A DNA stretch of 64,000 nt from Nocardia sp. (GTDB lineage Bacteria > Actinomycetota > Actinomycetes > Mycobacteriales > Mycobacteriaceae). The notes beneath the pieces were generated by a model. The model was not told the origin of the DNA, did no database searches, and worked only from the letters and a program-made list of their open reading frames with translations. A program made the translations under genes and the position numbers. Positions 1-64,000 of the stretch are shown here, one piece after another (positions within the stretch are counted from its first letter, which is position 1; every line of letters begins with the position of its first letter). Where the stretch lies: assembly GCA_014360565.1 (NCBI GenBank), contig JACIXH010000001.1, positions 1-64,000 of the forward strand. The letters run 5' to 3'.

Positions 1-1
1 C

Positions 2-1193
2 CTGCACTCCCACGCCGACCACGACCTCGCCCAGATCCTCGAAGCCAGGGCCAAAGCAAATTCCGACCCCGATGCCACCGCGGCCGACGAGTTCGCCAAG
101 CTCCACGTCCAACTCCTCGCCGCCGAGATGCCGCGTCAGTCGATCCGTATGTGGCGCAACCCGTTGCCCCGCCTGACGATGCCCGCCTCCCGCGCGGTTG
201 ATGCTTCCAGGCTGCGGCCCGAGCAGATCCGTGCCCGTGTCGGTGCGCGCGGCAAACGACGCCCCGCCGAAGCCGAACCGTTCGAGGTGACCGACTACGT
301 CGCCGAGTCGTTGTTCGTCGACACCGAAAATCGACAACCAAGCCCGGCTGCGGCAACGCATGGCCGAACTGGTCGCGCGTGGTGTCCGGTTCACCGGGAC
401 CGCGCCGGGCTGGACACCGCGCCGCCCTGGCGAGCGTGCACCGCTGCCCACCGAAGTCTCCGACGCGATCTGGGATCACCAGTACTGTGCGTTCGTCGCC
501 GACCAACACGATCTCGACCGCGCCGAGGCCGGCGCTCCGGTGAAATCGCACGAGCACTCGTTGCTGTGGGCCGAGCGACGCACCGGACTGGGCTCGCGCT
601 CGGACCGCCGCGACTCCTACCTGTTCCAGGGCAACGGGCTCGATGACTTCCGCACCGCCATGAACCCGGTCGCCGGGTGGCGGTGCGTGTCGTGCTTCGT
701 CGAACGCGCCGCCACCGACCAACGCCCCCTCCACACCCGTAACGCACTGCTGCGCTCCGACGACGGACTGTGTGACTACTGCCGCAGCGACAACCGCACA
801 GGGTTGCCCACACTCGCGAACGGCTTCGAACTGTCCGAACTCGCGACCGCGTACTGCACCTACTTCGCCGAGCACTACCCCGACGCAGCACGGGCGCTGA
901 TCGCCGAGGTACGCCAGCGGGCACCCGAATGGCTGATCCACGTCGTCGACGGATTCCTCGCCACGCATCCGGACCTGCCCGGCGCACCGACCCTCACCGA
1001 CACCGACGACGAGCCCGCGTCGGTGCAGTCCACGCCGCGCCGACGAGCTCAGGTGCTGCCGCCCGGCCAACGTGCGGGCAAGTGCGAGGGCTGCACCCAG
1101 TACCTGCCCGTCCACGACGACGGGTTCTGCACCCAGTGCCGGGTCTACCTCGGCCTGTACGTGCCCGCGGCGCGGAACAGTACCGCTGCCTGA
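2..1193 (+). CDS. C-terminal part of a zinc-ribbon mobile-element protein, 5' end outside window, apparent frameshift
   Basis: Unrecognised protein, entered mid-gene. An open frame runs from base 2 (LHSHADHDLAQILEARAKAN...) to about 328. The reading then has to slip one base in the GAAAAT run (326-331) to continue as IDNQARLRQRMAELVARG and stop at 1193. The continued part has two zinc-ribbon-like modules, CVSCF followed by SDDGLCDYC, and CEGC followed by DGFCTQC near the C-terminus. The first module and its helical follow-on match the C-terminal region of the TraA protein encoded at 3082-9000 (CVDC followed by SDDGLCHDC), so the two probably belong to the same conjugative element. The shift may be a sequencing indel in a homopolymer or a real mutation. 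Function unknown. Confidence 0.6.
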
Positions 1194-1230
1194 CCTCGCC
1201 CCTGACCCACTCGCTTTCCCATTCCCGTAG

Positions 1231-1269
1231 TCGGCTGGGGCACCACGCAACTTGGGGTGCCCCAGCCGA
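1231..1269 (+). terminator. Perfect 14-bp inverted repeat, probable terminator
   Basis: TCGGCTGGGGCACC at 1231-1244 pairs perfectly with GGTGCCCCAGCCGA at 1256-1269 across an 11-base loop. It lies 38 bp downstream of the partial gene's stop and has no clear T-tract, as is common for actinobacterial terminators. Confidence 0.7.
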
Positions 1270-1291
1270 TCGTCCACTCATGGAGGCGCTC

Positions 1292-1375
1292 ATGTTCGGC
1301 CGTGCCCATCACGCTCGTGTCCGCCGCCGATCCGACAACAACCGATCGTCTCCGCGCTGCGGCAACTCTGTGTGA
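1292..1375 (+). CDS. Possible 27-residue leader peptide coupled to the next gene
   Basis: A GGAGG box at 1282-1286 sits five bases ahead of ATG 1292. The short ORF (MFGRAHHARVRRR...) ends in a TGA that overlaps the GTG start of the next gene (GTGA). The paralogous gene at 2341 has the same arrangement (GGAGG, spacer, GTG, then a similar Arg-rich N-terminus), but there the Arg-rich stretch is in frame with the body of the protein. The ORF is therefore either a real coupled leader or the out-of-frame N-terminal extension of the downstream gene. Confidence 0.35.
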   Translation: MFGRAHHARVRRRSDNNRSSPRCGNSV

Positions 1376-1710
1376 CCGTGTATCTGGCTACCGAACCGCA
1401 CGCCATGCTTCGCGGGTGCCCGCCCGGCATGACCCTGGTCCTCACCGACCGTTTCGTCATCAACGTCTCAGCGCGCGATACCGACGTCGAGATCCTGCAC
1501 AACATCTTCGAGCCCAGCTTCGACGATCGGGCGGTGTCCGAGCACGCCAATGCTGCACGCGACGGACTGCCCGGCACCTACGACCATCGCACCCGCCGCG
1601 GCTACAGCCCCGAGCGCCGCCGCCTGATGGTCGGAGACATCGTCGCCCTGGGCCCACGCCACTACGCCTGCACCGCGCTCGGGTGGCTGCACGTCCTACC
1701 GCCCGGCTGA
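1372..1710 (+). CDS. Small mobile-element protein with YodL-like motif, copy 1
   Basis: A 112-residue protein beginning VTVYLATEPHAML and ending with the block VGDIVALGPRHYACTALGW. It is a paralogue of the protein at 2341-2769 (VTVYLANDPLAML ... VGDVVALGPRHSACAAIGW). The S/M-V-G-D-I/V-V-x-L motif close to the C-terminus resembles the SVSDVVVL signature of YodL-type domains found on conjugative elements; that assignment is inference. GTG 1372 is chosen because it overlaps the stop of the leader ORF and matches the paralogue's conserved start of homology. The neighbours (TraA, zinc-ribbon protein) suggest a transfer-region accessory gene. Confidence 0.6.
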   Translation: MTVYLATEPHAMLRGCPPGMTLVLTDRFVINVSARDTDVEILHNIFEPSFDDRAVSEHANAARDGLPGTYDHRTRRGYSPERRRLMVGDIVALGPRHYACTALGWLHVLPPG

Positions 1711-1760
1711 CGCCCAGCTCTCACCACTGCATCCACGCGCGATCCGAAAGGCGAACCACC

Positions 1761-2252
1761 ATGGGCCAACACTTCAAACCCGTCTTCCTTGCCGCGGATT
1801 CCGACACAGTTATCGGCCACCTCGGTCCAGGGATCTTCTACAAACTCGCCGAGCACGCCGCCCGACGAGACCTCTGGTTCGTCTCCGACGTCGCACAAAT
1901 CCTCATGACGCCGACTCGCATCGTCTGGGTGGGCGAGTACGCCGATCCTGAACCTGGCACCGAGCCACCCGCCAACCTCCACGAGCTCTCCAACTCGCTA
2001 CCGGAGACGCCGGTCCCCGATGTCGCGCTCGGCACGTACCTGATCAACCACGACCGGCGCGTGTACCTCCAAGACGAGTCCGTGACCGAGGACGAGGCCC
2101 ATCCCCTGGCCGCCCTCACCGTCGAAGGTGGTGAGGGCTACCTCGAAGACGAGCACGGCTTGATCGGGTCCTGGGCGCGCCAACGCATCAGCGTCGCTGA
2201 CACCGCGCCCACCGGATACACCGAAATCCAGTTCCGCGCTTGGTTCGTCTGA
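1761..2252 (+). CDS. Hypothetical acidic protein of the transfer region
   Basis: A 163-residue protein, MGQHFKPVFLAADSDTVIGH..., not recognised. ATG 1761 follows a GAAAGG ribosome-binding site at 1746-1751. It is acidic, with no membrane segment or obvious catalytic motif. It lies between the two copies of the small YodL-like gene on the same strand, so the three probably form one transcription unit of the conjugative element. Confidence 0.6.
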   Translation: MGQHFKPVFLAADSDTVIGHLGPGIFYKLAEHAARRDLWFVSDVAQILMTPTRIVWVGEYADPEPGTEPPANLHELSNSLPETPVPDVALGTYLINHDRRVYLQDESVTEDEAHPLAALTVEGGEGYLEDEHGLIGSWARQRISVADTAPTGYTEIQFRAWFV

Positions 2253-2340
2253 CCCAGCGCAGCCTCCCACCGCACACGCCCGCACCGTCGCCGGACAGCG
2301 AGGTGGTGTCCCACCCATTCCACTCCCACCGGAGGTATTC

Positions 2341-2769
2341 GTGTTCCACCGATCCCGCCGCTGTCTCACACGACTCGGCCTCGTCGCTGCCCGTGCACGA
2401 CACCCGCAGCGATCGGTTCTCGTGACCGTCTATCTCGCCAACGACCCACTCGCGATGCTCACCGGCTACACCCGCGGTACCGCAGTGACTCTCGCCGATC
2501 GGTTCGATCTCGACCTCACACCTCGCCTCGCTGACACCGCCTTGTTGGAGCGAGTCTTCGCCCGCGACACCGGCGGTCCCGACGACGTCGTGCTCGGCCG
2601 GATCTTCGACGCACTCAACGACCACCCCGAACCCGGCGACGAACACCTCACCGACCGCTGGTACCGCGGCGGGCGTCGTTCTCTGTCGGTCGGCGACGTG
2701 GTCGCGCTCGGGCCCCGCCACTCCGCCTGCGCGGCGATCGGCTGGGCGCCGATCGCCCGGCCGGACTGA
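2341..2769 (+). CDS. Small mobile-element protein with YodL-like motif, copy 2
   Basis: A 142-residue paralogue of the protein at 1372-1710. GTG 2341 is preceded by GGAGG at 2331-2335 with a five-base spacer, so this start is well supported and gives an Arg-rich N-terminal extension ahead of the conserved VTVYLANDPLAML. An internal GTG at 2422 would give a protein matching copy 1. The conserved C-terminal block is RRSLSVGDVVALGPRH. The role is unknown; the position next to a relaxase suggests an element-maintenance or anti-restriction-type accessory, which is only inference. Confidence 0.6.
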   Translation: MFHRSRRCLTRLGLVAARARHPQRSVLVTVYLANDPLAMLTGYTRGTAVTLADRFDLDLTPRLADTALLERVFARDTGGPDDVVLGRIFDALNDHPEPGDEHLTDRWYRGGRRSLSVGDVVALGPRHSACAAIGWAPIARPD

Positions 2770-2782
2770 GCTGCCCGGCGGC

Positions 2783-2822
2783 GGGTGGGATCAACCCTGT
2801 TCCACAGGGTTTCATCCCACCC
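2783..2822. terminator. Long hairpin between the small genes and traA
   Basis: GGGTGGGATCAACCCTG (2783-2799) pairs with CAGGGTTTCATCCCACCC (2805-2822): 6 bp at the loop, a small internal bulge, then 9 bp of perfect stem. It sits 14 bp after the stop of the upstream gene and so may terminate transcription. Long imperfect hairpins upstream of relaxase genes can also be part of an oriT. Confidence 0.6.
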
Positions 2823-3015
2823 GAATCGCTCTTCCGTAGCCCGCCGCACCCGCCTCTGCTTCATCACCCCCTTGCTCGCCCTCAGCCGCACCTCTCAGCG
2901 AACAACTCACACTCCCTCTTTCGCGCTCCCACACACCTCCCCTCGCTTCTCTTTGCCCCTTTAACAAGCAGACATCTGGCATCTCGGTACCGATCCGATA
3001 ACGCCCGTGTCGATA

Positions 3016-3043
3016 GTTGTCCAGCGTTGTCCAGCGTAGTCCA
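3016..3043. repeat. Tandem GTTGTCCAGC repeats upstream of traA
   Basis: GTTGTCCAGC occurs at 3016-3025 and again immediately at 3026-3035, followed by a diverged third unit GTAGTCCA. The repeats lie 40-65 bp ahead of the traA start, in the 260-bp A+T-richer gap (2823-3081) that otherwise holds no gene. This is the expected place for an oriT-proximal iteron or an autoregulatory operator. Confidence 0.5.
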
Positions 3044-3081
3044 ACCGAATTAATTGCCCCTTGCGCCAAGAGAATTCATTG

Positions 3082-6000
3082 GTGCTTCATGGAGGCATGG
3101 TCGCGACCATTCATCGAGTCGCCGCAGGAAACGGCTACCAATATTATCTGCGGAAAACCGCCGCGAACGACAGAACCGCTCGTGGGCGGTCATCGCTGTC
3201 GCAGTACTACTCCGATCACGGCGAAGCACCCGGACGTTGGCACGGCACCGGACTGACCGCGCTCGGCATCGCCGCTGGTACGGAAGTGACCGAGGCTCAG
3301 ATGAAGTCGCTGTTCGGTCAGGGCCTTCATCCGAACGCCGAACAGATCAAGACTGAGGTCTACGAACGCCAGATCGCGCTCGGCGCCGACGACCGCGACG
3401 CCACCCGTGCGGCAGAGAAGGCAACCAAATTGGGCAACAAATTCGCCGTCTACAAGGTTCGTTCGGAGTACCGCAAGCGCTGTACCGATGCCTACCGTGC
3501 GCACAATTCGGAACGGAATATAGAGCCGACCACCGCAATTCCCGACGACGAACGCGCACATATTCGCTCGCGAGTCGCGACCGAAATGTTCACCACCGAG
3601 TACGGCCGCCCACCTCTGAACGCACGAGAGTTGTCGGGATGGGTCGCCAAAAACTCGCGCGTGAACCAGGCCGCGCTGGCCGGTCTCGAGATCGCCTTCT
3701 CCCCGGTGAAGAGTGTGTCGGTGCTGTGGGCGTTGGCCCCACCGGACATGGCAGCCCGGATCGAGGCCGCCCACCAGCGTGCGATCGGTGATGCGTTGAC
3801 GTGGTTGGAGCGCAACGGCTTGTTCACCCGGCTCGGCCGTAACGGGGTCCGACACGTCGAAGTCGAGGGGATCGTCGCGGCCTGTTTCACCCATCGCGAC
3901 AGCCGCGCAGGCGATCCCGACCTACACACCCACGTCCTGATCGCCAACAAGGTCCGCACCCTGGACGGGAAATGGCGCACGATCGACTCCCGGCTGTTCC
4001 ACGAAGCCGCCGTCACGGTCTCGGAGATCTACGACTCCCGCCTCGAGCACCATCTCGAACTCGCACTCAATCTGCAGTTCGAAACCCGCCCCGACCGCAA
4101 CATCCACCAAGTCCCCGTCCGTGAGGTCATCGGCGTCCCGCTGGAACTGATCCACGCCTGGTCGCAGCGAGGCACCGCGATCAACGCGCGCCTGGACCAA
4201 CTCACCGCCGATTTCCAGACAACCTTCGGCCGCGAACCCACCCCGGAAGAGGTCTACGGTCTCGCCGACCGGGCGACGTTGGATACCCGTCCGGCCAAAC
4301 ACCTTCCGGAGTCGCACACCCAGCAAAGTGAGACCTGGCTGGCCCAGGCCACCACGCTGCTCGGTGGCCGTGAGCCGGTTGAAGCGGTAGCGATACGCGT
4401 GGTGGCGGTGCCGCGGATACCTCGCCCGGACCCGGACGCCGTATTCATCGCCGCGACCGCCGAGCGTGCGCTGGCCGCAGCGTCGCAGCGACGCTCGACG
4501 TGGCGGCCGTTCAATCTGCGTGCCGAGGTCGAACGCCAACTGCGCGGCCAGATCAGCCCGGCCGACTGGGCCTGGGTTCCCGACAAAGTTGTCGCCGACG
4601 CGCTCTCACCACGGTCTGCGGTCGCGCGTGGTGATCCCGACCTCACCGACGAGCGCGGGCTGCGGGCGGTGCCCGCCTGGTTGCGCCACCGCGACAGCAG
4701 CCCCGTTCATGTACGCCCGAACTCCCAGATCTACACCACCGAAGCCACTCTCGATGTCGAAGCTGCGCTCATCGAGCTGTCGATCGAGCCCGGCGCCCGC
4801 ATCCTGGATCCCGCACTGCTGACCAGCGCGGTCACGGACTACAACACCGCGCATCCTGATCGGCCGCTCAATGCCGGCCAGGTCGGTGTCATCTCTTCTT
4901 TCGCCACGTCCGGGTTGCGTGTGCATACCGCCAACGCCCCTGCCGGAACCGGCAAGACCACCGCCATGCAAGTTCTCACCAGCGCATGGCATTCCAGCGG
5001 CGGCACCGTCCTCGGGATGGCGCCCACCGCTGCGGCGGCTGCTGTGCTCGGGGAGTCGATCAATACCCGCGCCGAGACCGTGGACAAGCTTCTCGACGTC
5101 ATCAACCGCCACTCCCCGCGCACGGATTCGCCCACGATCGTGCGGGATCATCCGCCGTCGTTGCCGCAATGGGTCCTCGACATCGACGACCGAACGCTGG
5201 TGATCGTCGACGAGCACGTCAAACTCGGCAACACCAAACGTCTCCAGCTGCTGCAGTTCCTCTCCCGACGCGGCGCGACGGTGCGCTGCATCGGCGACGA
5301 CCGGCAACTGCCCGCGATCGAAGCCGGTGGCGCCGATGCCGACATGAACGCCGCCTCCCCCGAGCAAACGTTGACGCTTTCGCACGTGGTCCGGTTCGCA
5401 TCCACCGGCGAAGCAACGGCTTCGATCGGGCTGCGCGAGGGCGACCCGGCCGCGCTGGCCTGGTATCTGGACAACGACCGCATCCACGCCGGGCACACCG
5501 GATCGGTCTACGACGACACCTACACAGCGTGGGCCGCTGACAACGTCGCCGGTCGCGACGCGGTCATGTTGGCACCCACACACAAGGTCGTGAGCGCGCT
5601 CAACGCACGCGCCCGCGCCGACAGACTCACCCGAACCGGCACGAAAACCGGTACCGAAGTGGCCCTCGTGGACGGTCTTTCCGGCTCGGTCGGTGACACT
5701 GTGCGCACCCGACGCAACAACCCGAAGCTGCGTTTCGGCGACACCGATTGGGTCCGCAACGGCTACTCCTGGACTATCACCGACGTCCATGAGGACGGTT
5801 CACTGACGGTTTCGCATCGACGCGGAGGCACCGACACCGACAAAACGGTGCGGCTTCCGGTCGAGTATGTGCGCGTCCATGTGCACCTCGGGTACGCCGC
5901 GACGATCGATTCCGCGCAAGGAATCACCGCCGACGCCTGCCACGTCGCACTGTCCGGGCGCGAATCCCGCCAACAGTTCTACGTCGCGATGACCCGCGGA

Positions 6001-9000
6001 ATCCACGCCAACCACGCCTACATCGCCACCGCCCTCGACGGCGCCGAAGGCTCGATCTACACCGAACCCGCCGTCTACCCGCGCACCGCAGTCGAAGTTT
6101 TACAGCGAGTGTTGGCTCGCGACGGGGCACAGAAGTCAGCGCACACCGAACTCCGTGACGCCCTCGACCCGGCTTTGCGAATCGGGCGGGCGGTCGATAT
6201 ATACCTCGACACCCTCGGCCTGGCCGCCGAACACGCCCTCGGCTCCGACCGTCTCGCAGAACTCGACCGTGCCGCCGACACCATTCACCCCGACTTGACC
6301 GAGAGCCCCGCCTACCCGGTGCTCCGCCAACACCTGGCCCTGATCGCACTCACCGGCGCCGATCCAGTAGCCGCACTTCGCTCTGCGGCGGCTGCCCGCG
6401 AGCTCGACACCGCCGACGATCCTGCCGCGGTGCTGGACTGGCGTCTGGATCCCTCTGGAGCGCATTCCACCGGCAGAGGACCTCTGTCCTGGACGCCAGG
6501 ACTCCCCACCGGTGTTGCCGATGAAGCTCTCGCTGAACCTGTTCGGGCACGCGAACGGATCGTGTCTGCCCTCGTCGAACAGATCCGTGATGCCGCGGCA
6601 GGGTGGACACCGGCCACCGCACCCGCGTGGGCGCGACCACTGCTGGGCACCGATCCTGCGTTGATCGGCGAGCTCGCGGTGTGGCGGGCCGGACTCCACG
6701 TCCCCGACACCGACACCCGGCCCACCGGCCCCGCCCGCTACACCGACCTCGAACGCCTACACCAGAAACGTCTGCAACAACGCGTCATCGACGCCTACGG
6801 TGACCCGGCACTCCCCCGCAATCGATGGGCCGACGTCGTCGATAACCTCGATTCTCGTATCAGCACCGATGCGTTGTGGCCGGTCGTGGCTGACAAGATC
6901 GACCTCGCCGCGCGTTCCGGACTCGACATCACCGGCCTGCTGACAGATGCGGCAACACAGCGGCCGTTACCCGATGAGATGCCCGCCGCGGCATTGTGGG
7001 CGCGCCTGGAACTGGAACCTTCCGCCCTCGACACCACCGGCACCGACCTACTCCGCCCCGACTGGCTACCCGACCTCGAAGCCGTTCTGGGCACCGACAT
7101 GTCCGAACAAGTCACGTCCGAACCGGCCTGGCCTCGTGTCGTCGCCGCCGTCGAGCGGGCCACCAGTACCTGGTCGCCTCGCGATCTACTCGTCACTGCC
7201 TACGAACTTCTCCAAGGCGCGCAACCCGACGACGCTGCACCGCTGCGCGCCGACCAACTCGCCGCCGCACTGGCCTGGCGCATCGACGCACTGCACCACC
7301 ACACCCCGACACCGCAACCACCCACCCAGGAGACAGAACCCCCAGCGCCTGAACCGACCACCCCAGACGCCGAGAGGGAGCCCTCGGCCAGTTCTGCTAC
7401 AGCCGCGCCGACCGCAAATGAACCCGACGACGCTACTGTCGTCACCGTTATCAGCGACCCCCTTGAGGAAGACCTCGTCACTGGTATCGAAGGCATCGCC
7501 CGATTGTTCGCGACAGGGCGAGTCGCTGACGCTGTCGCCGCATTCCGGGGCTTCAGCACCGAGCTGTCCGACGACGAACAAGCGGTCCTCACCGCAGTCT
7601 CGGAAACCCTCTACCAGTACAGCTTCCCCGTCGCGCTGGCTCGACTGCGCTGGGCCGAGCAACAATTCCCGCAACACCGTGCGCTGATCCACGCGTGCAC
7701 CCCCTCGACCGATCCGCATACCTTCCACCGCGATACCGAACCGGAGCGTGGCCGACCCCATCCTGTCTACGACCACCGCGAACACGTCGACCCCACGATC
7801 ACACCGGCAGTGTTCGACCCGATTCAGGCCGCCGGCAACGACGCCTTCGACACCTACCTCGACGACGCCGAACGTTTCGACAGCCGCTATATGGCACTAA
7901 CGGGAGAGCGGCACAGCCCGTCAGGCGCTGGTTACCCGATCGACTACGACTTGGCCGCAATGCCCGCCATCGTTGGCCTGCCGTGCGTCGACTGCAGCAC
8001 CGAGCGTCCCCGCAACGCCAGCTCCCCCGTACCTCCACGACACTCCGACGACGGTCTTTGCCACGACTGCCGAGACAACGAACGGCCAGGTATCCCCGAC
8101 CACAACCCTGCCGATCACTTGGTCGCGCGATGCGCGCACATCGCCGAAACACAGCCTGCGCCTGCGGCGCTAGCGATGCTGCGCCGCGACTGGCGCACAC
8201 TCGACCAACCCGGGCGCGCTGTCATCCAGCAGTGGCTGACCAACAATCCGCTCACCGAACAGCCATTCCCGGTCCTCGAGCCGCTGCAGCGTTTGACCGA
8301 TCGCGACCTCGCCGACGCGATCGACGGACTGGCCCAACGGCTCGGCAACTCCGCCACCGAGGCTGAATTCTTCGCACCCATCCGACACGACGGCTTCGAC
8401 TCCGAACCCGACCCGTTCGTGGTCGCACACCAGGATGCTGCCGACACTGCCCGCGACACCGCACAAATGCGCGCCGACGAACTCGACAGCGCCATCCGGC
8501 GACTCCGCGTTACCAGCGACGCGCTCGATACTGCCCGCGAAGCGCTCGACGCGCTGCCCCTGATCAGGCGTGCGGCACGCCACTCCATGCAGAGCCGTAT
8601 CAACGACTTGTCTCGAGAACATCGCGAGCGTGGCGCGGAACATCAACAGGCCCGCGACATCGCCCGTGCGGCGAACCGACACGCCAACGAACTGATTGCC
8701 CAGGCCGAGCGCTCCGCTGCCGACGACGAGACGCGCCGAAGCGGTGAACAATCTCGAGCTGCCGCCGAAAGCACTGTCGCACGCGATGCCACCGTCGCGG
8801 CGCTCCACCAAGGGCTCGAATCCGAGCTCGCTGCTCATCGCGCAGAACACAACAGGCGACAGAATCTGACCAATCCTCAACGGCGGCTGGAAGAACGCGC
8901 GCGCCAACAACATGCGGCCACCGCCGATGAGTTCACGGTTGAGGAACGCTCTGCAGTAGAGGGCACCGGGCCTGACTACCGATCGGGCATGGGTCTCTAG
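3082..9000 (+). CDS. traA: TraA-like MobF relaxase-helicase
   Basis: Conjugative relaxase that nicks at oriT and unwinds the transferred strand. Residues about 1-350 form a TrwC-type relaxase: N-terminal tyrosines (GNGYQYYL, SQYYSDHGEAPGRWHG) and the metal-binding histidines H271, H282 and H284 (HRD ... DLHTHVLI). Residues about 600-1000 are a RecD/TraI-type helicase with Walker A APAGTGKT (K625), a VDEH Walker B near 712, and a C-terminal SAQGITADACHVAL ... YVAMTRG motif. A CVDC ... DGLCHDC zinc ribbon lies near 1633-1675 and a charged coiled-coil tail ends the protein. GTG 3082 is chosen because AAGAG at 3069-3073 is well spaced. TTG 3061, TTG 3079 and ATG 3097 are alternatives, and the conserved relaxase sequence begins only at ATG 3097. 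Confidence 0.93.
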   Translation: MLHGGMVATIHRVAAGNGYQYYLRKTAANDRTARGRSSLSQYYSDHGEAPGRWHGTGLTALGIAAGTEVTEAQMKSLFGQGLHPNAEQIKTEVYERQIALGADDRDATRAAEKATKLGNKFAVYKVRSEYRKRCTDAYRAHNSERNIEPTTAIPDDERAHIRSRVATEMFTTEYGRPPLNARELSGWVAKNSRVNQAALAGLEIAFSPVKSVSVLWALAPPDMAARIEAAHQRAIGDALTWLERNGLFTRLGRNGVRHVEVEGIVAACFTHRDSRAGDPDLHTHVLIANKVRTLDGKWRTIDSRLFHEAAVTVSEIYDSRLEHHLELALNLQFETRPDRNIHQVPVREVIGVPLELIHAWSQRGTAINARLDQLTADFQTTFGREPTPEEVYGLADRATLDTRPAKHLPESHTQQSETWLAQATTLLGGREPVEAVAIRVVAVPRIPRPDPDAVFIAATAERALAAASQRRSTWRPFNLRAEVERQLRGQISPADWAWVPDKVVADALSPRSAVARGDPDLTDERGLRAVPAWLRHRDSSPVHVRPNSQIYTTEATLDVEAALIELSIEPGARILDPALLTSAVTDYNTAHPDRPLNAGQVGVISSFATSGLRVHTANAPAGTGKTTAMQVLTSAWHSSGGTVLGMAPTAAAAAVLGESINTRAETVDKLLDVINRHSPRTDSPTIVRDHPPSLPQWVLDIDDRTLVIVDEHVKLGNTKRLQLLQFLSRRGATVRCIGDDRQLPAIEAGGADADMNAASPEQTLTLSHVVRFASTGEATASIGLREGDPAALAWYLDNDRIHAGHTGSVYDDTYTAWAADNVAGRDAVMLAPTHKVVSALNARARADRLTRTGTKTGTEVALVDGLSGSVGDTVRTRRNNPKLRFGDTDWVRNGYSWTITDVHEDGSLTVSHRRGGTDTDKTVRLPVEYVRVHVHLGYAATIDSAQGITADACHVALSGRESRQQFYVAMTRGIHANHAYIATALDGAEGSIYTEPAVYPRTAVEVLQRVLARDGAQKSAHTELRDALDPALRIGRAVDIYLDTLGLAAEHALGSDRLAELDRAADTIHPDLTESPAYPVLRQHLALIALTGADPVAALRSAAAARELDTADDPAAVLDWRLDPSGAHSTGRGPLSWTPGLPTGVADEALAEPVRARERIVSALVEQIRDAAAGWTPATAPAWARPLLGTDPALIGELAVWRAGLHVPDTDTRPTGPARYTDLERLHQKRLQQRVIDAYGDPALPRNRWADVVDNLDSRISTDALWPVVADKIDLAARSGLDITGLLTDAATQRPLPDEMPAAALWARLELEPSALDTTGTDLLRPDWLPDLEAVLGTDMSEQVTSEPAWPRVVAAVERATSTWSPRDLLVTAYELLQGAQPDDAAPLRADQLAAALAWRIDALHHHTPTPQPPTQETEPPAPEPTTPDAEREPSASSATAAPTANEPDDATVVTVISDPLEEDLVTGIEGIARLFATGRVADAVAAFRGFSTELSDDEQAVLTAVSETLYQYSFPVALARLRWAEQQFPQHRALIHACTPSTDPHTFHRDTEPERGRPHPVYDHREHVDPTITPAVFDPIQAAGNDAFDTYLDDAERFDSRYMALTGERHSPSGAGYPIDYDLAAMPAIVGLPCVDCSTERPRNASSPVPPRHSDDGLCHDCRDNERPGIPDHNPADHLVARCAHIAETQPAPAALAMLRRDWRTLDQPGRAVIQQWLTNNPLTEQPFPVLEPLQRLTDRDLADAIDGLAQRLGNSATEAEFFAPIRHDGFDSEPDPFVVAHQDAADTARDTAQMRADELDSAIRRLRVTSDALDTAREALDALPLIRRAARHSMQSRINDLSREHRERGAEHQQARDIARAANRHANELIAQAERSAADDETRRSGEQSRAAAESTVARDATVAALHQGLESELAAHRAEHNRRQNLTNPQRRLEERARQQHAATADEFTVEERSAVEGTGPDYRSGMGL

Positions 9001-9015
9001 TCGTCAAACCAGGAG

Positions 9016-9058
9016 CCTGGACTGCCCTGGGTATCGTTCGCGCGAGTGACAGTCCAGG
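9016..9058. terminator. Inverted repeat after traA
   Basis: CCTGGACTG (9016-9024) and CAGTCCAGG (9050-9058) are a perfect 9-bp inverted repeat with a 25-base loop, starting 16 bp after the traA stop. A terminator is plausible; the long loop keeps confidence moderate. Confidence 0.4.
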
Positions 9059-9477
9059 CCGATTCATGCTGTCGGGCACACTGGATCCACCCGCGGGAAC
9101 CAGCCAAGACAACACCTCGGGCCAGATCGTCGAGCGGAACAATCGCGCTCTGCGTCCCACCCAGACAGACAGCCAGCGGCGGGGTTTCACGTGCCAACGA
9201 AGGCGCCGAGCGGTCTGTCTGACAACGATGCAATGTTCTCCAGTTTGTGTCCATAGCCACGTCGATACAGCACATGACCCGCGCGAACACTCGACTTGGG
9301 ACTTTTCCAGCTCCAAGCCACGCCAACCCTTGATTCTGAATCATATTGGGTCACAATGATTTCCGCGGCGCGCTGCGGTCGGCACGGGGAATGGACCACG
9401 ATTCGGCGTAGCTGGGCAGACGCTTGACAAGACTTCGCAAGGCCGCTGAGGATTCGCGCTGTTGAATCTCGCTGAGC
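9059..9477. other. Intergenic stretch without a supported gene
   Basis: Only short overlapping ORFs without good ribosome-binding sites occur here on both strands. I see no tRNA, repeat or insertion-sequence end. It separates the transfer region from the defence island. Confidence 0.5.
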
Positions 9478-9483
9478 TACATT
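9478..9483 (+). promoter_or_regulatory. Leaderless-type -10 box of the Mrr-like remnant
   Basis: TACATT at 9478-9483 lies so close to GTG 9491 that the transcript would start at or next to the start codon. The same context (TGAGCTACATT, then seven bases, then GTG) occurs at 55136-55156 ahead of the intact Mrr-like gene. Confidence 0.5.
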
Positions 9484-9490
9484 GCCCGCC

Positions 9491-9637
9491 GTGATTATTG
9501 TGCGACCAGAGCCTGCAGCAGCCGATATTCGGGAATTGATGCTCCACCCGAACACGGTGTGGCCGAAAAGATATCAAAGCAAGGCTGCACGCAGGGATGC
9601 GGCATCCAAGATTGCCGATCCGTGGCCGCGCCAATGA
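9491..9637 (+). pseudogene. 5' remnant of an Mrr-like nuclease gene (48 codons)
   Basis: GTG 9491 opens a 48-codon ORF beginning VIIVRPEPAAAD that stops at 9635-9637. Over about 40 residues it matches the N-terminus of the 352-residue Mrr-like protein at 55154-56212: shared VIIVRP, LHP, VWP, RY, AR and D in register. The -10 box and its spacing are conserved too. The rest of the nuclease is absent, so this is a truncated duplicate, or a short gene sharing the N-terminal domain. It lies directly upstream of another nuclease gene. Confidence 0.6.
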
Positions 9638-9743
9638 CGCAGGGCGGGGCCGAACCTAACGATCAGGCCTTATATCGTCTGTATGGGTCGGCCGCGGGCT
9701 GACCCCACCGTCCCCGATCTACTCCGCAGGAGCCATACCCACG

Positions 9744-10679
9744 ATGGAACCGGAACAGGCCCTCGGACCTCAGAACCCAGGCGATGGGCCACTCCTCCGC
9801 CGAGTCCGACTCCACCAATCATGGTATCGAGCAACGGTGCTCGGGCTTCCGCGGTGGGGCACGACGCGAGGCCGCTCTCCCCGGCAACTCGGTAGCGTGC
9901 TGTGCGAACAGGACGCCGCCGCCGGTCTGAACTTTGTCTCCCTCGCCGTCAAACAGCTGTACGATGCCCGGCATGCGGCAGGGTGGGGAATCGACCCGTC
10001 TTCCATGGCCTACATGACCTCCAGCCAGGCACTGACCATCAACCTGTTCGGCCTCCTGAGCCAGGACGACGCATGGCTCCTCAGGTGCTTGAACGAGTGG
10101 CTCGGCCGGGTCGACCTCACGAGCATCGACACCGTTGAGCTGGAGTTCGCTCCTGCGCGCCGCAGCCAGCACCTCAATGATCAGACCCGCATCGACGTCC
10201 TCGTCGTCGTCGCGGGCGCCCGTGGCACGGAGGTCGTCGCGATCGAGATCAAGTATACGGACCGCTTCAACAGCCGGTACGTGGACATTTCCACACCCTC
10301 CTATCGCGAGCTGGCCATGAATAGCGGTATCTGGGCGGACCCCACGCACGTGCTGACAGATCGGCGCGTGAATCAGCTCACACGCATCCACGCATTGGCG
10401 ACATCGCACGGCCTATCACTCAACATCCGCACACCCGTCTCTCTACTCGTGTTGGCCCACGAGCTGGATACCTCAGCTGGCCAAATCGTCAACAAGTACA
10501 GGGAATGTGTCACCACATCAGTGGTGCAATTGATATCGCTCCGCACCGCCTGCGAATCAATCGCGACTACGGCCCCACCAAGTCAGCGAACCACTGCTCG
10601 GCTATTGCAACTCCGCTATGGGGACGAGCATGTGAGCGCGTGGCCACAACCGAGCCCGCGCTCAAGCAGCCTTCGGTAG
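9744..10679 (+). CDS. PGN_0703-like PD-(D/E)XK nuclease, putative restriction endonuclease
   Basis: A 311-residue protein. The N-terminal LHQSWYRATVLGLP and AGLNF motifs resemble the PGN_0703 family of putative restriction endonucleases. A PD-(D/E)XK-like core is visible as RIDVLVVVAG followed by VVAIEIKYTDRF, giving the Asp ... Glu-x-Lys arrangement of metal-dependent nucleases. ATG 9744 follows a GGAG box. It is convergent with brxHI (61 bp between stops) at the end of the BREX operon, so it is likely an additional defence nuclease. Target specificity cannot be read from the sequence. No partner methylase of its own is seen. Confidence 0.72.
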   Translation: MEPEQALGPQNPGDGPLLRRVRLHQSWYRATVLGLPRWGTTRGRSPRQLGSVLCEQDAAAGLNFVSLAVKQLYDARHAAGWGIDPSSMAYMTSSQALTINLFGLLSQDDAWLLRCLNEWLGRVDLTSIDTVELEFAPARRSQHLNDQTRIDVLVVVAGARGTEVVAIEIKYTDRFNSRYVDISTPSYRELAMNSGIWADPTHVLTDRRVNQLTRIHALATSHGLSLNIRTPVSLLVLAHELDTSAGQIVNKYRECVTTSVVQLISLRTACESIATTAPPSQRTTARLLQLRYGDEHVSAWPQPSPRSSSLR

Positions 10680-10739
10680 CCGGGCAACGAGAATTGGCGA
10701 CCCACGCTGCGATGGAGTAGCGCCTCACCCGATCGGTTC

Positions 10740-12854
10740 CTAGGCGAACCGCACCCGATCCGCCAAGACCTCCTCTGCGCTACGGATGTCGGCGACTCGT
10801 GCCCCCAACGTAGCCATCGCCAGCTCGGTCGGCAAGGCTGCGCTGAACTTCAAACCAGTCAGCGCCTTCTCACTCACCTCCGGCATCCGCAGTTGCTGGT
10901 CTCGGTCCGGCACGGCTGCCTTCCATATCGCGGGATCGACACCGTCCCGCAGCCGGATGAAGCGGTCGTCGAAACGCTGGAACGGATCGACCAGGCCGCC
11001 CATATTGGCCACCAACGTGGCATTGGCCCGGAATCCTGCCCAGGTCCACCACCGCACATCGTCGCCGTCGTCACCTCGAACGATCAGCGTCGCATCGGAA
11101 TGGACCCTGCCAGCATGCTCCTGGCGTAAGACCGCGAGCTGACTCACCGCGCGGTGTGTCAACCGGACCGGCGGATCCTCCCCAAGCAGCACATCCCGCA
11201 TCGACCGTGCCAGCTCGAATCCCAGACCTTGCGTCCCGAGACTGGTCCACCGCGCCTTGCCACCCCCATCCGCCGGCTCGACGAAGCACCGCCGCCGCTG
11301 CCAATCGATATGGGTGACGCGCCAACTGCGCCCGCCAAGCAGTAGCCGCCGATCCCCGCGAACCTCCTCGGTCAGCACGCTCGGACCGATCCGCCCCAGC
11401 TCGACGCGGCCGGTGAGGACCGTGAATTCGGGTGGTCCGGTGAACACCGCGGTCATGTCCATGAAGTGGCGGCGACCGAATTTCCGCTCGGCTTCCGGAC
11501 CGATGTGCAGCATCCCGCCGTCGCTGTCGAGGAATCCCCGGTCGATGAGGTGCCGCAGGATGGGTTCGGCGGTGGAGTCGAAGGGCGCCAACCCGTTCCA
11601 CTCGCGCACCCATTGCCGGTCACCGATCCGGTTCTGCTGCAAGCACAACGCGAGGATCTGCTGGGCGACGATGTGGAGTGGTTGCGGTGGCGCGACGACC
11701 GGTTCGACCCAGCCTCTCCCCCACAGCAACAGCAACCCCGCAGCCTTGAGTAACCCGTCGGGCTCGGTGGCGAGGAACAGACAGTTTCTGGTGCTGCCGG
11801 TCCGCCGGCCGGTCCGTCCGATCCGCTGCAGGAACGACGCGACAGTGGAGGGCGCGTTGATCTGGATCACCCGGTCGAGGTCGCCGACGTCGATGCCGAG
11901 TTCCAGGGTGCTGGTGGACACGATGACGCAGTCACGCGCGTCAGCGAACGCCTCCTCAGATCGGCGCCGCTCGTCCGCGGACAGCGACGCGTGGGACAGG
12001 AACGTCGTGATCCCCTTCTCCCGCAACAGATGCCCGAGTTGTTCCACGGTTTGCCGGGATTCACAGAACACGAGCCGTTTCTGGTCGCCGTGCAGCGACG
12101 CGATCACCGTCGCCGCGTTGGCGAGTGTCCCGACGTAATCGAGTTCGACTTCACCCTGCGGCGGCCCCGACACGGCACCGGACCGCCCGGACTCCGGTGC
12201 GACGACAATCCCAGGGCGGGTGCCCACCCCTGCGCCTTGCAGCCAGGTGAGCAGCTGATCCGGGTTTCCGACGGTGGCCGAAAGTCCCACACGTTGAATC
12301 GGCCGCCCGACGAGGTGGGTCAGCCGCTCCAGTACGGCCAGCAGGTGCCAGCCGCGGTCATCACCGGCGAACGCATGGACTTCGTCGATAACGACGGCCC
12401 GCAGCCCGGAGAACAGGTCGCGATGGTCGACTTTCGCGCTCACCAGCATCGCTTCGAGCGATTCCGGTGTGGTGAGCAGGATGTCGGGCCGCTCACCCAG
12501 TACCGCGCGCCGACCGGACTGTCCGATGTCGCCGTGCCACACCGCGGCTCGCCGCCCGACCCAGCCCGCGTACCGATCCAGGCGGGGTGCGAGGTTGTTC
12601 AACAGCGCCTTCAACGGGCACAGGTACAGCACTGACACCCCCTGCCAGCTGTCCGAGGTCATCCGCGACAGCAGCGGGAACATCGCGGCCTCGGTCTTGC
12701 CGCCCGCGGTCGGCGCGAGCAGCAAAGCGTCGGATCCCGCGGTCAACGGTTCGATGGCCGCACGTTGCAGCGGCCGCAGTTCCTGCCAGCCCAACGTGTT
12801 GACGATGTGGTGCACGAGCACCGGGTCCAGCTTGTCGAGTGCGCGCTCGCTCAC
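10740..12854 (-). CDS. brxHI: BREX type 2 helicase BrxHI
   Basis: A 704-residue Lhr-like superfamily 2 helicase, the last gene of the BREX operon. Motif I is APTAGGKT (47-54), the DEAH-type box is IDEVHAF, and the motif VI region is QRIGRTGRRTGS. The C-terminal half is the helicase-associated region. ATG 12854 overlaps the brxD stop by four bases, consistent with translational coupling. Type 2 BREX systems typically carry brxD and brxHI after pglZ, exactly as here. The precise role of the helicase in exclusion of phage DNA is not established. Confidence 0.92.
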   Translation of the reverse strand: MSERALDKLDPVLVHHIVNTLGWQELRPLQRAAIEPLTAGSDALLLAPTAGGKTEAAMFPLLSRMTSDSWQGVSVLYLCPLKALLNNLAPRLDRYAGWVGRRAAVWHGDIGQSGRRAVLGERPDILLTTPESLEAMLVSAKVDHRDLFSGLRAVVIDEVHAFAGDDRGWHLLAVLERLTHLVGRPIQRVGLSATVGNPDQLLTWLQGAGVGTRPGIVVAPESGRSGAVSGPPQGEVELDYVGTLANAATVIASLHGDQKRLVFCESRQTVEQLGHLLREKGITTFLSHASLSADERRRSEEAFADARDCVIVSTSTLELGIDVGDLDRVIQINAPSTVASFLQRIGRTGRRTGSTRNCLFLATEPDGLLKAAGLLLLWGRGWVEPVVAPPQPLHIVAQQILALCLQQNRIGDRQWVREWNGLAPFDSTAEPILRHLIDRGFLDSDGGMLHIGPEAERKFGRRHFMDMTAVFTGPPEFTVLTGRVELGRIGPSVLTEEVRGDRRLLLGGRSWRVTHIDWQRRRCFVEPADGGGKARWTSLGTQGLGFELARSMRDVLLGEDPPVRLTHRAVSQLAVLRQEHAGRVHSDATLIVRGDDGDDVRWWTWAGFRANATLVANMGGLVDPFQRFDDRFIRLRDGVDPAIWKAAVPDRDQQLRMPEVSEKALTGLKFSAALPTELAMATLGARVADIRSAEEVLADRVRFA

Positions 12855-14164
12855 AGCGGCAGATCGATGTCGTCGGCCGAGACCGCGTTCCGTTCGACCT
12901 CGGTCAGTTCATCGCCACGCAGCGTCAACGCGTAATGCTTGCGCGGATCCCACTCGGGGAACTGCTCGACCCGGTCGAGCACGTCCGACACCAGCTTCTT
13001 CAGGAACACCCGCGGCGCGATCCCGACGTTGCCGCCGAGCCGGCCCGTCACCGCGCGCGCCAAGTCCTCGATGTAGGCGGCGTCGACGGTTTCGGACACT
13101 CGGGGGCAGTCGTAGGCCGCGGTGTACAGGTCGGTGACCTTCCCGCCGAGTTCGACCAGTGCCTCGATCGTGAAGCCGGGCAACCGGATCTGCGTCGCCC
13201 GGGGGTTGTCCCAGCGCGGGTCGGGGCCGAAGTCGGTGGCCAGTCGCTGCGCCAACGGCGCCAATCGTTGGACACCCTGCTGCCCGTCGTAGAACGCTGG
13301 TGTTCCCGTGATCACCAGGTACAGGCCGGGGAATCGGCCGCCGTGAACGTCGTCGACGAGCTGCCGCAACGCGTTCAACGCCTTGTCCCTGGCGTCGGAG
13401 CGAACCCGCTGCAAGGTCTCGACCTCATCGAGCACGACAAGCAGCCCGTCGTGCCCGCTGTCACGCAGAACGGTCAGCAGTCCCTGAACGAAACTCAACG
13501 CACCGAAGTGGTCCAGGTCGCCTTTGACGCCAGCCTCACGCCGGACACCCGCGGCGACATGCGGTTGCCCGCCGAGCCACGCCGCGAGCCCGTCCGCGCC
13601 CGCGTGGTCACCGGCCGCGCCAGCCGCACGGTAGCCGCGTAGGGCGGCCGCGAAACCTGGTGTGCTGCGGGAGATGTCAGCGAGGCGCTGTTCCAGCAGT
13701 TTCCCGACCGCCGCGTCGAGGGCTTCCGCGTCGTTTTCTGACACGGTGCCGTCGGCGAGAACGTCTTCCTCGAGCGCGAAGATCCACCCGTCGAGAATGG
13801 GCCGCAGCGCGCTGGGCGGGAACTGTTCCGTCGAGAGTTGTTCCACCAGTCGCCGATACACCGTCTCCATCCGATGCAGCGGCGTCTCGGTCTCCGAGAT
13901 CTGCACCTCGGCGACCGCGAAGCCCCGCCGCTTGGCCCGTTCAGCCAACCAGCGGGTGAAAAACGTTTTACCTGCACCGTATTCACCGCGGACCGCCTTG
14001 AACACGCTGCCGCCGCTGGCGACTCGGTCCAGGTCCGCGTCGAGGGCCTCGGTGAACCGGTCGAGCCCGACCGCCAGCACATCGAGTCCGTTGACCGGCA
14101 CCGCACCCCGGCGCAGTGCCTCGATGATGTCGTGGCGGCGCCGGGCAGACACGTTCCCGATCAC
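12851..14164 (-). CDS. brxD: BREX type 2 ATP-binding protein BrxD
   Basis: A 437-residue P-loop ATPase of the BrxD (DUF2791) type. The Walker A motif is GEYGAGKT (60-67), followed by FFTRWLAERA. The Walker B segment LLVVLDEVETLQ lies near residue 245. The N-terminus RRHDIIEALRRGAVPVNGLD is characteristic of the family. ATG 14164 overlaps the pglZ stop, and the gene itself overlaps brxHI. The length is normal for BrxD. Confidence 0.92.
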   Translation of the reverse strand: MIGNVSARRRHDIIEALRRGAVPVNGLDVLAVGLDRFTEALDADLDRVASGGSVFKAVRGEYGAGKTFFTRWLAERAKRRGFAVAEVQISETETPLHRMETVYRRLVEQLSTEQFPPSALRPILDGWIFALEEDVLADGTVSENDAEALDAAVGKLLEQRLADISRSTPGFAAALRGYRAAGAAGDHAGADGLAAWLGGQPHVAAGVRREAGVKGDLDHFGALSFVQGLLTVLRDSGHDGLLVVLDEVETLQRVRSDARDKALNALRQLVDDVHGGRFPGLYLVITGTPAFYDGQQGVQRLAPLAQRLATDFGPDPRWDNPRATQIRLPGFTIEALVELGGKVTDLYTAAYDCPRVSETVDAAYIEDLARAVTGRLGGNVGIAPRVFLKKLVSDVLDRVEQFPEWDPRKHYALTLRGDELTEVERNAVSADDIDLPL

Positions 14165-16872
14165 GGCTGCCCCAGCTGGAACTGCTCACACAGCAGCGCG
14201 GTGTCCAGCTTCACGGTCTGACCGTCCGCGTCGATGTCCAAGACTGGATAGCCCTCCACCTGCAACAACTTTCGTAGCGCGGTGACAGTGCCGGTGATCC
14301 GGTGCGCGGGCACTCCCGCGTGTGCGGCCATGGTATCCATCGTGGCCCGCCCACCACCGGCCAGCAACGCGGCCAGCAACGCCGCGACCCGGTCATCGGG
14401 CAGCAATCCGCGAGGGTTCCCCTTCTTACGCTGGGCGTAGACATCGCTCACCAGTAGCGCCTCGATCATCGCCGGACGCGCCACCTGCTGCGCAGCCTCG
14501 GCAGGGCTGGCGTCGACGTCGTCGAACAAGCTCGGTTCCGGCGTGGACCGTTTGCCGGTCTTCGTCTCGAGCACCAACGGGGTGTCGGGCAGCGCCTCGC
14601 GCCACCAGTCGGGGCCGGCGACCGGCGCACCGGCCCACCCGGGTACATCCTTGTCGTCGCCGGCGGTGAACACGAGCAGCGGGATCACCGCTTCGGCGGG
14701 TGCGGCCCCACCGTGATAGCCCTCCTTGCGCGGCCCGTACCGCAACTCCTCGCGCCACGGCAACACCACCGCGCCGCCGCCCTTACCGACCCGCGACCCG
14801 TGCACGGCGACCTCCCCGTCACCAGCAGGGGGTTGCGCTGGGCGCCAACGGTTTTCGCTCGACGGCGACGCCACGACCTTCGCGTCGGGACCGCGGTCGA
14901 TCACATGACCGTGGTCGGAGATCATGACCACGACCCGGTTCCGCGCGTAGGTCATCAAATCCCGTACGGCGGCGACCGTGTCGGTGCTCCACACCGTGAT
15001 GCCCGGCGTGCTGCGGTCCAGCGCGTCATCGATGGTGTTCACCACGGCGGCGACCAGCCGGACCCGGTCATCGGCCACCGCGTCGGTCACCGCCGCATCA
15101 AGGACCGACCCGGCTCCTGATCGCTGGCCACCTTTGTGCACCAACATCCCGTCCGGGTACCGCCCAGCGAACGCGGCCCGTTCCGCGTCCGCCTGCCCGA
15201 CCGCGATCCGCCCCGACAGCAGGCTGCACCGGCTGACCTCGGTGATCGTCGGCAACGCCGCGAGCACACCCGCACGCGGACCACCGCCGGGTGTGAGCTC
15301 AAGCCAAGTCCCGGTGCGGGTCACTGATTCGGCGAGTTCGGTCGCCGCGGCCACGCTCATCCCGTCGAGCACGATCAGCAGGACCGGTTTGCGCCGCAGG
15401 ATCGGCGCGACCACCCGATCCAGCACGTCCTCGACCCGCAGCATCGCGCCCGGCTGCGCTTCCGCGGCGGTGTCGGCGGCCAGCAGGACCGCGAACTGTT
15501 CGTCGTGGCGTGCCCGCCGCGCGTCGACCCGGCGGTACAGCTCCTTGTACGCCTCGGCGATGTCGACGTCACCGGCGAACACATCCAGGCGGGCACGGTC
15601 CACCCAGCCGTCGACCAGGATCTGCCGCTGCAACGCCTCGAGCAGCGTGCGTGGCGCAGCGGACTCCGGGAGGGCGAGCCACCGCAACAACCGCACCGCC
15701 ATCCGCGCGGTCTCGACCCGGTGGTGGTCCTCTGTCGCGGTCCGGTGTCCTTCGACGACGTCGAGCTTCGTCTGCGCGGCAGCGACCTTGTCGACTGTCA
15801 CGGTCTTCGACGACAACGCGGCCTGAACCGCAATACCGAAGTCCCGCATCCGCATCGCGAAACCGGTCGGCAGCAGGTCTGAAGCACCCAGCGTGGCGAC
15901 AGCGTCGATGTCGACAGCCAGTTTCTCCGCGCGGTGGAACATTCTGGCCACCGCGTGCGGGTCGGTGTCGGAAGCGCGGACCACCCAGGCTTCCGCGGTG
16001 GCCCGCAGCGCGTTGGCCTGCGCATCAGTCAGGCGGTTGCCACCGAAGAATGGTTCGAGCCGGGCCCGCGTGACCGCGACCACCGTCCCGACATCGGCCA
16101 CTGCGGCTGCCCGCCCAGCGGCAGGACCAATCGACGCTGTTGACGTGGGCCAGGCGGCGGCGGCGAGCAGACCCAGCGGAATCGCGTCGCTGCCGTACCC
16201 GGCACGGACCGCCGCCATGATCGGCACCGCCGCCGGACCGGCGATGTCGGTGAGATAGCTGGCGATTCCTTCGAGCAGGTCGCCGGGTAGTTTGCTGAAC
16301 CGCAACACTTTCGCCGCGTCGCTGCTCCAGTCCAGCAGGCCACCGGCGTCGAGCTGGTCGGGTGCCAGACCCGACAATTGCGCGGTCAGACACCGCAACA
16401 CGTGGTCGCGGGTGACGATCACGCCGGGCGGCGCCGGCCAACCCGATTCGGGCGCGTACTGAGCGAGGGCGTCGGCGATCCAGCTGCCGCCGCCGTAGCG
16501 GCTGTCCACGATGCTGGGGTCCAGATTGTTGGTCTCGAACATCTGCCGGACCAGGTCCCACCGGTCGACACTGCGCACCTGCGCGCGACTCAAATGTGCG
16601 AGCAGGCCGTCGCCGAGCTCACTGTCGCTGAGTTCGGTGAGCAGCACCAGCCGCTCATCACCGGACCGGTCATGCAACGCGGCCCGCACCGCCAGCGGAG
16701 TGGGACACGGGACGACACGGGCCGTGGTCTCACCGATCCGCAGCACCGGATCACCCGGCCACTGCGGGATCGCGCGCAACGCGATGACCCGGCGGGTGTC
16801 TTCCTTCTCCCCCAGCCAGGACTCGACTTTCCGGCGAATCACCGCCGGCCGCACCGGTTCCCGGCTCATCAC
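14161..16872 (-). CDS. pglZ: BREX type 2 phosphatase-domain protein PglZ
   Basis: A 903-residue protein with an alkaline-phosphatase-superfamily PglZ domain. The metal-ligand region LLIVLDGMS has Asp503, and a second ligand block, MISDHGHVIDRG, lies near residue 650. PglZ is a hallmark BREX protein. In the Streptomyces coelicolor Pgl system it counteracts PglX toxicity. The start overlaps the end of pglY (16869-16872), and ATGATG offers two adjacent start codons. No key residue is obviously missing. Confidence 0.94.
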   Translation of the reverse strand: MMSREPVRPAVIRRKVESWLGEKEDTRRVIALRAIPQWPGDPVLRIGETTARVVPCPTPLAVRAALHDRSGDERLVLLTELSDSELGDGLLAHLSRAQVRSVDRWDLVRQMFETNNLDPSIVDSRYGGGSWIADALAQYAPESGWPAPPGVIVTRDHVLRCLTAQLSGLAPDQLDAGGLLDWSSDAAKVLRFSKLPGDLLEGIASYLTDIAGPAAVPIMAAVRAGYGSDAIPLGLLAAAAWPTSTASIGPAAGRAAAVADVGTVVAVTRARLEPFFGGNRLTDAQANALRATAEAWVVRASDTDPHAVARMFHRAEKLAVDIDAVATLGASDLLPTGFAMRMRDFGIAVQAALSSKTVTVDKVAAAQTKLDVVEGHRTATEDHHRVETARMAVRLLRWLALPESAAPRTLLEALQRQILVDGWVDRARLDVFAGDVDIAEAYKELYRRVDARRARHDEQFAVLLAADTAAEAQPGAMLRVEDVLDRVVAPILRRKPVLLIVLDGMSVAAATELAESVTRTGTWLELTPGGGPRAGVLAALPTITEVSRCSLLSGRIAVGQADAERAAFAGRYPDGMLVHKGGQRSGAGSVLDAAVTDAVADDRVRLVAAVVNTIDDALDRSTPGITVWSTDTVAAVRDLMTYARNRVVVMISDHGHVIDRGPDAKVVASPSSENRWRPAQPPAGDGEVAVHGSRVGKGGGAVVLPWREELRYGPRKEGYHGGAAPAEAVIPLLVFTAGDDKDVPGWAGAPVAGPDWWREALPDTPLVLETKTGKRSTPEPSLFDDVDASPAEAAQQVARPAMIEALLVSDVYAQRKKGNPRGLLPDDRVAALLAALLAGGGRATMDTMAAHAGVPAHRITGTVTALRKLLQVEGYPVLDIDADGQTVKLDTALLCEQFQLGQP

Positions 16873-19800
16873 GGCAGCACCTCCCAGGAGATCCGCACCC
16901 TGGCGCCCGCCGCGATGAGCGACTCGATCTCACCGAGGACCGCCTGCGCGGCCACCTTGTCGGTCACCTCACGTGACCGGCCAACCGCCGGCTGGGTACC
17001 TCCGCCCGACTGCTTCGGGTGTTCTTCAGGGTCGCTGACAGCCTTACCGGAGTCGGAGGGCACCAGGGGTTCGATCGGCTGGGCCGGGTTGGTGGTCGGC
17101 AGTGTGATCGATGGTGGCGGCTGCATAGCGAGCAGCTGTTCGGTCGAGGTCACCGCACGCTCGAGCGCCCCCGACAGTTCAGCGACGTTCTGTTCCCGCC
17201 GCGCGGCGTCGCGCAGTTCGGTGACGATCAGCGCCGCCCGCTCGTCAGCGGCAGCCTTGTCGACCATCGCCGACAACAGCGTCCACCGAGCGCGCCCGAG
17301 AGCCTCACACACCCGCTGGGCCTGTTTGAACGCCGTGCTCGCGGCGATGTCGTCGGCGGAACCGAAGTCGGCTTCAGCGACCAAACCCACCACGACGACA
17401 TCGTCGGACTCGCCGTTGATGTCGCGCAGCACCCGCGCCACCCGCTTCGCGGTGGCCAGTCGCCCGGTCCGCGCGTCCGCGTCGATCCCGAGGATCGCGG
17501 CATGCTCGGTCAGTTGCTCGATCAACCGCACCGTCGGATCGTGATATTGCGCGGCGATCCGCCGGATCGTGGTCCCGAACTCGGCCAGCGTGGTGGGGTT
17601 CAGGTAACCGGGCAACGCCTCCCCGAAAATCGGTTTGGCCCGCTCGACCGCCCGCGCCCAGGACGCGGGTTCCGGCATCGCCGGCCGCCGCAGCACCAAG
17701 GCGTCGGTCACCTGCTGCACTGCCTGCACCGCGAACCGTGAAGTCCCCTGATACCAGGCCAAGCCCTGTTCGAGCGCGAACACCGCGAGAATCAGATTCT
17801 GCAGGTCACGGTCGAACCCCCGGGCCGGCCGCTCCAGCAGATCGCGCAACACCTGGACTGGATAGTCGTCGGTGTAGCCCGCCCGCGCCGCCGCCTGCAA
17901 CAAGTGATTGCTCCACCAGCAGGTGTTGTTGTTCAGGACGTAGATGTTCTCCGTCAGCTCACCGAGCCGCAGGTGATTGCTGATCCGCTTCACCGTCGAC
18001 TTGTCGCTCGTGGTCTCGACCTTCGCGCGACGCGCCTCGTCCGCCGCCGCGCCGCGCGCGTATTCGAGGACCTTGTTCAATTCGGCCCGGGTGACCGGTC
18101 TCTCGTCCTCCGGCAGGTTCGGCTCGCCAGGATAGGACCACTTCAGCAGGTCAGCCGTCAGATTGGCGAACGCGGCGTCGAACGTGCCGCCCCGCAGATC
18201 GCCGAGCGCGGCGCCCTCAGCGAGAGTGTGGAGCACTCCGACGTCGTCGGGTTCGACATCGGTGTCAGTGGCCTGCGCCCGCACCACCCCGTAGGCCCGC
18301 CGCAGCCCGTCCGACAACGCCGCACGCAGGTGCCGCTGACGGTCCTGCAAGTAGGTTTTGCCCGCCTGCCGGTCAGCCACCGACCAGTCGGTGGCCAGGT
18401 TCGACAACCGGTCCCCATTGCCACCGCTACCGAGGAGGTAGTTGATCCGCGCCAGCTGCGTCAGCCTGGTGTGCAGTTCCTCGGTAATGAAGTACGGCAA
18501 CCAAAACACCGTCCGCGAGCCACGATCGAGCTGCTCGATCCGCGCCAAGTCGTCGCGCCGGTTCCCCCCGATATCGAACGGATAGTCGACCACCACCCGC
18601 CAGGTCTCCCCCGTCGCATACAGCGCACTGTCAGGAAAATTGACGTTGTCGCGCACGTTGGCGAACGTCACGATCACCTGCTGGCGCCGACCCCGCCAGT
18701 CCCGCTGATAGGTCAGGTCGCCGAACGTCCCTTCGCCGCTGGGAATCCCGATCCCCGCGCACACCATGTCACGCACCAGCGACTGCAACACCCCGGTCGT
18801 GGTCTCCCGGTCCGGGACCAGATCCAGCAACCGGTCATAATTCACCGTCGATAACTTCAGCGAGAACACCGGATCCGGACCGTCGGTTCTCTGCAGTTCA
18901 CCGGCATCAGCGGCGAGCTTCGTCAACTGACCGATCACGATCTGCGCTTCCCAGCCCGGCACCGGCGCCTTAATGCTGCCGAAGTTCAACGCATGCAACC
19001 GCGACGCCGTGAGAGTGTGCAGCGCAGGCACTTCCGGCACCAACGCACCCAGCAGCAGTGTGCGGACCAACCTGTCATCACGCTGGAAATCCTCGCTCGT
19101 CGCGGATTGCGCCTCGGTGACGTTGTTGAGCGCCAACACCAGCGGCCGCAACTTCTGCAAATACGTGTCGCGCGCGGCTTGGAACTGCTGCTTCAGCTTT
19201 GCCCGGTCCGGCAGTTCCCCACGCAACACCAGCGGCTCGAACAGCTCCGCCACACCGATCAAGTCGTTGACCGCCAACCTGTCGCGGCGTTGGACCAGCA
19301 GTTCGGTCATCACCCGCAGCGCGGTCCGCTCCCGCTGCAACGCCTGCGACAACGCGACCAGGCTGGCGACCAAAGCCGGCGAGAACGGATACAGCCGCCG
19401 GAACGTCAACCGGTCCGACCCGACACCGGCGTCGTCGTACTGCGCACCCGACAGCAGCACATCCCACACCTCACGGTTGTTCCGAACCGCCTCGAACGCC
19501 TGATCGATGATCCCGCGTGCCTGTTCCGCCGGGACCTCGGCGGTGCCCGGGCGCAGCAACCGGCGTTCGGTGATTTCCGGAAGGTTCGTGTCGGCGAGCA
19601 CGATGTCGGAGCCGAATCTGCCCTGCACACTTCGCATCACCGCGGCGAGCACATCTCGCTCAGTGCCGCCGACCTGCGGACCGAGGAATTCCTCGAGGTC
19701 ACGCTGGCGCGACACGAACGACACCAGCGGCAACGGCCGTGCGGTGTCAGACGACTCGACCAGCTTGTTCAGCTTCGCACCCTCGGTGGTGACGAACGTC

Positions 19801-20624
19801 GTGTCCGAGATTCGAGTCGACAACCACAGGATCAGCTCGTCGAGGAACAACACCACCACGTCGTAGCTCAGGCTCTGCGCGTGCCGGGTGATGACCTGCA
19901 GACCAGTGTCGAGATCCAAGTACTCACCGCTACGCACCGAGCCCTTGTAGAACGCGGTGGTCAACGCGCTCACGAGGCTGTCACGTTCCTTGGTCCCCGG
20001 CGGGCTCGCGACAGCCGCGTCATAGCGCTCCGGAGTCCACCCATGTTGTTTCGCAACGGCAGCGGCCAGCCCGGTACCCGGCGCGTTCGGCGCACCTCCC
20101 CCAGCGAGCTTCGCGAAGAACTTCTCGTCCCCGAGGTCTTTACGGTGCTCCGCCGCGTTGACGAGCATCGAGTCAGACTGATGCACCGCGGGGAGCTCGG
20201 CTTCCGGGTGCAGCGCGGTTATCTGATTCAGATATCCCTCGAGCACAGCCTGTTCGACCGATCTCGCACTGAGCATGTGGAAGGTCAGACACAGCACCTT
20301 CCGCCCCTGCAGCCAGTCGTCGGCGTCAGCGATCGGCTCCGCCAATCCCGGCACCTCACGCGCGGCAGTGTTGTGCCGCAGGATCTCCCGCAGCACCGAC
20401 ATGAAATGCGACTTACCGGAACCGAACGAACCGTGCAGGAACTTCGCCTGCGACCGCCGCGTGTTCACCGCATGCCCGACCATGGTCAGCGCCTCACCGA
20501 AACTCAATCTCAGCTGGTCGGTGACCACATAGTTGGTCAGGTCCGCTCCCTCGGACGCCTTGACCACGAAGTCGCTGTCCCCGACCGAGGTCGGGATGCT
20601 GATCAGCTTCCGCAGCAACGTCAT
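16869..20624 (-). CDS. pglY: BREX type 2 ATPase PglY
   Basis: A 1251-residue large AAA-type ATPase. Walker A is GSFGSGKS (65-72) and a Walker B-like segment VVLFLDELILWL lies near residue 260. The N-terminus MTLLRKLISIPTSVGDSDFVVK fits the PglY/BrxC-like family. ATG 20624 overlaps the pglX stop by four bases. The C-terminus contains a Pro-rich linker (PPPSITLPTTNPAQPIEPL) before a final helical segment. It is expected to act with PglX and PglZ in the BREX complex. Confidence 0.94.
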   Translation of the reverse strand: MTLLRKLISIPTSVGDSDFVVKASEGADLTNYVVTDQLRLSFGEALTMVGHAVNTRRSQAKFLHGSFGSGKSHFMSVLREILRHNTAAREVPGLAEPIADADDWLQGRKVLCLTFHMLSARSVEQAVLEGYLNQITALHPEAELPAVHQSDSMLVNAAEHRKDLGDEKFFAKLAGGGAPNAPGTGLAAAVAKQHGWTPERYDAAVASPPGTKERDSLVSALTTAFYKGSVRSGEYLDLDTGLQVITRHAQSLSYDVVVLFLDELILWLSTRISDTTFVTTEGAKLNKLVESSDTARPLPLVSFVSRQRDLEEFLGPQVGGTERDVLAAVMRSVQGRFGSDIVLADTNLPEITERRLLRPGTAEVPAEQARGIIDQAFEAVRNNREVWDVLLSGAQYDDAGVGSDRLTFRRLYPFSPALVASLVALSQALQRERTALRVMTELLVQRRDRLAVNDLIGVAELFEPLVLRGELPDRAKLKQQFQAARDTYLQKLRPLVLALNNVTEAQSATSEDFQRDDRLVRTLLLGALVPEVPALHTLTASRLHALNFGSIKAPVPGWEAQIVIGQLTKLAADAGELQRTDGPDPVFSLKLSTVNYDRLLDLVPDRETTTGVLQSLVRDMVCAGIGIPSGEGTFGDLTYQRDWRGRRQQVIVTFANVRDNVNFPDSALYATGETWRVVVDYPFDIGGNRRDDLARIEQLDRGSRTVFWLPYFITEELHTRLTQLARINYLLGSGGNGDRLSNLATDWSVADRQAGKTYLQDRQRHLRAALSDGLRRAYGVVRAQATDTDVEPDDVGVLHTLAEGAALGDLRGGTFDAAFANLTADLLKWSYPGEPNLPEDERPVTRAELNKVLEYARGAAADEARRAKVETTSDKSTVKRISNHLRLGELTENIYVLNNNTCWWSNHLLQAAARAGYTDDYPVQVLRDLLERPARGFDRDLQNLILAVFALEQGLAWYQGTSRFAVQAVQQVTDALVLRRPAMPEPASWARAVERAKPIFGEALPGYLNPTTLAEFGTTIRRIAAQYHDPTVRLIEQLTEHAAILGIDADARTGRLATAKRVARVLRDINGESDDVVVVGLVAEADFGSADDIAASTAFKQAQRVCEALGRARWTLLSAMVDKAAADERAALIVTELRDAARREQNVAELSGALERAVTSTEQLLAMQPPPSITLPTTNPAQPIEPLVPSDSGKAVSDPEEHPKQSGGGTQPAVGRSREVTDKVAAQAVLGEIESLIAAGARVRISWEVLP

Positions 20625-23600
20625 GCCAGTTCCTCCACGCCACGCAGTTCAGTCAGCTTGTTGCGATCCGACCCCAGGCCGGACAACTCCCCATCGATGA
20701 GCCCAGTGAAGAACTCCGCCGGCGTCCCTGGATACCCGGCCTTCGGTTCACCGTGCCACTGGCGCAGCCACGGCTCCAACTCGGCCAAACCCGCCAGAAT
20801 CGGCAGCAGCCGCTCGGCCGGCCAGCCACCAGCGGTCTTGCGATCCATGTACATCGCAGCCAGCGCCCGCGCCTGATCCAGGTGATCCCAACCGGCCCAA
20901 CCGAGCAACAGGGTCGGGTCACCGTCCCTGCCGACGCTCGGGTAGGAGATGAAACGCTCCTTCGGCACATCCAATCTGCCGCGGTTCCGCCAATAGCTGG
21001 ACTTGGTGAAGTCAGTCGACGAATACCTCGGCGGCGCTGCAATATCGACCACCTCGCCGACATCCTCGCGCCGCTGCGAAGCCCACGTCCGCTCCCACTG
21101 AGCTCGTTTACGCAACCCTGTCGGCTTGTAGCGGGCGGACGGCAGGAACGGTACATGCTCGTCAGCTATCAGCTTGCCAAGGGACTTGACCAGGTCGTGC
21201 TGATCAGTGCCTACCCATAGGTCCAGAACCGATCGGAAGTCCTCGTCGTGCCGCACCCGGTCCGCCAACTGTGCGACCGACAGCGATGTCGGGTTGCCGC
21301 CCCACATCTCGGGTGCTTCCAGACGGTCCAGCAGCCAATCGCGCAGAGCAACAGCCTGCATCGCATCCCAACCGTCAGTTGCCCACCGCCGCTTGAACTC
21401 CGGGCGCTCAATCAAACCGATGTTCCGGTCACTCTCAATCACAGCGATGCGCCGCTCCACCACAGCCCGGTAGTCTGCCAGCCAGTGGTCGGGAAGTTCG
21501 GTGATTGGTATCGAGTTGTGCCGGGCGAACCACTGGGTCTCTGATCCACCCGCAGATAACTTACGGGCCAGCATGATCTCGAAAGCACGTTGCCCGAGTT
21601 CCAGTTCTGGAGGCTTCACCGCAGTGAGATCCTCATCGAGGAGACCGTAGAGTCGGTACACCTCCCAGTCGAGCTCCTCCTGGGCCGCGATCATCTTGGC
21701 ACGAGTCGACTCGTACTCGGCGCGGGCTGATGCCAAGCAGCCCTGGTTCGGGACCTCGGAGACCGCGATCACGGCGGGCGTACATGCAGCGAGTACCCGT
21801 GCCAGGGTGTCTAATTCGAGGCTGAGTACAGCTGGATACGACGACGGCAGCGGGAACTGCTCCAGCTTTGTGCCGGTGAATTCATAGAACCGCTCCCATT
21901 CATCGTGCATGAATCCGCCCGTGCCGGACTGGCTCCCCTTGTCGTGACTGACCTGCTTCAACCAGAAGCATGCAGTCGAAGAATTCAATACGCCGAGCAG
22001 CCCCAGATGATCGTCCTCCGTTGCCCCCGCCGGTAATTTGATCACCGGCGCAGTTCTATTGAACAGACGGCGACCCCTATCCAGCGAAAAGTGATTGTGG
22101 GTGGAAACAAACGAGAATCCAATTCCGAGCTCGACCTGCAACTTGCTTGTGTAGTTCTCCAAATGGGAGTACCACGGTCTCCCATTGTCGGTTATCGTCT
22201 GCCCGAAGATCATACGCTTAGCAAGTAGCGCACGGTGAGGCCACAAACTCACGGAAACCAGGCGTGCATCCTCAGCAACAACTGAACGATTCAGGTTGTC
22301 CGAGTATGGGTTTCTCACTTGAATCGATCCACCGAACCCGTAATCTCGAACATATTCACCGATCACAAGCTCACGAGTGAAGTCCTCATCACCAACGCGA
22401 CGAGCTGTCGAGATGTCCGGCAGGAAGTATACGTCATCTGCTCCCGTTGCCGTAGTTCTACCGACGCTGTCAACCATCTCTGACAGTCGGCTGCATCCGT
22501 CCTCGATTTCAGCCACAAGATCGCCCGATCCACCTCCAGCCAGGCTCCAAGGGTGCGAATCAAATCGTTCCCGAGCGAGGTTCGCAACATTGACCCAGTT
22601 GGAATCCAGGCCAGGATGATCAATGCCCGTCACGATTGCCGTCCAGACCAGCCCATCAGAAGGATCGTCAGGCTGAGATGGCTCGCCACGCACGCCCAAG
22701 ACCGCGAGGATAGGCCCGGAGTAGCGCGGACTCACGAGCCTGTTACGCCCGACAAGAATGACGGTCGGCGTCCCATGCCCTGGAATATATGCGGCAGACG
22801 TATCGATTATCTCCGCAAGGTCTACCTTTGCCGCAAAATATTCATTGATCAGCTTCTTTCCGAACTCTCGCTTCATGAAGGCATTCCCCGTAATCTGCCC
22901 CACAAATCCAGCGCCCCTACCATCTTGCGAGCTGCCCTTTATTGCGAGATCGAAGAAGCGTTTCGCAAAAGGTACCGTAAGGGCGTATTGGCGATAACAA
23001 ACTTCGCCGTAGAGGCTACGATACAATTCGTTTACCTTGGGGTCCTTAACGGTGATATAAGGCGGATTTCCAACAACTACCGTGTAGGCCCCAGGCCTGA
23101 GGTACTCAGCTAACAGGTCACCGTCTTCAGCGTGGTAAGCAAAGACCGGCCTGCCCTCTGATTCAGCAAATAGGTCACCTTGAAACCGGCTGTCTTCACG
23201 AGTCCACCCCAGCAATGAGTCCCCCGTCGCAACACGCACTGGATAGGCGGTATTCAGGTCTCGCCGTCCGGTCGCACGCAACGCAGCAACCAATAACCGG
23301 AAACGCGCGATCGCGACGGCTATCGGATTCAGGTCGACGCCGGTTACCTGGCCCAACGCTCGTTCGACGATCGTATCGATAGACGTACCAGGCTCCCGCT
23401 GCCGCCATAGCCGCAGTAGCCGGTCAAAGGACCCAAGTAGGAAGTGTCCGGATCCACAAGTGGGGTCGATCACGGACATCTCGGCGAGCCCGAACTCCTT
23501 CAGTGCTGGATCGAAGGTTCGGTCGAGAATGAACTCCTCTACGAAGTCTGGCGTCTGCAGTAGCGCGTACTTCTTCTGCGCATGAATGGATAGATTCTGA

Positions 23601-24139
23601 TAGAGGTCTCCCAGGAATCGGGTCTCTATCGTCTCCGACTTAAGCGACCGGTGCCCTGCTCCCCGCCGGAAGAATTCCGACAGCTTCTCAGCTGCCTCAG
23701 CGGAGATATCGAACCGCCACACATCGTTATGCTCATCGAAAATTTTACTGGTCGCACGCAAACCTTTCAAGTGCGAGAACGCTCCCCGCAACCAGTGCCG
23801 ATCGTTGTGCGTTGGGTTGGCGACGAGGTAGCCCTGCAATGCTTGCAGCGCCCGCTCAGTGGAGGCACCGGATTCGGGGCCTCCCAACCAGATCTCCTTG
23901 ATGAGTTCGTTGTCCTCGCAGAACCGCACGAAAACGCATCCCAAGACCCACGCCACGGCGGCTTGGTCAAGCTCGTCCTCAAGCCAGGTTTCGAAGGTGA
24001 CCCCAAGCCTCTCAGCGGACCGAGCTTCGGCGTACTCCGACTGGAGGTCCACCGCCAGCTCGCCGCTTGCCGCTACCTGCGTACGCAGGTCATCGACCAG
24101 GTACTTGACCTGGCCTTGCAGCGCTTTCAGCTCGATCAT
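20621..24139 (-). CDS. pglX: BREX type 2 adenine-N6 DNA methyltransferase PglX
   Basis: A 1172-residue N6-adenine methyltransferase that marks host DNA as self. SAM-binding motif I is DPTCGSGHF (225-233) and catalytic motif IV is NPPY (358-361). The start is set at ATG 24139, not the longer frame from 24190, because it overlaps the pglW stop as ATGA and gives the typical N-terminus MIELKALQGQVKYLVDDL. The central part (about 21900-23100) is clearly A+T-richer than the flanking genes, as seen for target-recognition regions exchanged by recombination. The recognition sequence cannot be predicted from this reading. Confidence 0.95.
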   Translation of the reverse strand: MIELKALQGQVKYLVDDLRTQVAASGELAVDLQSEYAEARSAERLGVTFETWLEDELDQAAVAWVLGCVFVRFCEDNELIKEIWLGGPESGASTERALQALQGYLVANPTHNDRHWLRGAFSHLKGLRATSKIFDEHNDVWRFDISAEAAEKLSEFFRRGAGHRSLKSETIETRFLGDLYQNLSIHAQKKYALLQTPDFVEEFILDRTFDPALKEFGLAEMSVIDPTCGSGHFLLGSFDRLLRLWRQREPGTSIDTIVERALGQVTGVDLNPIAVAIARFRLLVAALRATGRRDLNTAYPVRVATGDSLLGWTREDSRFQGDLFAESEGRPVFAYHAEDGDLLAEYLRPGAYTVVVGNPPYITVKDPKVNELYRSLYGEVCYRQYALTVPFAKRFFDLAIKGSSQDGRGAGFVGQITGNAFMKREFGKKLINEYFAAKVDLAEIIDTSAAYIPGHGTPTVILVGRNRLVSPRYSGPILAVLGVRGEPSQPDDPSDGLVWTAIVTGIDHPGLDSNWVNVANLARERFDSHPWSLAGGGSGDLVAEIEDGCSRLSEMVDSVGRTTATGADDVYFLPDISTARRVGDEDFTRELVIGEYVRDYGFGGSIQVRNPYSDNLNRSVVAEDARLVSVSLWPHRALLAKRMIFGQTITDNGRPWYSHLENYTSKLQVELGIGFSFVSTHNHFSLDRGRRLFNRTAPVIKLPAGATEDDHLGLLGVLNSSTACFWLKQVSHDKGSQSGTGGFMHDEWERFYEFTGTKLEQFPLPSSYPAVLSLELDTLARVLAACTPAVIAVSEVPNQGCLASARAEYESTRAKMIAAQEELDWEVYRLYGLLDEDLTAVKPPELELGQRAFEIMLARKLSAGGSETQWFARHNSIPITELPDHWLADYRAVVERRIAVIESDRNIGLIERPEFKRRWATDGWDAMQAVALRDWLLDRLEAPEMWGGNPTSLSVAQLADRVRHDEDFRSVLDLWVGTDQHDLVKSLGKLIADEHVPFLPSARYKPTGLRKRAQWERTWASQRREDVGEVVDIAAPPRYSSTDFTKSSYWRNRGRLDVPKERFISYPSVGRDGDPTLLLGWAGWDHLDQARALAAMYMDRKTAGGWPAERLLPILAGLAELEPWLRQWHGEPKAGYPGTPAEFFTGLIDGELSGLGSDRNKLTELRGVEELA

Positions 24140-27100
24140 CGGGCGGTCGACCTTCCTGACGGTGAATTGATCCACGGTGTGGGCAGCCACAGCGACTGGC
24201 TTCGCGGGGACGCCAACGGCAGCTGCGCGTTGTCGAGCATGGCGGGCTCCGGTCGGCGAGCCGGCACCAGTATCAGCCGTGCCGCGGGTCGAACCGTTGT
24301 GTGGTCGGCCAGCTGTTGGAACACGGAGAGCTGACCGTAACGGGCCAGTGGCGCAGCCTCGGTGATCAGTACCGGTTTCGGCATCGCGAGTTCTGCGGTG
24401 ATCACCGGTACCACCTCATGCTGCACCAGCTCGGTCAACGTACGGAAGTCCGGGTCGCCAGGCTGTCCGCTATCGGCCGCGACGATCATGTCCCATTCGA
24501 ATCCCAAGGCGCGCAACCGGTCCAGCAGGATGCTGGTCACGTTCACCTCGGTCAGCTCGAACCGGGCCAGCAGGCAACGCCGAGCCGACTCGACCGAACT
24601 GATGCCGGCCAGGACCGCCAAGAACCCGCCGCGGTCGATAGTGTCGGTGATTTTGTCGTCCACCGCGGCCACTTCCGCAGGTGCCACCAGCCGCCCGACC
24701 GAGGTCTGCATCCTGGTGCCGGTGAGCGACCGAACGGTGGGTTGGGCGTAGGTGCTGGTCTTGTCGTCCCACTCCAGACCGAGCTCTTCGAGCAGGTCGG
24801 TGAGTTTGGGGCGGCCCGGCAGTGGCTCAGCGGCCGGGAACCTGGACCGGACACGTGCGACGACCGCGTCCTGCGACAATCGCTGACCCAGCAGGGAGCC
24901 GGCCGACAGCCGCAGCGCCCGTTCGGCGGACATCCCGACCGGGTAGAGCTGTGCCTGCGCGCTCAACGCTACTTCGCCGTTGCTCGCAGTCGCCGCGAGC
25001 TGCAGTAGCCGCTGGTCACTCAAGCGCGGCATCCCGTCCGGCACCGGCACCGTACGCAGCAGTTCGACGCCACGCTGGCGGGTCGGCAACGGGTCAGTCG
25101 CGGCCAGCTTGATCGCGCGCTGTCCGAGCGTCACCGCGTAACCGAGCAGATCCGCCGCCTGCACCATCGATTCAGCGTCGTCGGGCTCACGCCCGATGAG
25201 AACGGTGTCGCAACTGCGGGATCGGCGGATCGTGACCCGGGAGTCACCACCGCGCGCCTGCTCCACCTCGACCGCCGCCCGGACCAGGCCGATGGCTTGC
25301 GACAGCCGGCGCGGTCCTGAGGTGAACGAGCCGCGCGCGGCGATCAACTCCGAGGCGAGTTCCGCGGCGCTCATCACGAGGCCACGCGTATCGAGGACCG
25401 CGACGATCTCGTCACGGATCGTGGCCAGCGCGGCCATGTCCTGCCATTTCTTCAGGTGCTTACGCTGCCAGGTGGAGATCTGGGGTTGGGTATGGCCCGT
25501 GGTCTCAGCGGTCTGTGCCTGCGACGGCCAGGACAGGAAGGTGCCCGCGTCGGTCGCGGCTTGACCGAGGGCGACCCGCATCGCCGTGATCTCCTTGCTG
25601 TTGCGGGCGTTGACTTCCGGCAGGAGCAGCCCGCACACAGCGTCGATGCCTTGCGGCACAGGAACATCCGGCTGCTCGTCGGTGGCCGGTGCGATCTCGG
25701 CGCGCAACGCGCGCACCCGCGTGCTGATCTCCTTACGCGTCGCGGGAGTGACTCCACGGACCCCGATCAACGCCGAGAGGTCCATAGCCAGCAGCTCGCC
25801 GACGGTGTGCACACCGAGTCGCTCCAGCACCGAACGTGCCCGAGCCGTCAATTCCGCAGCGGTCACCGGCGATTCGGGGGTGATCGGCACCGCGACCGGA
25901 CCGACCATCGCCGGACCCGCCGGTTCCACCGTCGCTGGCTCGTCGGGGATGTCGAGGAAGATCTGGCGCCACGCCTCCCGCATCTCCTCCACGCCGCCGA
26001 ACCGTTCGGCCGCGTCCCGTGCGAGCGCCTGAGCGAAGAAGTCGACGAATCGTTCCGCGACAGCCGAATCGAACAGCTCCGCGGTGAGAGTGACCTCGTC
26101 GGTCACCGCCGCCGGGTTCGCGTTGTGACCCCACTGCGGCAACGTCCCCGTCGCCATCTCATACAGGGTCACCGCCGCCGCGAACCGCTCGGCGTCCGCG
26201 TCATAACGCATCCGCCGTGGCGGCCCGAGAAACGGATCCAGGTAGTGCACCGTCCCGGCGTTGATCTGCTCGGCGGGGGTCGTGGCCAGCGAGAAGTCGA
26301 ACACGCACAGGTGTCGTTGATTGTTCTTCCCGAGTGGGCGCACCGCGAGGTTGGCCGGCTTGATGTCTCGATGCCACACCCCCTCGTCCTCGAGGTAGGC
26401 GACAATGTCGAGCAGGTCGCGGCCGTACCGCTCGAGCAGCTCCAAAGCCAGTCGGCCGCTGCGCAATTCCTCGATCAGGGTGACCGGACCGGCGCTCTCC
26501 ATCAGTATCGCGGTGCGGCCGCCCACCACGATCGGGCCGTTGACCAGCGCGGCGACCCGCCTGTCACGCAGGGTCTCCAACACTCTGGCTTCGGAGGCGA
26601 AGCGGTCCGCGTGCTGCTCGTCCCGCGCGACCTTGAGGACCCGCTCCTTGCCGTCGACCTGAACCAGTAGCGCGATCGCAGTCGCACCCGAACCGAGGCG
26701 CTGCACGACAGTCAAACCACCCTCGAGGACATCGCCTTTCTTGGCTTCCAGCGGGTCGGTGACCGGCTCGGGCTCGGGTGCGGTGAGTTCGTCCCACACC
26801 TCCTCGAGCCCCTGCCGGAAAGCCTTGACGCTGTCGAGTCGTTGCTGCGGGTCGCCGTGGGTGGCCCGATACACCAGGTCCACAAGGCTTGCAGGCATGC
26901 CGTCGACCACCGCGCCGACATCGAGGCCTTGGCCGTGCACCGCCGTGACGAGCTGCTGGGCGCTGTCAGCGGGGGCGCGGCCGGTGAGGATGTGGAACGC
27001 GATCGCGCCCAACGAGAACACGTCGAGCTGAGTGCCAGGAATCTGCGCGTTCAGAGCGCTTTCCGGGGCGTGGTAGCGGCGCGCCTCGTCATCGATGAAG

Positions 27101-28260
27101 ATGCCCAGGTCGATACCGTCACCGCTGGATCCGAGACGCCCCAGCAACGTCGCACCGGCGAGACGTCCGCCGGTCTGCCAGTCGGTGACGACCAGCGACG
27201 GATTGCCCCGCTCGTGTGCGGTGACGAAGATCGCCTGCGGATGCAGCGCCCGATGCGACAACCGCCGCGAGTGCGCATAATCGATGATCTCCGCGAGATC
27301 CTGCACCAGCTGCAGCCTTTGAGCCAAGGTGGTGGCTCGGCCCTGCAGCAACCATCGGTCCAGCCGCACCGAACTCTCGGAGTGGTCGAAAATCACCGCG
27401 GGACCGAATGAATGCTCCACCAGATCCACCGGGTGCGCGATGCCCGGATGGTGAATACCTTGCAGCAGCCGGAACTCTCGCTCAGCGGCCCGTTTGATGA
27501 TCGGCACGTCGGCCTCGGTGGCCCGGCTCGTCAGATAGAACCGCACCCGGCGCACCAGGTTGGCGTCCATCGCGTGGCCGGCCAGGAAGTCCTGCCAGCC
27601 AGTTCCTTCGGCGAAAGGCTTCGGATGCAGAATCAGCTGCCCGATCCGCCGATCAGCCACCGACGGCCGAATGTTGGCGCCCTTCACCAACTCCACGAGC
27701 TGGCGTCCGACGGACGCGTCGATCATTGCCCGCCCTTGCCCAGGACCGGCGAGCAGGAAGCCCTTCAGGCTCGGCAGCCCGGATTGTCCACCGTCGAGTC
27801 CATAGACGTGCTGGCGGCCTATCGCGTCGAGTGTGGAGCTGAAGTTCCGGGCGTGCAGGAAGACCGCTGCGTCCACGAAGATATTCGGTGATTTACCTGG
27901 GCGCTTCGCCGTGTAGTGCCGGATAACACCGGCCAGTCGCTTCGCCTTGCGGTTGGCGAGAATGTAGGGGTTGTCTGTCGGCGCGAGCCGACCGCCCGGC
28001 ATGCGGCGAACCCACTGCTGCCCGTCGCCGCTGAGCGATCCTTGCCAATGCTTGAGCTCAAGCAGGATCAGCCCTCGCGTGGTGAGTACCAGGGCGTCGA
28101 CCTCGTTGATAGAGCCATCCGAGGCGACGAACTCGACATTGGTCCACACGTGGTATGGATCCCTGTCGGGCAGGTATTTTGCCAGTTCGCGAAGACCGTC
28201 CTGTTCATGTGCGAACGGGCTGGGATTGATCTGCTCCCACCGCCGCGAGTCCTCGCGCAC
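24136..28260 (-). CDS. pglW: BREX type 2 serine/threonine kinase PglW
   Basis: A 1374-residue protein, first gene of the operon. Residues about 1-170 form a NERD nuclease-related domain (VDALVLTT ... LLELKHWQG). Residues about 230-500 look like a degenerate kinase lobe (HRALHPQAIF and TDWQ replace HRD and DFG). Residues about 515-790 form a full kinase with GSGATAIALLV, VLKVARDE, HRDIKPAN (H630) and DFS in place of DFG (D655). Later segments are helical. GTG 28260 has an AGGAAGGA ribosome-binding site 7 bases upstream. In S. coelicolor PglW is a kinase with autophosphorylation activity. Confidence 0.94.
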   Translation of the reverse strand: MREDSRRWEQINPSPFAHEQDGLRELAKYLPDRDPYHVWTNVEFVASDGSINEVDALVLTTRGLILLELKHWQGSLSGDGQQWVRRMPGGRLAPTDNPYILANRKAKRLAGVIRHYTAKRPGKSPNIFVDAAVFLHARNFSSTLDAIGRQHVYGLDGGQSGLPSLKGFLLAGPGQGRAMIDASVGRQLVELVKGANIRPSVADRRIGQLILHPKPFAEGTGWQDFLAGHAMDANLVRRVRFYLTSRATEADVPIIKRAAEREFRLLQGIHHPGIAHPVDLVEHSFGPAVIFDHSESSVRLDRWLLQGRATTLAQRLQLVQDLAEIIDYAHSRRLSHRALHPQAIFVTAHERGNPSLVVTDWQTGGRLAGATLLGRLGSSGDGIDLGIFIDDEARRYHAPESALNAQIPGTQLDVFSLGAIAFHILTGRAPADSAQQLVTAVHGQGLDVGAVVDGMPASLVDLVYRATHGDPQQRLDSVKAFRQGLEEVWDELTAPEPEPVTDPLEAKKGDVLEGGLTVVQRLGSGATAIALLVQVDGKERVLKVARDEQHADRFASEARVLETLRDRRVAALVNGPIVVGGRTAILMESAGPVTLIEELRSGRLALELLERYGRDLLDIVAYLEDEGVWHRDIKPANLAVRPLGKNNQRHLCVFDFSLATTPAEQINAGTVHYLDPFLGPPRRMRYDADAERFAAAVTLYEMATGTLPQWGHNANPAAVTDEVTLTAELFDSAVAERFVDFFAQALARDAAERFGGVEEMREAWRQIFLDIPDEPATVEPAGPAMVGPVAVPITPESPVTAAELTARARSVLERLGVHTVGELLAMDLSALIGVRGVTPATRKEISTRVRALRAEIAPATDEQPDVPVPQGIDAVCGLLLPEVNARNSKEITAMRVALGQAATDAGTFLSWPSQAQTAETTGHTQPQISTWQRKHLKKWQDMAALATIRDEIVAVLDTRGLVMSAAELASELIAARGSFTSGPRRLSQAIGLVRAAVEVEQARGGDSRVTIRRSRSCDTVLIGREPDDAESMVQAADLLGYAVTLGQRAIKLAATDPLPTRQRGVELLRTVPVPDGMPRLSDQRLLQLAATASNGEVALSAQAQLYPVGMSAERALRLSAGSLLGQRLSQDAVVARVRSRFPAAEPLPGRPKLTDLLEELGLEWDDKTSTYAQPTVRSLTGTRMQTSVGRLVAPAEVAAVDDKITDTIDRGGFLAVLAGISSVESARRCLLARFELTEVNVTSILLDRLRALGFEWDMIVAADSGQPGDPDFRTLTELVQHEVVPVITAELAMPKPVLITEAAPLARYGQLSVFQQLADHTTVRPAARLILVPARRPEPAMLDNAQLPLASPRSQSLWLPTPWINSPSGRSTAR

Positions 28261-28290
28261 TAGCCGTCCTTCCTGCCCCCACCACCAGTA

Positions 28291-28318
28291 AAACTAGATA
28301 CGTTCTCGGCTGTGTCCA
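28291..28318 (-). promoter_or_regulatory. Probable promoter of the BREX operon
   Basis: On the minus strand, TGGACA (28318-28313) and TAGTTT (28296-28291) are separated by 16 bases, placing a transcription start about 25 bases ahead of the pglW GTG and its AGGAAGGA site. This is the only candidate promoter for the 17.5-kb operon, since the six genes overlap. Confidence 0.5.
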
Positions 28319-28665
28319 GCGCCGATCGACCGCCCGGACGATCCTACAAGGTGGCGCTGACATGGATCGCGCCTCACCTACCTGATACACACCCCGTTCG
28401 CATGCTGATTCGAGCTGACGAGGGGATGCGCGCCGTGCATCTCGGCACCGACCCGACGGGGTTCGGCTTACCACCCGCGCCCGGACGGCACCGTCTGAAC
28501 TACGCGTGACCAACAGCGAAATGTTGTCAGGCACCCTCTAGTCTGGCGTGGCATATCCAGAACAGCCCTGCTGCCGTGCCGCGCGGATCGACCGCCTGTG
28601 GATCTACTGCTGGTCGTTCGCTAACGTGGATGGCTGATGTGTCCGAGGGGAAGTTGGGAGCGGAC
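28319..28665. other. Divergent intergenic region between BREX and the toxin locus
   Basis: Contains the upstream regions of pglW (minus) and the SseB-like gene (plus). A 65-codon plus-strand ORF from GTG 28312 lacks a ribosome-binding site and family resemblance and is not called. I see no repeats. Confidence 0.5.
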
Positions 28666-29067
28666 ATGACAGTGATCGAAGTTGAGTCTGCCCGCCTCCG
28701 GGCGGAGATTGCGGCGTTCTACGCCGGATTCGGAGTGCCAGGCGAGTTGGCGGCAGCGTTCGAGGCCTCAGCGCTGTTGGTGCCCTTGGCCGGGCCCGAG
28801 GATCGGGTGTTCACGCTGGAGTCCGGTGGTGCGGGCTGGCTGTGTGCGTTCACCAGCATCAACGAATACGCGCATTTCATGGCCGCTCGCGGCGTTGTAG
28901 CTGATCAGACCTACCGCTTTCATACCTTCCTGGGCAAGCGTCTGCGTGAGTTCGCCGCAGCACAGCCGGAGCCGACCGGGGTAGCCGTCGACATGCTCGG
29001 TGCGGCCCCCATGGCGTTCCCGCCGGAACTCGACGAGGCACCGTCGACCGATGGAGTACGCGGCTAA
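28666..29067 (+). CDS. SseB-like / SAV_915-type protein
   Basis: A 133-residue protein. The pattern of an N-terminal helix followed by SALLVPLAGPEDRVFTLE, then GWLCAFTSINEYAHFM, resembles the N-terminal domain of SseB-family proteins; this is a weak family-level match. ATG 28666 has GGGAG at 28656-28660. Its TAA overlaps the ATG of the next gene by one base, so it is translated together with the type VII substrate and Rhs toxin. It may be a chaperone or accessory for their export. Confidence 0.55.
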   Translation: MTVIEVESARLRAEIAAFYAGFGVPGELAAAFEASALLVPLAGPEDRVFTLESGGAGWLCAFTSINEYAHFMAARGVVADQTYRFHTFLGKRLREFAAAQPEPTGVAVDMLGAAPMAFPPELDEAPSTDGVRG

Positions 29068-29690
29068 TGGCGGATTTGAATGTAGATCCTGCCCTCTTGA
29101 CGCAAGCCGCGACCGGGATCAACGGGATCATCAGCGAACTCTCCGAGCTCGGCGTCGGCGAGACCGGCGCCGTCGGACGCGGGTTCGCGCAGCTGACGAT
29201 GTCGGCGATGGAAGCAGGCACGGCGAACGTACAAACCAGCTTCGAGACCTTCGCCGAACGCTGGTCATGGGGCGTGCGCGCACTGGTCCAGTCCGGAAAC
29301 GAGATCGCCGAAGTCCTCGACCTGTCGGCGGGCCGCTACTACGAGATGGACGAGCAGATCTCGAACACGTTCAAGCAGATGTTCACCCACCTGGCAGGCA
29401 ACCCGCACCTGAGCAAGGCCGATCTCGAGAAGATGGACTGGGGTCAGGTCTGGGACAACAGCAACTTCAACACCGCCAGAAATCCCGAATACAGTGCGTC
29501 GTCGTTCGGTGACGCATTCTCGCATATGGGTGACAACGTCTCGACATTGGGGCAGGTCGGACAGTACCTGGTCTCCGATGACGTGCCCGACCGCGACAGC
29601 CTCGGCGACATGTTCTTGCCCGATACAGGGGCGGCTGCGAAGGTCGCCGAGATCCAGCAAGCACAACAAGCAGCTCGTGGGGGGAAGTAG
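29067..29690 (+). CDS. EspC/WXG100-like type VII secretion substrate
   Basis: A 207-residue protein. The N-terminus LNVDPALLTQAATGINGIISEL and the following helical hairpin, with a central W (ERWSWGVRAL), fit EspC-type or WXG100-like ESX substrates. The second half is polar and ends in an Ala/Gln-rich helix. The stop is 4 bp before the GTG of the Rhs gene. It is likely a secretion partner or targeting subunit for the Rhs toxin. No ESX ATPase is present in this window, so export would rely on a system elsewhere. Confidence 0.6.
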   Translation: MADLNVDPALLTQAATGINGIISELSELGVGETGAVGRGFAQLTMSAMEAGTANVQTSFETFAERWSWGVRALVQSGNEIAEVLDLSAGRYYEMDEQISNTFKQMFTHLAGNPHLSKADLEKMDWGQVWDNSNFNTARNPEYSASSFGDAFSHMGDNVSTLGQVGQYLVSDDVPDRDSLGDMFLPDTGAAAKVAEIQQAQQAARGGK

Positions 29691-29693
29691 TCC

Positions 29694-32600
29694 GTGGGTA
29701 TCGGGGACTTCGTCAACAGCCTCGGCGACAAGATCGAAGACGGGCTCGAATCAGCCACCGAGAAGGTCGGCCAGGCCTACAACACCGTCCTCGACGCCGA
29801 GTCCAAAGTCGCGAAAGCTGTCGGCGCCGACGGCCTGTCGAACTGGCTCGACGATCTCGGCGACAAGGTCGTCGACGCGACCGGTGGCGCGGTCCCGGAG
29901 AAACAACTCGGCCAAACCACCGATCCGAAGGAACTGATCCGCGGGGACCCCGCCAAGATCTCCGAAGTCGCCGAGCACGTCGCCAAGATCGGGACCGCGA
30001 TCGACCAAACTGGTGACGCATTGCGCAAGATCGATGTCGCGGAGTGGTCCGGTGAGGCCTCCTCGGCCTTCCATGACGAGTACGCGAAACAGCCGAAACT
30101 GTGGTGGGACGGCGCCGACGCGATGGGCAAAGCCAAAACCGCGTTGGACGCCTGGTACCACGAAGTCACCGCCGCCCAGGCTAAAGCCGCCGACGCGATC
30201 GCGAAATGGGAAGCCGCCGACCGTGAAGAGCGCGACCGCAAGAACGCCTGGAACGCCCAAACCGACGAACAACGCAAAGGCAAGAACCTCACCGACACCT
30301 GGACCGACATCCGCAACGAGGCCCGCGCGATCCTAAACGGTGCCCGCACTCAACGAGACAACGCTGCCAACTCGGCGGTCACCGCGATCACCGCGGCCAC
30401 CGAGACCGCGCCGACCGAACCGCCGTTCCTCTCGCGGTGGGGTAGCAACTTCGAGGATCTGGGCGCGGCGATCGAGCACGCGAAGATCAACTTCTCGTCC
30501 GGTCTGTTGACCTCGCTGACCGGTATGGTGCAGTTCGTCCGATCGGTCACCCCGTTCGACATCTACAACATGACTCACCCCGCCGAGTACATGTCGAAGA
30601 TGTCGGACATGGGCACCGGCATGGTGATCGCCGCAGCCGACCCGAAAGCTACTGCTGCGGCGATGCTGTCGACTTTCAAGACCAACCCGTCGGAAGCGTT
30701 GGGCGCGCTCACCGGCGATGTATTGACCACCGTCGCGACCGGTGGCGCTGGTGGCGTCGCGAAAGGTGCTGCCACCACGGTCAACCGTGCCTCCGAGGTT
30801 GTGGACGCGGCGAACACCGGCCGCAACGTCCTTGACAATGCCGCGGGAGCGGCCGGTAGGCACGCGCCCGAGACGCCCAGCGCCCCGACTCAGCCTGCCG
30901 CCCACGTGCCGGATAATCCGTCGACACCAAGCTCGAATCCTGCGGGGAACACCGGTGATTCGCCAGCCACGAACCCGGCAGGCGCCGCATCGGACAGCGC
31001 GGGACCCAATGCGGCTGGGCAGGCAGGTGACCCTCCGTCTACGAATCCGGCTGATACCCCGAATACGAACCCCAACGCTGCGGCTGATGATTCGGTACCA
31101 GCCAACAACGGCGACGGGACGAATCCCGAAACCGCCGCACCCACCAACCCGCGAGACACCGAGCCTGGTTCACCGACGCCGGACACGGGGTCGCCTGAGA
31201 ATGGGTCAGCGTCACCGAACGGCACCGATGAATCGCCGACCGGCAAACCCACTCCTGATTCCGATGGTGGCAGCCCGAACCAGGATTCGCCCACCCCAGC
31301 TCACAACGATTCCAGCCCCGACCAGCACGACAACTCACCGACCCCGGACGGGGACAACACACCAGGCGACCAGGACTCCGGCTCGCCGACCACGAATCCT
31401 GACAACGACGCAAGCCCTGGCGACACCGACGATGTCACCAACCCCGGTAGCCACGACGGGGACGGCAACACCCCCGATCCGAACAACAACCCCGAGCTTC
31501 GCGCCGGCCACGACAACGGTGGCAACGGCCAGGACAGCGCTGGTCAGGCTGGCCAGGACAAGCCGCCCGAGACCGACTCAACAGATGACCAGACCACCAA
31601 AGTCGGTGACCCGGTCAATGCCGCGAACGGCGAGTTCTTGCTCCCGATCACCGATCTCGAGCTGCCCGGCATCCTTCGCCTGGCACTCAAGCGATCGCAT
31701 CACTCGAACTACCGATTCGGGCGGTGGTTCGGCCCATCGTGGTCGGCCACTCTTGATATGCGAGTGGTCGTCGAAGCTGACTGCGTCACAGTCATTTTCG
31801 AAGACGGCATGCTACTGCCCTACCCGCATGCCGAGGTCGGTGTCGGTGTCGAGCCGATCACCGGCGGGCAGCGATGGAAACTGACCCGCACCGACATCGG
31901 CGGCTACCGCCTGTGGGATCCAGAGCGAGAACTGGTGTGGCACTTCGCCCCAGAACCAACCCTTGCAGGTGTGGACACTCTCCTCGGGAACTACGCGATC
32001 TCCGCGATCACCGACCGACACCACAACCGAATCAGATTCCACTACAACAGCAACGGCGACCCGACCGAAGTCACGCACTCCGGCGGCTACCGAGTCGTGC
32101 TCGATTGCGCAGATGCCCGCGTGACCGCAATCTCAGTTGCTGATCAATCCGGTGAGTTCGAAACCCTCACCCGTATACGTGAATTCGGCTACACCCGCGG
32201 GGATCTGACCAGCGTGGTCAACGGCGTCGGCGGCACCACTCGCTTCACCTACGACGATCACCATCGCATGCTGTCGTGGACCGACTCCAACGGCAGCTCG
32301 GTCACCAACACCTTCGACGAATCCGGCCGAGTCATCGCTCAGCGCGGCACCGACGGCGTCATGAACGCCGACTTCGAATACCTCGAACTCGGTGACGGCA
32401 CCGGCCGCCTCACCCGCATCACCGATTCCCGTGGCGGCGTCACCGGCTTCGGATTCGACAACGACCTCCGCTTGCGCGATCTGCTCGCACCCGATGGCGG
32501 CCACCGCCATATCGAGTACAACGCCGCCCGCAAACCCCTCAAAATCATCGAACCCGATGGTGCGATCACACGCTTCGAGTACACCGCCGAGGGTGACGTC

Positions 32601-35231
32601 GCGAGGAAGATACGTGCGGACGGCACCGATATCAGCATCGAATACGCCTACCCGAACCGTCCTTCGACCATCACGAACCCTGACGGTACGACCTCGCACC
32701 GAGAGTGGGACAAAGCAGGCAACCTCGTGGCGGTCACCAACCCTGCCGGCGCCCGCACCCAATACAGCCACAATGCATGCGGCGCCGTCGCCGAAGTGCG
32801 CGACCCTGACGGCGCGATCACTCGCATCGAGACCGATCTCGCCGGACTGCCAGTGGCAATGATCGACCCGTACGGCGCGAGAACCACCATCCGTCGCGAC
32901 CCATTCGGCCGCCCCGCGGAGGTGACCGATCCGCTCGGTGGCATTACGCACTACAAGTGGACCCCAGAAGGTCGCCCTGCCCGTCGCACCGACCCCGACG
33001 GCTTCGCCGAATCCTGGACCTACGACGGCGAAAACAACCTCCTCGCCCACACCAACCGCAACGGCGCCATCACCCGCTACACCTACTGCGGCTTCGACAG
33101 AGTCGCGAGCCGAACCGACCCCGACGGATCCACCACCCGATACCTCTACGACACCGAATCTCGCCTGATCGCCGTCATCAACCCCCTCGGCCAACGCTGG
33201 ACCTACGAATACGACCTGGCCGGACGACTGGTGTCAGAATCCAACTACACCGGCGCTACGACCACCTACACGCGCACCTCCACCGGCAAAATTGGCAGTG
33301 TCACCCCCGCGACCGGCATCACCCGCCACCACCGCTACGACGCGCTCGGGAACCTCACCTCCATCACCGCAGACTCCGGCGAATACCTGGCCTATACCTA
33401 CGACGCGGCTGGGCGCATCCTCACCGCCAGCAACGGCACCGACGAAATCTGCACCCACAAGCTCGAATTCACCTACACCGCCACCGGCGAGATCGCGACT
33501 CAAACGCTCGACGACCAACCCGCCCTGGTCAACGACTACGACCACCGTGGACGACGGATCCGACGCACGACCCCGACACGCACCGTCACCACCTGGCGTC
33601 ACAACGCACTCAGCCAGGTCACAGCGCTCAACGCTGACGGCACCGACATCACCTTCACCCATGACCCGATGGGTCGCCTGACCCAATGGTGCATAGGCGA
33701 GCTCCAGATCGACCGCACTTTCACACCCAGTGGCGACGTCGCGGCACAGGAAGTCACCGGTTTCCCCAGCACCGCCTTCTCCCTCGACTTCGGCGACACC
33801 CCTCTCGCCCGGCCCGCGCCGTTCGCTCTCCGCCGAGACGACTACTCCTACCGCGCCGACGGGTACCTCACCAACCACACCATCACCCGCCCGAACGCCC
33901 CCACCGTCCGCAAAACCTACGCCCTCGATCCGATCGGCCGGGTCAGCACCATCACTCGCGACAGCACCGTCTCGGAGGCATACGAGTACGACCCGCTCAG
34001 CAACATCACCGCCAGCTTCTCCGACGATGCCGACGATGCCGACGATGCCGACGATGCGGGACCTGACCACACGGCACACGCCGCGATGGACGGTCGCGAG
34101 TACCACAACAACCTTCTCGTTCGAGATGGCCGCAATCACTACTATTACGACCCCGCTGGCCGACTCATACGCAAAGTCACCACTCGCATTTCCCGCAAAC
34201 CAGCTGTATGGCACTACCGCTACAATGCTTTCGACCAACTCACCGACGTCTACACACCCGACCAACAATGGTGGCGGTATACCTTCGATCCGCTCGGCCG
34301 CAGAGTCTCCAAACAGCTGACCCTCGCAGGCGAGCAGTCCCCCACGACGACATCGAGATATACCTGGGACGGTACCCACCTCATCGAGGAATCCACCGAG
34401 GACGGCGTCTACGCATGGCAATATCAGCCCGGTAGCTTCACACCACTCCTGCAACGCCGACCAAAAGCCGGTTCCCCCCAATGGAATTCGATGGCGATAC
34501 TGACAGATCTCGTCGGCAGCCCCATCGGGTTGGTGGACCCGAAAACAGGCGCCAGGGATTCCGAAGTCACGGCATCCAACCTGTGGGGCAAAACGGTCTG
34601 GTCGCAACCGGCATCGACACCACTGCGATTCCCCGGGCAGTACTTCGACCCCGAAACCGGCTTCCACTACAACTACCAACGCACATTCGACCCCGCCGTC
34701 GGCCGATACCTGACCTCCGACCCCCTCGGTCTGGCACCCTCGCCCAACTCCTACCTCTACCCCCACAACCCCACCCGCTACATCGATCCACTCGGCCTGC
34801 AGCCCTACGATCCGCGCAATCAACCCGGGACCGCCACCGGCGGTGAGGACCTTCCCAGCGTGGGCCCCGGAGACCAGTGGCTCCGCGGATCGGAAGGCAA
34901 CGCAGGATGGGTACCCGGCCAGGTCGCCGATGCGCTGCGGGGACAAAGTTTCGACAGCTTCTCCGACTTCAGGCAGCAGTTCTGGAGAACAGTGGCCGAC
35001 GACCCAGATTTGATGTCGCAATTCAGCCGCAACAACCAGAACCTGATGGCCAACGGCAATGCACCCTTCGCCGCAGAGGGCCAGCATGTCGGCGGGGCAG
35101 GCAGATACAATCTGCACCACGTCAACCCGATACACAACGGAGGCGGAGTGTACGACCTCGACAACCTGGCAGTGGTGACACCCAGGTTCCACGCCGAAGT
35201 CCTCGATCCAACATTCCACTACAACCGCTGA
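29694..35231 (+). CDS. Rhs/YD-repeat polymorphic toxin with colicin E7/E9-type HNH DNase tip
   Basis: A 1845-residue protein. Residues 1-390 are an N-terminal helical, type VII-style domain. About 390-640 is a Pro/Asn/Asp/Gly-rich linker. Around 640 the DUF6531 start (VNAANGEFLLPITDLELPG) leads into about twenty YD repeats and the Rhs core end DPLGLAPSPNSYLYPHNP. The last ~130 residues match the colicin E7/E9 nuclease: FDSFSDFRQQFWRTVADDP, QFSRNN, and the HNH core LHHVNPIHNGGGVYDLDN then TPRFH. The histidine that ends the colicin motif (HxxxH) is Leu here, and the Glu before LHH is Asn. GTG 29694 follows GGGGGGAAG. The immunity gene is 10 bp downstream. Confidence 0.9.
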   Translation: MGIGDFVNSLGDKIEDGLESATEKVGQAYNTVLDAESKVAKAVGADGLSNWLDDLGDKVVDATGGAVPEKQLGQTTDPKELIRGDPAKISEVAEHVAKIGTAIDQTGDALRKIDVAEWSGEASSAFHDEYAKQPKLWWDGADAMGKAKTALDAWYHEVTAAQAKAADAIAKWEAADREERDRKNAWNAQTDEQRKGKNLTDTWTDIRNEARAILNGARTQRDNAANSAVTAITAATETAPTEPPFLSRWGSNFEDLGAAIEHAKINFSSGLLTSLTGMVQFVRSVTPFDIYNMTHPAEYMSKMSDMGTGMVIAAADPKATAAAMLSTFKTNPSEALGALTGDVLTTVATGGAGGVAKGAATTVNRASEVVDAANTGRNVLDNAAGAAGRHAPETPSAPTQPAAHVPDNPSTPSSNPAGNTGDSPATNPAGAASDSAGPNAAGQAGDPPSTNPADTPNTNPNAAADDSVPANNGDGTNPETAAPTNPRDTEPGSPTPDTGSPENGSASPNGTDESPTGKPTPDSDGGSPNQDSPTPAHNDSSPDQHDNSPTPDGDNTPGDQDSGSPTTNPDNDASPGDTDDVTNPGSHDGDGNTPDPNNNPELRAGHDNGGNGQDSAGQAGQDKPPETDSTDDQTTKVGDPVNAANGEFLLPITDLELPGILRLALKRSHHSNYRFGRWFGPSWSATLDMRVVVEADCVTVIFEDGMLLPYPHAEVGVGVEPITGGQRWKLTRTDIGGYRLWDPERELVWHFAPEPTLAGVDTLLGNYAISAITDRHHNRIRFHYNSNGDPTEVTHSGGYRVVLDCADARVTAISVADQSGEFETLTRIREFGYTRGDLTSVVNGVGGTTRFTYDDHHRMLSWTDSNGSSVTNTFDESGRVIAQRGTDGVMNADFEYLELGDGTGRLTRITDSRGGVTGFGFDNDLRLRDLLAPDGGHRHIEYNAARKPLKIIEPDGAITRFEYTAEGDVARKIRADGTDISIEYAYPNRPSTITNPDGTTSHREWDKAGNLVAVTNPAGARTQYSHNACGAVAEVRDPDGAITRIETDLAGLPVAMIDPYGARTTIRRDPFGRPAEVTDPLGGITHYKWTPEGRPARRTDPDGFAESWTYDGENNLLAHTNRNGAITRYTYCGFDRVASRTDPDGSTTRYLYDTESRLIAVINPLGQRWTYEYDLAGRLVSESNYTGATTTYTRTSTGKIGSVTPATGITRHHRYDALGNLTSITADSGEYLAYTYDAAGRILTASNGTDEICTHKLEFTYTATGEIATQTLDDQPALVNDYDHRGRRIRRTTPTRTVTTWRHNALSQVTALNADGTDITFTHDPMGRLTQWCIGELQIDRTFTPSGDVAAQEVTGFPSTAFSLDFGDTPLARPAPFALRRDDYSYRADGYLTNHTITRPNAPTVRKTYALDPIGRVSTITRDSTVSEAYEYDPLSNITASFSDDADDADDADDAGPDHTAHAAMDGREYHNNLLVRDGRNHYYYDPAGRLIRKVTTRISRKPAVWHYRYNAFDQLTDVYTPDQQWWRYTFDPLGRRVSKQLTLAGEQSPTTTSRYTWDGTHLIEESTEDGVYAWQYQPGSFTPLLQRRPKAGSPQWNSMAILTDLVGSPIGLVDPKTGARDSEVTASNLWGKTVWSQPASTPLRFPGQYFDPETGFHYNYQRTFDPAVGRYLTSDPLGLAPSPNSYLYPHNPTRYIDPLGLQPYDPRNQPGTATGGEDLPSVGPGDQWLRGSEGNAGWVPGQVADALRGQSFDSFSDFRQQFWRTVADDPDLMSQFSRNNQNLMANGNAPFAAEGQHVGGAGRYNLHHVNPIHNGGGVYDLDNLAVVTPRFHAEVLDPTFHYNR
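34023..34058 (+). repeat. Four GACGATGCC/G tandem 9-mers inside the Rhs gene
   Basis: Four in-frame 9-bp units encode DDA repeated four times, in a loop between YD repeats. The tract can expand or contract without a frameshift. Confidence 0.85.
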
Positions 35232-35241
35232 GGAGACGAAT

Positions 35242-35472
35242 ATGCCGCAACTAGATCGCCAACAACTGATTGATCTCGTCACCCGACTCTCCGAAGGCCA
35301 GGGCACTGAAGAGGAACAGGATCAATGGATGACGACCCTGAAAGAATCGGTATCCGATCCGAAAATCAGCGACTACATCTTCTGGGATAACTCGAATCCG
35401 CCCCTCACCCCCGAACAGATCGTCGACAAAGCCCTGGCATATCAACCAATTGCGCTCGGGGGTCCCGAGTAA
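35242..35472 (+). CDS. Im7/Im9-like colicin-type DNase immunity protein
   Basis: A 76-residue acidic protein. It follows the E-colicin immunity pattern: an initial helix (LIDLVTRLSEG), an acidic helix with TEEEQDQW, then the loop DPKISDYIFWDN, which parallels HPSGSDLIYYP of Im9, then LTPEQIVDKALAYQP, parallel to SPSGIVNTVKQWR. The Im9 Tyr-Tyr pair (YYP) is replaced by FWD. ATG 35242 has GGAG in the 10-bp gap after the toxin stop. Position, size and pattern together make it the cognate inhibitor of the Rhs DNase tip. Confidence 0.82.
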   Translation: MPQLDRQQLIDLVTRLSEGQGTEEEQDQWMTTLKESVSDPKISDYIFWDNSNPPLTPEQIVDKALAYQPIALGGPE

Positions 35473-35653
35473 CTTGGTACCTCACAACGCCATGAAGTCC
35501 ACGACATGGACGTCCTCGGCCAGCCCAGAATCGAGCGCCGTAGGTTCGTGTTACCGGGTCGAACAGCCGCACTGTCCCCCGTGTTGACCCGCCAACCACT
35601 GTCCCGAACCGAACCGCGATCCGGTGTGCCTCGGCTACCGGTAGCGTAGGTGA

Positions 35654-36319
35654 ATGGTCGATCCGCCGCGCACTATCGTTCACCGCGAATGGACTGTCTA
35701 CGACGGGCAACCATGGCTTCACGTCACCTGCAACGAGATCACCACGCCTGATGGCATCAGCAGATCCCATCACGCGATCCGACTGAACACCGTCGTGACC
35801 GTCATCGCAGTCGACGATCATGCCCGCGTCCTTTTGATGCGCCGGCATCGCTGGATCGTCGACACCATCGGTCTCGAGTCGCCTGGCGGGATCGTCGATG
35901 ACGGCGAAGACCCTCACGCGTGCGCGCGCCGAGAGTTGTTGGAGGAAACAGGATTCGAGATCGGGCCGCTGGAATTGATCGCTGATCTCGAACCTATGCC
36001 CGGCCTGGTCCACACTCGCCATCTGGTCTTCCTCGGCCGTGATCCACGCCAGGCCGCGGAACCAACCGATGGCGAAGAGGCCAGTCAGTTGATGTGGATC
36101 CCGCTGAGCCACACCGCAGACCTGCTCGCCCACGGCGAGCTCCTCGGCACCGGGACCGCGGTCGGAATGCTCACCGCCGCCGCGATACTCGCCAGACCCG
36201 TCGCCGCTGACTCCGAACGAAGTCGCGACACCACGAACACCGAGCTCGTAACGACCCGGAAGTCATCCCCGGCCCTGGTGCGCTCCTCGAGTCCGGGGAC
36301 TGATTCGTCTGTTCGGTGA
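35654..36319 (+). CDS. NUDIX hydrolase
   Basis: A 221-residue protein with a full NUDIX box GGIVDDGEDPHACA followed by RRELLEETGF (GX5EX7REXXEEXG). An N-terminal beta segment (TVYDGQPWLHVTCNEI) and the -GLESPGG- lead-in resemble ADP-ribose pyrophosphatase-type NUDIX enzymes; the substrate is not determined. The C-terminal ~40 residues are Ser/Thr/Arg-rich and may be unstructured. It lies 180 bp downstream of the toxin-immunity pair on the same strand but with its own spacing, followed by a P-loop kinase gene. Confidence 0.8.
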   Translation: MVDPPRTIVHREWTVYDGQPWLHVTCNEITTPDGISRSHHAIRLNTVVTVIAVDDHARVLLMRRHRWIVDTIGLESPGGIVDDGEDPHACARRELLEETGFEIGPLELIADLEPMPGLVHTRHLVFLGRDPRQAAEPTDGEEASQLMWIPLSHTADLLAHGELLGTGTAVGMLTAAAILARPVAADSERSRDTTNTELVTTRKSSPALVRSSSPGTDSSVR

Positions 36320-36350
36320 TGGGATGCGCTGGTTCTGCGACGATTGATCG

Positions 36351-36968
36351 ATGACGAATCCGATCAATTCTGCAGGGGCTCTTGCCTTCTCCGCTACCGG
36401 GGCTCGGGAGTTGGAGCAGTTGGCCAGCATCCACACCGATGGCGTGACCGTCGTGTGCGGTTTTCCCGCGGCGGGCAAGAGCACTGCCACCGGCGTGCTG
36501 GCGAGGTTGCTCAACGCTGTCGTGCTCGACAAGGACAAGTTCGCACCCCGGCTCGAGGAATCGGTGATGGCCGAGTTGACCGGCAACCCCTACGACCGCG
36601 ACAGCGACCTCTACCGCCGCATCGTCTCACCGCACCTCTACCAGGCCCTGGTCCAGCAGGCGATCACTATCGCCGAACAGTGCCCCGTCGTGGTCGACGC
36701 CCCGTTCCTGGGATACATCAACACCGCAACCCAACAGGGCATCCGGTTGGCCGACTACCTCCGGTCGCTCACCGACACCGCCGACATCCCGATCCGTACC
36801 GTGTGGGTGAGCACAGACACCGACCGGATCCGTGACCGTATGAAGCAGCGTGGAGCCGAGCGTGACGAACCGAAACTCGCCGACTGGAACAGCTACCGCG
36901 ACTCGGTCCTGCACTCCGGTCTCGCCGAGGCGGGCCCGGCTGTCACCGACCACGTCATCGTGAACTGA
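36351..36968 (+). CDS. P-loop kinase (AAA_33-type)
   Basis: A 205-residue protein with Walker A GFPAAGKST near residues 37-45, an acceptor-site-like segment VVLDKDKFAPRL, and an Arg-rich lid (RDRMKQRGAERDEPKLADW). This matches small zeta-toxin/chloramphenicol-phosphotransferase-like or nucleoside-type kinases. The phosphate acceptor is unknown. It sits between a NUDIX hydrolase and a fructosamine-kinase-like protein on one strand, suggesting a small-molecule phosphorylation or repair set. Confidence 0.7.
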   Translation: MTNPINSAGALAFSATGARELEQLASIHTDGVTVVCGFPAAGKSTATGVLARLLNAVVLDKDKFAPRLEESVMAELTGNPYDRDSDLYRRIVSPHLYQALVQQAITIAEQCPVVVDAPFLGYINTATQQGIRLADYLRSLTDTADIPIRTVWVSTDTDRIRDRMKQRGAERDEPKLADWNSYRDSVLHSGLAEAGPAVTDHVIVN

Positions 36969-37006
36969 ACCGCGAACCCCCACCACGTCACGAAAGACCC
37001 TGTTCA

Positions 37007-37858
37007 GTGCTCAACGATGCCCACCTGTCGGACCTGCTCGGCACCTCAATAGAGACCGTCGTCGACCTCTGCGCACGACACTCCTGGACCCTGCACCGCG
37101 CTCTCACGAGCGACGGTCAGCAGATCTTCGTCAAGACCGCCGCCGACTGCGCGCCCGTTTTCGCTGCGGAGGCGGCCGGGCTGCGCTGGCTCGCGGCCGA
37201 GACCGAATCGAGCCCGGTGGCCGAAGTTCTCGCGGTCGACGACCGGATAATCGTGTTGCCCTGGCTGGCCCCGCAGGCGCCCACGGTCGATGCCGCACGA
37301 CGATTCGGCCGCGAACTGGCGACCATGCACTCCCGCTCGGCTGAGTTCTTCGGTGCTGGCTGGAACGGCTACATTGCCGACATCCCCCTCGACAACACGC
37401 GCTCCGGCCAACGGTGGGGACAGTGGTATGCCGAACGCCGATTGCTGCCATACCTTCGCATCGGCCACCAACACCTCGACCCTGCCGAGGTGCGGTTGGT
37501 CGAGAAGATCATCGCCAGCATCGATGCTCTCGCAGGTCCGGAGGAACCACCGGCCCGCATCCATGGCGACTTGTGGTCGGGCAACCTGTTGTGGAGCGCT
37601 GGGCGCGGTGTCCTGATCGACCCGGCGGCCCATGCTGGTCACCGCGAAACCGACCTCGCGATGCTCGCGTTGTTCGGCAACGACCACCTCGACAACATCC
37701 TCGACGGCTACACCGAGACCGTACCGTTGGCCGAGGGCTGGCGCGCCCGTATCCCCCTGCACCAACTCCATCCCCTGCTCGTGCACCTCGTGCTGTTCGG
37801 TGGCCGTTACCGACGCGCTCTAGTCAGGGCCGCGAATGCTGCTCTACGCGCTGGGTAG
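37007..37858 (+). CDS. Fructosamine-kinase-like phosphotransferase
   Basis: A 283-residue kinase-fold protein. The Brenner-type motif RIHGDLWSGNLLW and the metal-binding LIDPAAHAGHRETDLAM are those of fructosamine-3-kinase-family proteins, which phosphorylate protein-bound ketoamines to promote deglycation. An N-terminal ATP-binding lobe includes QQIFVKTA and FAAEAAGLRWL. GTG 37007 is used. The gene follows the P-loop kinase by 38 bp, so the two may be co-transcribed. Confidence 0.78.
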   Translation: MLNDAHLSDLLGTSIETVVDLCARHSWTLHRALTSDGQQIFVKTAADCAPVFAAEAAGLRWLAAETESSPVAEVLAVDDRIIVLPWLAPQAPTVDAARRFGRELATMHSRSAEFFGAGWNGYIADIPLDNTRSGQRWGQWYAERRLLPYLRIGHQHLDPAEVRLVEKIIASIDALAGPEEPPARIHGDLWSGNLLWSAGRGVLIDPAAHAGHRETDLAMLALFGNDHLDNILDGYTETVPLAEGWRARIPLHQLHPLLVHLVLFGGRYRRALVRAANAALRAG

Positions 37859-37937
37859 CCGGGCACTCGTCCGGCCGCCTGCGCGCCGACCGCGAAAATC
37901 AGTGGCAGCCAGATGATGCGCGGCACCAGGATGCTGG

Positions 37938-38075
37938 CATGGCCAACGAGATGATCACCGACCACCGGATCATCTGGCGCGACCTTCCCGAACCGACGCG
38001 CGACGCTGTCGAAGAATGTGGCGGTGCGTGGCGCGCGAGCGACAACCCTTGGACAACTTCGCAGTCGAGTCGGTG
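37938..38075 (+). pseudogene. 5' fragment of an APH-type phosphotransferase gene
   Basis: A 45-codon ORF, MANEMITDHRIIWRDLPEPTRD..., resembles only the extreme N-terminus of APH-family phosphotransferases, where a W-x-D-L-P-x-x-x-R-D-A-V-E segment precedes the ATP-binding lobe. The rest of a kinase is absent and the ORF ends next to the split acetyltransferase's 3' end. It is read as a degraded remnant with low confidence. Confidence 0.35.
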
Positions 38076-38092
38076 AACATTCACAGGTCCAA

Positions 38093-38176
38093 TCAGCTGA
38101 TCCAGCACCGGCGAATGTCGCCGTCATCGGTCCAGGGTTCGATCGCTTCCAAGGTCCCCCCGCAAGATTCGATGAC
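38093..38176 (-). pseudogene. Displaced 3' end of the split GNAT acetyltransferase gene
   Basis: The minus strand encodes VIESCGGTLEAIEPW then TDDGDIRRCWIS followed by TGA. This is the typical ending of a GNAT protein after the N-x-G-S-R-R-V-I-E motif. The 5' part of that gene ends abruptly at SRRI at 39513 on the same strand. Placing the two segments together restores an ordinary ~190-residue acetyltransferase, so the intervening DNA is an insertion. Confidence 0.75.
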
Positions 38177-38183
38177 GTATTGA

Positions 38184-38197
38184 CTGAACTACCTTCA
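38184..38197 (+). repeat. Left terminal inverted repeat of the DUF4238 insertion
   Basis: CTGAACTACCTTCA matches the reverse complement of 39495-39508 (CTGAACTGGCTTCA) at 12 of 14 positions. It lies 7 bp inside the edge of the insertion. Confidence 0.6.
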
Positions 38198-38312
38198 TAA
38201 TCCTTGCAGGTCATCACAGGTTTCTGCTAGCTTTCCCCGCCATGCACGAAGAGGGTCCCGAGCGAGGTCTGTCGAGACTCGTTGTGCCCCCAGCGAAGCC
38301 CGCGTCGTGCTC

Positions 38313-39419
38313 CTAGCCAGTGGTCCATCGGGATAAGGGCCACTGGGGCGAATGGGGCGCGTCGGTCCATCGGGTCGGCAGGAGAACGGCGCGAGCGAAC
38401 TCCGGCGCGGAGGTGATGTTACTTGGCCAGTCCTGCGCCTCTGGGTAGGTGGGTATCCGAATCTGCGATGCGATCGAGGTTTCTCTTTTTTCGAAAACCA
38501 GCCGATTGCAGTTGTAGCAGAATTCGCGATTTAGGAACTTTGTCTCAGTCGAAGATAGTTCGAACGGGGGCTTGATCTTCACATTCTTGCGGCTCAAAAT
38601 TAAGAGTCGATTAGGGTTGATCGGAAATACGATTATCTCCGAGTTTCTAATCGAGACTGGAAACTGGCGAGTGTTTCGCTTCATTGGAATTCCGAGTACG
38701 GGTTCATCACAGGTCAATAGATCGTCTGTGGAGCTTGCCAGCCAGTAGTCTCGGTCGTTTTCAATCACCGGGGCGATAACGTTCTTCCAGGCACCGATGG
38801 CTGCATCGATTGCCTTGGGCTTAGTTTCGCTACTGACGGCCTGTTTGGCGAGTATCTGATTCACGATAGCCTGGTGTCTCGCTACTGAGTACTCAATGCC
38901 GTACTCGCGGCACAAGATCGGAAGCAGGCCGGGAATGTTCAGAAGATGGCGGGCTCCGTAGCGATTCACTGCCGCGTCGATGCCCAAGTCGGTCTGCCGC
39001 CCACGCTGGGTGCGCTGGCTTTGTAGACTGATGTATACGGCTAGGTTGGAGATAAGGTCTCTATGGTTGATTCTGCCGTCGGGCTGATCGTCCAGCGTGC
39101 GGAGCCAGCTCGCGGCCCGGTTTTCTATGCGTCCCATGTGGGTCTCGAACCACATATCTGGATTTGCGTCGGCATCGATGTCGGGTGCCGATATTTGATA
39201 GAAGTTGTCCTCGACGGCGGTCGATTCAATGGGTACGCACGTTGATTCTTTGGTGTCAACGTTTGTGACCTGAATTTCCCTGATTCCGTCGGTAGTCCAC
39301 CGCTTTAGGTACATTCTTGGCACGTAGTGGTGTCGGAATGTGGTTTGGGCGTTCTTACGGGTCTCTTCTTTGGATTTTTCGATCTCGACATCGGTTAGCC
39401 AACGATTGACTGTAGTCAC
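38313..39419 (-). CDS. DUF4238 domain protein, cargo of the insertion
   Basis: A 368-residue protein. The N-terminal FRHHYVPRMYLKRW motif is the signature of DUF4238 proteins, whose biochemical function is unknown. Other visible features are a helical middle (QTDLGIDAAVNRYGARHLL), the pair LLTCDEPVLGIP, and a late FPINPNRLLIL strand. Base composition is far lower in G+C than the neighbours, and codons such as ATA and AGA are used, consistent with recent transfer. It is the only gene of the 1.3-kb insertion, so it may benefit the host or element directly; a defence role is possible but not shown. Confidence 0.82.
   Translation of the reverse strand: MTTVNRWLTDVEIEKSKEETRKNAQTTFRHHYVPRMYLKRWTTDGIREIQVTNVDTKESTCVPIESTAVEDNFYQISAPDIDADANPDMWFETHMGRIENRAASWLRTLDDQPDGRINHRDLISNLAVYISLQSQRTQRGRQTDLGIDAAVNRYGARHLLNIPGLLPILCREYGIEYSVARHQAIVNQILAKQAVSSETKPKAIDAAIGAWKNVIAPVIENDRDYWLASSTDDLLTCDEPVLGIPMKRNTRQFPVSIRNSEIIVFPINPNRLLILSRKNVKIKPPFELSSTETKFLNREFCYNCNRLVFEKRETSIASQIRIPTYPEAQDWPSNITSAPEFARAVLLPTRWTDAPHSPQWPLSRWTTG
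38317..38346 (-). terminator. Hairpin overlapping the end of the DUF4238 gene
   Basis: CCAGTGGTCC (38317-38326) pairs with GGGCCACTGG (38337-38346) with one mismatch around a 10-base loop. It spans the last codons of the gene, so it may terminate its transcript. Confidence 0.35.
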
Positions 39420-39494
39420 AGTCTGTAGTGTAGGTGTAGGTCACGCAGCCGCGGGGAAGTCGATTCAGCAGGGCGACGAACTCTGGCAGTCAGT

Positions 39495-39508
39495 TGAAGC
39501 CAGTTCAG
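39495..39508 (-). repeat. Right terminal inverted repeat of the DUF4238 insertion
   Basis: TGAAGCCAGTTCAG is the inverted partner of 38184-38197 (12 of 14 matches). It lies 4 bp inside the right edge of the insertion. Confidence 0.6.
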
Positions 39509-39512
39509 AGAA

Positions 39513-40004
39513 GATCCGCCGCGATCCGATGTTCTTGTCGTCACAGGTGACCAGGATCCGGTCGATGCCGATCGACCGGGCAACAACGACGCTCTGCTGA
39601 AGAATGACGGTGCCGAGCCCACGGCGCCGGTACGCAGGTAGCACCCCGTACCCGATGTGCCCACCGCGGCGACGCAGGCCCTCGTTGAGGGTATGCCTGA
39701 TCGAGGTGCGCCCGACGATCCGACCGTCCACCGTCGCCACCAAGTACGTCGTGGCGACGATCCCCTCCCTCAATTTCATTCCGCGCCGTTCCTCCTCGCG
39801 GACAGTGTGGTAGTCCGACCAGCTCAAATCTGGTGCCAAATCCAGCGCGAAAGTGAAGCAGTCTTGCGCATCCATCACCTGGTGCGCTGGACGCACTTCC
39901 CCTTCGTCAGCAGTCTGCAACGGCCGTAGGCGAACCGACTCAAAAGTCGCAGGCAGTCCCGGCGCGGTCCGCTGGTGACCGTCTGACCTCATCTCATCGT
40001 TCAT
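39513..40004 (-). pseudogene. GNAT acetyltransferase, 5' part, interrupted
   Basis: 164 codons of a GNAT N-acetyltransferase from ATG 40004: ESVRLRPLQTADEGE, LVATVDGRIVGRTSIRH, the acetyl-CoA loop YGVLPAYRRRGLGT, and LVTCDDKNIGSRRI. After SRRI the frame enters foreign sequence (FSELASTDCQSSSPC) and stops at 39465. The missing C-terminus lies at 38093-38176. The truncated protein would lose the final beta strands, so it is probably inactive. It follows the NUDIX and kinase genes on the minus strand and may once have been their operon partner. Confidence 0.8.
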
Positions 40005-40104
40005 GAACCTGATCGTGACACTGCGACCCCGCTGGTGCCCACCGGTTTTCCGTGTGATCGGGCAGGCAGAACTGGTTCGGCGACCAACTCGCTGGGTCAG
40101 ACCA

Positions 40105-40602
40105 CTAGCGATCCCCGATGTCTCGGTAGATCCGGTCCGAAACAGCGTCGAGAGTCCAGCTCGCATCGATGCGGACTTCGTCGACGAACGGCAGCGGCTG
40201 CCATCCGTGATACCAGGAAGCCATCTGCTCCGGCGGAATCGTCGCCGCCTGAGGGCGCCCCGCGTGGCGGGTCAGGGTCTGCGCGAAGGTGAGATCGAAA
40301 CTGTAGAACAGCGACGTTCCGGCCGAGTCCGCGAGGCGTTCCAGCATGGTCCCGTACCGCTGGACGTGCAGGATTCCCTCGACGATCACCACCATCCCCC
40401 GCCCCAAACACGAACGGGCGATCTCCTCGATCAGATCGATGTTGAACGCGCCCGGCTCGTCCGCCTCGCGGATCATGTTCCGCCGCACCAGATCCTGGGA
40501 AACCACCGCGCACTGGCCCTGTTCGAATCGGCGCTGAACAGCGATCGCGGTGGTCGATTTACCCGATGCCGAGTTTCCACGGATCACTACCAACGGTGTC
40601 AT
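40105..40602 (-). CDS. P-loop kinase
   Basis: A 165-residue kinase. Walker A is IRGNSASGKSTTA (residues 7-19) and further family-like segments are VVSQDLVRRNMI, VVIVEGIL and DLTFAQTLTRHAGRP. This resembles small AAA_33-type kinases of unknown acceptor. ATG 40602 overlaps the stop of the upstream NUDIX gene by four bases, so both proteins are made together. A NUDIX-kinase pair points to nucleotide-like or phosphorylated small-molecule turnover, as in the other NUDIX-kinase pair at 35654-36968. Confidence 0.75.
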   Translation of the reverse strand: MTPLVVIRGNSASGKSTTAIAVQRRFEQGQCAVVSQDLVRRNMIREADEPGAFNIDLIEEIARSCLGRGMVVIVEGILHVQRYGTMLERLADSAGTSLFYSFDLTFAQTLTRHAGRPQAATIPPEQMASWYHGWQPLPFVDEVRIDASWTLDAVSDRIYRDIGDR

Positions 40603-41174
40603 CGCACGGTCGTCGGCTGCAGGACGGTGTCGAGCTTGCGGATGAACCGGCCGAGGTGCGGGTCCGAATCAGGTAGCCCGTGGGGGTCGAGATCCCACCA
40701 CTCACCACCGTCGAATTCGCCCGGGTCGAGTTCATGACGACGGGCCCGCTCGCCACGGGCGACGAACCACAGCGAAACGTCCACGTGTCCGGTGGTGGGG
40801 CCGATGGTCGAAGTCACGGTCAGAAGCAGTGGCCGTTGGCCGACGACATCGAAGCTCGCGTCGATGCCCAGTTCCTCACGGGCTTCTCGGCGCGCTGCGG
40901 CGAACGGATGCTCGAAGGGATCTAGATGCCCGCCCATCGGGAGGTGAAGGCCGGACTTGCGGTGCCGACCGAGGTAAAGGCCACGCTCGGTGGGGTCGAC
41001 CAGGACCACATAGGCCACCAGGTGGGGCGAGGGCGTCGCAGGCGGAATGCGACGGTAGACATCGGTCGTCGCGGCGAGCCAGTCCAGGGTCTGTTCGATG
41101 TGTTGCTGCTCGAGATCGTCGAACGGGGTCATCGCGGAAATCAGTTCGGCGACGGCTGCGGTAGATGGATCCAT
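40599..41174 (-). CDS. NUDIX hydrolase
   Basis: A 191-residue protein. The NUDIX box reads GGHLDPFEHPFAAA then RREAREELGI. The preceding LHLPMGG strand and a later WWDLDPHGLPDSDPHLGRFI segment are typical of the family. It is the first gene of a minus-strand set with the coupled kinase and the interrupted acetyltransferase, divergent from the seryl-tRNA synthetase gene (208 bp between starts). The substrate is unknown. Confidence 0.8.
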   Translation of the reverse strand: MDPSTAAVAELISAMTPFDDLEQQHIEQTLDWLAATTDVYRRIPPATPSPHLVAYVVLVDPTERGLYLGRHRKSGLHLPMGGHLDPFEHPFAAARREAREELGIDASFDVVGQRPLLLTVTSTIGPTTGHVDVSLWFVARGERARRHELDPGEFDGGEWWDLDPHGLPDSDPHLGRFIRKLDTVLQPTTVR

Positions 41175-41338
41175 GGCGCGCGAGGATAGTCGCGGCCTCC
41201 GACACAGATCCGGGTCCCGTCAGCACCTGACGCGTCCTACTCGGTTCAAGCCGGGTTCGGCAGATTCTCCCGCTCTGAGTGTTGAGGTGACTGCGCAACA
41301 GGGCATCCTCTGTCGACCAACGGCCCTCCGACAAGGCA

Positions 41339-41344
41339 TACAAT
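41339..41344 (+). promoter_or_regulatory. Candidate -10 box of the seryl-tRNA synthetase gene
   Basis: TACAAT at 41339-41344 lies 38 bp upstream of ATG 41383. No convincing -35 element is seen at the usual spacing, and no T-box-like leader is visible in the 208-bp intergenic region. Confidence 0.35.
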
Positions 41345-41382
41345 GCGCTGTCACACTGTCGACCCGAGGATGGATTCCCGGC

Positions 41383-42645
41383 ATGTTGGATAAGCGATTT
41401 GTCCGCGAGAACCCCGACGCGGTGAAGGAAGCCGCCAGTTCGAAGGGAGTCGCTGTCGATGTCGACGCACTCCTCTCTCTCGATGAGTCCGGGCGTTCCC
41501 TCCAGCATGATCTAGACAACGCCCAGGCCCGGCGCAACTCGATCTCCAAAGAGTTCGGCAAGGCCGACGCTGCAGGCAAAGACCAGCTCAGGGCGGAGAG
41601 CACCAAACTCGGCGACGAGATCTCGAAGCTCAAGGCCGACCTAGAGGTGAATCTGGCCGATCAGCGCGAGATCCTCCTGCGTCTGCCACAGATCCCTTGG
41701 TCGGGTGCGCCTATCGGTGCCGACGAATCAGCCAACACGGTCGTCCGGACTTGGGGCGCGCCACCTGAATTCGATTTCGAACCGCGTGATCATGTTGATC
41801 TGGCCGAGTCCCGGGGCTGGGTAGAGTTCGCGCGGGCGCGCAAGGTCGCTGGTGAGCGCGCCTATGCGCTGCGTGGTGATCTGATGCTGCTCGAGCGCGC
41901 GGTGCACTCCTACGCCCTGGATCTGCTCGTGCGGCAGGACTTCGTCCCGATCAGTGTTCCGGCTCTTGTTCGTGAGCAGGCACTTGTCGGGACGGGGATG
42001 TTCCCAGGCCATCGCGCCGAAACCTACGAGCTGCCAGCCGATGACACGTTCCTGGCTGGGACAGCGGAGGTGGCCTTGGTGGGCCTTCATTCCGACGAGA
42101 TCCTCGAGTTGCGTGACCTTCCGTTGAAGTATGCGGGGATGTCGCCGTGCTTCCGCCGCGAAGCGGGTTCCGCGGGCCGCGACGTGCGAGGCCTGCTGCG
42201 GGTGCACCAGTTCGAGAAGGTCGAGCAGTTCGTGATCTGCGAGGCTGACCCCGAGGAATCGGCGCGCTGGCACGCAGCGCTGCTGGCGAGTGCCGAGACT
42301 GTTCTCCAGGAACTGGGGCTTGCTTATGAGGTCGTCGAGTGCGCGACCGGAGACATGGGTTTGGGCAAGGTCAGGATGAACGACATCAACACCTGGTTGC
42401 CGAGCCTTGGCCAATACCGCGAAACGCACTCGTGCTCGACTCTGGGGACCTGGCAGGGTCGCCGCGCGAATCTGCGCTACCGCGACGCCGAGGGCAAGGT
42501 GCAGTTCGCCGCCACGCTCAACAACACCGCCGTGGCCACGCCGCGACTGCTGGCGGCACTGTTGGAGAACTTCCAGACCGCCGACGGCAAGATTGCGGTG
42601 CCGACGGTCCTTCAGCCCTACATGGGTGGCAGGGAACTGATCTGA
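41383..42645 (+). CDS. serS: Seryl-tRNA synthetase, probable cluster-associated paralogue
   Basis: A 420-residue class II synthetase. The N-terminal coiled-coil arm (about 30-105) is followed by the catalytic core: motif 2 FRREAGSAGRDVRG then LLRVHQFEKVE, and motif 3 TLNNTAVATPRLLAALLENF. The serine-site region ETHSCSTLGTWQGRR differs from the usual EVSSCSN-x-x-D-F-QARR, and NNT replaces NGS in motif 3. ATG 41383 gives the normal MLDKRFVRENPDAV start. The frame upstream to 41098 is not coding. The neighbours are not those of a housekeeping serS and the gene borders a biosynthetic-type operon, so it may confer resistance or supply seryl-tRNA. Confidence 0.9.
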   Translation: MLDKRFVRENPDAVKEAASSKGVAVDVDALLSLDESGRSLQHDLDNAQARRNSISKEFGKADAAGKDQLRAESTKLGDEISKLKADLEVNLADQREILLRLPQIPWSGAPIGADESANTVVRTWGAPPEFDFEPRDHVDLAESRGWVEFARARKVAGERAYALRGDLMLLERAVHSYALDLLVRQDFVPISVPALVREQALVGTGMFPGHRAETYELPADDTFLAGTAEVALVGLHSDEILELRDLPLKYAGMSPCFRREAGSAGRDVRGLLRVHQFEKVEQFVICEADPEESARWHAALLASAETVLQELGLAYEVVECATGDMGLGKVRMNDINTWLPSLGQYRETHSCSTLGTWQGRRANLRYRDAEGKVQFAATLNNTAVATPRLLAALLENFQTADGKIAVPTVLQPYMGGRELI

Positions 42646-43784
42646 AAAATCTGCTCTAGCACCACGCCCACTTGCCCGGTTGCGAGGACGAGTTCGGCGA
42701 TCGGAACGAACTCATTCGGTGAGTGGGCGTGGCGCAGGCTTCCGGGTCCGAATACGACAGCCGGAGTACCTGCGGGGCCGAAGAATCGGGCGTCTGAACC
42801 ACCCAGAAACTGCTCGGTGGCGACTTGCTGGCCGGTCTCCCGCTGTGCGTGCGCAAACGCGCGTGCCAGGTCGGTGTCGGTACCGATGAAATGGGAGTGA
42901 CAGCCTCCTCCTTGGTAGGCAGCGACAGCAATGCGTACTTTGTCGCTGCTCAAGCTGGCTGCCGCCGTGCGGTAGAGCTCGGCGATGTGATCGCGATCTT
43001 GGCTGGGCAGCACCCTGATGTCGGCACGCAGGACGCATTCGCCAGCGACAGTGCCGGGGTGACCTGGGATCTGCATATAGCCGACGTTGACGCGGGGATG
43101 GCCCGGAAAGTCGGGGTCGGTCGGCAGTTTCGCCACTAGTTCGTCGAGGGCGTCGATGTAGCTGGTCGCGGCGCGGAATGCGTCCGCGCCGTGTAGGGGG
43201 GTGCCGGCATGGGTCGTCCGCCCGGTGATGGTGACTTCGGCCCACGCGAGCCCGAGTTGCGCCAGCGAGGGTCTGCATCCGGTCGGCTCGCCGACGATTG
43301 CAGCGTCGGCGGTGAGTAGGCCGTGCTCGGCCAGTAGCTGTGCACCCCAGACGCTCCCGTCTTCTTCGTCAGCGACGCACTGCACGATCAATGTGCCGGA
43401 CCAGTCAGAGCGCGCGGCGAGAGTAGTTGCCGCGCAAAGGAACACCGCCATCGCGCCTTTGGTGTCGCAGGCGCCGACTCCGTAGAGGCGGTCTCCATCG
43501 ATGGCGGCAGCGAAGGGATCTGTATTCCACAGGTTGGTGCCGCCGACTGCGGTGGCGGGTTTGGTGTCGGCGTGTGCTTGCAGGATGACGCGCGGGCCTG
43601 GCCCGCGGCAGAGTGTGGCGATCAGGTTGGCCCGCAGTGGATCTTGTCCGATCCACTCGATGTCGAATCCGTGTGCGGTGAGCAGTTCTGCGACGTAGGC
43701 ACCGAGGATGGCTTCGTTGCCGGGCGGGTTTTGGGTGTCGATGCCGATCAGCGCACTGCACACGGCGGTGACGTCGAGGTTCAC
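42618..43784 (-). CDS. M20 family metallo-amidohydrolase (ArgE/DapE-like)
   Basis: A 388-residue zinc peptidase/deacylase. Metal- and catalysis-linked motifs are LQAHADTKP, GVGACDTKGA, ADEEDGSVWG, VGEPTG and PGSLRHAHSPNEFV. The central dimerisation domain begins at HAGTPLHGADAF. GTG 43784 overlaps the upstream Fe-S gene's stop (GTGA). Its 3' end overlaps the 3' end of serS by 28 bp, convergently. As the last gene of the minus-strand operon it could remove an acyl or aminoacyl group from the cluster's product or precursor. Confidence 0.88.
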   Translation of the reverse strand: MNLDVTAVCSALIGIDTQNPPGNEAILGAYVAELLTAHGFDIEWIGQDPLRANLIATLCRGPGPRVILQAHADTKPATAVGGTNLWNTDPFAAAIDGDRLYGVGACDTKGAMAVFLCAATTLAARSDWSGTLIVQCVADEEDGSVWGAQLLAEHGLLTADAAIVGEPTGCRPSLAQLGLAWAEVTITGRTTHAGTPLHGADAFRAATSYIDALDELVAKLPTDPDFPGHPRVNVGYMQIPGHPGTVAGECVLRADIRVLPSQDRDHIAELYRTAAASLSSDKVRIAVAAYQGGGCHSHFIGTDTDLARAFAHAQRETGQQVATEQFLGGSDARFFGPAGTPAVVFGPGSLRHAHSPNEFVPIAELVLATGQVGVVLEQIFQISSLPPM

Positions 43785-44065
43785 GTGTTCTCCTGGTCGA
43801 CGTGGGCATGGCGGTGTTCACGGCGCAGATCGGCGACGGGAACACCGGTCGGGCACACGCTGTGGCAGTCGCCGCATTCGAGGCATCGCGCCAGGTACGT
43901 GGCTGCAACAGGGTCGGGTGTTGATGTTGGGTTGGCCATGAGGTTTATACGGCCGCGGGGGGAATCGCCCTCGTCGTGGGTTTCGAGCCAGGTGGGGCAG
44001 CTCGGAAGGCAGAGTCCGCAGTTGGTGCACTGGGCGATCGTTTTCCACCAGGTGGCGTCGGTCAT
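43781..44065 (-). CDS. Minimal 2x[4Fe-4S] ferredoxin-domain protein (GlcF N-terminal type)
   Basis: A 94-residue protein with two cysteine clusters, CTNCGLCLPSCPTW and CLECGDCHSVCPTG, as in the N-terminal domain of the glycolate oxidase iron-sulfur subunit GlcF. The long C-terminal CCG-domain part of GlcF is absent, and no frameshifted remnant is visible, because the GTG of the next gene overlaps its stop. ATG 44065 overlaps the stop of the FAD-protein gene (ATGA). It probably relays electrons from the fused FAD subunit. Confidence 0.85.
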   Translation of the reverse strand: MTDATWWKTIAQCTNCGLCLPSCPTWLETHDEGDSPRGRINLMANPTSTPDPVAATYLARCLECGDCHSVCPTGVPVADLRREHRHAHVDQENT

Positions 44066-46290
44066 GGTCTTCCACAGGGGGTGTGGAGCGCTTCGGAGAG
44101 GGCGCGGCCCATGGGTGTTGTTGTGGCGGTCGACGGCGCGGTCGTCCACAGACGGCGTTGCCCTATCGACAGGTACTGCGGAGTTGTCGAGTCGGTGCGC
44201 AGTGCGTGGTCTAGGTCGGCCCACCGGTGGATGCGTCGGCCGGTGATGTCGGCGCCCGCGAAGGCGAACATGGGTGGGTCTGCCCAGATCGGTTCGGTTT
44301 TCGCCTGCATGGTCGGGGCGAGCTCGGACATTGTTGCCACCGCGCGTGCGACGGTGTGCCCGCGGACTTCCAATCGCCCGACGAGTTGGACCACGCCATC
44401 GGTGCCGACGAGGATCCCCAGGTGTGCGAACGGCAGCGCTGCAGCGCGTAGCCGGGTCAATACCGCTAACGCGTCGGTGACCGACCTCGTTGGCACGACG
44501 ACGCTGCAGGCATCGGTGACAGCGGGTAAGAGTCGTAACCGCGCGCCGGTTAACCTCGCTCTGCCTCGGTTGCCGAAAGCCAATGCACGCAAGGGATATC
44601 CGGCAACGTCCTTGGTGACCGCGCCGCCGAAGAGTTCGCCGTCGAGTTCGGCGGCGATGATGAGGTCGCGGGCTCGGAAGGGGTGCGGTTCGCGGAGTCC
44701 TGGCCGCGCGGTGTCGATCGCGGCCAGGATCGGCTCGTCTGGACGGCCGCCGAGAGGTTCGTAGGTCAGCTCGTAAGGGCTGTTCGCCAGCAGTTTCTCC
44801 GCGTCGGCGAAAGTGGTGTGTGGCCCGATATCGAGGTAGGCGTCGATGCGGTGGACCTGTCCGGGGTGCAGCGGGAGCACATCGGTTACCGTCTGTGGGT
44901 GGTGGTCGTCGGGTGGGCGTGGTGGGAGTAGCTTTCCGGGGTTGGACAGCCCGCGCGGGTCGAACACCGCCTTGATCGTGTGCATCGCCTCGAGGGCTGC
45001 GGGGGTGTAGAACTCGGTCATCAGGTCCCGTTTTTCCGACCCGATGCCGTGTTCGCCCGACAGAGCCCCGCCCAAGGCTGCGCAGTCGCGCAGGATCCGG
45101 GTAGAGAACGCGGCGAGCACTTCGTCCATTCCGGGTCCGGGCGTGAAAAAGGGTGTGGGATGGACGTTTCCGTCTCCGGCGTGGAATGTGTTGAGGACCG
45201 GCAGCCCGAAGTGGTCGGCGGCCTCGGTGATCGCGTTCATGAGTTCGGGTAGTCGTGAGCGGGGTGCGGTGGCGTCGAACAGGTAGTAGCGAGGATGTCC
45301 ACTGTCTGCGACCATCCGTCGAACTTTGCCTTTGACGAGTTCGGCTCGGCGGCCAAGGTATTCGGCCGCTCGGAATTGGCTGTAGTCGCCGCCGGTGGCT
45401 TCGATGCAGGTCTGCAGGATTTGTAGTCCGGTGTCGACCTCCTCGGGTTGGCCTTGAAGGTGCACGAACAGCAAGGACGGGTCCGTGTGATCGGGGCGGC
45501 CGGGGATGTAGGCGCCGGTGAGCATGTCCATCGCCGAGGGCAGCATCCCGGCGTCGAATACGTTCATCACCGCGGCGACTGCGGCCTGCGGGTCGTCGAA
45601 GCGTGCGATCACCGCGTGCTGGCTCGGCGAAGCAGGCAGCAGTCGCAGTGTGACTGCTGCGACCACACCGAGGGTGGCTTCGGAGCCGACGACCAGCGCG
45701 ACGAGATCGAGGTTGCCGTCATAGACGTCGTGCTCGTCGAGGATCGCGACGCTGCCGTCGGGACCGATCAGTTCGACGCTGATGACGTGGTTGGCTGTCG
45801 ATCCACCTCCGAGTGCGTGTGGGCCACCAGCGTTTTCGGCGATGTTGCCTCCGATCGTGCACACCTGATGCGAGGACGGATCGGGCACGTACCGCCAGCC
45901 CGCCGCTGCGGCGCGTTCGTGGATGCGGGCCAGGGTGACGCCTGGTTCGCACCGAATCCACCCAACGTCGAAGTCCTCGTCGAGGATGCGGTTGAGGTCG
46001 CGTGTCAAGATCACCATCCCGCCGTTCGCGGGCAACGCCCCGCCGCTGTAACCGGTACCCGCTCCTCGTGGCACGAACGCCACGCCGTGCTGGTACGCGG
46101 CGGCGACGAGGGCGGCGAGCTGATCGCGATTCGACGGGGCGGCAACGAGATCGGCGGATCCGACCTCCATGGATGCGTCGTATCCGTGGAGCAGGCGGTG
46201 TGTGGCGTCGGTTGCTACCCGGTCGGGGCCCACGATGGACACGGCGTGCTCGCGCAGTGCTGCAAGGGCGCTGCGATCGGCCCAGCTCAT
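44062..46290 (-). CDS. GlcD-GlcE fusion, FAD-linked 2-hydroxyacid oxidase
   Basis: A 742-residue protein. Residues about 1-470 are GlcD-like: the FAD-binding PP-loop region VPRGAGTGYSGGAL, CTIGGNIAENAGG and VVGSEATLGVV, then the oxidase C domain with NTFHAGDGNVHP and GEHGIGSEKRDLM. Residues about 490-740 resemble GlcE (FGGAVTKDVAGYPL). The fusion supplies both flavoprotein subunits of a glycolate/D-lactate-type dehydrogenase. ATG 46290 is preferred over the longer frame because it overlaps the Gfo/Idh stop (ATGA) and starts at the domain boundary. It is likely to oxidise a 2-hydroxyacid intermediate together with the small Fe-S protein. Confidence 0.9.
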   Translation of the reverse strand: MSWADRSALAALREHAVSIVGPDRVATDATHRLLHGYDASMEVGSADLVAAPSNRDQLAALVAAAYQHGVAFVPRGAGTGYSGGALPANGGMVILTRDLNRILDEDFDVGWIRCEPGVTLARIHERAAAAGWRYVPDPSSHQVCTIGGNIAENAGGPHALGGGSTANHVISVELIGPDGSVAILDEHDVYDGNLDLVALVVGSEATLGVVAAVTLRLLPASPSQHAVIARFDDPQAAVAAVMNVFDAGMLPSAMDMLTGAYIPGRPDHTDPSLLFVHLQGQPEEVDTGLQILQTCIEATGGDYSQFRAAEYLGRRAELVKGKVRRMVADSGHPRYYLFDATAPRSRLPELMNAITEAADHFGLPVLNTFHAGDGNVHPTPFFTPGPGMDEVLAAFSTRILRDCAALGGALSGEHGIGSEKRDLMTEFYTPAALEAMHTIKAVFDPRGLSNPGKLLPPRPPDDHHPQTVTDVLPLHPGQVHRIDAYLDIGPHTTFADAEKLLANSPYELTYEPLGGRPDEPILAAIDTARPGLREPHPFRARDLIIAAELDGELFGGAVTKDVAGYPLRALAFGNRGRARLTGARLRLLPAVTDACSVVVPTRSVTDALAVLTRLRAAALPFAHLGILVGTDGVVQLVGRLEVRGHTVARAVATMSELAPTMQAKTEPIWADPPMFAFAGADITGRRIHRWADLDHALRTDSTTPQYLSIGQRRLWTTAPSTATTTPMGRALSEALHTPCGRP

Positions 46291-47348
46291 GGCATGGCCT
46301 TGGTGAGGGTTTGTGGTTGGCCGCTGGACAGTGCGGTGATGGCGGCGTGGCAGGTTTCCATCACATCGAGGACCTGCGACAGCGGTACTCGGTCGCTGTC
46401 GCGTCCGTCGGCGACGCAGTCGGTGATGTGTTGCAGTTCGCTGACGAGGGCACCCTGGCGAGCACCGCCGTACCGGGGCCACAGCCACATTTCAGGCGCG
46501 CTGGCCTGCGCGGTGGTCCATGCGTGGATCACCGGTTCGCTGCGCAATGTCCATGTGCCCTCGGCTGCTTGGATCGTTGCGTCGAAGGTGAATCCGAACG
46601 GGCATGTGGACGCGAGGTGCCACGAGTTCTGGATGACCGCCCGCAGTGGGCCCCATTCCAAGACGAGGTCGATGCAGTCGGGATGCTCGTGGCCCAGCAG
46701 GTGGGATCCGTAGGCACTGACTCGCTCTGGTGCGCGCCCGACAAGCCAGACGGCGATGTCGATGTCGTGCACGGCCGCGTTGAGCACGGGGTGTGTGCGC
46801 CCGTAGACCTGGTGCGCCACGCTCTGGAAGGTCCGCGCGAACGACAGATGTCGCAGCGTCGACCCGGCGACCATCTCTGACAACGCTATGTAGCGGGGGT
46901 CGAAACGCAGCACTTGTGCCACGTAGAGGTGTCGGTCCCGGGCTCGGGCCAATTCGACAAGCTCGTGTGCGGCGGCGGGGTCGAGGGCGATCGGCTTCTC
47001 GACCACAACGTCGGCACCAGCTTCGAGTGCGGTGCGGATACACCACTCGTGCTCGGACTCGGTGGTTACCACGTCGACGAGGTCCACCCCTGCCGCGAGC
47101 ATGTCCTGCAGTTTCTCGTAGCGGGCGACGCCAGCTGGGATCGGGCGGCGACCGCCACTTCCGGCGTCGCTGTGAAACGCTTCCTGCGGCGCATCACCGA
47201 CATCGGCCATCGCGGCAGGATCACGATCGCACACCGCGACCACGGTGGCGCCGCGTACCGACGACCACGCGTCGAGGTGGGTGCGGCCGAACCATCCCAT
47301 CCCGACCACGCCGACACGCAACGGTCGCGGGGCGTTGTTGTTGATCAT
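46287..47348 (-). CDS. Gfo/Idh/MocA family oxidoreductase
   Basis: A 353-residue NAD(P)-dependent dehydrogenase. The Rossmann motif is VGVVGMGWFGRTH, the conserved EKP motif is VVVEKPIAL, and a catalytic-type histidine occurs in NAAVHDIDIAVWL. This family oxidises or reduces sugars, cyclitols and related polyols. ATG 47348 has GGAGGCACC just upstream. Its stop overlaps the next start. In this operon it is likely a tailoring dehydrogenase on a sugar-like or hydroxyacid intermediate. Confidence 0.88.
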   Translation of the reverse strand: MINNNAPRPLRVGVVGMGWFGRTHLDAWSSVRGATVVAVCDRDPAAMADVGDAPQEAFHSDAGSGGRRPIPAGVARYEKLQDMLAAGVDLVDVVTTESEHEWCIRTALEAGADVVVEKPIALDPAAAHELVELARARDRHLYVAQVLRFDPRYIALSEMVAGSTLRHLSFARTFQSVAHQVYGRTHPVLNAAVHDIDIAVWLVGRAPERVSAYGSHLLGHEHPDCIDLVLEWGPLRAVIQNSWHLASTCPFGFTFDATIQAAEGTWTLRSEPVIHAWTTAQASAPEMWLWPRYGGARQGALVSELQHITDCVADGRDSDRVPLSQVLDVMETCHAAITALSSGQPQTLTKAMP

Positions 47349-47375
47349 GGTGCCTCCGGAGGGTGCTCGGTAAGG

Positions 47376-48314
47376 TCAGACGAAGGCATCGACGCGGGTG
47401 AAGTCGTTGTCGGGCAGCAGTTCACGCGCAATCGGCAGATATTGTTCCCATGCCCATTGCCAGACTTGCTGGGCTTGCAACCATGCCTGCTCGGCCTCGC
47501 CGACGCTCAGGAGGTCCTGGTTGCGCAAATCTTTGAGGTCGGTGACGGTGTCGGCGACTGCGACGGCGTCCGGGCCGAAACGGTCGTTCAAGAACTCGCG
47601 GGCCGCGACTGCCCAATCGGCGAGCAGTTCCATGTGCATGCCTGCGCTGAGTTCGCTGTCGGTCAGCTTCAGGGCCAAAGCGTCCTTGATGGCTTCTTCG
47701 GCGTAGCGCGCCGACTCCTCGACGAGTATCTGCGGCCGTTCGTACCAGGCCAGCGCCCAGGGCAGGTGATCTAGGATGTTGCGGTAGTGCGAGAGCGCTC
47801 GGTGCACGGTGCGCGCCCATTCACCGGTCCGGCGAGGATGCGGTGCGAGGAGAAGTACATCGGCTGGGTCGCCGTTGAGCATGCGGAATGCCCTGCACCA
47901 GCCCGGTCCGATGGTCGGGGGCAGCCGATAGCGGTTGGTGTCATGGTCGCCCTCGAGGACTTTGGTGGTCAAGGAGACCAGCCGCTGCGCAGCCTCGGTG
48001 GTGGGGCGATGAGACACCGTGTACGGGTGGCAGTCCACCAGCAACTCCCACCCTTGTTCGGCCAAGGCCTCGCGTTGGGTCTGCCAGCTTCGCGCCAGTT
48101 CCAGCCGCAACGCATTGCCACGATCGCCGACGGCGATGAAGTAGAGGTTCAGGCTGGGGCGTTGGCGGTTCCAGTGTCCTGCGACGAAGGACCCGGTGAC
48201 GAAACTGGCGCGCACCAGGTCTGGGTGGGTGCGGGCGAGTTGTTCTGCTGTGGTGCACAAGTCGGTGAGGACTTGCTCGGATTCCTGCTCGAGCTGGGTG
48301 TTGTCGAGATTCAT
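47376..48314 (-). CDS. Nucleotidyltransferase-like protein with helical C-terminus
   Basis: A 312-residue protein. The N-terminal segment SFVTGSFVAGHW, then SLNLYFIAV, has the shape of the GS-x(n)-D-x-D motif of polymerase-beta-fold nucleotidyltransferases, but the two aspartates are not present (NLY). The C-terminal ~170 residues are helical and HEPN-like (SARYAEEAIKDALALKLTD). It may be a catalytically degenerate enzyme or a binding protein. ATG 48314 is 28 bp after the PhyH stop, inside the operon. Family assignment is tentative. Confidence 0.5.
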   Translation of the reverse strand: MNLDNTQLEQESEQVLTDLCTTAEQLARTHPDLVRASFVTGSFVAGHWNRQRPSLNLYFIAVGDRGNALRLELARSWQTQREALAEQGWELLVDCHPYTVSHRPTTEAAQRLVSLTTKVLEGDHDTNRYRLPPTIGPGWCRAFRMLNGDPADVLLLAPHPRRTGEWARTVHRALSHYRNILDHLPWALAWYERPQILVEESARYAEEAIKDALALKLTDSELSAGMHMELLADWAVAAREFLNDRFGPDAVAVADTVTDLKDLRNQDLLSVGEAEQAWLQAQQVWQWAWEQYLPIARELLPDNDFTRVDAFV

Positions 48315-48342
48315 GGTGTCCCCTTCGCTGAAATGGTGGTGT

Positions 48343-49245
48343 CTAGCCGTGCTGTGCGCGGGTGAGGTAGTAGGAGGGCGCTCGTGTGCGGCGGCGGGTG
48401 GTGATGTCGTCGAATTCGGGTAAGTCGGCCCATCCGGTCGCCGGGCTCGCTCCGATCAGCTCCGCCAATTGCGGTGCCATCGTCTTGATCTCGTCGGCGG
48501 TAAACACCCGCGCGTAATCCTCCTGCGGGCGCATGTACATCCGTGCGAACAGCGTCGAGATCGTCAGGCGCACACCGGGTTCGGTGCGTGGGTAGGCGCC
48601 GTGCCAGGTGTTGCCGTGGAAGATGATCGCCGCGCCTGCCGGAGCGAGTACGGGGATGGCGTCCCGGGTTCCCTGCCCCTCGCGGGGTCGGTGGCAGAAC
48701 CTGTGACTGCCCGGCACGATCGACAAACACCCGTTGGCTTCGGTGTAGTCCGTGAGGCAGTAGTTGATGTTGGCGATCTGGGCATAGGGCGGAAGTGGAT
48801 CGGGGACGTAGGCGGTGTCGGAGTGGATTCCCAGCGCGCACAGGCCGGGACCTTTCACGTATCCGGTGACGCTGCTGAGCTGGCGCTGTGCGCCGAGTAG
48901 GTAGGTGATCAGCAGCAGGGTGCGCGTGCCAAGCACCAGTTCCTGGAACGGTGCGCCTCCGCGCGACAACAGCAATGGAACCTCTTGTGTGCGGTCACGG
49001 TGGCAACCGCCGGACTCGGTGTCGACCGGCGCGTCGTCGGCTGCGGCGCAGGCGAGGAGTTGTTCGGTCAGCTCGGAGCGCAGGTCTGGTTCGAGTGCGT
49101 CGGGAATGACGGTGTAGCCCAAAGCTTCCAGTTCCAGCGCGTGGGAGAGTAAGCCGTGATCGGTGAGCTGTTGGTGCATCTCTGCCACGCCGGCGGTGAT
49201 GAACGGATAGTGCGCTCCCCCTGGTGATGACGTGGCATCAGACAC
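48343..49245 (-). CDS. Phytanoyl-CoA dioxygenase (PhyH) family Fe(II)/2-oxoglutarate enzyme
   Basis: A 300-residue protein. The iron ligands are the H-x-D of LGIHSDTAYV and a distal histidine in FHGNTWHGAYPR. The 2-oxoglutarate-binding arginine is probably in the following EPGVRLTIS. GTG 49245 is chosen over the upstream ATG because GGAGG sits six bases ahead of it and the end of the glycosyltransferase gene overlaps it. PhyH enzymes in biosynthetic clusters hydroxylate, desaturate or cyclise their substrates. Confidence 0.87.
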   Translation of the reverse strand: MSDATSSPGGAHYPFITAGVAEMHQQLTDHGLLSHALELEALGYTVIPDALEPDLRSELTEQLLACAAADDAPVDTESGGCHRDRTQEVPLLLSRGGAPFQELVLGTRTLLLITYLLGAQRQLSSVTGYVKGPGLCALGIHSDTAYVPDPLPPYAQIANINYCLTDYTEANGCLSIVPGSHRFCHRPREGQGTRDAIPVLAPAGAAIIFHGNTWHGAYPRTEPGVRLTISTLFARMYMRPQEDYARVFTADEIKTMAPQLAELIGASPATGWADLPEFDDITTRRRTRAPSYYLTRAQHG

Positions 49246-50108
49246 TTTGAGCCTCCGGTGTCGAGGAGTTCGGCCGGTCCGGTATCCATGCGCCATCGCC
49301 CCACGCGTTGCGGTTGGTCGCTGCGGCGCGCAGCGCCAGGTCTTGCGCGCGCATCAGCGCCCCGACGGCGCTGGCGCCACCACAGCGCCGCCGGTGCCAA
49401 GTCAGGGCGTTGTCCAGCGCCGCAGCTTCGACTGGGCGAAGCTGTCGCAGCCGATTCCATCCCGCGCGTGCGTAGCTTCTGGCCCCGCCACTGCGCGTAG
49501 CTCGTTGGCGATGCCACCTGCACCTGTGCGTCGGCGACGTAGTCGATGCGAGCCCCGTGATCGTGGGCAGACAGGCCCACTGAGACGTCGTCGAGCACCG
49601 GTATCAGCGGGTTCTCGGCAGGGAATATGTTGCGGCGCAGACCGTACATTGCTCCTGGCAGCGCCCACCGCAGCTCGGGGTGCGCGCTGCGGCAGGCGTG
49701 CCACGTGTCGAAAGTGATCTCGGACCACCGATGCAGTAACGCCGGATCGCCCGGCCTCGGCGGGGACAGAATCAGGTGGCCTGCTGCGACGTCTGCGCCG
49801 TCGTCCAGGGCCGAAACCAGATATCCGAACGCAGACGGGGCAACTAGGACGTCGGCGTCGAGGAATACCAGATAGTCGCTGTGGGACGCCCTCACGCCAC
49901 GGCGCAGGGCAGTGTATTTGCCCGCAACCGCAACAGTCGCCCATCGGATTCTGCCCGGCGGCAGCGCGAGTCCGGTGAAGTCAGATCCCTCGGGGACGAC
50001 AACGACCAATTCTGCGTTGACGCATTCTGCGGCGGCGATGGTGTGCGGCAAAGTGATCGGCAAGGTCGATTCCTCACCTCGCGCGGGCACGACGACGGTC
50101 ACGGTCAT
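49238..50108 (-). pseudogene. Family 2-type glycosyltransferase with a +1 frameshift
   Basis: ATG 50108 starts VTVVVPARGEESTLPITLP, with YLVFLDADVLV as the metal/nucleotide-binding DxD and a VLDDVSVGLSAHDHGARI acceptor-side segment, as in GT2 enzymes. After SYAQWRGQKLR (about 49475) the starting frame turns into unlikely sequence that runs into the PhyH gene. The adjacent frame reads ARAGWNRLRQLRPVEAAALD and continues sensibly to a TGA at 49238-49240 that overlaps the PhyH GTG. A single extra base between about 49455 and 49480 explains this. It may be a sequencing error or a real inactivation. The repaired product would be 289 residues. Confidence 0.72.
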
Positions 50109-50200
50109 GATGCACTCCGTTCGGGAAAGCGAACCGGCAGCACCCGCTGCCCCAATGTGTGTTTGCTCCAGCAGATCCGCGAAACTGCTGAACAAATTAT

Positions 50201-50213
50201 GTTGTCGGACAAC
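50201..50213. promoter_or_regulatory. Perfect palindrome GTTGTCGGACAAC in the divergent promoter region
   Basis: A 13-bp palindrome between the divergently transcribed glycosyltransferase and LLM oxidoreductase genes. Its 11-bp core TTGTCGGACAA recurs at 62378-62388, upstream of the XRE-TPR regulator gene. It is a likely operator; the cognate regulator is unknown. Confidence 0.5.
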
Positions 50214-50275
50214 CTTTTTGGGACCCGCGGCGTACCCTGCTGAGAATTCTGAATTGTTGACGAAAGGTGATCGGC

Positions 50276-51214
50276 ATGGAAGTTGCGCTCCTCATCGACA
50301 GCGAAACGGGCACCACAGCCAAGGACTGGCTTCGCGTGGCCGCCCATATCGACGGCACCGCCGTGACGGCTCTGCTGCGTTCGGACCACCTCACAGGCCC
50401 TGCCCCGTCTGGCCAGGACTGCCTGGACGCATGGACTGCCTGTACTGCGGCCGCAGCCACCACACACACCGTCGGGTTGGGAACACTGGTGTCGCCGATC
50501 ACCTTCCGGCATCCTGCGATCCTGGCAAAGACCGTCGCCAGCACGAGCGCGTTCGCTGGCGATCGCCGCTTGGACGTCGGAATCGGCATCGGGTGGAACA
50601 CATACGAGCACCGCAGCGTGGGCCTCGCGCTCCTCGACACGACCACTCGCTACCGGATGATGGTCGAGTACATCGCCGTGCTGCGAGGCCTCTGGAGTGG
50701 GTTGCCGTTCTCCTACGACGGCGAATTCTTCACCGCCGATGACGCGCAACTTCACCCCGTCCCAGCCCGTCCGCCGCGGATCATCGTCGGCAAGCGAGGC
50801 CGTCAACGCTCCCTCGAACTGGCGGTACGCACGGCAGACGAATACAACTTCGTGTTCCAGCCACCTGCGGCGTGCGCGAGAGTCCACCAGCGCTTGACCG
50901 AGATCGCCGACAAATGCGATCAAGCACCACCACGGCTGTCGGTGATGACCGACTGCATCATCGGAGCAGACGCGCGCCACATCAACGCCCAGCTTGCAGA
51001 CGCCGCCACCCGATACCCGATGCTGCGCGGCGCAACCCACTCCACGCTGCCCGCGCCGTACCTGGCGACTACACCGGAAGCGCTCGTCGACACCATCGAG
51101 GCATACGCGAATGCCGGCGTGGACCGGATGATCCTCAAGCACCCCAATCCCGCAGACCTGAGCAGCATCGACCTGCTCATCAATTCCGTGCTGCCCTACG
51201 TGAAGAAAGGCTGA
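50276..51214 (+). CDS. LLM-class (F420/flavin) oxidoreductase
   Basis: A 312-residue luciferase-like monooxygenase-family protein. Family patterns are VGLGTLVSPITFRHPAILAK, RLDVGIGIGWNTYEHRSVG, FSYDGEFFTADDAQLHPVP and PRIIVGKRG. Most actinomycete members of this type use F420 or FMN; the cofactor cannot be decided here. ATG 50276 follows GAAAGG at 50262-50267 and is better than GTG 50267. It forms a unit with the SDR gene 4 bp downstream. Confidence 0.88.
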   Translation: MEVALLIDSETGTTAKDWLRVAAHIDGTAVTALLRSDHLTGPAPSGQDCLDAWTACTAAAATTHTVGLGTLVSPITFRHPAILAKTVASTSAFAGDRRLDVGIGIGWNTYEHRSVGLALLDTTTRYRMMVEYIAVLRGLWSGLPFSYDGEFFTADDAQLHPVPARPPRIIVGKRGRQRSLELAVRTADEYNFVFQPPAACARVHQRLTEIADKCDQAPPRLSVMTDCIIGADARHINAQLADAATRYPMLRGATHSTLPAPYLATTPEALVDTIEAYANAGVDRMILKHPNPADLSSIDLLINSVLPYVKKG

Positions 51215-51218
51215 GACC

Positions 51219-52142
51219 ATGGCACATGTTCTCGTTACCGGCGCACTGGGCACCCTCGGTCGCGCCACGACCGCACAGCTGATCCGAGACGGACACAAGG
51301 TCACCTCCCTCGACAACCGGCCCGCCCCAGACGCGTGGGCGCCACACCATGTCGTCGCCGACATCAGAGACCCCCAGCAATATCGGACCACGCTCGCCGA
51401 CTGCGAAGCGCTGGTCCACCTGGCCAGCCTGCACGGGCGAGACCATATGGCGCGCTTCGGATTCAACGACTTCTGGTCGGTCAACGTCGACGGCACGCTG
51501 GCGCTGTACCGGGCCCTGAAAGAGTCCGCCGTGTCGCAGGTCGTACTGGCCAGCTCGATGGCGGTGTACGGACCGATCCCCTCAGCCCCACGCTCTGCAT
51601 GGGAGATTCGCGACGAATCCATGTCAACGACCTCCTACGATGCCTACTCGCTGACCAAGCTGACCAGCGAATCCATCGCCGAATACACCCTGGCCGACGC
51701 CGGAATCCTCACCACAGTGCTGAGACTTGGGCATTTCACCCCTGCCGGGCTGTTGCACCACGGCTTTCGCCTGCTGTTCGGTGGCCTCGACATCCGCGAC
51801 GCTGCGGCAGCAGTGGCAGCCGCGCTCTCGCGGCCACCGGTCGGGACCAACCGCCATCTCAACATCCACGCCGCGTCGCCGCTGCCAAACCGCATCGACA
51901 CGCTTCGCGACGCACCGACAGCGGTACTCGAAGAGTTGTTCCCGCAGTTCATGTCGACGCTCGCCGAGCGCGGCGAAGACCCGGTGGCACACCTGTGGGG
52001 CCGATCGGCGTGGCCAATCGTGCACGCTGCGAACGAGATTGGATATGCCCCCGCCTATGACTTCGACAGATTCGCCAGCGACTTCCTGCGGGGGGACCTC
52101 TCCGGCTACCGATGGCTGGAGTTGCCTCGATGGGGAATCTGA
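51219..52142 (+). CDS. NAD-dependent epimerase/dehydratase (extended SDR)
   Basis: A 307-residue protein. The cofactor motif is VLVTGALGTLG, followed by LVHLASLHGRD and the active-site Y-x3-K (YDAYSLTK) with the preceding Ser in LASSMAVYGP. This is typical of sugar-nucleotide epimerases and dehydratases. ATG 51219 has AAAGG inside the end of the LLM gene, so the two are co-translated. It probably acts on the sugar-like part of the cluster's product. Confidence 0.88.
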   Translation: MAHVLVTGALGTLGRATTAQLIRDGHKVTSLDNRPAPDAWAPHHVVADIRDPQQYRTTLADCEALVHLASLHGRDHMARFGFNDFWSVNVDGTLALYRALKESAVSQVVLASSMAVYGPIPSAPRSAWEIRDESMSTTSYDAYSLTKLTSESIAEYTLADAGILTTVLRLGHFTPAGLLHHGFRLLFGGLDIRDAAAAVAAALSRPPVGTNRHLNIHAASPLPNRIDTLRDAPTAVLEELFPQFMSTLAERGEDPVAHLWGRSAWPIVHAANEIGYAPAYDFDRFASDFLRGDLSGYRWLELPRWGI

Positions 52143-52314
52143 TCGCAAGTTCGCATAGGTCCTCGTCGCCGACAATGCCTGCATCCGCGCGACCTCCCAT
52201 GTAGCTGGACGCGGGCCCAATTACTAAGGGCCACATCGTTGTTGGTTTGCCCAGGGTCACCGATCCGGGCACACCGAAGTAAGACGCGTCACAGGTTGGC
52301 TCGGCTAGGGCAGG

Positions 52315-52337
52315 ACCGACTAGCCGAGCTAGTCGGT
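52315..52337. terminator. 9-bp inverted repeat between the SDR and regulator genes
   Basis: ACCGACTAG (52315-52323) and CTAGTCGGT (52329-52337) form a perfect stem with a 5-base loop, 173 bp after the SDR stop and 94 bp before the XRE-TPR start. It could be a terminator or an operator. The rest of the 52143-52430 gap shows no gene. Confidence 0.45.
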
Positions 52338-52430
52338 TCTCGCGGTCTTCACCGCGATCGTTAGCGAACCCAGGCTCGCCGGTCCTATCGTCGATCTGAC
52401 CGTGCCTCGATGTGCGACCAGGAGTCGATG

Positions 52431-53834
52431 ATGAACGTCGATGACAACCCGAAAATGCCGATAGCAGCGGAGGTCTGGGAGCGCCCGGATATGCGCACGG
52501 CCTTGGCCAACCACGACTTCGCGACGGTCTACTTCCTGCTGCACAGACAACTCAAGGTCTCGCAGCGTGATATCAGCCGACGGACCGGCCAGAGTGGCTC
52601 CGAGATATACGAGATCATGAAGGAAGGCCGCCAGGTCAACTCCTACAAACTCCTCATCCGCATCGCAGACGGACTCGGAATCCCTCGCGGCTACGTAGGA
52701 CTGGCCAGTGACCCGCTCCCGAAACCGAGCACACCGGGCAGCAGTGACGACGAGCACCACGACATTCAAGCCTTCCTCGACTACGCCGCCCAGCTCACAG
52801 TCGCACCCAACGACGGCCTGCCAGCGCAGGCTGCGGCGCCCCCGGAGCTCATCACCGCGCCGGCGCCCCGCCACGTCGGCGGAAGTGATGTCGCTCAACT
52901 GGTCGTCATGACAGCGGCGATGCGTCGTCTCGACTATCAGTTCGGTGGCGGTGCGTATCGCGACGCTGTCGCTGCCCAAGCACAGTGGGCTGAACAGTTG
53001 GTGCACGCACAAAGCGACGACAACACCGAACGGGCGCTACTCACCGCAGTCGCCGACCTACACAACCTTGCAGGGTGGGTTTCTTTCGACGTCGGCATGC
53101 ACCGTGCCGCGCGCAGCCACTTCCGGCGAGCGTTGGCCGTAGCTCACGGGGCGGACGACCCCACGCTCTCGGCGAACATCCTCTACCGCGCCGGACGATT
53201 GCACCTGCACCGCGGAACTCAACGCGTTGACCGGGGCCCCACTGAACGAAATGGACCGGACTACTTTCGTGTGGCCCTGAGGCTGTTCCAGCTCGGACAA
53301 GTACAGGCCCAAGACGCTGGTTGCGCACTCACCAGCGCGGTGCTCTGTGCCAATGCTGGATGGGCCTATGCGCTATTGGGGGAACGCCAACCCATGTTGC
53401 GGGCACTCGGACGGGCTGAAGACGAATTTGCCCGCGCAGACCCCGGGCGGGCGCCAGGTTGGGTCCGATTCTTCGGCGAGGCAGACCTCAGCGCATCTCA
53501 AGGCGTAGCGCTCACCGCACAGCCGACACCCACACCTGACGACCTCCGAATCGGAATCGCGCGCCTCGGTGACGCGATCGGCCGACGCGGAGCAGACTCC
53601 CAACGCTCTCGCTGCTTTGAACTAACAGCGCTCGCCGTTGCGCACCTGCAGGATGGCCCCAACGAGATCGCTATCCACACCGCCCGGATTGCGGTCGAGA
53701 CTGCGCAAATGGTCAGGTCCTCACGCATCATCGACCGGCTCACACCCATTCTGCGTTACGCCCACAAACACCCGAAGAATTCAGACCTTCAGCAGGTCGC
53801 CAACGACATCCGCTTCATGAGGCAAACGACATGA
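52431..53834 (+). CDS. XRE-family HTH regulator with C-terminal helical repeats
   Basis: A 467-residue protein. The helix-turn-helix covers about residues 20-75 (LKVSQRDISRRTGQSGSEIYEI, then EGRQVNSYKLLIRIADGL). The remainder is TPR-like helices (AVADLHNLAGWVSFDVGMHR, ARSHFRRALAVA), as in actinomycete regulators that control adjacent metabolite genes. ATG 52431 is six bases after AGGAG (52420-52424); ATG 52428 and 52410 are alternatives. Its stop overlaps the next gene (ATGA). It is a likely cluster-specific regulator. Confidence 0.85.
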   Translation: MNVDDNPKMPIAAEVWERPDMRTALANHDFATVYFLLHRQLKVSQRDISRRTGQSGSEIYEIMKEGRQVNSYKLLIRIADGLGIPRGYVGLASDPLPKPSTPGSSDDEHHDIQAFLDYAAQLTVAPNDGLPAQAAAPPELITAPAPRHVGGSDVAQLVVMTAAMRRLDYQFGGGAYRDAVAAQAQWAEQLVHAQSDDNTERALLTAVADLHNLAGWVSFDVGMHRAARSHFRRALAVAHGADDPTLSANILYRAGRLHLHRGTQRVDRGPTERNGPDYFRVALRLFQLGQVQAQDAGCALTSAVLCANAGWAYALLGERQPMLRALGRAEDEFARADPGRAPGWVRFFGEADLSASQGVALTAQPTPTPDDLRIGIARLGDAIGRRGADSQRSRCFELTALAVAHLQDGPNEIAIHTARIAVETAQMVRSSRIIDRLTPILRYAHKHPKNSDLQQVANDIRFMRQTT

Positions 53835-54745
53835 CAAAGTCAGCGAACCCCACCCCGCCAGCCACCGCCGAGCAGAGCTGGGCGCACACGATCCTCCGCA
53901 CCGCGTGCGACAGTGTCGGACTGGACAGCCACGGCGCTCACCTGATCAAATTCACCAACAACGCGGTCTTCCAACTGGCCAAGGACCCATTCGTCGTCCG
54001 CATCGCCGGTTCACAAGCAGTGAACGCCAGGGCCACCAAAGTTGTGCAAGTCGCGCGATGGTTCGCCAAACAGGAGGTGCCGGCCGTCCGCCTAGTCGAC
54101 TCGCTCCCCCAACCGCACACTATCGACAAGCATGCAGTGACCTTCTGGCACACCGTCGCAAGCATTCGCGGCGCTCCAGCGCCCAACGGTCAAGACCTCG
54201 GCAAAATCCTGTCCTGTATCCACCAGCTCCCACGAACGGAGCTGCCGATGTGGGACCCGTTCACCGAGATTCAGCGCAGACTCGACCAGCAGTCGATCCT
54301 GGCAGTCGACGAGCTCGCCTTCCTCCGTGACGAATGCGCCGAGTTGTTCTCGGCTGTAGGTGAACTCGACTATGCCCTGCCGGGCGGACTCATCCACGGA
54401 GACGCGTTCGTCGGCAACCTCGTGCAGGGCCGAGGAGATCCAGTGATCTGCGATTTCGATTCGACATGTATCGGGCCACGCGAATGGGACCTCACGCCGG
54501 TCGCTGTAGGTGCCCTCCGCTTCACCTATCCCGAGAACTACCACAACCAGCTAGTTCATACCTACGGATGGGACGTGACACGATGGTCCGGATTCGCGAC
54601 ACTGCGTCGGCTACGTGAACTACAGCTCGTGACGAGCGTCCTTCCCGTTCTCGATATGAACCCGTCTTTGAAGGAGCAGTGGCAGTGGCGATTCTCCTCT
54701 TATCGGCACCGCGACATGTCGGCACGCTGGCAGCCGTACCAGTGA
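53831..54745 (+). CDS. APH-type phosphotransferase
   Basis: A 304-residue kinase-fold protein. The catalytic loop GLIHGDAFVGNLV and metal-binding VICDFDSTCIGPREWDL are the Brenner and DFD motifs of aminoglycoside or choline-type phosphotransferases. The N-lobe ends at PFVVRIAGSQAVN. It is coupled to the regulator by a 4-bp overlap. It could be a resistance kinase for the cluster's product or a biosynthetic kinase; the substrate is unknown. Confidence 0.85.
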   Translation: MTKSANPTPPATAEQSWAHTILRTACDSVGLDSHGAHLIKFTNNAVFQLAKDPFVVRIAGSQAVNARATKVVQVARWFAKQEVPAVRLVDSLPQPHTIDKHAVTFWHTVASIRGAPAPNGQDLGKILSCIHQLPRTELPMWDPFTEIQRRLDQQSILAVDELAFLRDECAELFSAVGELDYALPGGLIHGDAFVGNLVQGRGDPVICDFDSTCIGPREWDLTPVAVGALRFTYPENYHNQLVHTYGWDVTRWSGFATLRRLRELQLVTSVLPVLDMNPSLKEQWQWRFSSYRHRDMSARWQPYQ

Positions 54746-54767
54746 ACGACACCGAATCGGTTATCGC

Positions 54768-54798
54768 GGTCTCGTCCCGGTTACCGGAGACGAGATCC
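54768..54798 (+). terminator. Hairpin terminator after the APH-type gene
   Basis: GGTCTCGTCCCGG (54768-54780) and CCGGAGACGAGATCC (54784-54798) form a strong stem with a 3-base loop and small bulges, 23 bp after the APH stop. It marks the right end of the putative biosynthetic region. Confidence 0.65.
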
Positions 54799-55140
54799 AG
54801 CACCCCACCGACTGCCTTCATCCGTCGCTCCGACTGCAGACGAATTCGGCGCCAACATAGCCCCTTCGATGTCATGCACAGGATCGAGCGCTGTGGCCAG
54901 GCCCACCTCGGCCCCCTTTCGTTGGGAGAACCAGAACCATCTGAATCTGAGCGAATATGGGGCAAAGCTCTCGCAGCAAATGCCGCGAGTCCCTCTGAGC
55001 CACAACGAATTACCGCTCTGTTCCTGGTCTCCAAGTCACCAACGACATCTCTCGGACAGAGGGGCAGGTCCCACCTGGCCAGGATTTGCAGTGAGAGTCG
55101 AGGCCCTAAGAAGGGTTTAGTCGGCGTGGCCTGGGTGAGC
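54799..55140. other. Intergenic region upstream of the Mrr-like gene
   Basis: No supported gene. A plus-strand frame through 54679-55188 has no convincing start, family match or ribosome-binding site. The last bases hold the conserved leaderless promoter context. Confidence 0.5.
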
Positions 55141-55146
55141 TACATT
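55141..55146 (+). promoter_or_regulatory. Leaderless-type -10 box of the Mrr-like gene
   Basis: TACATT, seven bases before GTG 55154, within TGAGCTACATT. The same element and spacing precede the truncated copy at 9491. Confidence 0.55.
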
Positions 55147-55153
55147 TCTCGCC

Positions 55154-56212
55154 GTGATCATCGTTCGACCCGGAACACGAGGTACTGACCCTCACCAGCT
55201 CTGCCTACACCCAGAAGCGGTGTGGCCGAGTAGGTATCGATCCAGAGAGGCTCGCAAGGACATCGCGGCCTGGATCGCTGCCGCCAACAGCGACGACGTG
55301 CTCTCAGCGTTCCTCTGGGCCGTCGAAGGCCATTTCGTGAAGGAAGCGCTCGATGGCGTCAATGGTGAGGTCAAGTGGATCGAGGACGTGCGAGACGAGC
55401 TGGCCGATCTTCAACGTTCCTCCAAGCCTTTCGACTTGGAGTGGCAGTACACCCGCCGAGAGATCGACACCGCAATGCGCAGCTTGATGGTCACCGTTGC
55501 GCAGGCTCTCAAACGATGCCGCGAGATCGCCACCAAAGTATCGGAGAACTTCCGCGAGCTGGCCGACCGTTTCGGCATGCCTCCGGGGGATTGCTTCCAG
55601 GCCGCTCTTGACGGAGAGTCTCCGACACAGTCGGCGTACAACCAAATGGATGAATGTCTCAAACTGACTGACGAACTCAAAAGAACCATCAAAGAATTCA
55701 AAGCCACGCAGGCTACCGTGCGCGACATCGACAGCAGGCGAGCGGCCTTCGCTTCGTCAAATAATAGCATCGATGACCGGGAGCTGCAGCGCTGTGACGG
55801 GTCAGGCTTCGAAGAAATCACGGCCTGGGTACTACAACGGGATGGACTCACCATCCTCCGGCGCGGCGGCGGCGCTCGCGACCATGGTGCCGACATTATC
55901 GCCTTGACACCTGCTGGCCGCCGGGTCGTCGTGCAATGCAAGTTTCGGCAAGGCAAGCCGATCGGCCCCGACGTCGTCTATCAGGTCAACGGTACAGCCC
56001 GTCCATTCCACAAGGCCGACATTCCTATCATTGTCACGACAACCTCATTCTCGGCGCAGGCGACCGAATTTGCATTGTCGCAAGACATTTACCTCGTCGA
56101 CGAATGGCGCCTCCGCAAGTGGGCGACATGGGGTGAGAGCATATTCGACGTTCTGGGAATCGCAGAACCAGTCGAAGGTAACGACCCAGCCGTAGAACCA
56201 GGTGCAGCCTGA
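55154..56212 (+). CDS. Mrr-like restriction endonuclease with long helical N-terminus
   Basis: A 352-residue protein. The C-terminal ~125 residues are an Mrr-type PD-(D/E)XK domain: GSGFEEITAWVLQRDG, then GGGARDHGADIIAL and the catalytic VVVQCKFR. These end with the typical EFALSQDIYLVDEWRL. The N-terminal ~220 residues are helical and unrecognised, starting VIIVRPGTRGTD. GTG 55154 appears to be leaderless. Mrr-like enzymes usually cut methylated or otherwise modified DNA; if active here it must tolerate the PglX mark. A truncated homologue of its N-terminus lies at 9491. Confidence 0.82.
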   Translation: MIIVRPGTRGTDPHQLCLHPEAVWPSRYRSREARKDIAAWIAAANSDDVLSAFLWAVEGHFVKEALDGVNGEVKWIEDVRDELADLQRSSKPFDLEWQYTRREIDTAMRSLMVTVAQALKRCREIATKVSENFRELADRFGMPPGDCFQAALDGESPTQSAYNQMDECLKLTDELKRTIKEFKATQATVRDIDSRRAAFASSNNSIDDRELQRCDGSGFEEITAWVLQRDGLTILRRGGGARDHGADIIALTPAGRRVVVQCKFRQGKPIGPDVVYQVNGTARPFHKADIPIIVTTTSFSAQATEFALSQDIYLVDEWRLRKWATWGESIFDVLGIAEPVEGNDPAVEPGAA

Positions 56213-57032
56213 CATGCTGAAGGTGCGTCCGGTCCCGCATCAGGCCGCGCTATTCGACCTACGGTCGGGTCTGTCTCTGTCGTCACCGAGACCTCACGAG
56301 ATCTGCTCCGCCACATCGTGGCTGTGCTGCTCGGACTCGACCTCACGGTCGGAGCGGGTGGTCGACTGACGGCAGATCTAGGTTATGGCTTCCGAAGGAA
56401 GCTCGTAGAGGCTGACACTGAGCACGTTCGCCTTGAGGGCCTCGTGCACAACGACTCATGGTTGAGACGCTGCCTGTCCGTATCTCGCAGCCAGTCTGCG
56501 CGTCCCGTGAAAGTTTGGCTTCGGAGGGCGCGTGAGCGCATCGGCGATGCCATCCCAAGCTGAAGTGAGCGATGCCGCCGGGCGAAGGGGGGAGTTGGCT
56601 CGGCGGCATCGACGGCGGCCACCGACCCACAAGGGGTCCAACATACCGCCGAACTGGGCGACAAACCTTGGGGGGGATTAAGGCTGCCAGCCCGCGCTTC
56701 ATCCTAATCGGGAAGCCCTCGCATGCAACACGGCGAATGGCGCCGAAATCGCATTGAACGACAGCGCACCTGGCAGGCGCGCGGAATGCCGGGCACTGTT
56801 GGCGGCGCGTTCGTCGCAGACGCTGTCGCGGCGACGGCCGTCAGCGTACCAAAGCGATCTAGCTGGTTGTTGCGAACCTCGCAGCGCCGCAAGCAAATTC
56901 GAATACCGATGCCGAGATGCAACGCTGAAGCCACTCCACGAATGCGGCTGCCCCAAGTCTCTGCGATCGTCGAACTCCAAGGCGTCAGCTCGGGCGATCG
57001 GCGCTCGGCGAGTCGAGTTCGGGTGTGGTTGG
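56213..57032. other. 820-bp region without a well-supported gene
   Basis: A weak 81-codon plus-strand ORF (56318-56563, MAVLLGLDLTVGAGGRLTADL...) looks protein-like and continues the reading frame of the Mrr-like gene after its stop, so it may be a decayed 3' extension or a small gene. It has no clear ribosome-binding site. Beyond a hairpin at 56571-56610, the rest holds no supported feature. Confidence 0.4.
56571..56610. terminator. Inverted repeat GATGCCGCC / GGCGGCATC
   Basis: Perfect 9-bp arms at 56571-56579 and 56602-56610 with a 22-base loop that contains a G-run. Possible terminator for upstream transcripts. Confidence 0.4.
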
Positions 57033-57527
57033 ATGGTGGGCGTGTTCAACGGATCGGCGGTCAATTCGGCGGTCGATCGCATTTTCACCATGGCGACGGC
57101 GGGGCAGTCTCAGTCACTGGATGGGTTGGTGGAGGCGGTTTCTCGGCTCCGGGGGCGACCGTTGCGGGTGGTTGAGGATTCGGTGCTACCGACGGGGGTG
57201 TTCGGGCAGTGGGTTCACTATCGGGATCACGATGAGGTGAGTGTCGCGTCCTGGGTACAGACTCGAGACCGGACCATTGCCCACGAGCTGGGTCACATCG
57301 TGCTGGGGCATCAGGGACTACCGGTGCTGGAGCTGGCGCAGTCGGTGCTGCCGACAGGGATGCACGAGATGGCTGCGCTGATGTTGCGCCGGGAGTGCGG
57401 GAATGCAGCTGCGGCCGAGGAGGAATTGGCTGCCGAGCAGTTCGCGAGCTTGCTGCTGAATCGCTTGCAGCGGATCGGTCGCAAAGAGCCGCGGTTGCGG
57501 TCTCGCTGGGGTGAGGCGCTGGGATGA
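57033..57527 (+). CDS. ImmA/IrrE family metallopeptidase
   Basis: A 164-residue protein with the zinc motif HELGH (84-88) in TIAHELGHIVLGH and a downstream acidic helix (EELAAEQFASLLL) that supplies the third ligand. ImmA/IrrE peptidases cleave XRE-type regulators. An XRE gene closes this module at 59190-59627 on the opposite strand. ATG 57033 is chosen because similarity starts near here; GTG codons at 57036 and 57042 are alternatives. The next gene's ATG overlaps its stop. Confidence 0.85.
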   Translation: MVGVFNGSAVNSAVDRIFTMATAGQSQSLDGLVEAVSRLRGRPLRVVEDSVLPTGVFGQWVHYRDHDEVSVASWVQTRDRTIAHELGHIVLGHQGLPVLELAQSVLPTGMHEMAALMLRRECGNAAAAEEELAAEQFASLLLNRLQRIGRKEPRLRSRWGEALG

Positions 57528-58603
57528 ACGCAATGGTTCTGGCGCCCCTGATGTGGATCGCGGTGGCGAGCAGGGCGTGGCGGTGGTGGTGGTCGCGCAG
57601 TTGGGTGCTGGGGAGCATGGTCGTGGCATTGGGTGTTGTCGCCGTGCATTTGAGTTTGAACATCCCGGCGGTGGAGACACTGGTGCAAACCGTCGTGCCG
57701 ATCCCCAATTTTTCGACCGGATTGCGCATGGTGCTGTTCAACTTGATGGCGGCCTCCTCGGGGGTCCTGGCGTTGGCCGTGACGAGCGACCCGGAGAAGG
57801 TCGCGCGTGGGGCGCGGGTACTCGGCCTGATCGCGGTGGTCGGTTCCGTGGTGGCGATGGCGATTTTCGTCTGCGCGCCAACGGTTCCGCAAGCGGCAGA
57901 TGGATTCGAGTTCGACATCTCCTTCAGTCATCTGCCTGGATATGCTGAGGCCGGCATCGCCGGTGCGCTGTTCCCGGCGCTGCTGTGCCCTGCGCTGATG
58001 GTGATGACCTCTCGTGCCGCGGATGTGCGTAGCCTGACCGGCTGGAGTTTGACTCTCCTGTCGGTGGGGTTGGCCTCGGCGACGGCGTGGGCGTGGATTC
58101 GGTTGAGCTACTTCGTGGCGGTGCGTTATCTCAGTGCGCCTCAGCTGCCCGTGGTTTTCGAGGTGACCCGGGCGGTTTCCGCTGTGGGTGTGCTGGTGAT
58201 CTTCGTGGGCATGATGTTGTCGCCGGTCGTGTCGCGGGTGCGTGCGCAGCGGATTCTGTGGGCGATCGGCCCACTGCATCGGGAGCTGGTGTCGCGCTGG
58301 CCGGGAGTTCGCCGACCGTCCCGACGGGGCAGCAGCACCGAAGAGCGGGCCAGTGACCGGGTCACCGAGTTGCTGGACGCATTGAGCATGGAAGCCCAGC
58401 GCGCCGCACAACCCAACGTTTACGTCGCACACTCCTCGGAAGTGGCTGCGGCAGCATCAGATTGGCTGTTGCATGCGCGACCGTCGCCAGCGTTCAACAG
58501 CGCCGGTATTCGATCGGCGGCGCTCGAGGCGGAACTCGACCGCAGGTGGGCGTTGACCTTGGCACGGAAATATCGGGATGGACAACGGGAGGTTTCGGCG
58601 TGA
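57524..58603 (+). CDS. MAB_1171c-type putative integral membrane transporter
   Basis: A 359-residue protein. About seven hydrophobic segments fill residues 1-240 (for example WVLGSMVVALGVVAVHLSL, VLGLIAVVGSVVAMAIFVC, AVSAVGVLVIFVGMMLSP), followed by a soluble helical tail (IGPLHRELVSRWPGVRR). This architecture and the ImmA/IrrE neighbour fit the MAB_1171c family of putative transporters of unknown substrate. ATG 57524 overlaps the upstream stop, and its own stop overlaps the GTG of the next gene. Confidence 0.72.
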   Translation: MNAMVLAPLMWIAVASRAWRWWWSRSWVLGSMVVALGVVAVHLSLNIPAVETLVQTVVPIPNFSTGLRMVLFNLMAASSGVLALAVTSDPEKVARGARVLGLIAVVGSVVAMAIFVCAPTVPQAADGFEFDISFSHLPGYAEAGIAGALFPALLCPALMVMTSRAADVRSLTGWSLTLLSVGLASATAWAWIRLSYFVAVRYLSAPQLPVVFEVTRAVSAVGVLVIFVGMMLSPVVSRVRAQRILWAIGPLHRELVSRWPGVRRPSRRGSSTEERASDRVTELLDALSMEAQRAAQPNVYVAHSSEVAAAASDWLLHARPSPAFNSAGIRSAALEAELDRRWALTLARKYRDGQREVSA

Positions 58604-59187
58604 CGGAAACGATGGCACCGCAAGCGCGCGCGGCTCGGGTGATCACTGAACTCGGGGCGCCCTGGGTGATCAATATCGTGACCGGGACGATCGCCGGGTT
58701 CGCTGTGGGGGCTCCCGGGTGGGGGCTTTTCGTCGCCGCGATTACGGGCGGGATCCCGATGATCATCATCTTGGCCGGGGTGCGGGGCGGTATCGCCAGC
58801 GATCACCATGTGACCGATATCGACGGTCGGCGTTGGGTGATTCCGGCGATTCTGGGCATCGTGGGGGTGGGCCTGATCGTCGAGATCGTGCAGGGCGCCC
58901 CGCGCGCTCTGATCGCGTGGACGGTGGCGGGGCTGGTTGTCCTGTTCGGCATCGGAATCGTGACCGTGATCGGCAAATGGAAGGTCAGTGTCCATACCGC
59001 CGTGAGTGCGGGAACCACGGTCCTGCTGGCGTTGATCGCCTCACCGTGGTTTCTTGCCGCGTTGCCACTGACTGTCGTGAATGGATGGTCGCGAGTGTGG
59101 CTAGGTGACCACACTCGCGGACAGGTTGTTGTCGGCTCCTTCGTGGGCGCGGCGCTCGCCGCTGCCGCCTATCTGCTGGTGTCCTGA
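58600..59187 (+). CDS. PAP2-like phosphatase-fold membrane protein
   Basis: A 195-residue protein with five or six membrane segments. The second half has the spacing of a PAP2 phosphatase: KWKVSVHTAVSAG in place of the PSGH motif, then GWSRVWLGDHTRGQV, keeping the Ser-Arg ... His-x3 pattern of the third motif. The first motif (KX6RP) is not obvious, so activity is uncertain. GTG 58600 overlaps the preceding TGA. It forms a three-gene coupled unit with the metallopeptidase and the membrane protein. Confidence 0.72.
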   Translation: MTETMAPQARAARVITELGAPWVINIVTGTIAGFAVGAPGWGLFVAAITGGIPMIIILAGVRGGIASDHHVTDIDGRRWVIPAILGIVGVGLIVEIVQGAPRALIAWTVAGLVVLFGIGIVTVIGKWKVSVHTAVSAGTTVLLALIASPWFLAALPLTVVNGWSRVWLGDHTRGQVVVGSFVGAALAAAAYLLVS

Positions 59188-59189
59188 AA

Positions 59190-59627
59190 TCAGCCGTCCG
59201 CGTCGCCTTCGGCAGTGCTGCGGCGGAGCTCCCGGAACCCGACCTCGAACACCTTGGCAGGGTCGTAGCTGCGGGCCGCGACCTGTTCGGCACCCGAATC
59301 GCGGATCGTGCTGATCCACTCGATATGACGCCGGATCTCAGCATAGGACTCCGGTGACCCGAAATAGTCGATCGGGACGCGGAACACGGTGGCGATGTCG
59401 CTCACCGTCGGCAACGTGGGTGACCGCCGCTTACCTGACAACAGTTGTGACATAAGGCCGGTGGTCATCCCGCCACCGTTGGCCCTGATCATGTCGACCA
59501 CCTCGGTCTGACTGTAGGGACCCCGTCCGCGCGGATACACCGTCTCGAAGAGAAACCTCAGTCGTTGAGCAAACGCAGGACCGCTCTCGGATTCCGTTGG
59601 CGCGTCATAATTTTCGAGGTTCGACAT
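59190..59627 (-). CDS. XRE-family HTH regulator
   Basis: A 145-residue protein. The HTH covers about residues 18-75 (YSQTEVVDMIRANGGGMTTG, then MSQLLSGKRRSPTLPTV). The C-terminal tail is helical (AARSYDPAKVFEVGFREL). ATG 59627 is preceded by AGGAGGT, a better start than the upstream TTG. It is convergent with the ImmA-MAB_1171c-PAP2 unit with two bases between stops. It is the likely target of the ImmA/IrrE peptidase and the likely binder of the palindromes at 59707-59731. Confidence 0.85.
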   Translation of the reverse strand: MSNLENYDAPTESESGPAFAQRLRFLFETVYPRGRGPYSQTEVVDMIRANGGGMTTGLMSQLLSGKRRSPTLPTVSDIATVFRVPIDYFGSPESYAEIRRHIEWISTIRDSGAEQVAARSYDPAKVFEVGFRELRRSTAEGDADG

Positions 59628-59706
59628 ACCTCGGACCTCCTTTTTCACCGCCAGTCAGCGCACCCTCCCGACGCAACTCCATGGCTACCTTATCCATAAT
59701 CACAAC

Positions 59707-59731
59707 TTGCTTCTGCAACTTGCACTAGCAA
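59707..59731. promoter_or_regulatory. Two adjacent TTGC-N4-GCAA palindromes, operator of the XRE gene
   Basis: TTGCttctGCAA (59707-59718) and TTGCactaGCAA (59720-59731) are separated by one base, 80-105 bp upstream of the XRE start. Tandem dyads of this kind are typical XRE operators, and autoregulation is likely. Confidence 0.65.
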
Positions 59732-59847
59732 GCCACCCCCGCTTAAGGTCACCGTAGCCGACCTGACCGGTCGGCATGGGGCTGCCCTGACCATTGGGGA
59801 GTCCCGGTTCGCTCGAGAAGGGGGCAAGCGAACCGAACAAGGATGGC

Positions 59848-59889
59848 AGGTACCGCGCGGTACACACTGGCGTGCATCCCGCGGTACCT
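59848..59889. repeat. Repeated GGTACCGCG half-sites
   Basis: AGGTACCGCG (59848-59857) and CGCGGTACCT (59880-59889) are perfect 10-bp inverted arms. The left arm also starts the palindrome GTACCGCGCGGTAC. They lie in the gene-poor 59732-60178 region, which otherwise shows only weak ORFs. Confidence 0.5.
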
Positions 59890-60178
59890 CCTTCTATCGC
59901 TCTAGGCCGATCTGCTCGCGATCGGCGCCCCATAGAGGTCACCGAATGGCGAATTGACGTGTCGGCTATGGATCCCGAGATAGGCGGCAACTCCCGACCC
60001 GGCCTAATCAAGCTCTCGACAGACTGCGCAGTCAGCATGTTCTCCGACTGCGTCAACTCGAACCGCTGCATCATCTACCTGCGCGACCTCGCCGCCCACA
60101 ATCGGCAACCAGCAGTGCGGGCGCTCGCCGAACAGGTCCCGCCGCGTCGCCTGGTGCGGAGTCCTGCGAGTTCGGACC

Positions 60179-60466
60179 CTACAGTCGTGGATCGTGCACG
60201 AGCCGGAAGTCGTGCAATGGCTCGCCCCGGCCGCCGGCGGCGGTGAACTCGCGGCCGATGACTTCGCCGTCCGGGATGGTGCAGTCGCGGCCGATCACCG
60301 CGGCTGACAGGATCAGCGGGGCCTGGTGCGTGTGCCGTGGCGTCACGCAGTGAGCGTCATCGCCCACGGTCAGCATCACCCACAACGGCACCCGACCGTC
60401 AGGGAGAGCGCAATAGTCGTCGCCGGTACTGGCACTATTGAAGTCGATGCCGTCCTGATCACCCAT
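60179..60466 (-). CDS. Hypothetical 95-residue protein
   Basis: From ATG 60466 (AAAGG 10 bases upstream): MGDQDGIDFNSASTGDDYC... VPLWVMLTVGDDAH... RLVHDPRL. No family is recognised. It lies 78 bp downstream of the TrmO-like gene on the same strand and probably shares its transcript. The composition is ordinary, but a spurious ORF cannot be excluded. Confidence 0.4.
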   Translation of the reverse strand: MGDQDGIDFNSASTGDDYCALPDGRVPLWVMLTVGDDAHCVTPRHTHQAPLILSAAVIGRDCTIPDGEVIGREFTAAGGRGEPLHDFRLVHDPRL

Positions 60467-60544
60467 GCGGCTGCGCCTTTCTGGCATTCGTCTGCGACCA
60501 GCGACCCCTCAGCGTGGCTGCCGTGTCGGGAGCAGATCGCACGG

Positions 60545-61015
60545 TCAGAAGTAGTCCCTGAGCATCTCGGTCGACCACGGCGCCTGCTCGACGTCGCCGC
60601 GAGGCCCGAACTCGGCGAACCACGGCTTGATATCGAACACAGGAGTGCCGTCAACGGCGTCCAGCTCAGCCACGTGGAGATTGAGACCGTCGACGCGAAG
60701 AAGTCTGGCGCGGGAGACTCCGAGCCAGTTGACGCGACGCATGTTGCGGTGCCCGAAGATCCCGACCTCGGGCCATTCGGGGTTGTCGCGTGCGCTGCGG
60801 GCACCGAAGTGGAGATCGGACTGATCGGCCAGATGGAAGCGGAACACGACCTCAACGTGGGAGAACTGTTCGAGCCCTTTGACGGAATCTTCGCTGAACC
60901 GCGGATCATCGATCCTGATGATCGTCTCAGTGCCGCCCCAATGATCGTCCGTGGGCTCACGGCGCCCACCGATCACGTGTGCGATCGGCACCACTTCGAA
61001 CTTCTCGTCAGTCAT
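60545..61015 (-). CDS. TrmO/TsaA-like (UPF0066) domain protein
   Basis: A 156-residue protein. VVPIAHVIGGRREP starts the domain, followed by RFSEDSVKGLEQFSHVEVVF. The region FGHRNMRRVNWLGVSRARLL corresponds to the R-PNPIG-LS-V-LL block of TrmO but lacks the usual PNPIG residues. LDAVDGTPVFDIKPW is the classic end. TrmO methylates N6-threonylcarbamoyl-adenosine in tRNA; this divergent copy may have another methyltransfer role. ATG 61015 is 10 bp after the regulator's stop. Confidence 0.75.
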   Translation of the reverse strand: MTDEKFEVVPIAHVIGGRREPTDDHWGGTETIIRIDDPRFSEDSVKGLEQFSHVEVVFRFHLADQSDLHFGARSARDNPEWPEVGIFGHRNMRRVNWLGVSRARLLRVDGLNLHVAELDAVDGTPVFDIKPWFAEFGPRGDVEQAPWSTEMLRDYF

Positions 61016-61025
61016 CGTTGCGTTC

Positions 61026-62300
61026 CTATATCCCTTGTGCTTGAAGGTATTCAGTGGCTCGGTCATCAACTTCGGCCAGTCCCGCCACCGCCGATCCACG
61101 ATGTGTTGCGACGGCGGCGCGGATGCCGTGCGCCACGGCGCGTGTGCGACCCGATTGAACCTGCCCCATCGACAGCAGCGCCGACTTCCACGTCGCGCAG
61201 GCTATTTCGAGGGCTCCGCGCTTTGCCTGCACCGCGCCCAGGTAGCCGAGGGTGACCGCGTGAGTTCGCGCGAACGCCTGCGCCTTGCGTTTGCGCACGC
61301 TGCGTTCGAACTGTTGAGCCGCGCCTTCAAGATCGCCGGAATCACGCAGAACACAAGCAGTTTCGTGGGCCAGGCTCGCCTCGGTGAAGAAGAACACCCG
61401 CGAGGGTTCAGCGATTGAGCTCGATGCCGATGCGAGATCCTGTTCGGCGACGATCACAGCCTTCGCGGCCTCCGAGGGATGGCCGGCAGCGCTGAGGGCT
61501 TTCGCGTGAACGATCTTGAGCAATGCGCGCTCGCGTGGCGTGGCGGTGCTGTATCGGGAGCCAGCGACGGAGGCTTCGGCCAATTCGAGCCCTTCCGTGG
61601 CGTGTCCGAGGTCGATGGCCTGGTGTGCCATCGCACGCAAGATGTGGCCGGTCAGCGGAGCGTCTTCCGCCTCGGCAGCGAGCTTGGTGGCTGTCGCGAA
61701 ATAGCGCTGAGCCGCGGAGTGCTCGTCGTTGTCGAAGGCCATCCATCCTGCCAAGTACGCCATCTCAGCCGCTGCCGCGAACATGTCATGGCGTACGACT
61801 TCGTCTGTGTAGGTGCCGTTGAGGTAGTCGACGACCTCACTGCTGAGGTACTGGACAACAGCGCGTCGCCCGTGGCCACCGCCCATGCGCTGTTCGATTT
61901 GGGAGAACAGCGTCATGACGTTGCGGACGTCGGTGACGTCGGAAGATCCGACGTGCCGGATCGTGCTCTGAGCTCTTGCCACTGGCGCAGCGGTGTCGAG
62001 CCATCCAGGCAGCAGTACCGAGGCACCCAATGCTGTCGAGTACCCGCCACGCAGAAACGCGCGTCTTTCCACGTCAGCCTTTCCAAGGTCGGCGAGGGTA
62101 GCGACTGGATCTCGAAGGCCACCGAATCGCGTCTCGTAACACGCTATGACATCCGGCGGGGGTGTGCGCTCGCCGGTCTCGTAGTAGGCCAGCGCGGACT
62201 TCCCGCGATGGATCTGGCCTGCCAACGCAGCCAACGACACGCCCGCGGCCTCGCGGGCGGCTCGAAGCTGCGCACCGACGATAGCGCCGTGACTGTCCAT
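61026..62300 (-). CDS. XRE-family HTH regulator with TPR-like repeats
   Basis: A 424-residue protein. The N-terminal HTH (LRAAREAAGVSLAALAGQIH, then GKSALAYYETGERTP) is followed by DVERRAFLRGG and a long array of TPR-type helices (LAGWMAFDNDEHSAAQRYF). This is a common actinomycete regulator type, close in layout to the partial gene at 62691. A TTGTCGGACAA palindrome lies about 80 bp upstream of its start. It is probably co-transcribed with the TrmO-like gene. Confidence 0.85.
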   Translation of the reverse strand: MDSHGAIVGAQLRAAREAAGVSLAALAGQIHRGKSALAYYETGERTPPPDVIACYETRFGGLRDPVATLADLGKADVERRAFLRGGYSTALGASVLLPGWLDTAAPVARAQSTIRHVGSSDVTDVRNVMTLFSQIEQRMGGGHGRRAVVQYLSSEVVDYLNGTYTDEVVRHDMFAAAAEMAYLAGWMAFDNDEHSAAQRYFATATKLAAEAEDAPLTGHILRAMAHQAIDLGHATEGLELAEASVAGSRYSTATPRERALLKIVHAKALSAAGHPSEAAKAVIVAEQDLASASSSIAEPSRVFFFTEASLAHETACVLRDSGDLEGAAQQFERSVRKRKAQAFARTHAVTLGYLGAVQAKRGALEIACATWKSALLSMGQVQSGRTRAVAHGIRAAVATHRGSAVAGLAEVDDRATEYLQAQGI

Positions 62301-62376
62301 GCTGTCGAATCATGCCAGCCTGTGGACACGTTGTGGACGGCAAATCTCGCTGAGAATCCACCAGCGTCGCCTGAAC

Positions 62377-62389
62377 CTTGTCGGACAAC
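62377..62389. promoter_or_regulatory. TTGTCGGACAA palindrome upstream of the XRE-TPR gene
   Basis: The 11-bp palindrome at 62378-62388 is identical to the core of 50201-50213 in the biosynthetic region. It is in the 62301-62690 intergenic space, in the promoter position for the minus-strand regulator. Confidence 0.45.
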
Positions 62390-62690
62390 CGCTGTGTTAC
62401 ATCGGCTTTAGTCCCACGAGCTGTACCGCCGCCACTAGGCAGGAGGTTACGTGCCAGCTGTCCATCGAATCGAACGGCTTCCGCTAGATGGCCGTCGTCA
62501 TCAGCTCCGCTCGGCTCCCATCGAGGATTGCTGGGCACAAGCGTCGCCGACAACGGCCGGACCGTCAGATGGCCTCGGGTTCAGGCACGATGTCGGTCAT
62601 TCCGGGCGCGCAGGTACACGGACATGGCATCACCTGTACCCACGCAACTGCTCGCGCGAACAATGCGGCGGGCCATGGGAATATGTGAGG
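62390..62690. other. Gap between two XRE-TPR genes
   Basis: A plus-strand ORF from GTG 62451, after AGGAGG at 62440-62445, runs antisense into the neighbouring regulator and resembles no family; it is not called. I see nothing else. Confidence 0.4.
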
Positions 62691-64000
62691 CTAGGCGTTC
62701 AGGGCGGAATGTGCGAGCTCACCGAATTCCCGCACGAGCGGATGGTCGTGGCCGCCGACCCGGGCCATTCGCAGGTGGACGTCGCGAACTGCCTGAACGG
62801 ACCGGGTTGACTTCACCCTGTTGGAGAGGTTCAGGGTGCGGATGCCAGCCTCCCGTGCAGCCTCAAGGTCACCGCGATGGAGGTGAACAGCAGCCAGCGC
62901 AGCGTTCGACATCGCGCCGCGCCGCGCCCGCCCTTGCGACTTGGCGTAGTCGATGGATCGGTTCGCGTGCAACTCCGCTTCGTCGGGGTACCCGATGTCT
63001 CGGAAGGCGTTGGCGATCTCGCCGTGGACGTAGGCCGGGTCGATGAAGCGTGCCCACTCAGGCTCGATTTCTACGTCGACCCGTTCGAAGGCCTTTTCTG
63101 CTTGGGTTATCGCGGCGATCGTTGCACTTCGCTCGCCAGCTGCGGCCAGCGCACGTGCCTCCAGAGTCCACAGGTCCGCCATACAGGCATGGGAATCGCT
63201 CGCGCGGAGCCCGTGCCGACCTGCCTGTGCCAGGCGGCGACCCTCTGCAGGGTTCCCGAGAAGCGTGGCTTGATCTGCCAGACCTGCCAATACATGCGCT
63301 CCGATTGCGGGATCACGTGATTCTTCCGCCAGGCGCAGTGCCTGGATCAGGTAGCGCTGGGCGACACCGTGCTCGCCGTTGTCGAATGCCATCCACCCGA
63401 GCAGGTAGGTCTGTTCTGCCACCGCTCCGTAGAGCTGGTGTTGGACCTCTGCGGTTTGAGAGCGACGCAGCAGGGGGTAGACGTGATTGTTCATGTAGGC
63501 GGCCAAGACCAGGCGGCCCGATCCTCCACCTTGGAAGATGTCGATTTCCTGGAACTTGGAGAACATGTCACGAAGCGCGGCGACATCGTCAAGATGAACG
63601 CGCTGGCCCGCTTGAGGAAGCTGCTCGAGGGTATTGAGTAGCCAGTCGCGCGAAGGCCCGAGACCGGCCAACGCCACAAACGGCGCGGCGGTCAGGAAAC
63701 TACGTCGGTCCACGTCGGCTCTCCCAAGGTCTGCGACAGACTCGATGCTGTCGCTCACTGACGGATGGTAAATGAGCCCACGGTCGCTGTGAGGCTCTCC
63801 GAGTCCCAGATCGTACGTGGTAACCCGGTAGCCGAGTTTGTCCGAAATCAGGTCGGAGATCAGGTCCGGGACGGGCTGGCGAGGTTTACTGCCCTCTATC
63901 CAACGCCGGACAGTTGTGGCGTCCGGCACAACGTGATTATGCCCCCGAGCTGCAGCGCGAGTGGTGATCTCGCGCGCGAACTCCTTATTGCTCAGGCCCG
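62691..64000 (-). CDS. XRE-family HTH regulator with TPR-like repeats, 5' end beyond the window
   Basis: The frame stays open to the window edge (GLSNKEFAREITTRAAARGH, then DATTVRRWIEGSKPRQPVP), so the HTH is only partly visible and the GTG near 63929 is not the true start. After DVDRRSFLTAAPFVALAGLG comes an array of TPR-like helices (LLGWMAFDNGEHGVAQRYL). It is similar in architecture to the 61026-62300 regulator. At least 436 residues are visible. Confidence 0.82.
   Translation of the reverse strand, partial: GLSNKEFAREITTRAAARGHNHVVPDATTVRRWIEGSKPRQPVPDLISDLISDKLGYRVTTYDLGLGEPHSDRGLIYHPSVSDSIESVADLGRADVDRRSFLTAAPFVALAGLGPSRDWLLNTLEQLPQAGQRVHLDDVAALRDMFSKFQEIDIFQGGGSGRLVLAAYMNNHVYPLLRRSQTAEVQHQLYGAVAEQTYLLGWMAFDNGEHGVAQRYLIQALRLAEESRDPAIGAHVLAGLADQATLLGNPAEGRRLAQAGRHGLRASDSHACMADLWTLEARALAAAGERSATIAAITQAEKAFERVDVEIEPEWARFIDPAYVHGEIANAFRDIGYPDEAELHANRSIDYAKSQGRARRGAMSNAALAAVHLHRGDLEAAREAGIRTLNLSNRVKSTRSVQAVRDVHLRMARVGGHDHPLVREFGELAHSALNA

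Follow-up and report, generated by a model that had tools for sequence, protein, structure and literature searches.

An interrupted acetyltransferase gene

The region analyzed here (hereafter the window) is a 64,000-nucleotide stretch of DNA from a Nocardia sp. genome, in which a GNAT acetyltransferase gene is interrupted by an insert of 1,339 bp (positions 38174..39512). The 5' part of the gene (MNDEMRSD...NIGSRRI; PF00583, E = 7.8e-12) lies on the minus strand at 39513..40004, and the 3' part (IESCGGTLEAIEPWTDDGDIRRCWIS*), recognized by comparison with intact homologues, lies on the same strand at 38093..38173. The truncated protein stops at ..NIGSRR, 1.3 kb away from the C-terminus that it lacks. 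Two NUDIX genes and two small kinases lie in the wider neighbourhood (35654-43784) together with a fructosamine-kinase-like gene, an M20 peptidase and an apparent seryl-tRNA synthetase, possibly as a biosynthetic or nucleotide-metabolism cluster. Nearby (29694-35472), a 76-aa ORF, possibly its immunity partner, comes after a 1845-aa RHS-repeat protein with an HNH-like C-terminus.

Homologues of the acetyltransferase were detected in about 28 other genomes (E <= 1e-20), and 14 intact ones from the genus Nocardia were compared across the interrupted site, where they read SRR-IIES-CGG with small variations and continue to a C-terminal YWI(D)*. Once 38174..39512 is removed, GACAAGAACATCGGATCGCGGCGGATC and ATCGAATCTTGCGGG join to give DKNIGSRRIIESCGG, and the rejoined flanks (NIGSRRI|IESCGG) match the consensus of the intact homologues. 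Comparison of the joined flanks with these homologues revealed no target duplication, and nothing was lost from the target either. The insert has a G+C content of 0.52-0.56, against about 0.65 around it, and its sole gene encodes a DUF4238 protein. A second genome (G038) matches the whole window at 99.9% identity or more and carries the same insert as a twin copy.

The original prediction, made from the window alone, held that a DUF4238-carrying insertion had split the acetyltransferase gene, that its C-terminus lay 1.3 kb away on the same strand, and that the DNA in between was A+T-rich and encoded nothing else. All of this was confirmed, and the alignment with uninterrupted homologues (RRIIESCGG..YWI(D)*) that it called for defines the empty site as SRR-I|IES-CGG. 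The insertion is genuine, its limits are sharply defined, and a known type of element accounts for it.

Relatives of the insert in Nocardia and other actinobacteria

A DNA search showed that the terminal region beside the GNAT C-terminus recurs elsewhere in the genus Nocardia. In genome G016, the 115-bp proximal region is conserved at 95% identity and adjoins two tyrosine recombinase genes (PF00589; 394 and 838 aa). The GNAT 5' part was searched for in this genome and not found, so the distal junction of its copy has apparently been lost. A sister copy, common to seven other Nocardia genomes (including N. carnea, N. puris, N. speluncae, N. wallacei, N. arizonensis, and N. asiatica), occupies the same nucleotide of the orthologous GNAT gene, and in all seven its proximal region is still joined to the GNAT C-terminus. 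Between the ends of this sister copy are the recombinase pair, MFS/USP cargo, the DUF4238 gene, and IS5 and Tn3 sequences that represent later insertions. Its recombinase genes are damaged by a stop or frameshift, and DUF4238 lies about 12 kb from the proximal region in six of the seven genomes, namely those with both on one contig. The window and sister copies have ends, target, and cargo in common, whereas the recombinases are found only in the sister. In the copy of genome G034, as in the window, the joined GNAT flanks restore the intact consensus. We also observed that seven Nocardia genomes classified as separate species share, at 99.9-100% identity, a 12-19-kb block (L060-L066) that comprises the sister element, the GNAT, kinase and NUDIX genes, genes of Tn3 and IS5, and an apparent conjugation membrane protein, a case of recent inter-species transfer.

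The ends of the wider family were derived by aligning copies on tnpA. In clear copies the proximal end, TTRACTGAACTA, lies 143-158 bp upstream of the tnpA match, and together with the distal end, TAGTTCAGAGAA, it brackets 14 other copies, between 3.6 and 12.8 kb long, in Nocardia, Rhodococcus, and Streptomyces; Mycolicibacterium also has the proximal end. In full copies two tyrosine recombinases, one normal-sized and the other very long, are encoded next to the TTRACTGAACTA end, and cargo fills the rest as far as TAGTTCAGAGAA. Across 152 Nocardia genomes the exact proximal end occurs 43 times, as compared to about 12 occurrences of the reversed control pattern (counted by eye). Among these genomes, the only proximal ends paired with an exact distal end and lacking a neighbouring recombinase were those of the window and its G038 twin. 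Neither a close recombinase nor a second pair of exact ends was detected in the window genome (G000) or G038; G000 has one related but distant recombinase (42%).

Some of these copies deserve individual mention. Two copies in genome G089 (L155 and L156) have equal lengths (4,553 bp), identical tnpA proteins and a methyltransferase-like cargo gene each, and reside at different loci of one chromosome, which is evidence of recent movement. On a Rhodococcus qingshengii plasmid (L169, 5567-15518), a DNA-ligase gene harbours a copy whose cargo comprises two CrcB genes and an enolase (apparent fluoride resistance) together with a universal stress protein.

Ends of the insert and the 6-bp block

When scored against the end consensus from the 14 other copies, the tnpA-proximal end of the window copy (TTGACTGAACTA; 38180..38191, plus strand) matched TTRACTGAACTA at 12 of 12 positions, and the tnpA-distal end (CAGTTCAGAGAA; 39501..39512) matched TAGTTCAGAGAA at 11 of 12. 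Both family ends are found exactly at the two breakpoints, a coincidence with a chance probability of about 8e-15 given consensi that were defined mostly from other copies. Inverted repeats matching at 12 of 14 positions, CTGAACTACCTTCA at 38184 (plus strand) and CTGAACTGGCTTCA at 39495-39508 (minus strand), have no exact matches anywhere else in the 6.39-Mb genome. Taken alone, a repeat of this quality is at chance level in shuffled flanks; it becomes meaningful because both ends match the family end consensus at the breakpoints. The repeats had been described as lying near the edges of the insert; they are real, and they begin right at the ends of the element (38174..39512).

At the proximal junction, the block GACGTA (38174..38179) travels with the element and gives the codons TAC-GTC before IESCGG. 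The segment VIESCGG, originally taken to be missing from the acetyltransferase, is thus of mixed origin: IESCGG is GNAT sequence, but the V derives from the TACGTC of the element. The GACGTA block is the same in the window, G034, and G016 copies despite their differing GNAT targets, and the proximal 6 bp are likewise constant across other copies at different places (GCCCTA in L155, L156, and L158). The 6 bp at the distal junction (39513..39518; GATCCG on the plus strand, CGGATC in the gene) are target sequence and correspond to the GNAT codons R-I. These distal 6 bp vary between copies and belong to the target where checked.

The tnpA-proximal terminal region retained in the window (38180..38288), which was found by DNA search, ends 34 bp upstream of the position at which tnpA starts in G016. 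Including the 6-bp block (38174-38288), it is identical to G016 at 109 of 115 positions (95%) and to G034 at 102 of 115. Next to it is the presumed deletion joint (38289..38312), flanked on one side by the proximal end as found in G016 and G034 and on the other by the 3' end of DUF4238 as found in G034. About 24 bp at this joint match neither neighbouring sequence.

Target choice

The window and G034 insertions look independent and site-specific from their sequence divergence. At four-fold sites, the two lineages differ by 12.5% in DUF4238, as opposed to 52% in GNAT, 63% in the kinase and 49% in the NUDIX gene. With so little divergence in the cargo relative to the flanking genes, insertion at the same nucleotide is most simply explained by two independent events. 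In addition, the G016 copy lies against a GNAT paralogue, at the codon used by the window copy.

In the tnpA tree the target follows the clade. All nine copies of the ligase clade are inserted at one site of an ATP-dependent DNA ligase, a site targeted repeatedly in several species; both copies of the GNAT clade are in GNAT, and four further copies interrupt a different tyrosine recombinase at its Cys motif. This rule has exceptions: two identical copies in G089 lie in a recombinase gene and an aminotransferase gene. The Cys-motif insertions (L154, L155, L158, and L163) fall at CxHEHxC..CP, a motif close to the C-terminal end of other tyrosine recombinases, and elements of this clade knock out one another's recombinase genes. 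Elsewhere, a relative in genome G102 (L149, about 7891-13656) splits an apparent HIT-family gene precisely at its histidine-triad motif, as judged by eye, and adjoins a kinase resembling that at 40105-40602 of the window.

These patterns may reflect an undescribed family rule, under which each clade would home to one conserved coding motif (RRI|IES of GNAT, the KxDG region of DNA ligase, the Cys motif of rival recombinases), the 6-bp block would always remain at the recombinase end, and DUF4238 and other defence or stress genes would be exchangeable cargo. We consider this proposal evenly poised between right and wrong.

Comparison with known systems

Actinobacterial Tn554-related elements with a short (~350-aa) and a long (611-828-aa) tyrosine recombinase, such as those of pREL1 and pNOCA01, are described by Van Houdt et al. 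2012 (PMC3414803), and the full-length relatives described here share their recombinase sizes and order as well as their actinobacterial hosts. Homologues of the short recombinase are present in pREL1 (66%) and pNOCA01 (40%). In the sections consulted, PMC3414803 describes neither ends nor targets nor DUF4238 cargo for these elements. The window copy has the end sequences at both borders (12/12 and 11/12) and is inserted site-specifically in a conserved gene with no duplication of the target, but it differs from these elements in having lost both recombinases. Since the recombinase pair is absent from the window copy and present in its relatives (G016, and in damaged form the sister), we describe the insert as a deletion derivative of, rather than a complete member of, the group.

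The family resembles Tn554 of Staphylococcus (TnpA, TnpB, and TnpC) in pairing a large tyrosine recombinase with one of normal size, in inserting at a fixed site within a conserved gene, and in having a 6-bp junction block. In Tn554 the cargo is at the end away from the recombinases, as in the full copies found here. On the other hand, the targets here are GNAT, DNA ligase, and others. No TnpC-like gene was seen among the ORFs of the relatives, and no staphylococcal record appeared among the 60 plasmid matches listed. The window copy, with GNAT as its target and neither TnpC nor the Tn554 site, is not Tn554 proper. Paired recombinases, short imperfect inverted repeats, a 6-bp spacer and a non-conjugative nature are also features of SEs, which differ in having four core genes, gammaproteobacterial hosts, and a spacer that changes sides. 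In SEs, and in Tn554 as reported, the 6-bp block is copied from one side of the donor and ends up on the opposite side at its new location (PMC10214605), whereas here it stays at the tnpA-proximal end. This pattern, seen in a modest number of copies, looks different from that of SEs and Tn554, and if the block is indeed fixed at the recombinase end, the order of strand exchange would differ from theirs.

The DUF4238 cargo gene

The DUF4238 gene (38313..39419, minus strand; 368 aa, GTG start) has its 3' end at the presumed deletion joint. Its product matches PF14022 with E = 6.4e-31 and 108.2 bits (curated cut-off 27) and keeps the invariant residues of the family, whose conserved motifs include HH..P..RW and TCDEPV. 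Between the window and G034 copies, dN is 0.039 and dS 0.213 (dN/dS about 0.19); the gene is intact and under purifying selection.

A single-gene DUF4238 system from a P2 hotspot shields E. coli from T7 (PMC9122126), and on the strength of this distant family member a role in phage defence is plausible and the leading guess for the window gene. Both have a DUF4238 domain, a single gene, and a mobile element as carrier, yet the match of the window protein to the corresponding PADLOC profile (DUF4238-Pers) is weak (E = 1.4e-4). No DUF4238 relatives were found in phage records and viral contigs. Around other DUF4238 homologues (28-46%, from Nocardia and Rhodococcus plasmids) no similar ends were detected, and DUF4238 therefore has no general link to this element; an inverted-repeat scan around such homologues returned chance-level repeats only. 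It is one cargo among several, the others being MFS/USP, MarR, methyltransferase, and fluoride-exporter genes.

Origin of the insert

Judged on comparative sequence data, the window insert is very probably a decayed internal-deletion derivative of an actinobacterial Tn554-related transposon that lost its recombinases and kept both ends and DUF4238. The window copy is placed in this family by its ends, target, and cargo, the recombinase being absent, and no recombinase-bearing intermediate was seen at this locus in the window's own species. The comparison of copies shows that those bearing recombinases insert cleanly, without target duplication, at a fixed codon position. Full copies would excise or copy out through the two recombinases acting at both ends and enter a conserved gene at that position (here RR-I|IES-CGG of GNAT), the 6-bp block staying with the element proximally and the target's own 6 bp ending up distal. 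A copy with recombinases and DUF4238 presumably reached the window lineage, where a later internal deletion, running from a point 34 bp ahead of tnpA as far as the end of DUF4238, would have removed tnpA, tnpB, and any further cargo. What remains, two ends and an intact cargo gene, would be non-autonomous and is probably stranded, since neither G000 nor G038 has a close recombinase; it would stay immobile unless a related recombinase pair arrived. DUF4238 may have been retained for its usefulness, most likely in anti-phage defence.

Intact ends, a whole cargo gene, and the distant recombinase (42%) in G000 would also suit a 1.3-kb unit that was already non-autonomous on arrival, being MITE-like or akin to a mobile insertion cassette, and was moved in trans by a recombinase pair now absent. 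Were the remnant itself still able to move in trans, its circle joint would be expected to read AGTTCAGTCAA-TACGTC-TTCTCTGAAC. Mobile insertion cassettes and MITE-like elements have transposition ends and a passenger gene without a transposase; they are associated with DDE-type IS families and are found in multiple copies. The window insert, by contrast, is a single-locus remnant of a tyrosine-recombinase element, present in G000 and the near-identical G038 only; the 43 exact proximal ends in 152 Nocardia genomes include no other recombinase-less exact pair, and a full-length sister has the same cargo at the same site. We therefore regard this history as improbable. Slightly less probable still is a single ancient insertion that was inherited, with gene conversion between the window and G034 lineages subsequently homogenising the element. 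The shared nucleotide in orthologous GNATs, the shared cargo, and the shared 6-bp proximal block would be expected from it. Against it stand the drop in four-fold-site divergence at the element (12.5%, from 49-63% in the genes beside it), the third insertion, which lies at the same codon but next to a different GNAT paralogue, and the ligase clade, which repeats its targeting in several species.

Two further readings are hardly credible. Short inverted repeats at both ends recall an ordinary DDE-transposase IS or MITE, an identity that we reject: there is no target duplication, the family members encode tyrosine recombinases (PF00589) rather than DDE transposases, and the recombinase-bearing copies contradict it. 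Likewise, a chance arrangement, in which DUF4238 and a stray GNAT-like peptide happen to follow a GNAT that is naturally short, could draw on the frequency of 12/14 inverted repeats in shuffled flanks, but it is rejected because the flanks rejoin at the exact consensus codon and both end consensi lie at the breakpoints (about 8e-15).

A deletion derivative is not what the original prediction had in mind. It expected the termini to recur in other genomes, and so they do, bracketing copies in Nocardia, Rhodococcus, and Streptomyces. They belong, however, to a recombinase-encoding Tn554-related family whose sister copy carries both recombinase genes in damaged form, which does not fit a transposase-less element with DUF4238 as its single cargo. 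A recombinase-less mobile unit is made unlikely by the lack of a second short exact-ended copy in 152 Nocardia genomes, and the suggestion that the element reveals how an orphan DUF4238 family moves found no support, DUF4238 being one of several cargoes.

As far as the literature searched shows, what is new is the exact anatomy, the use of GNAT as a target, the carriage of DUF4238, and clade-specific targeting of coding motifs. An apparently orphan insertion is thereby explained, and the exact ends, targets, and spacer rule of a widespread but little-studied group of actinobacterial transposons allow insertions and remnants to be found from sequence. For DUF4238, a family of obscure biochemistry with one reported anti-phage case, they provide a concrete vehicle of spread in Nocardia.
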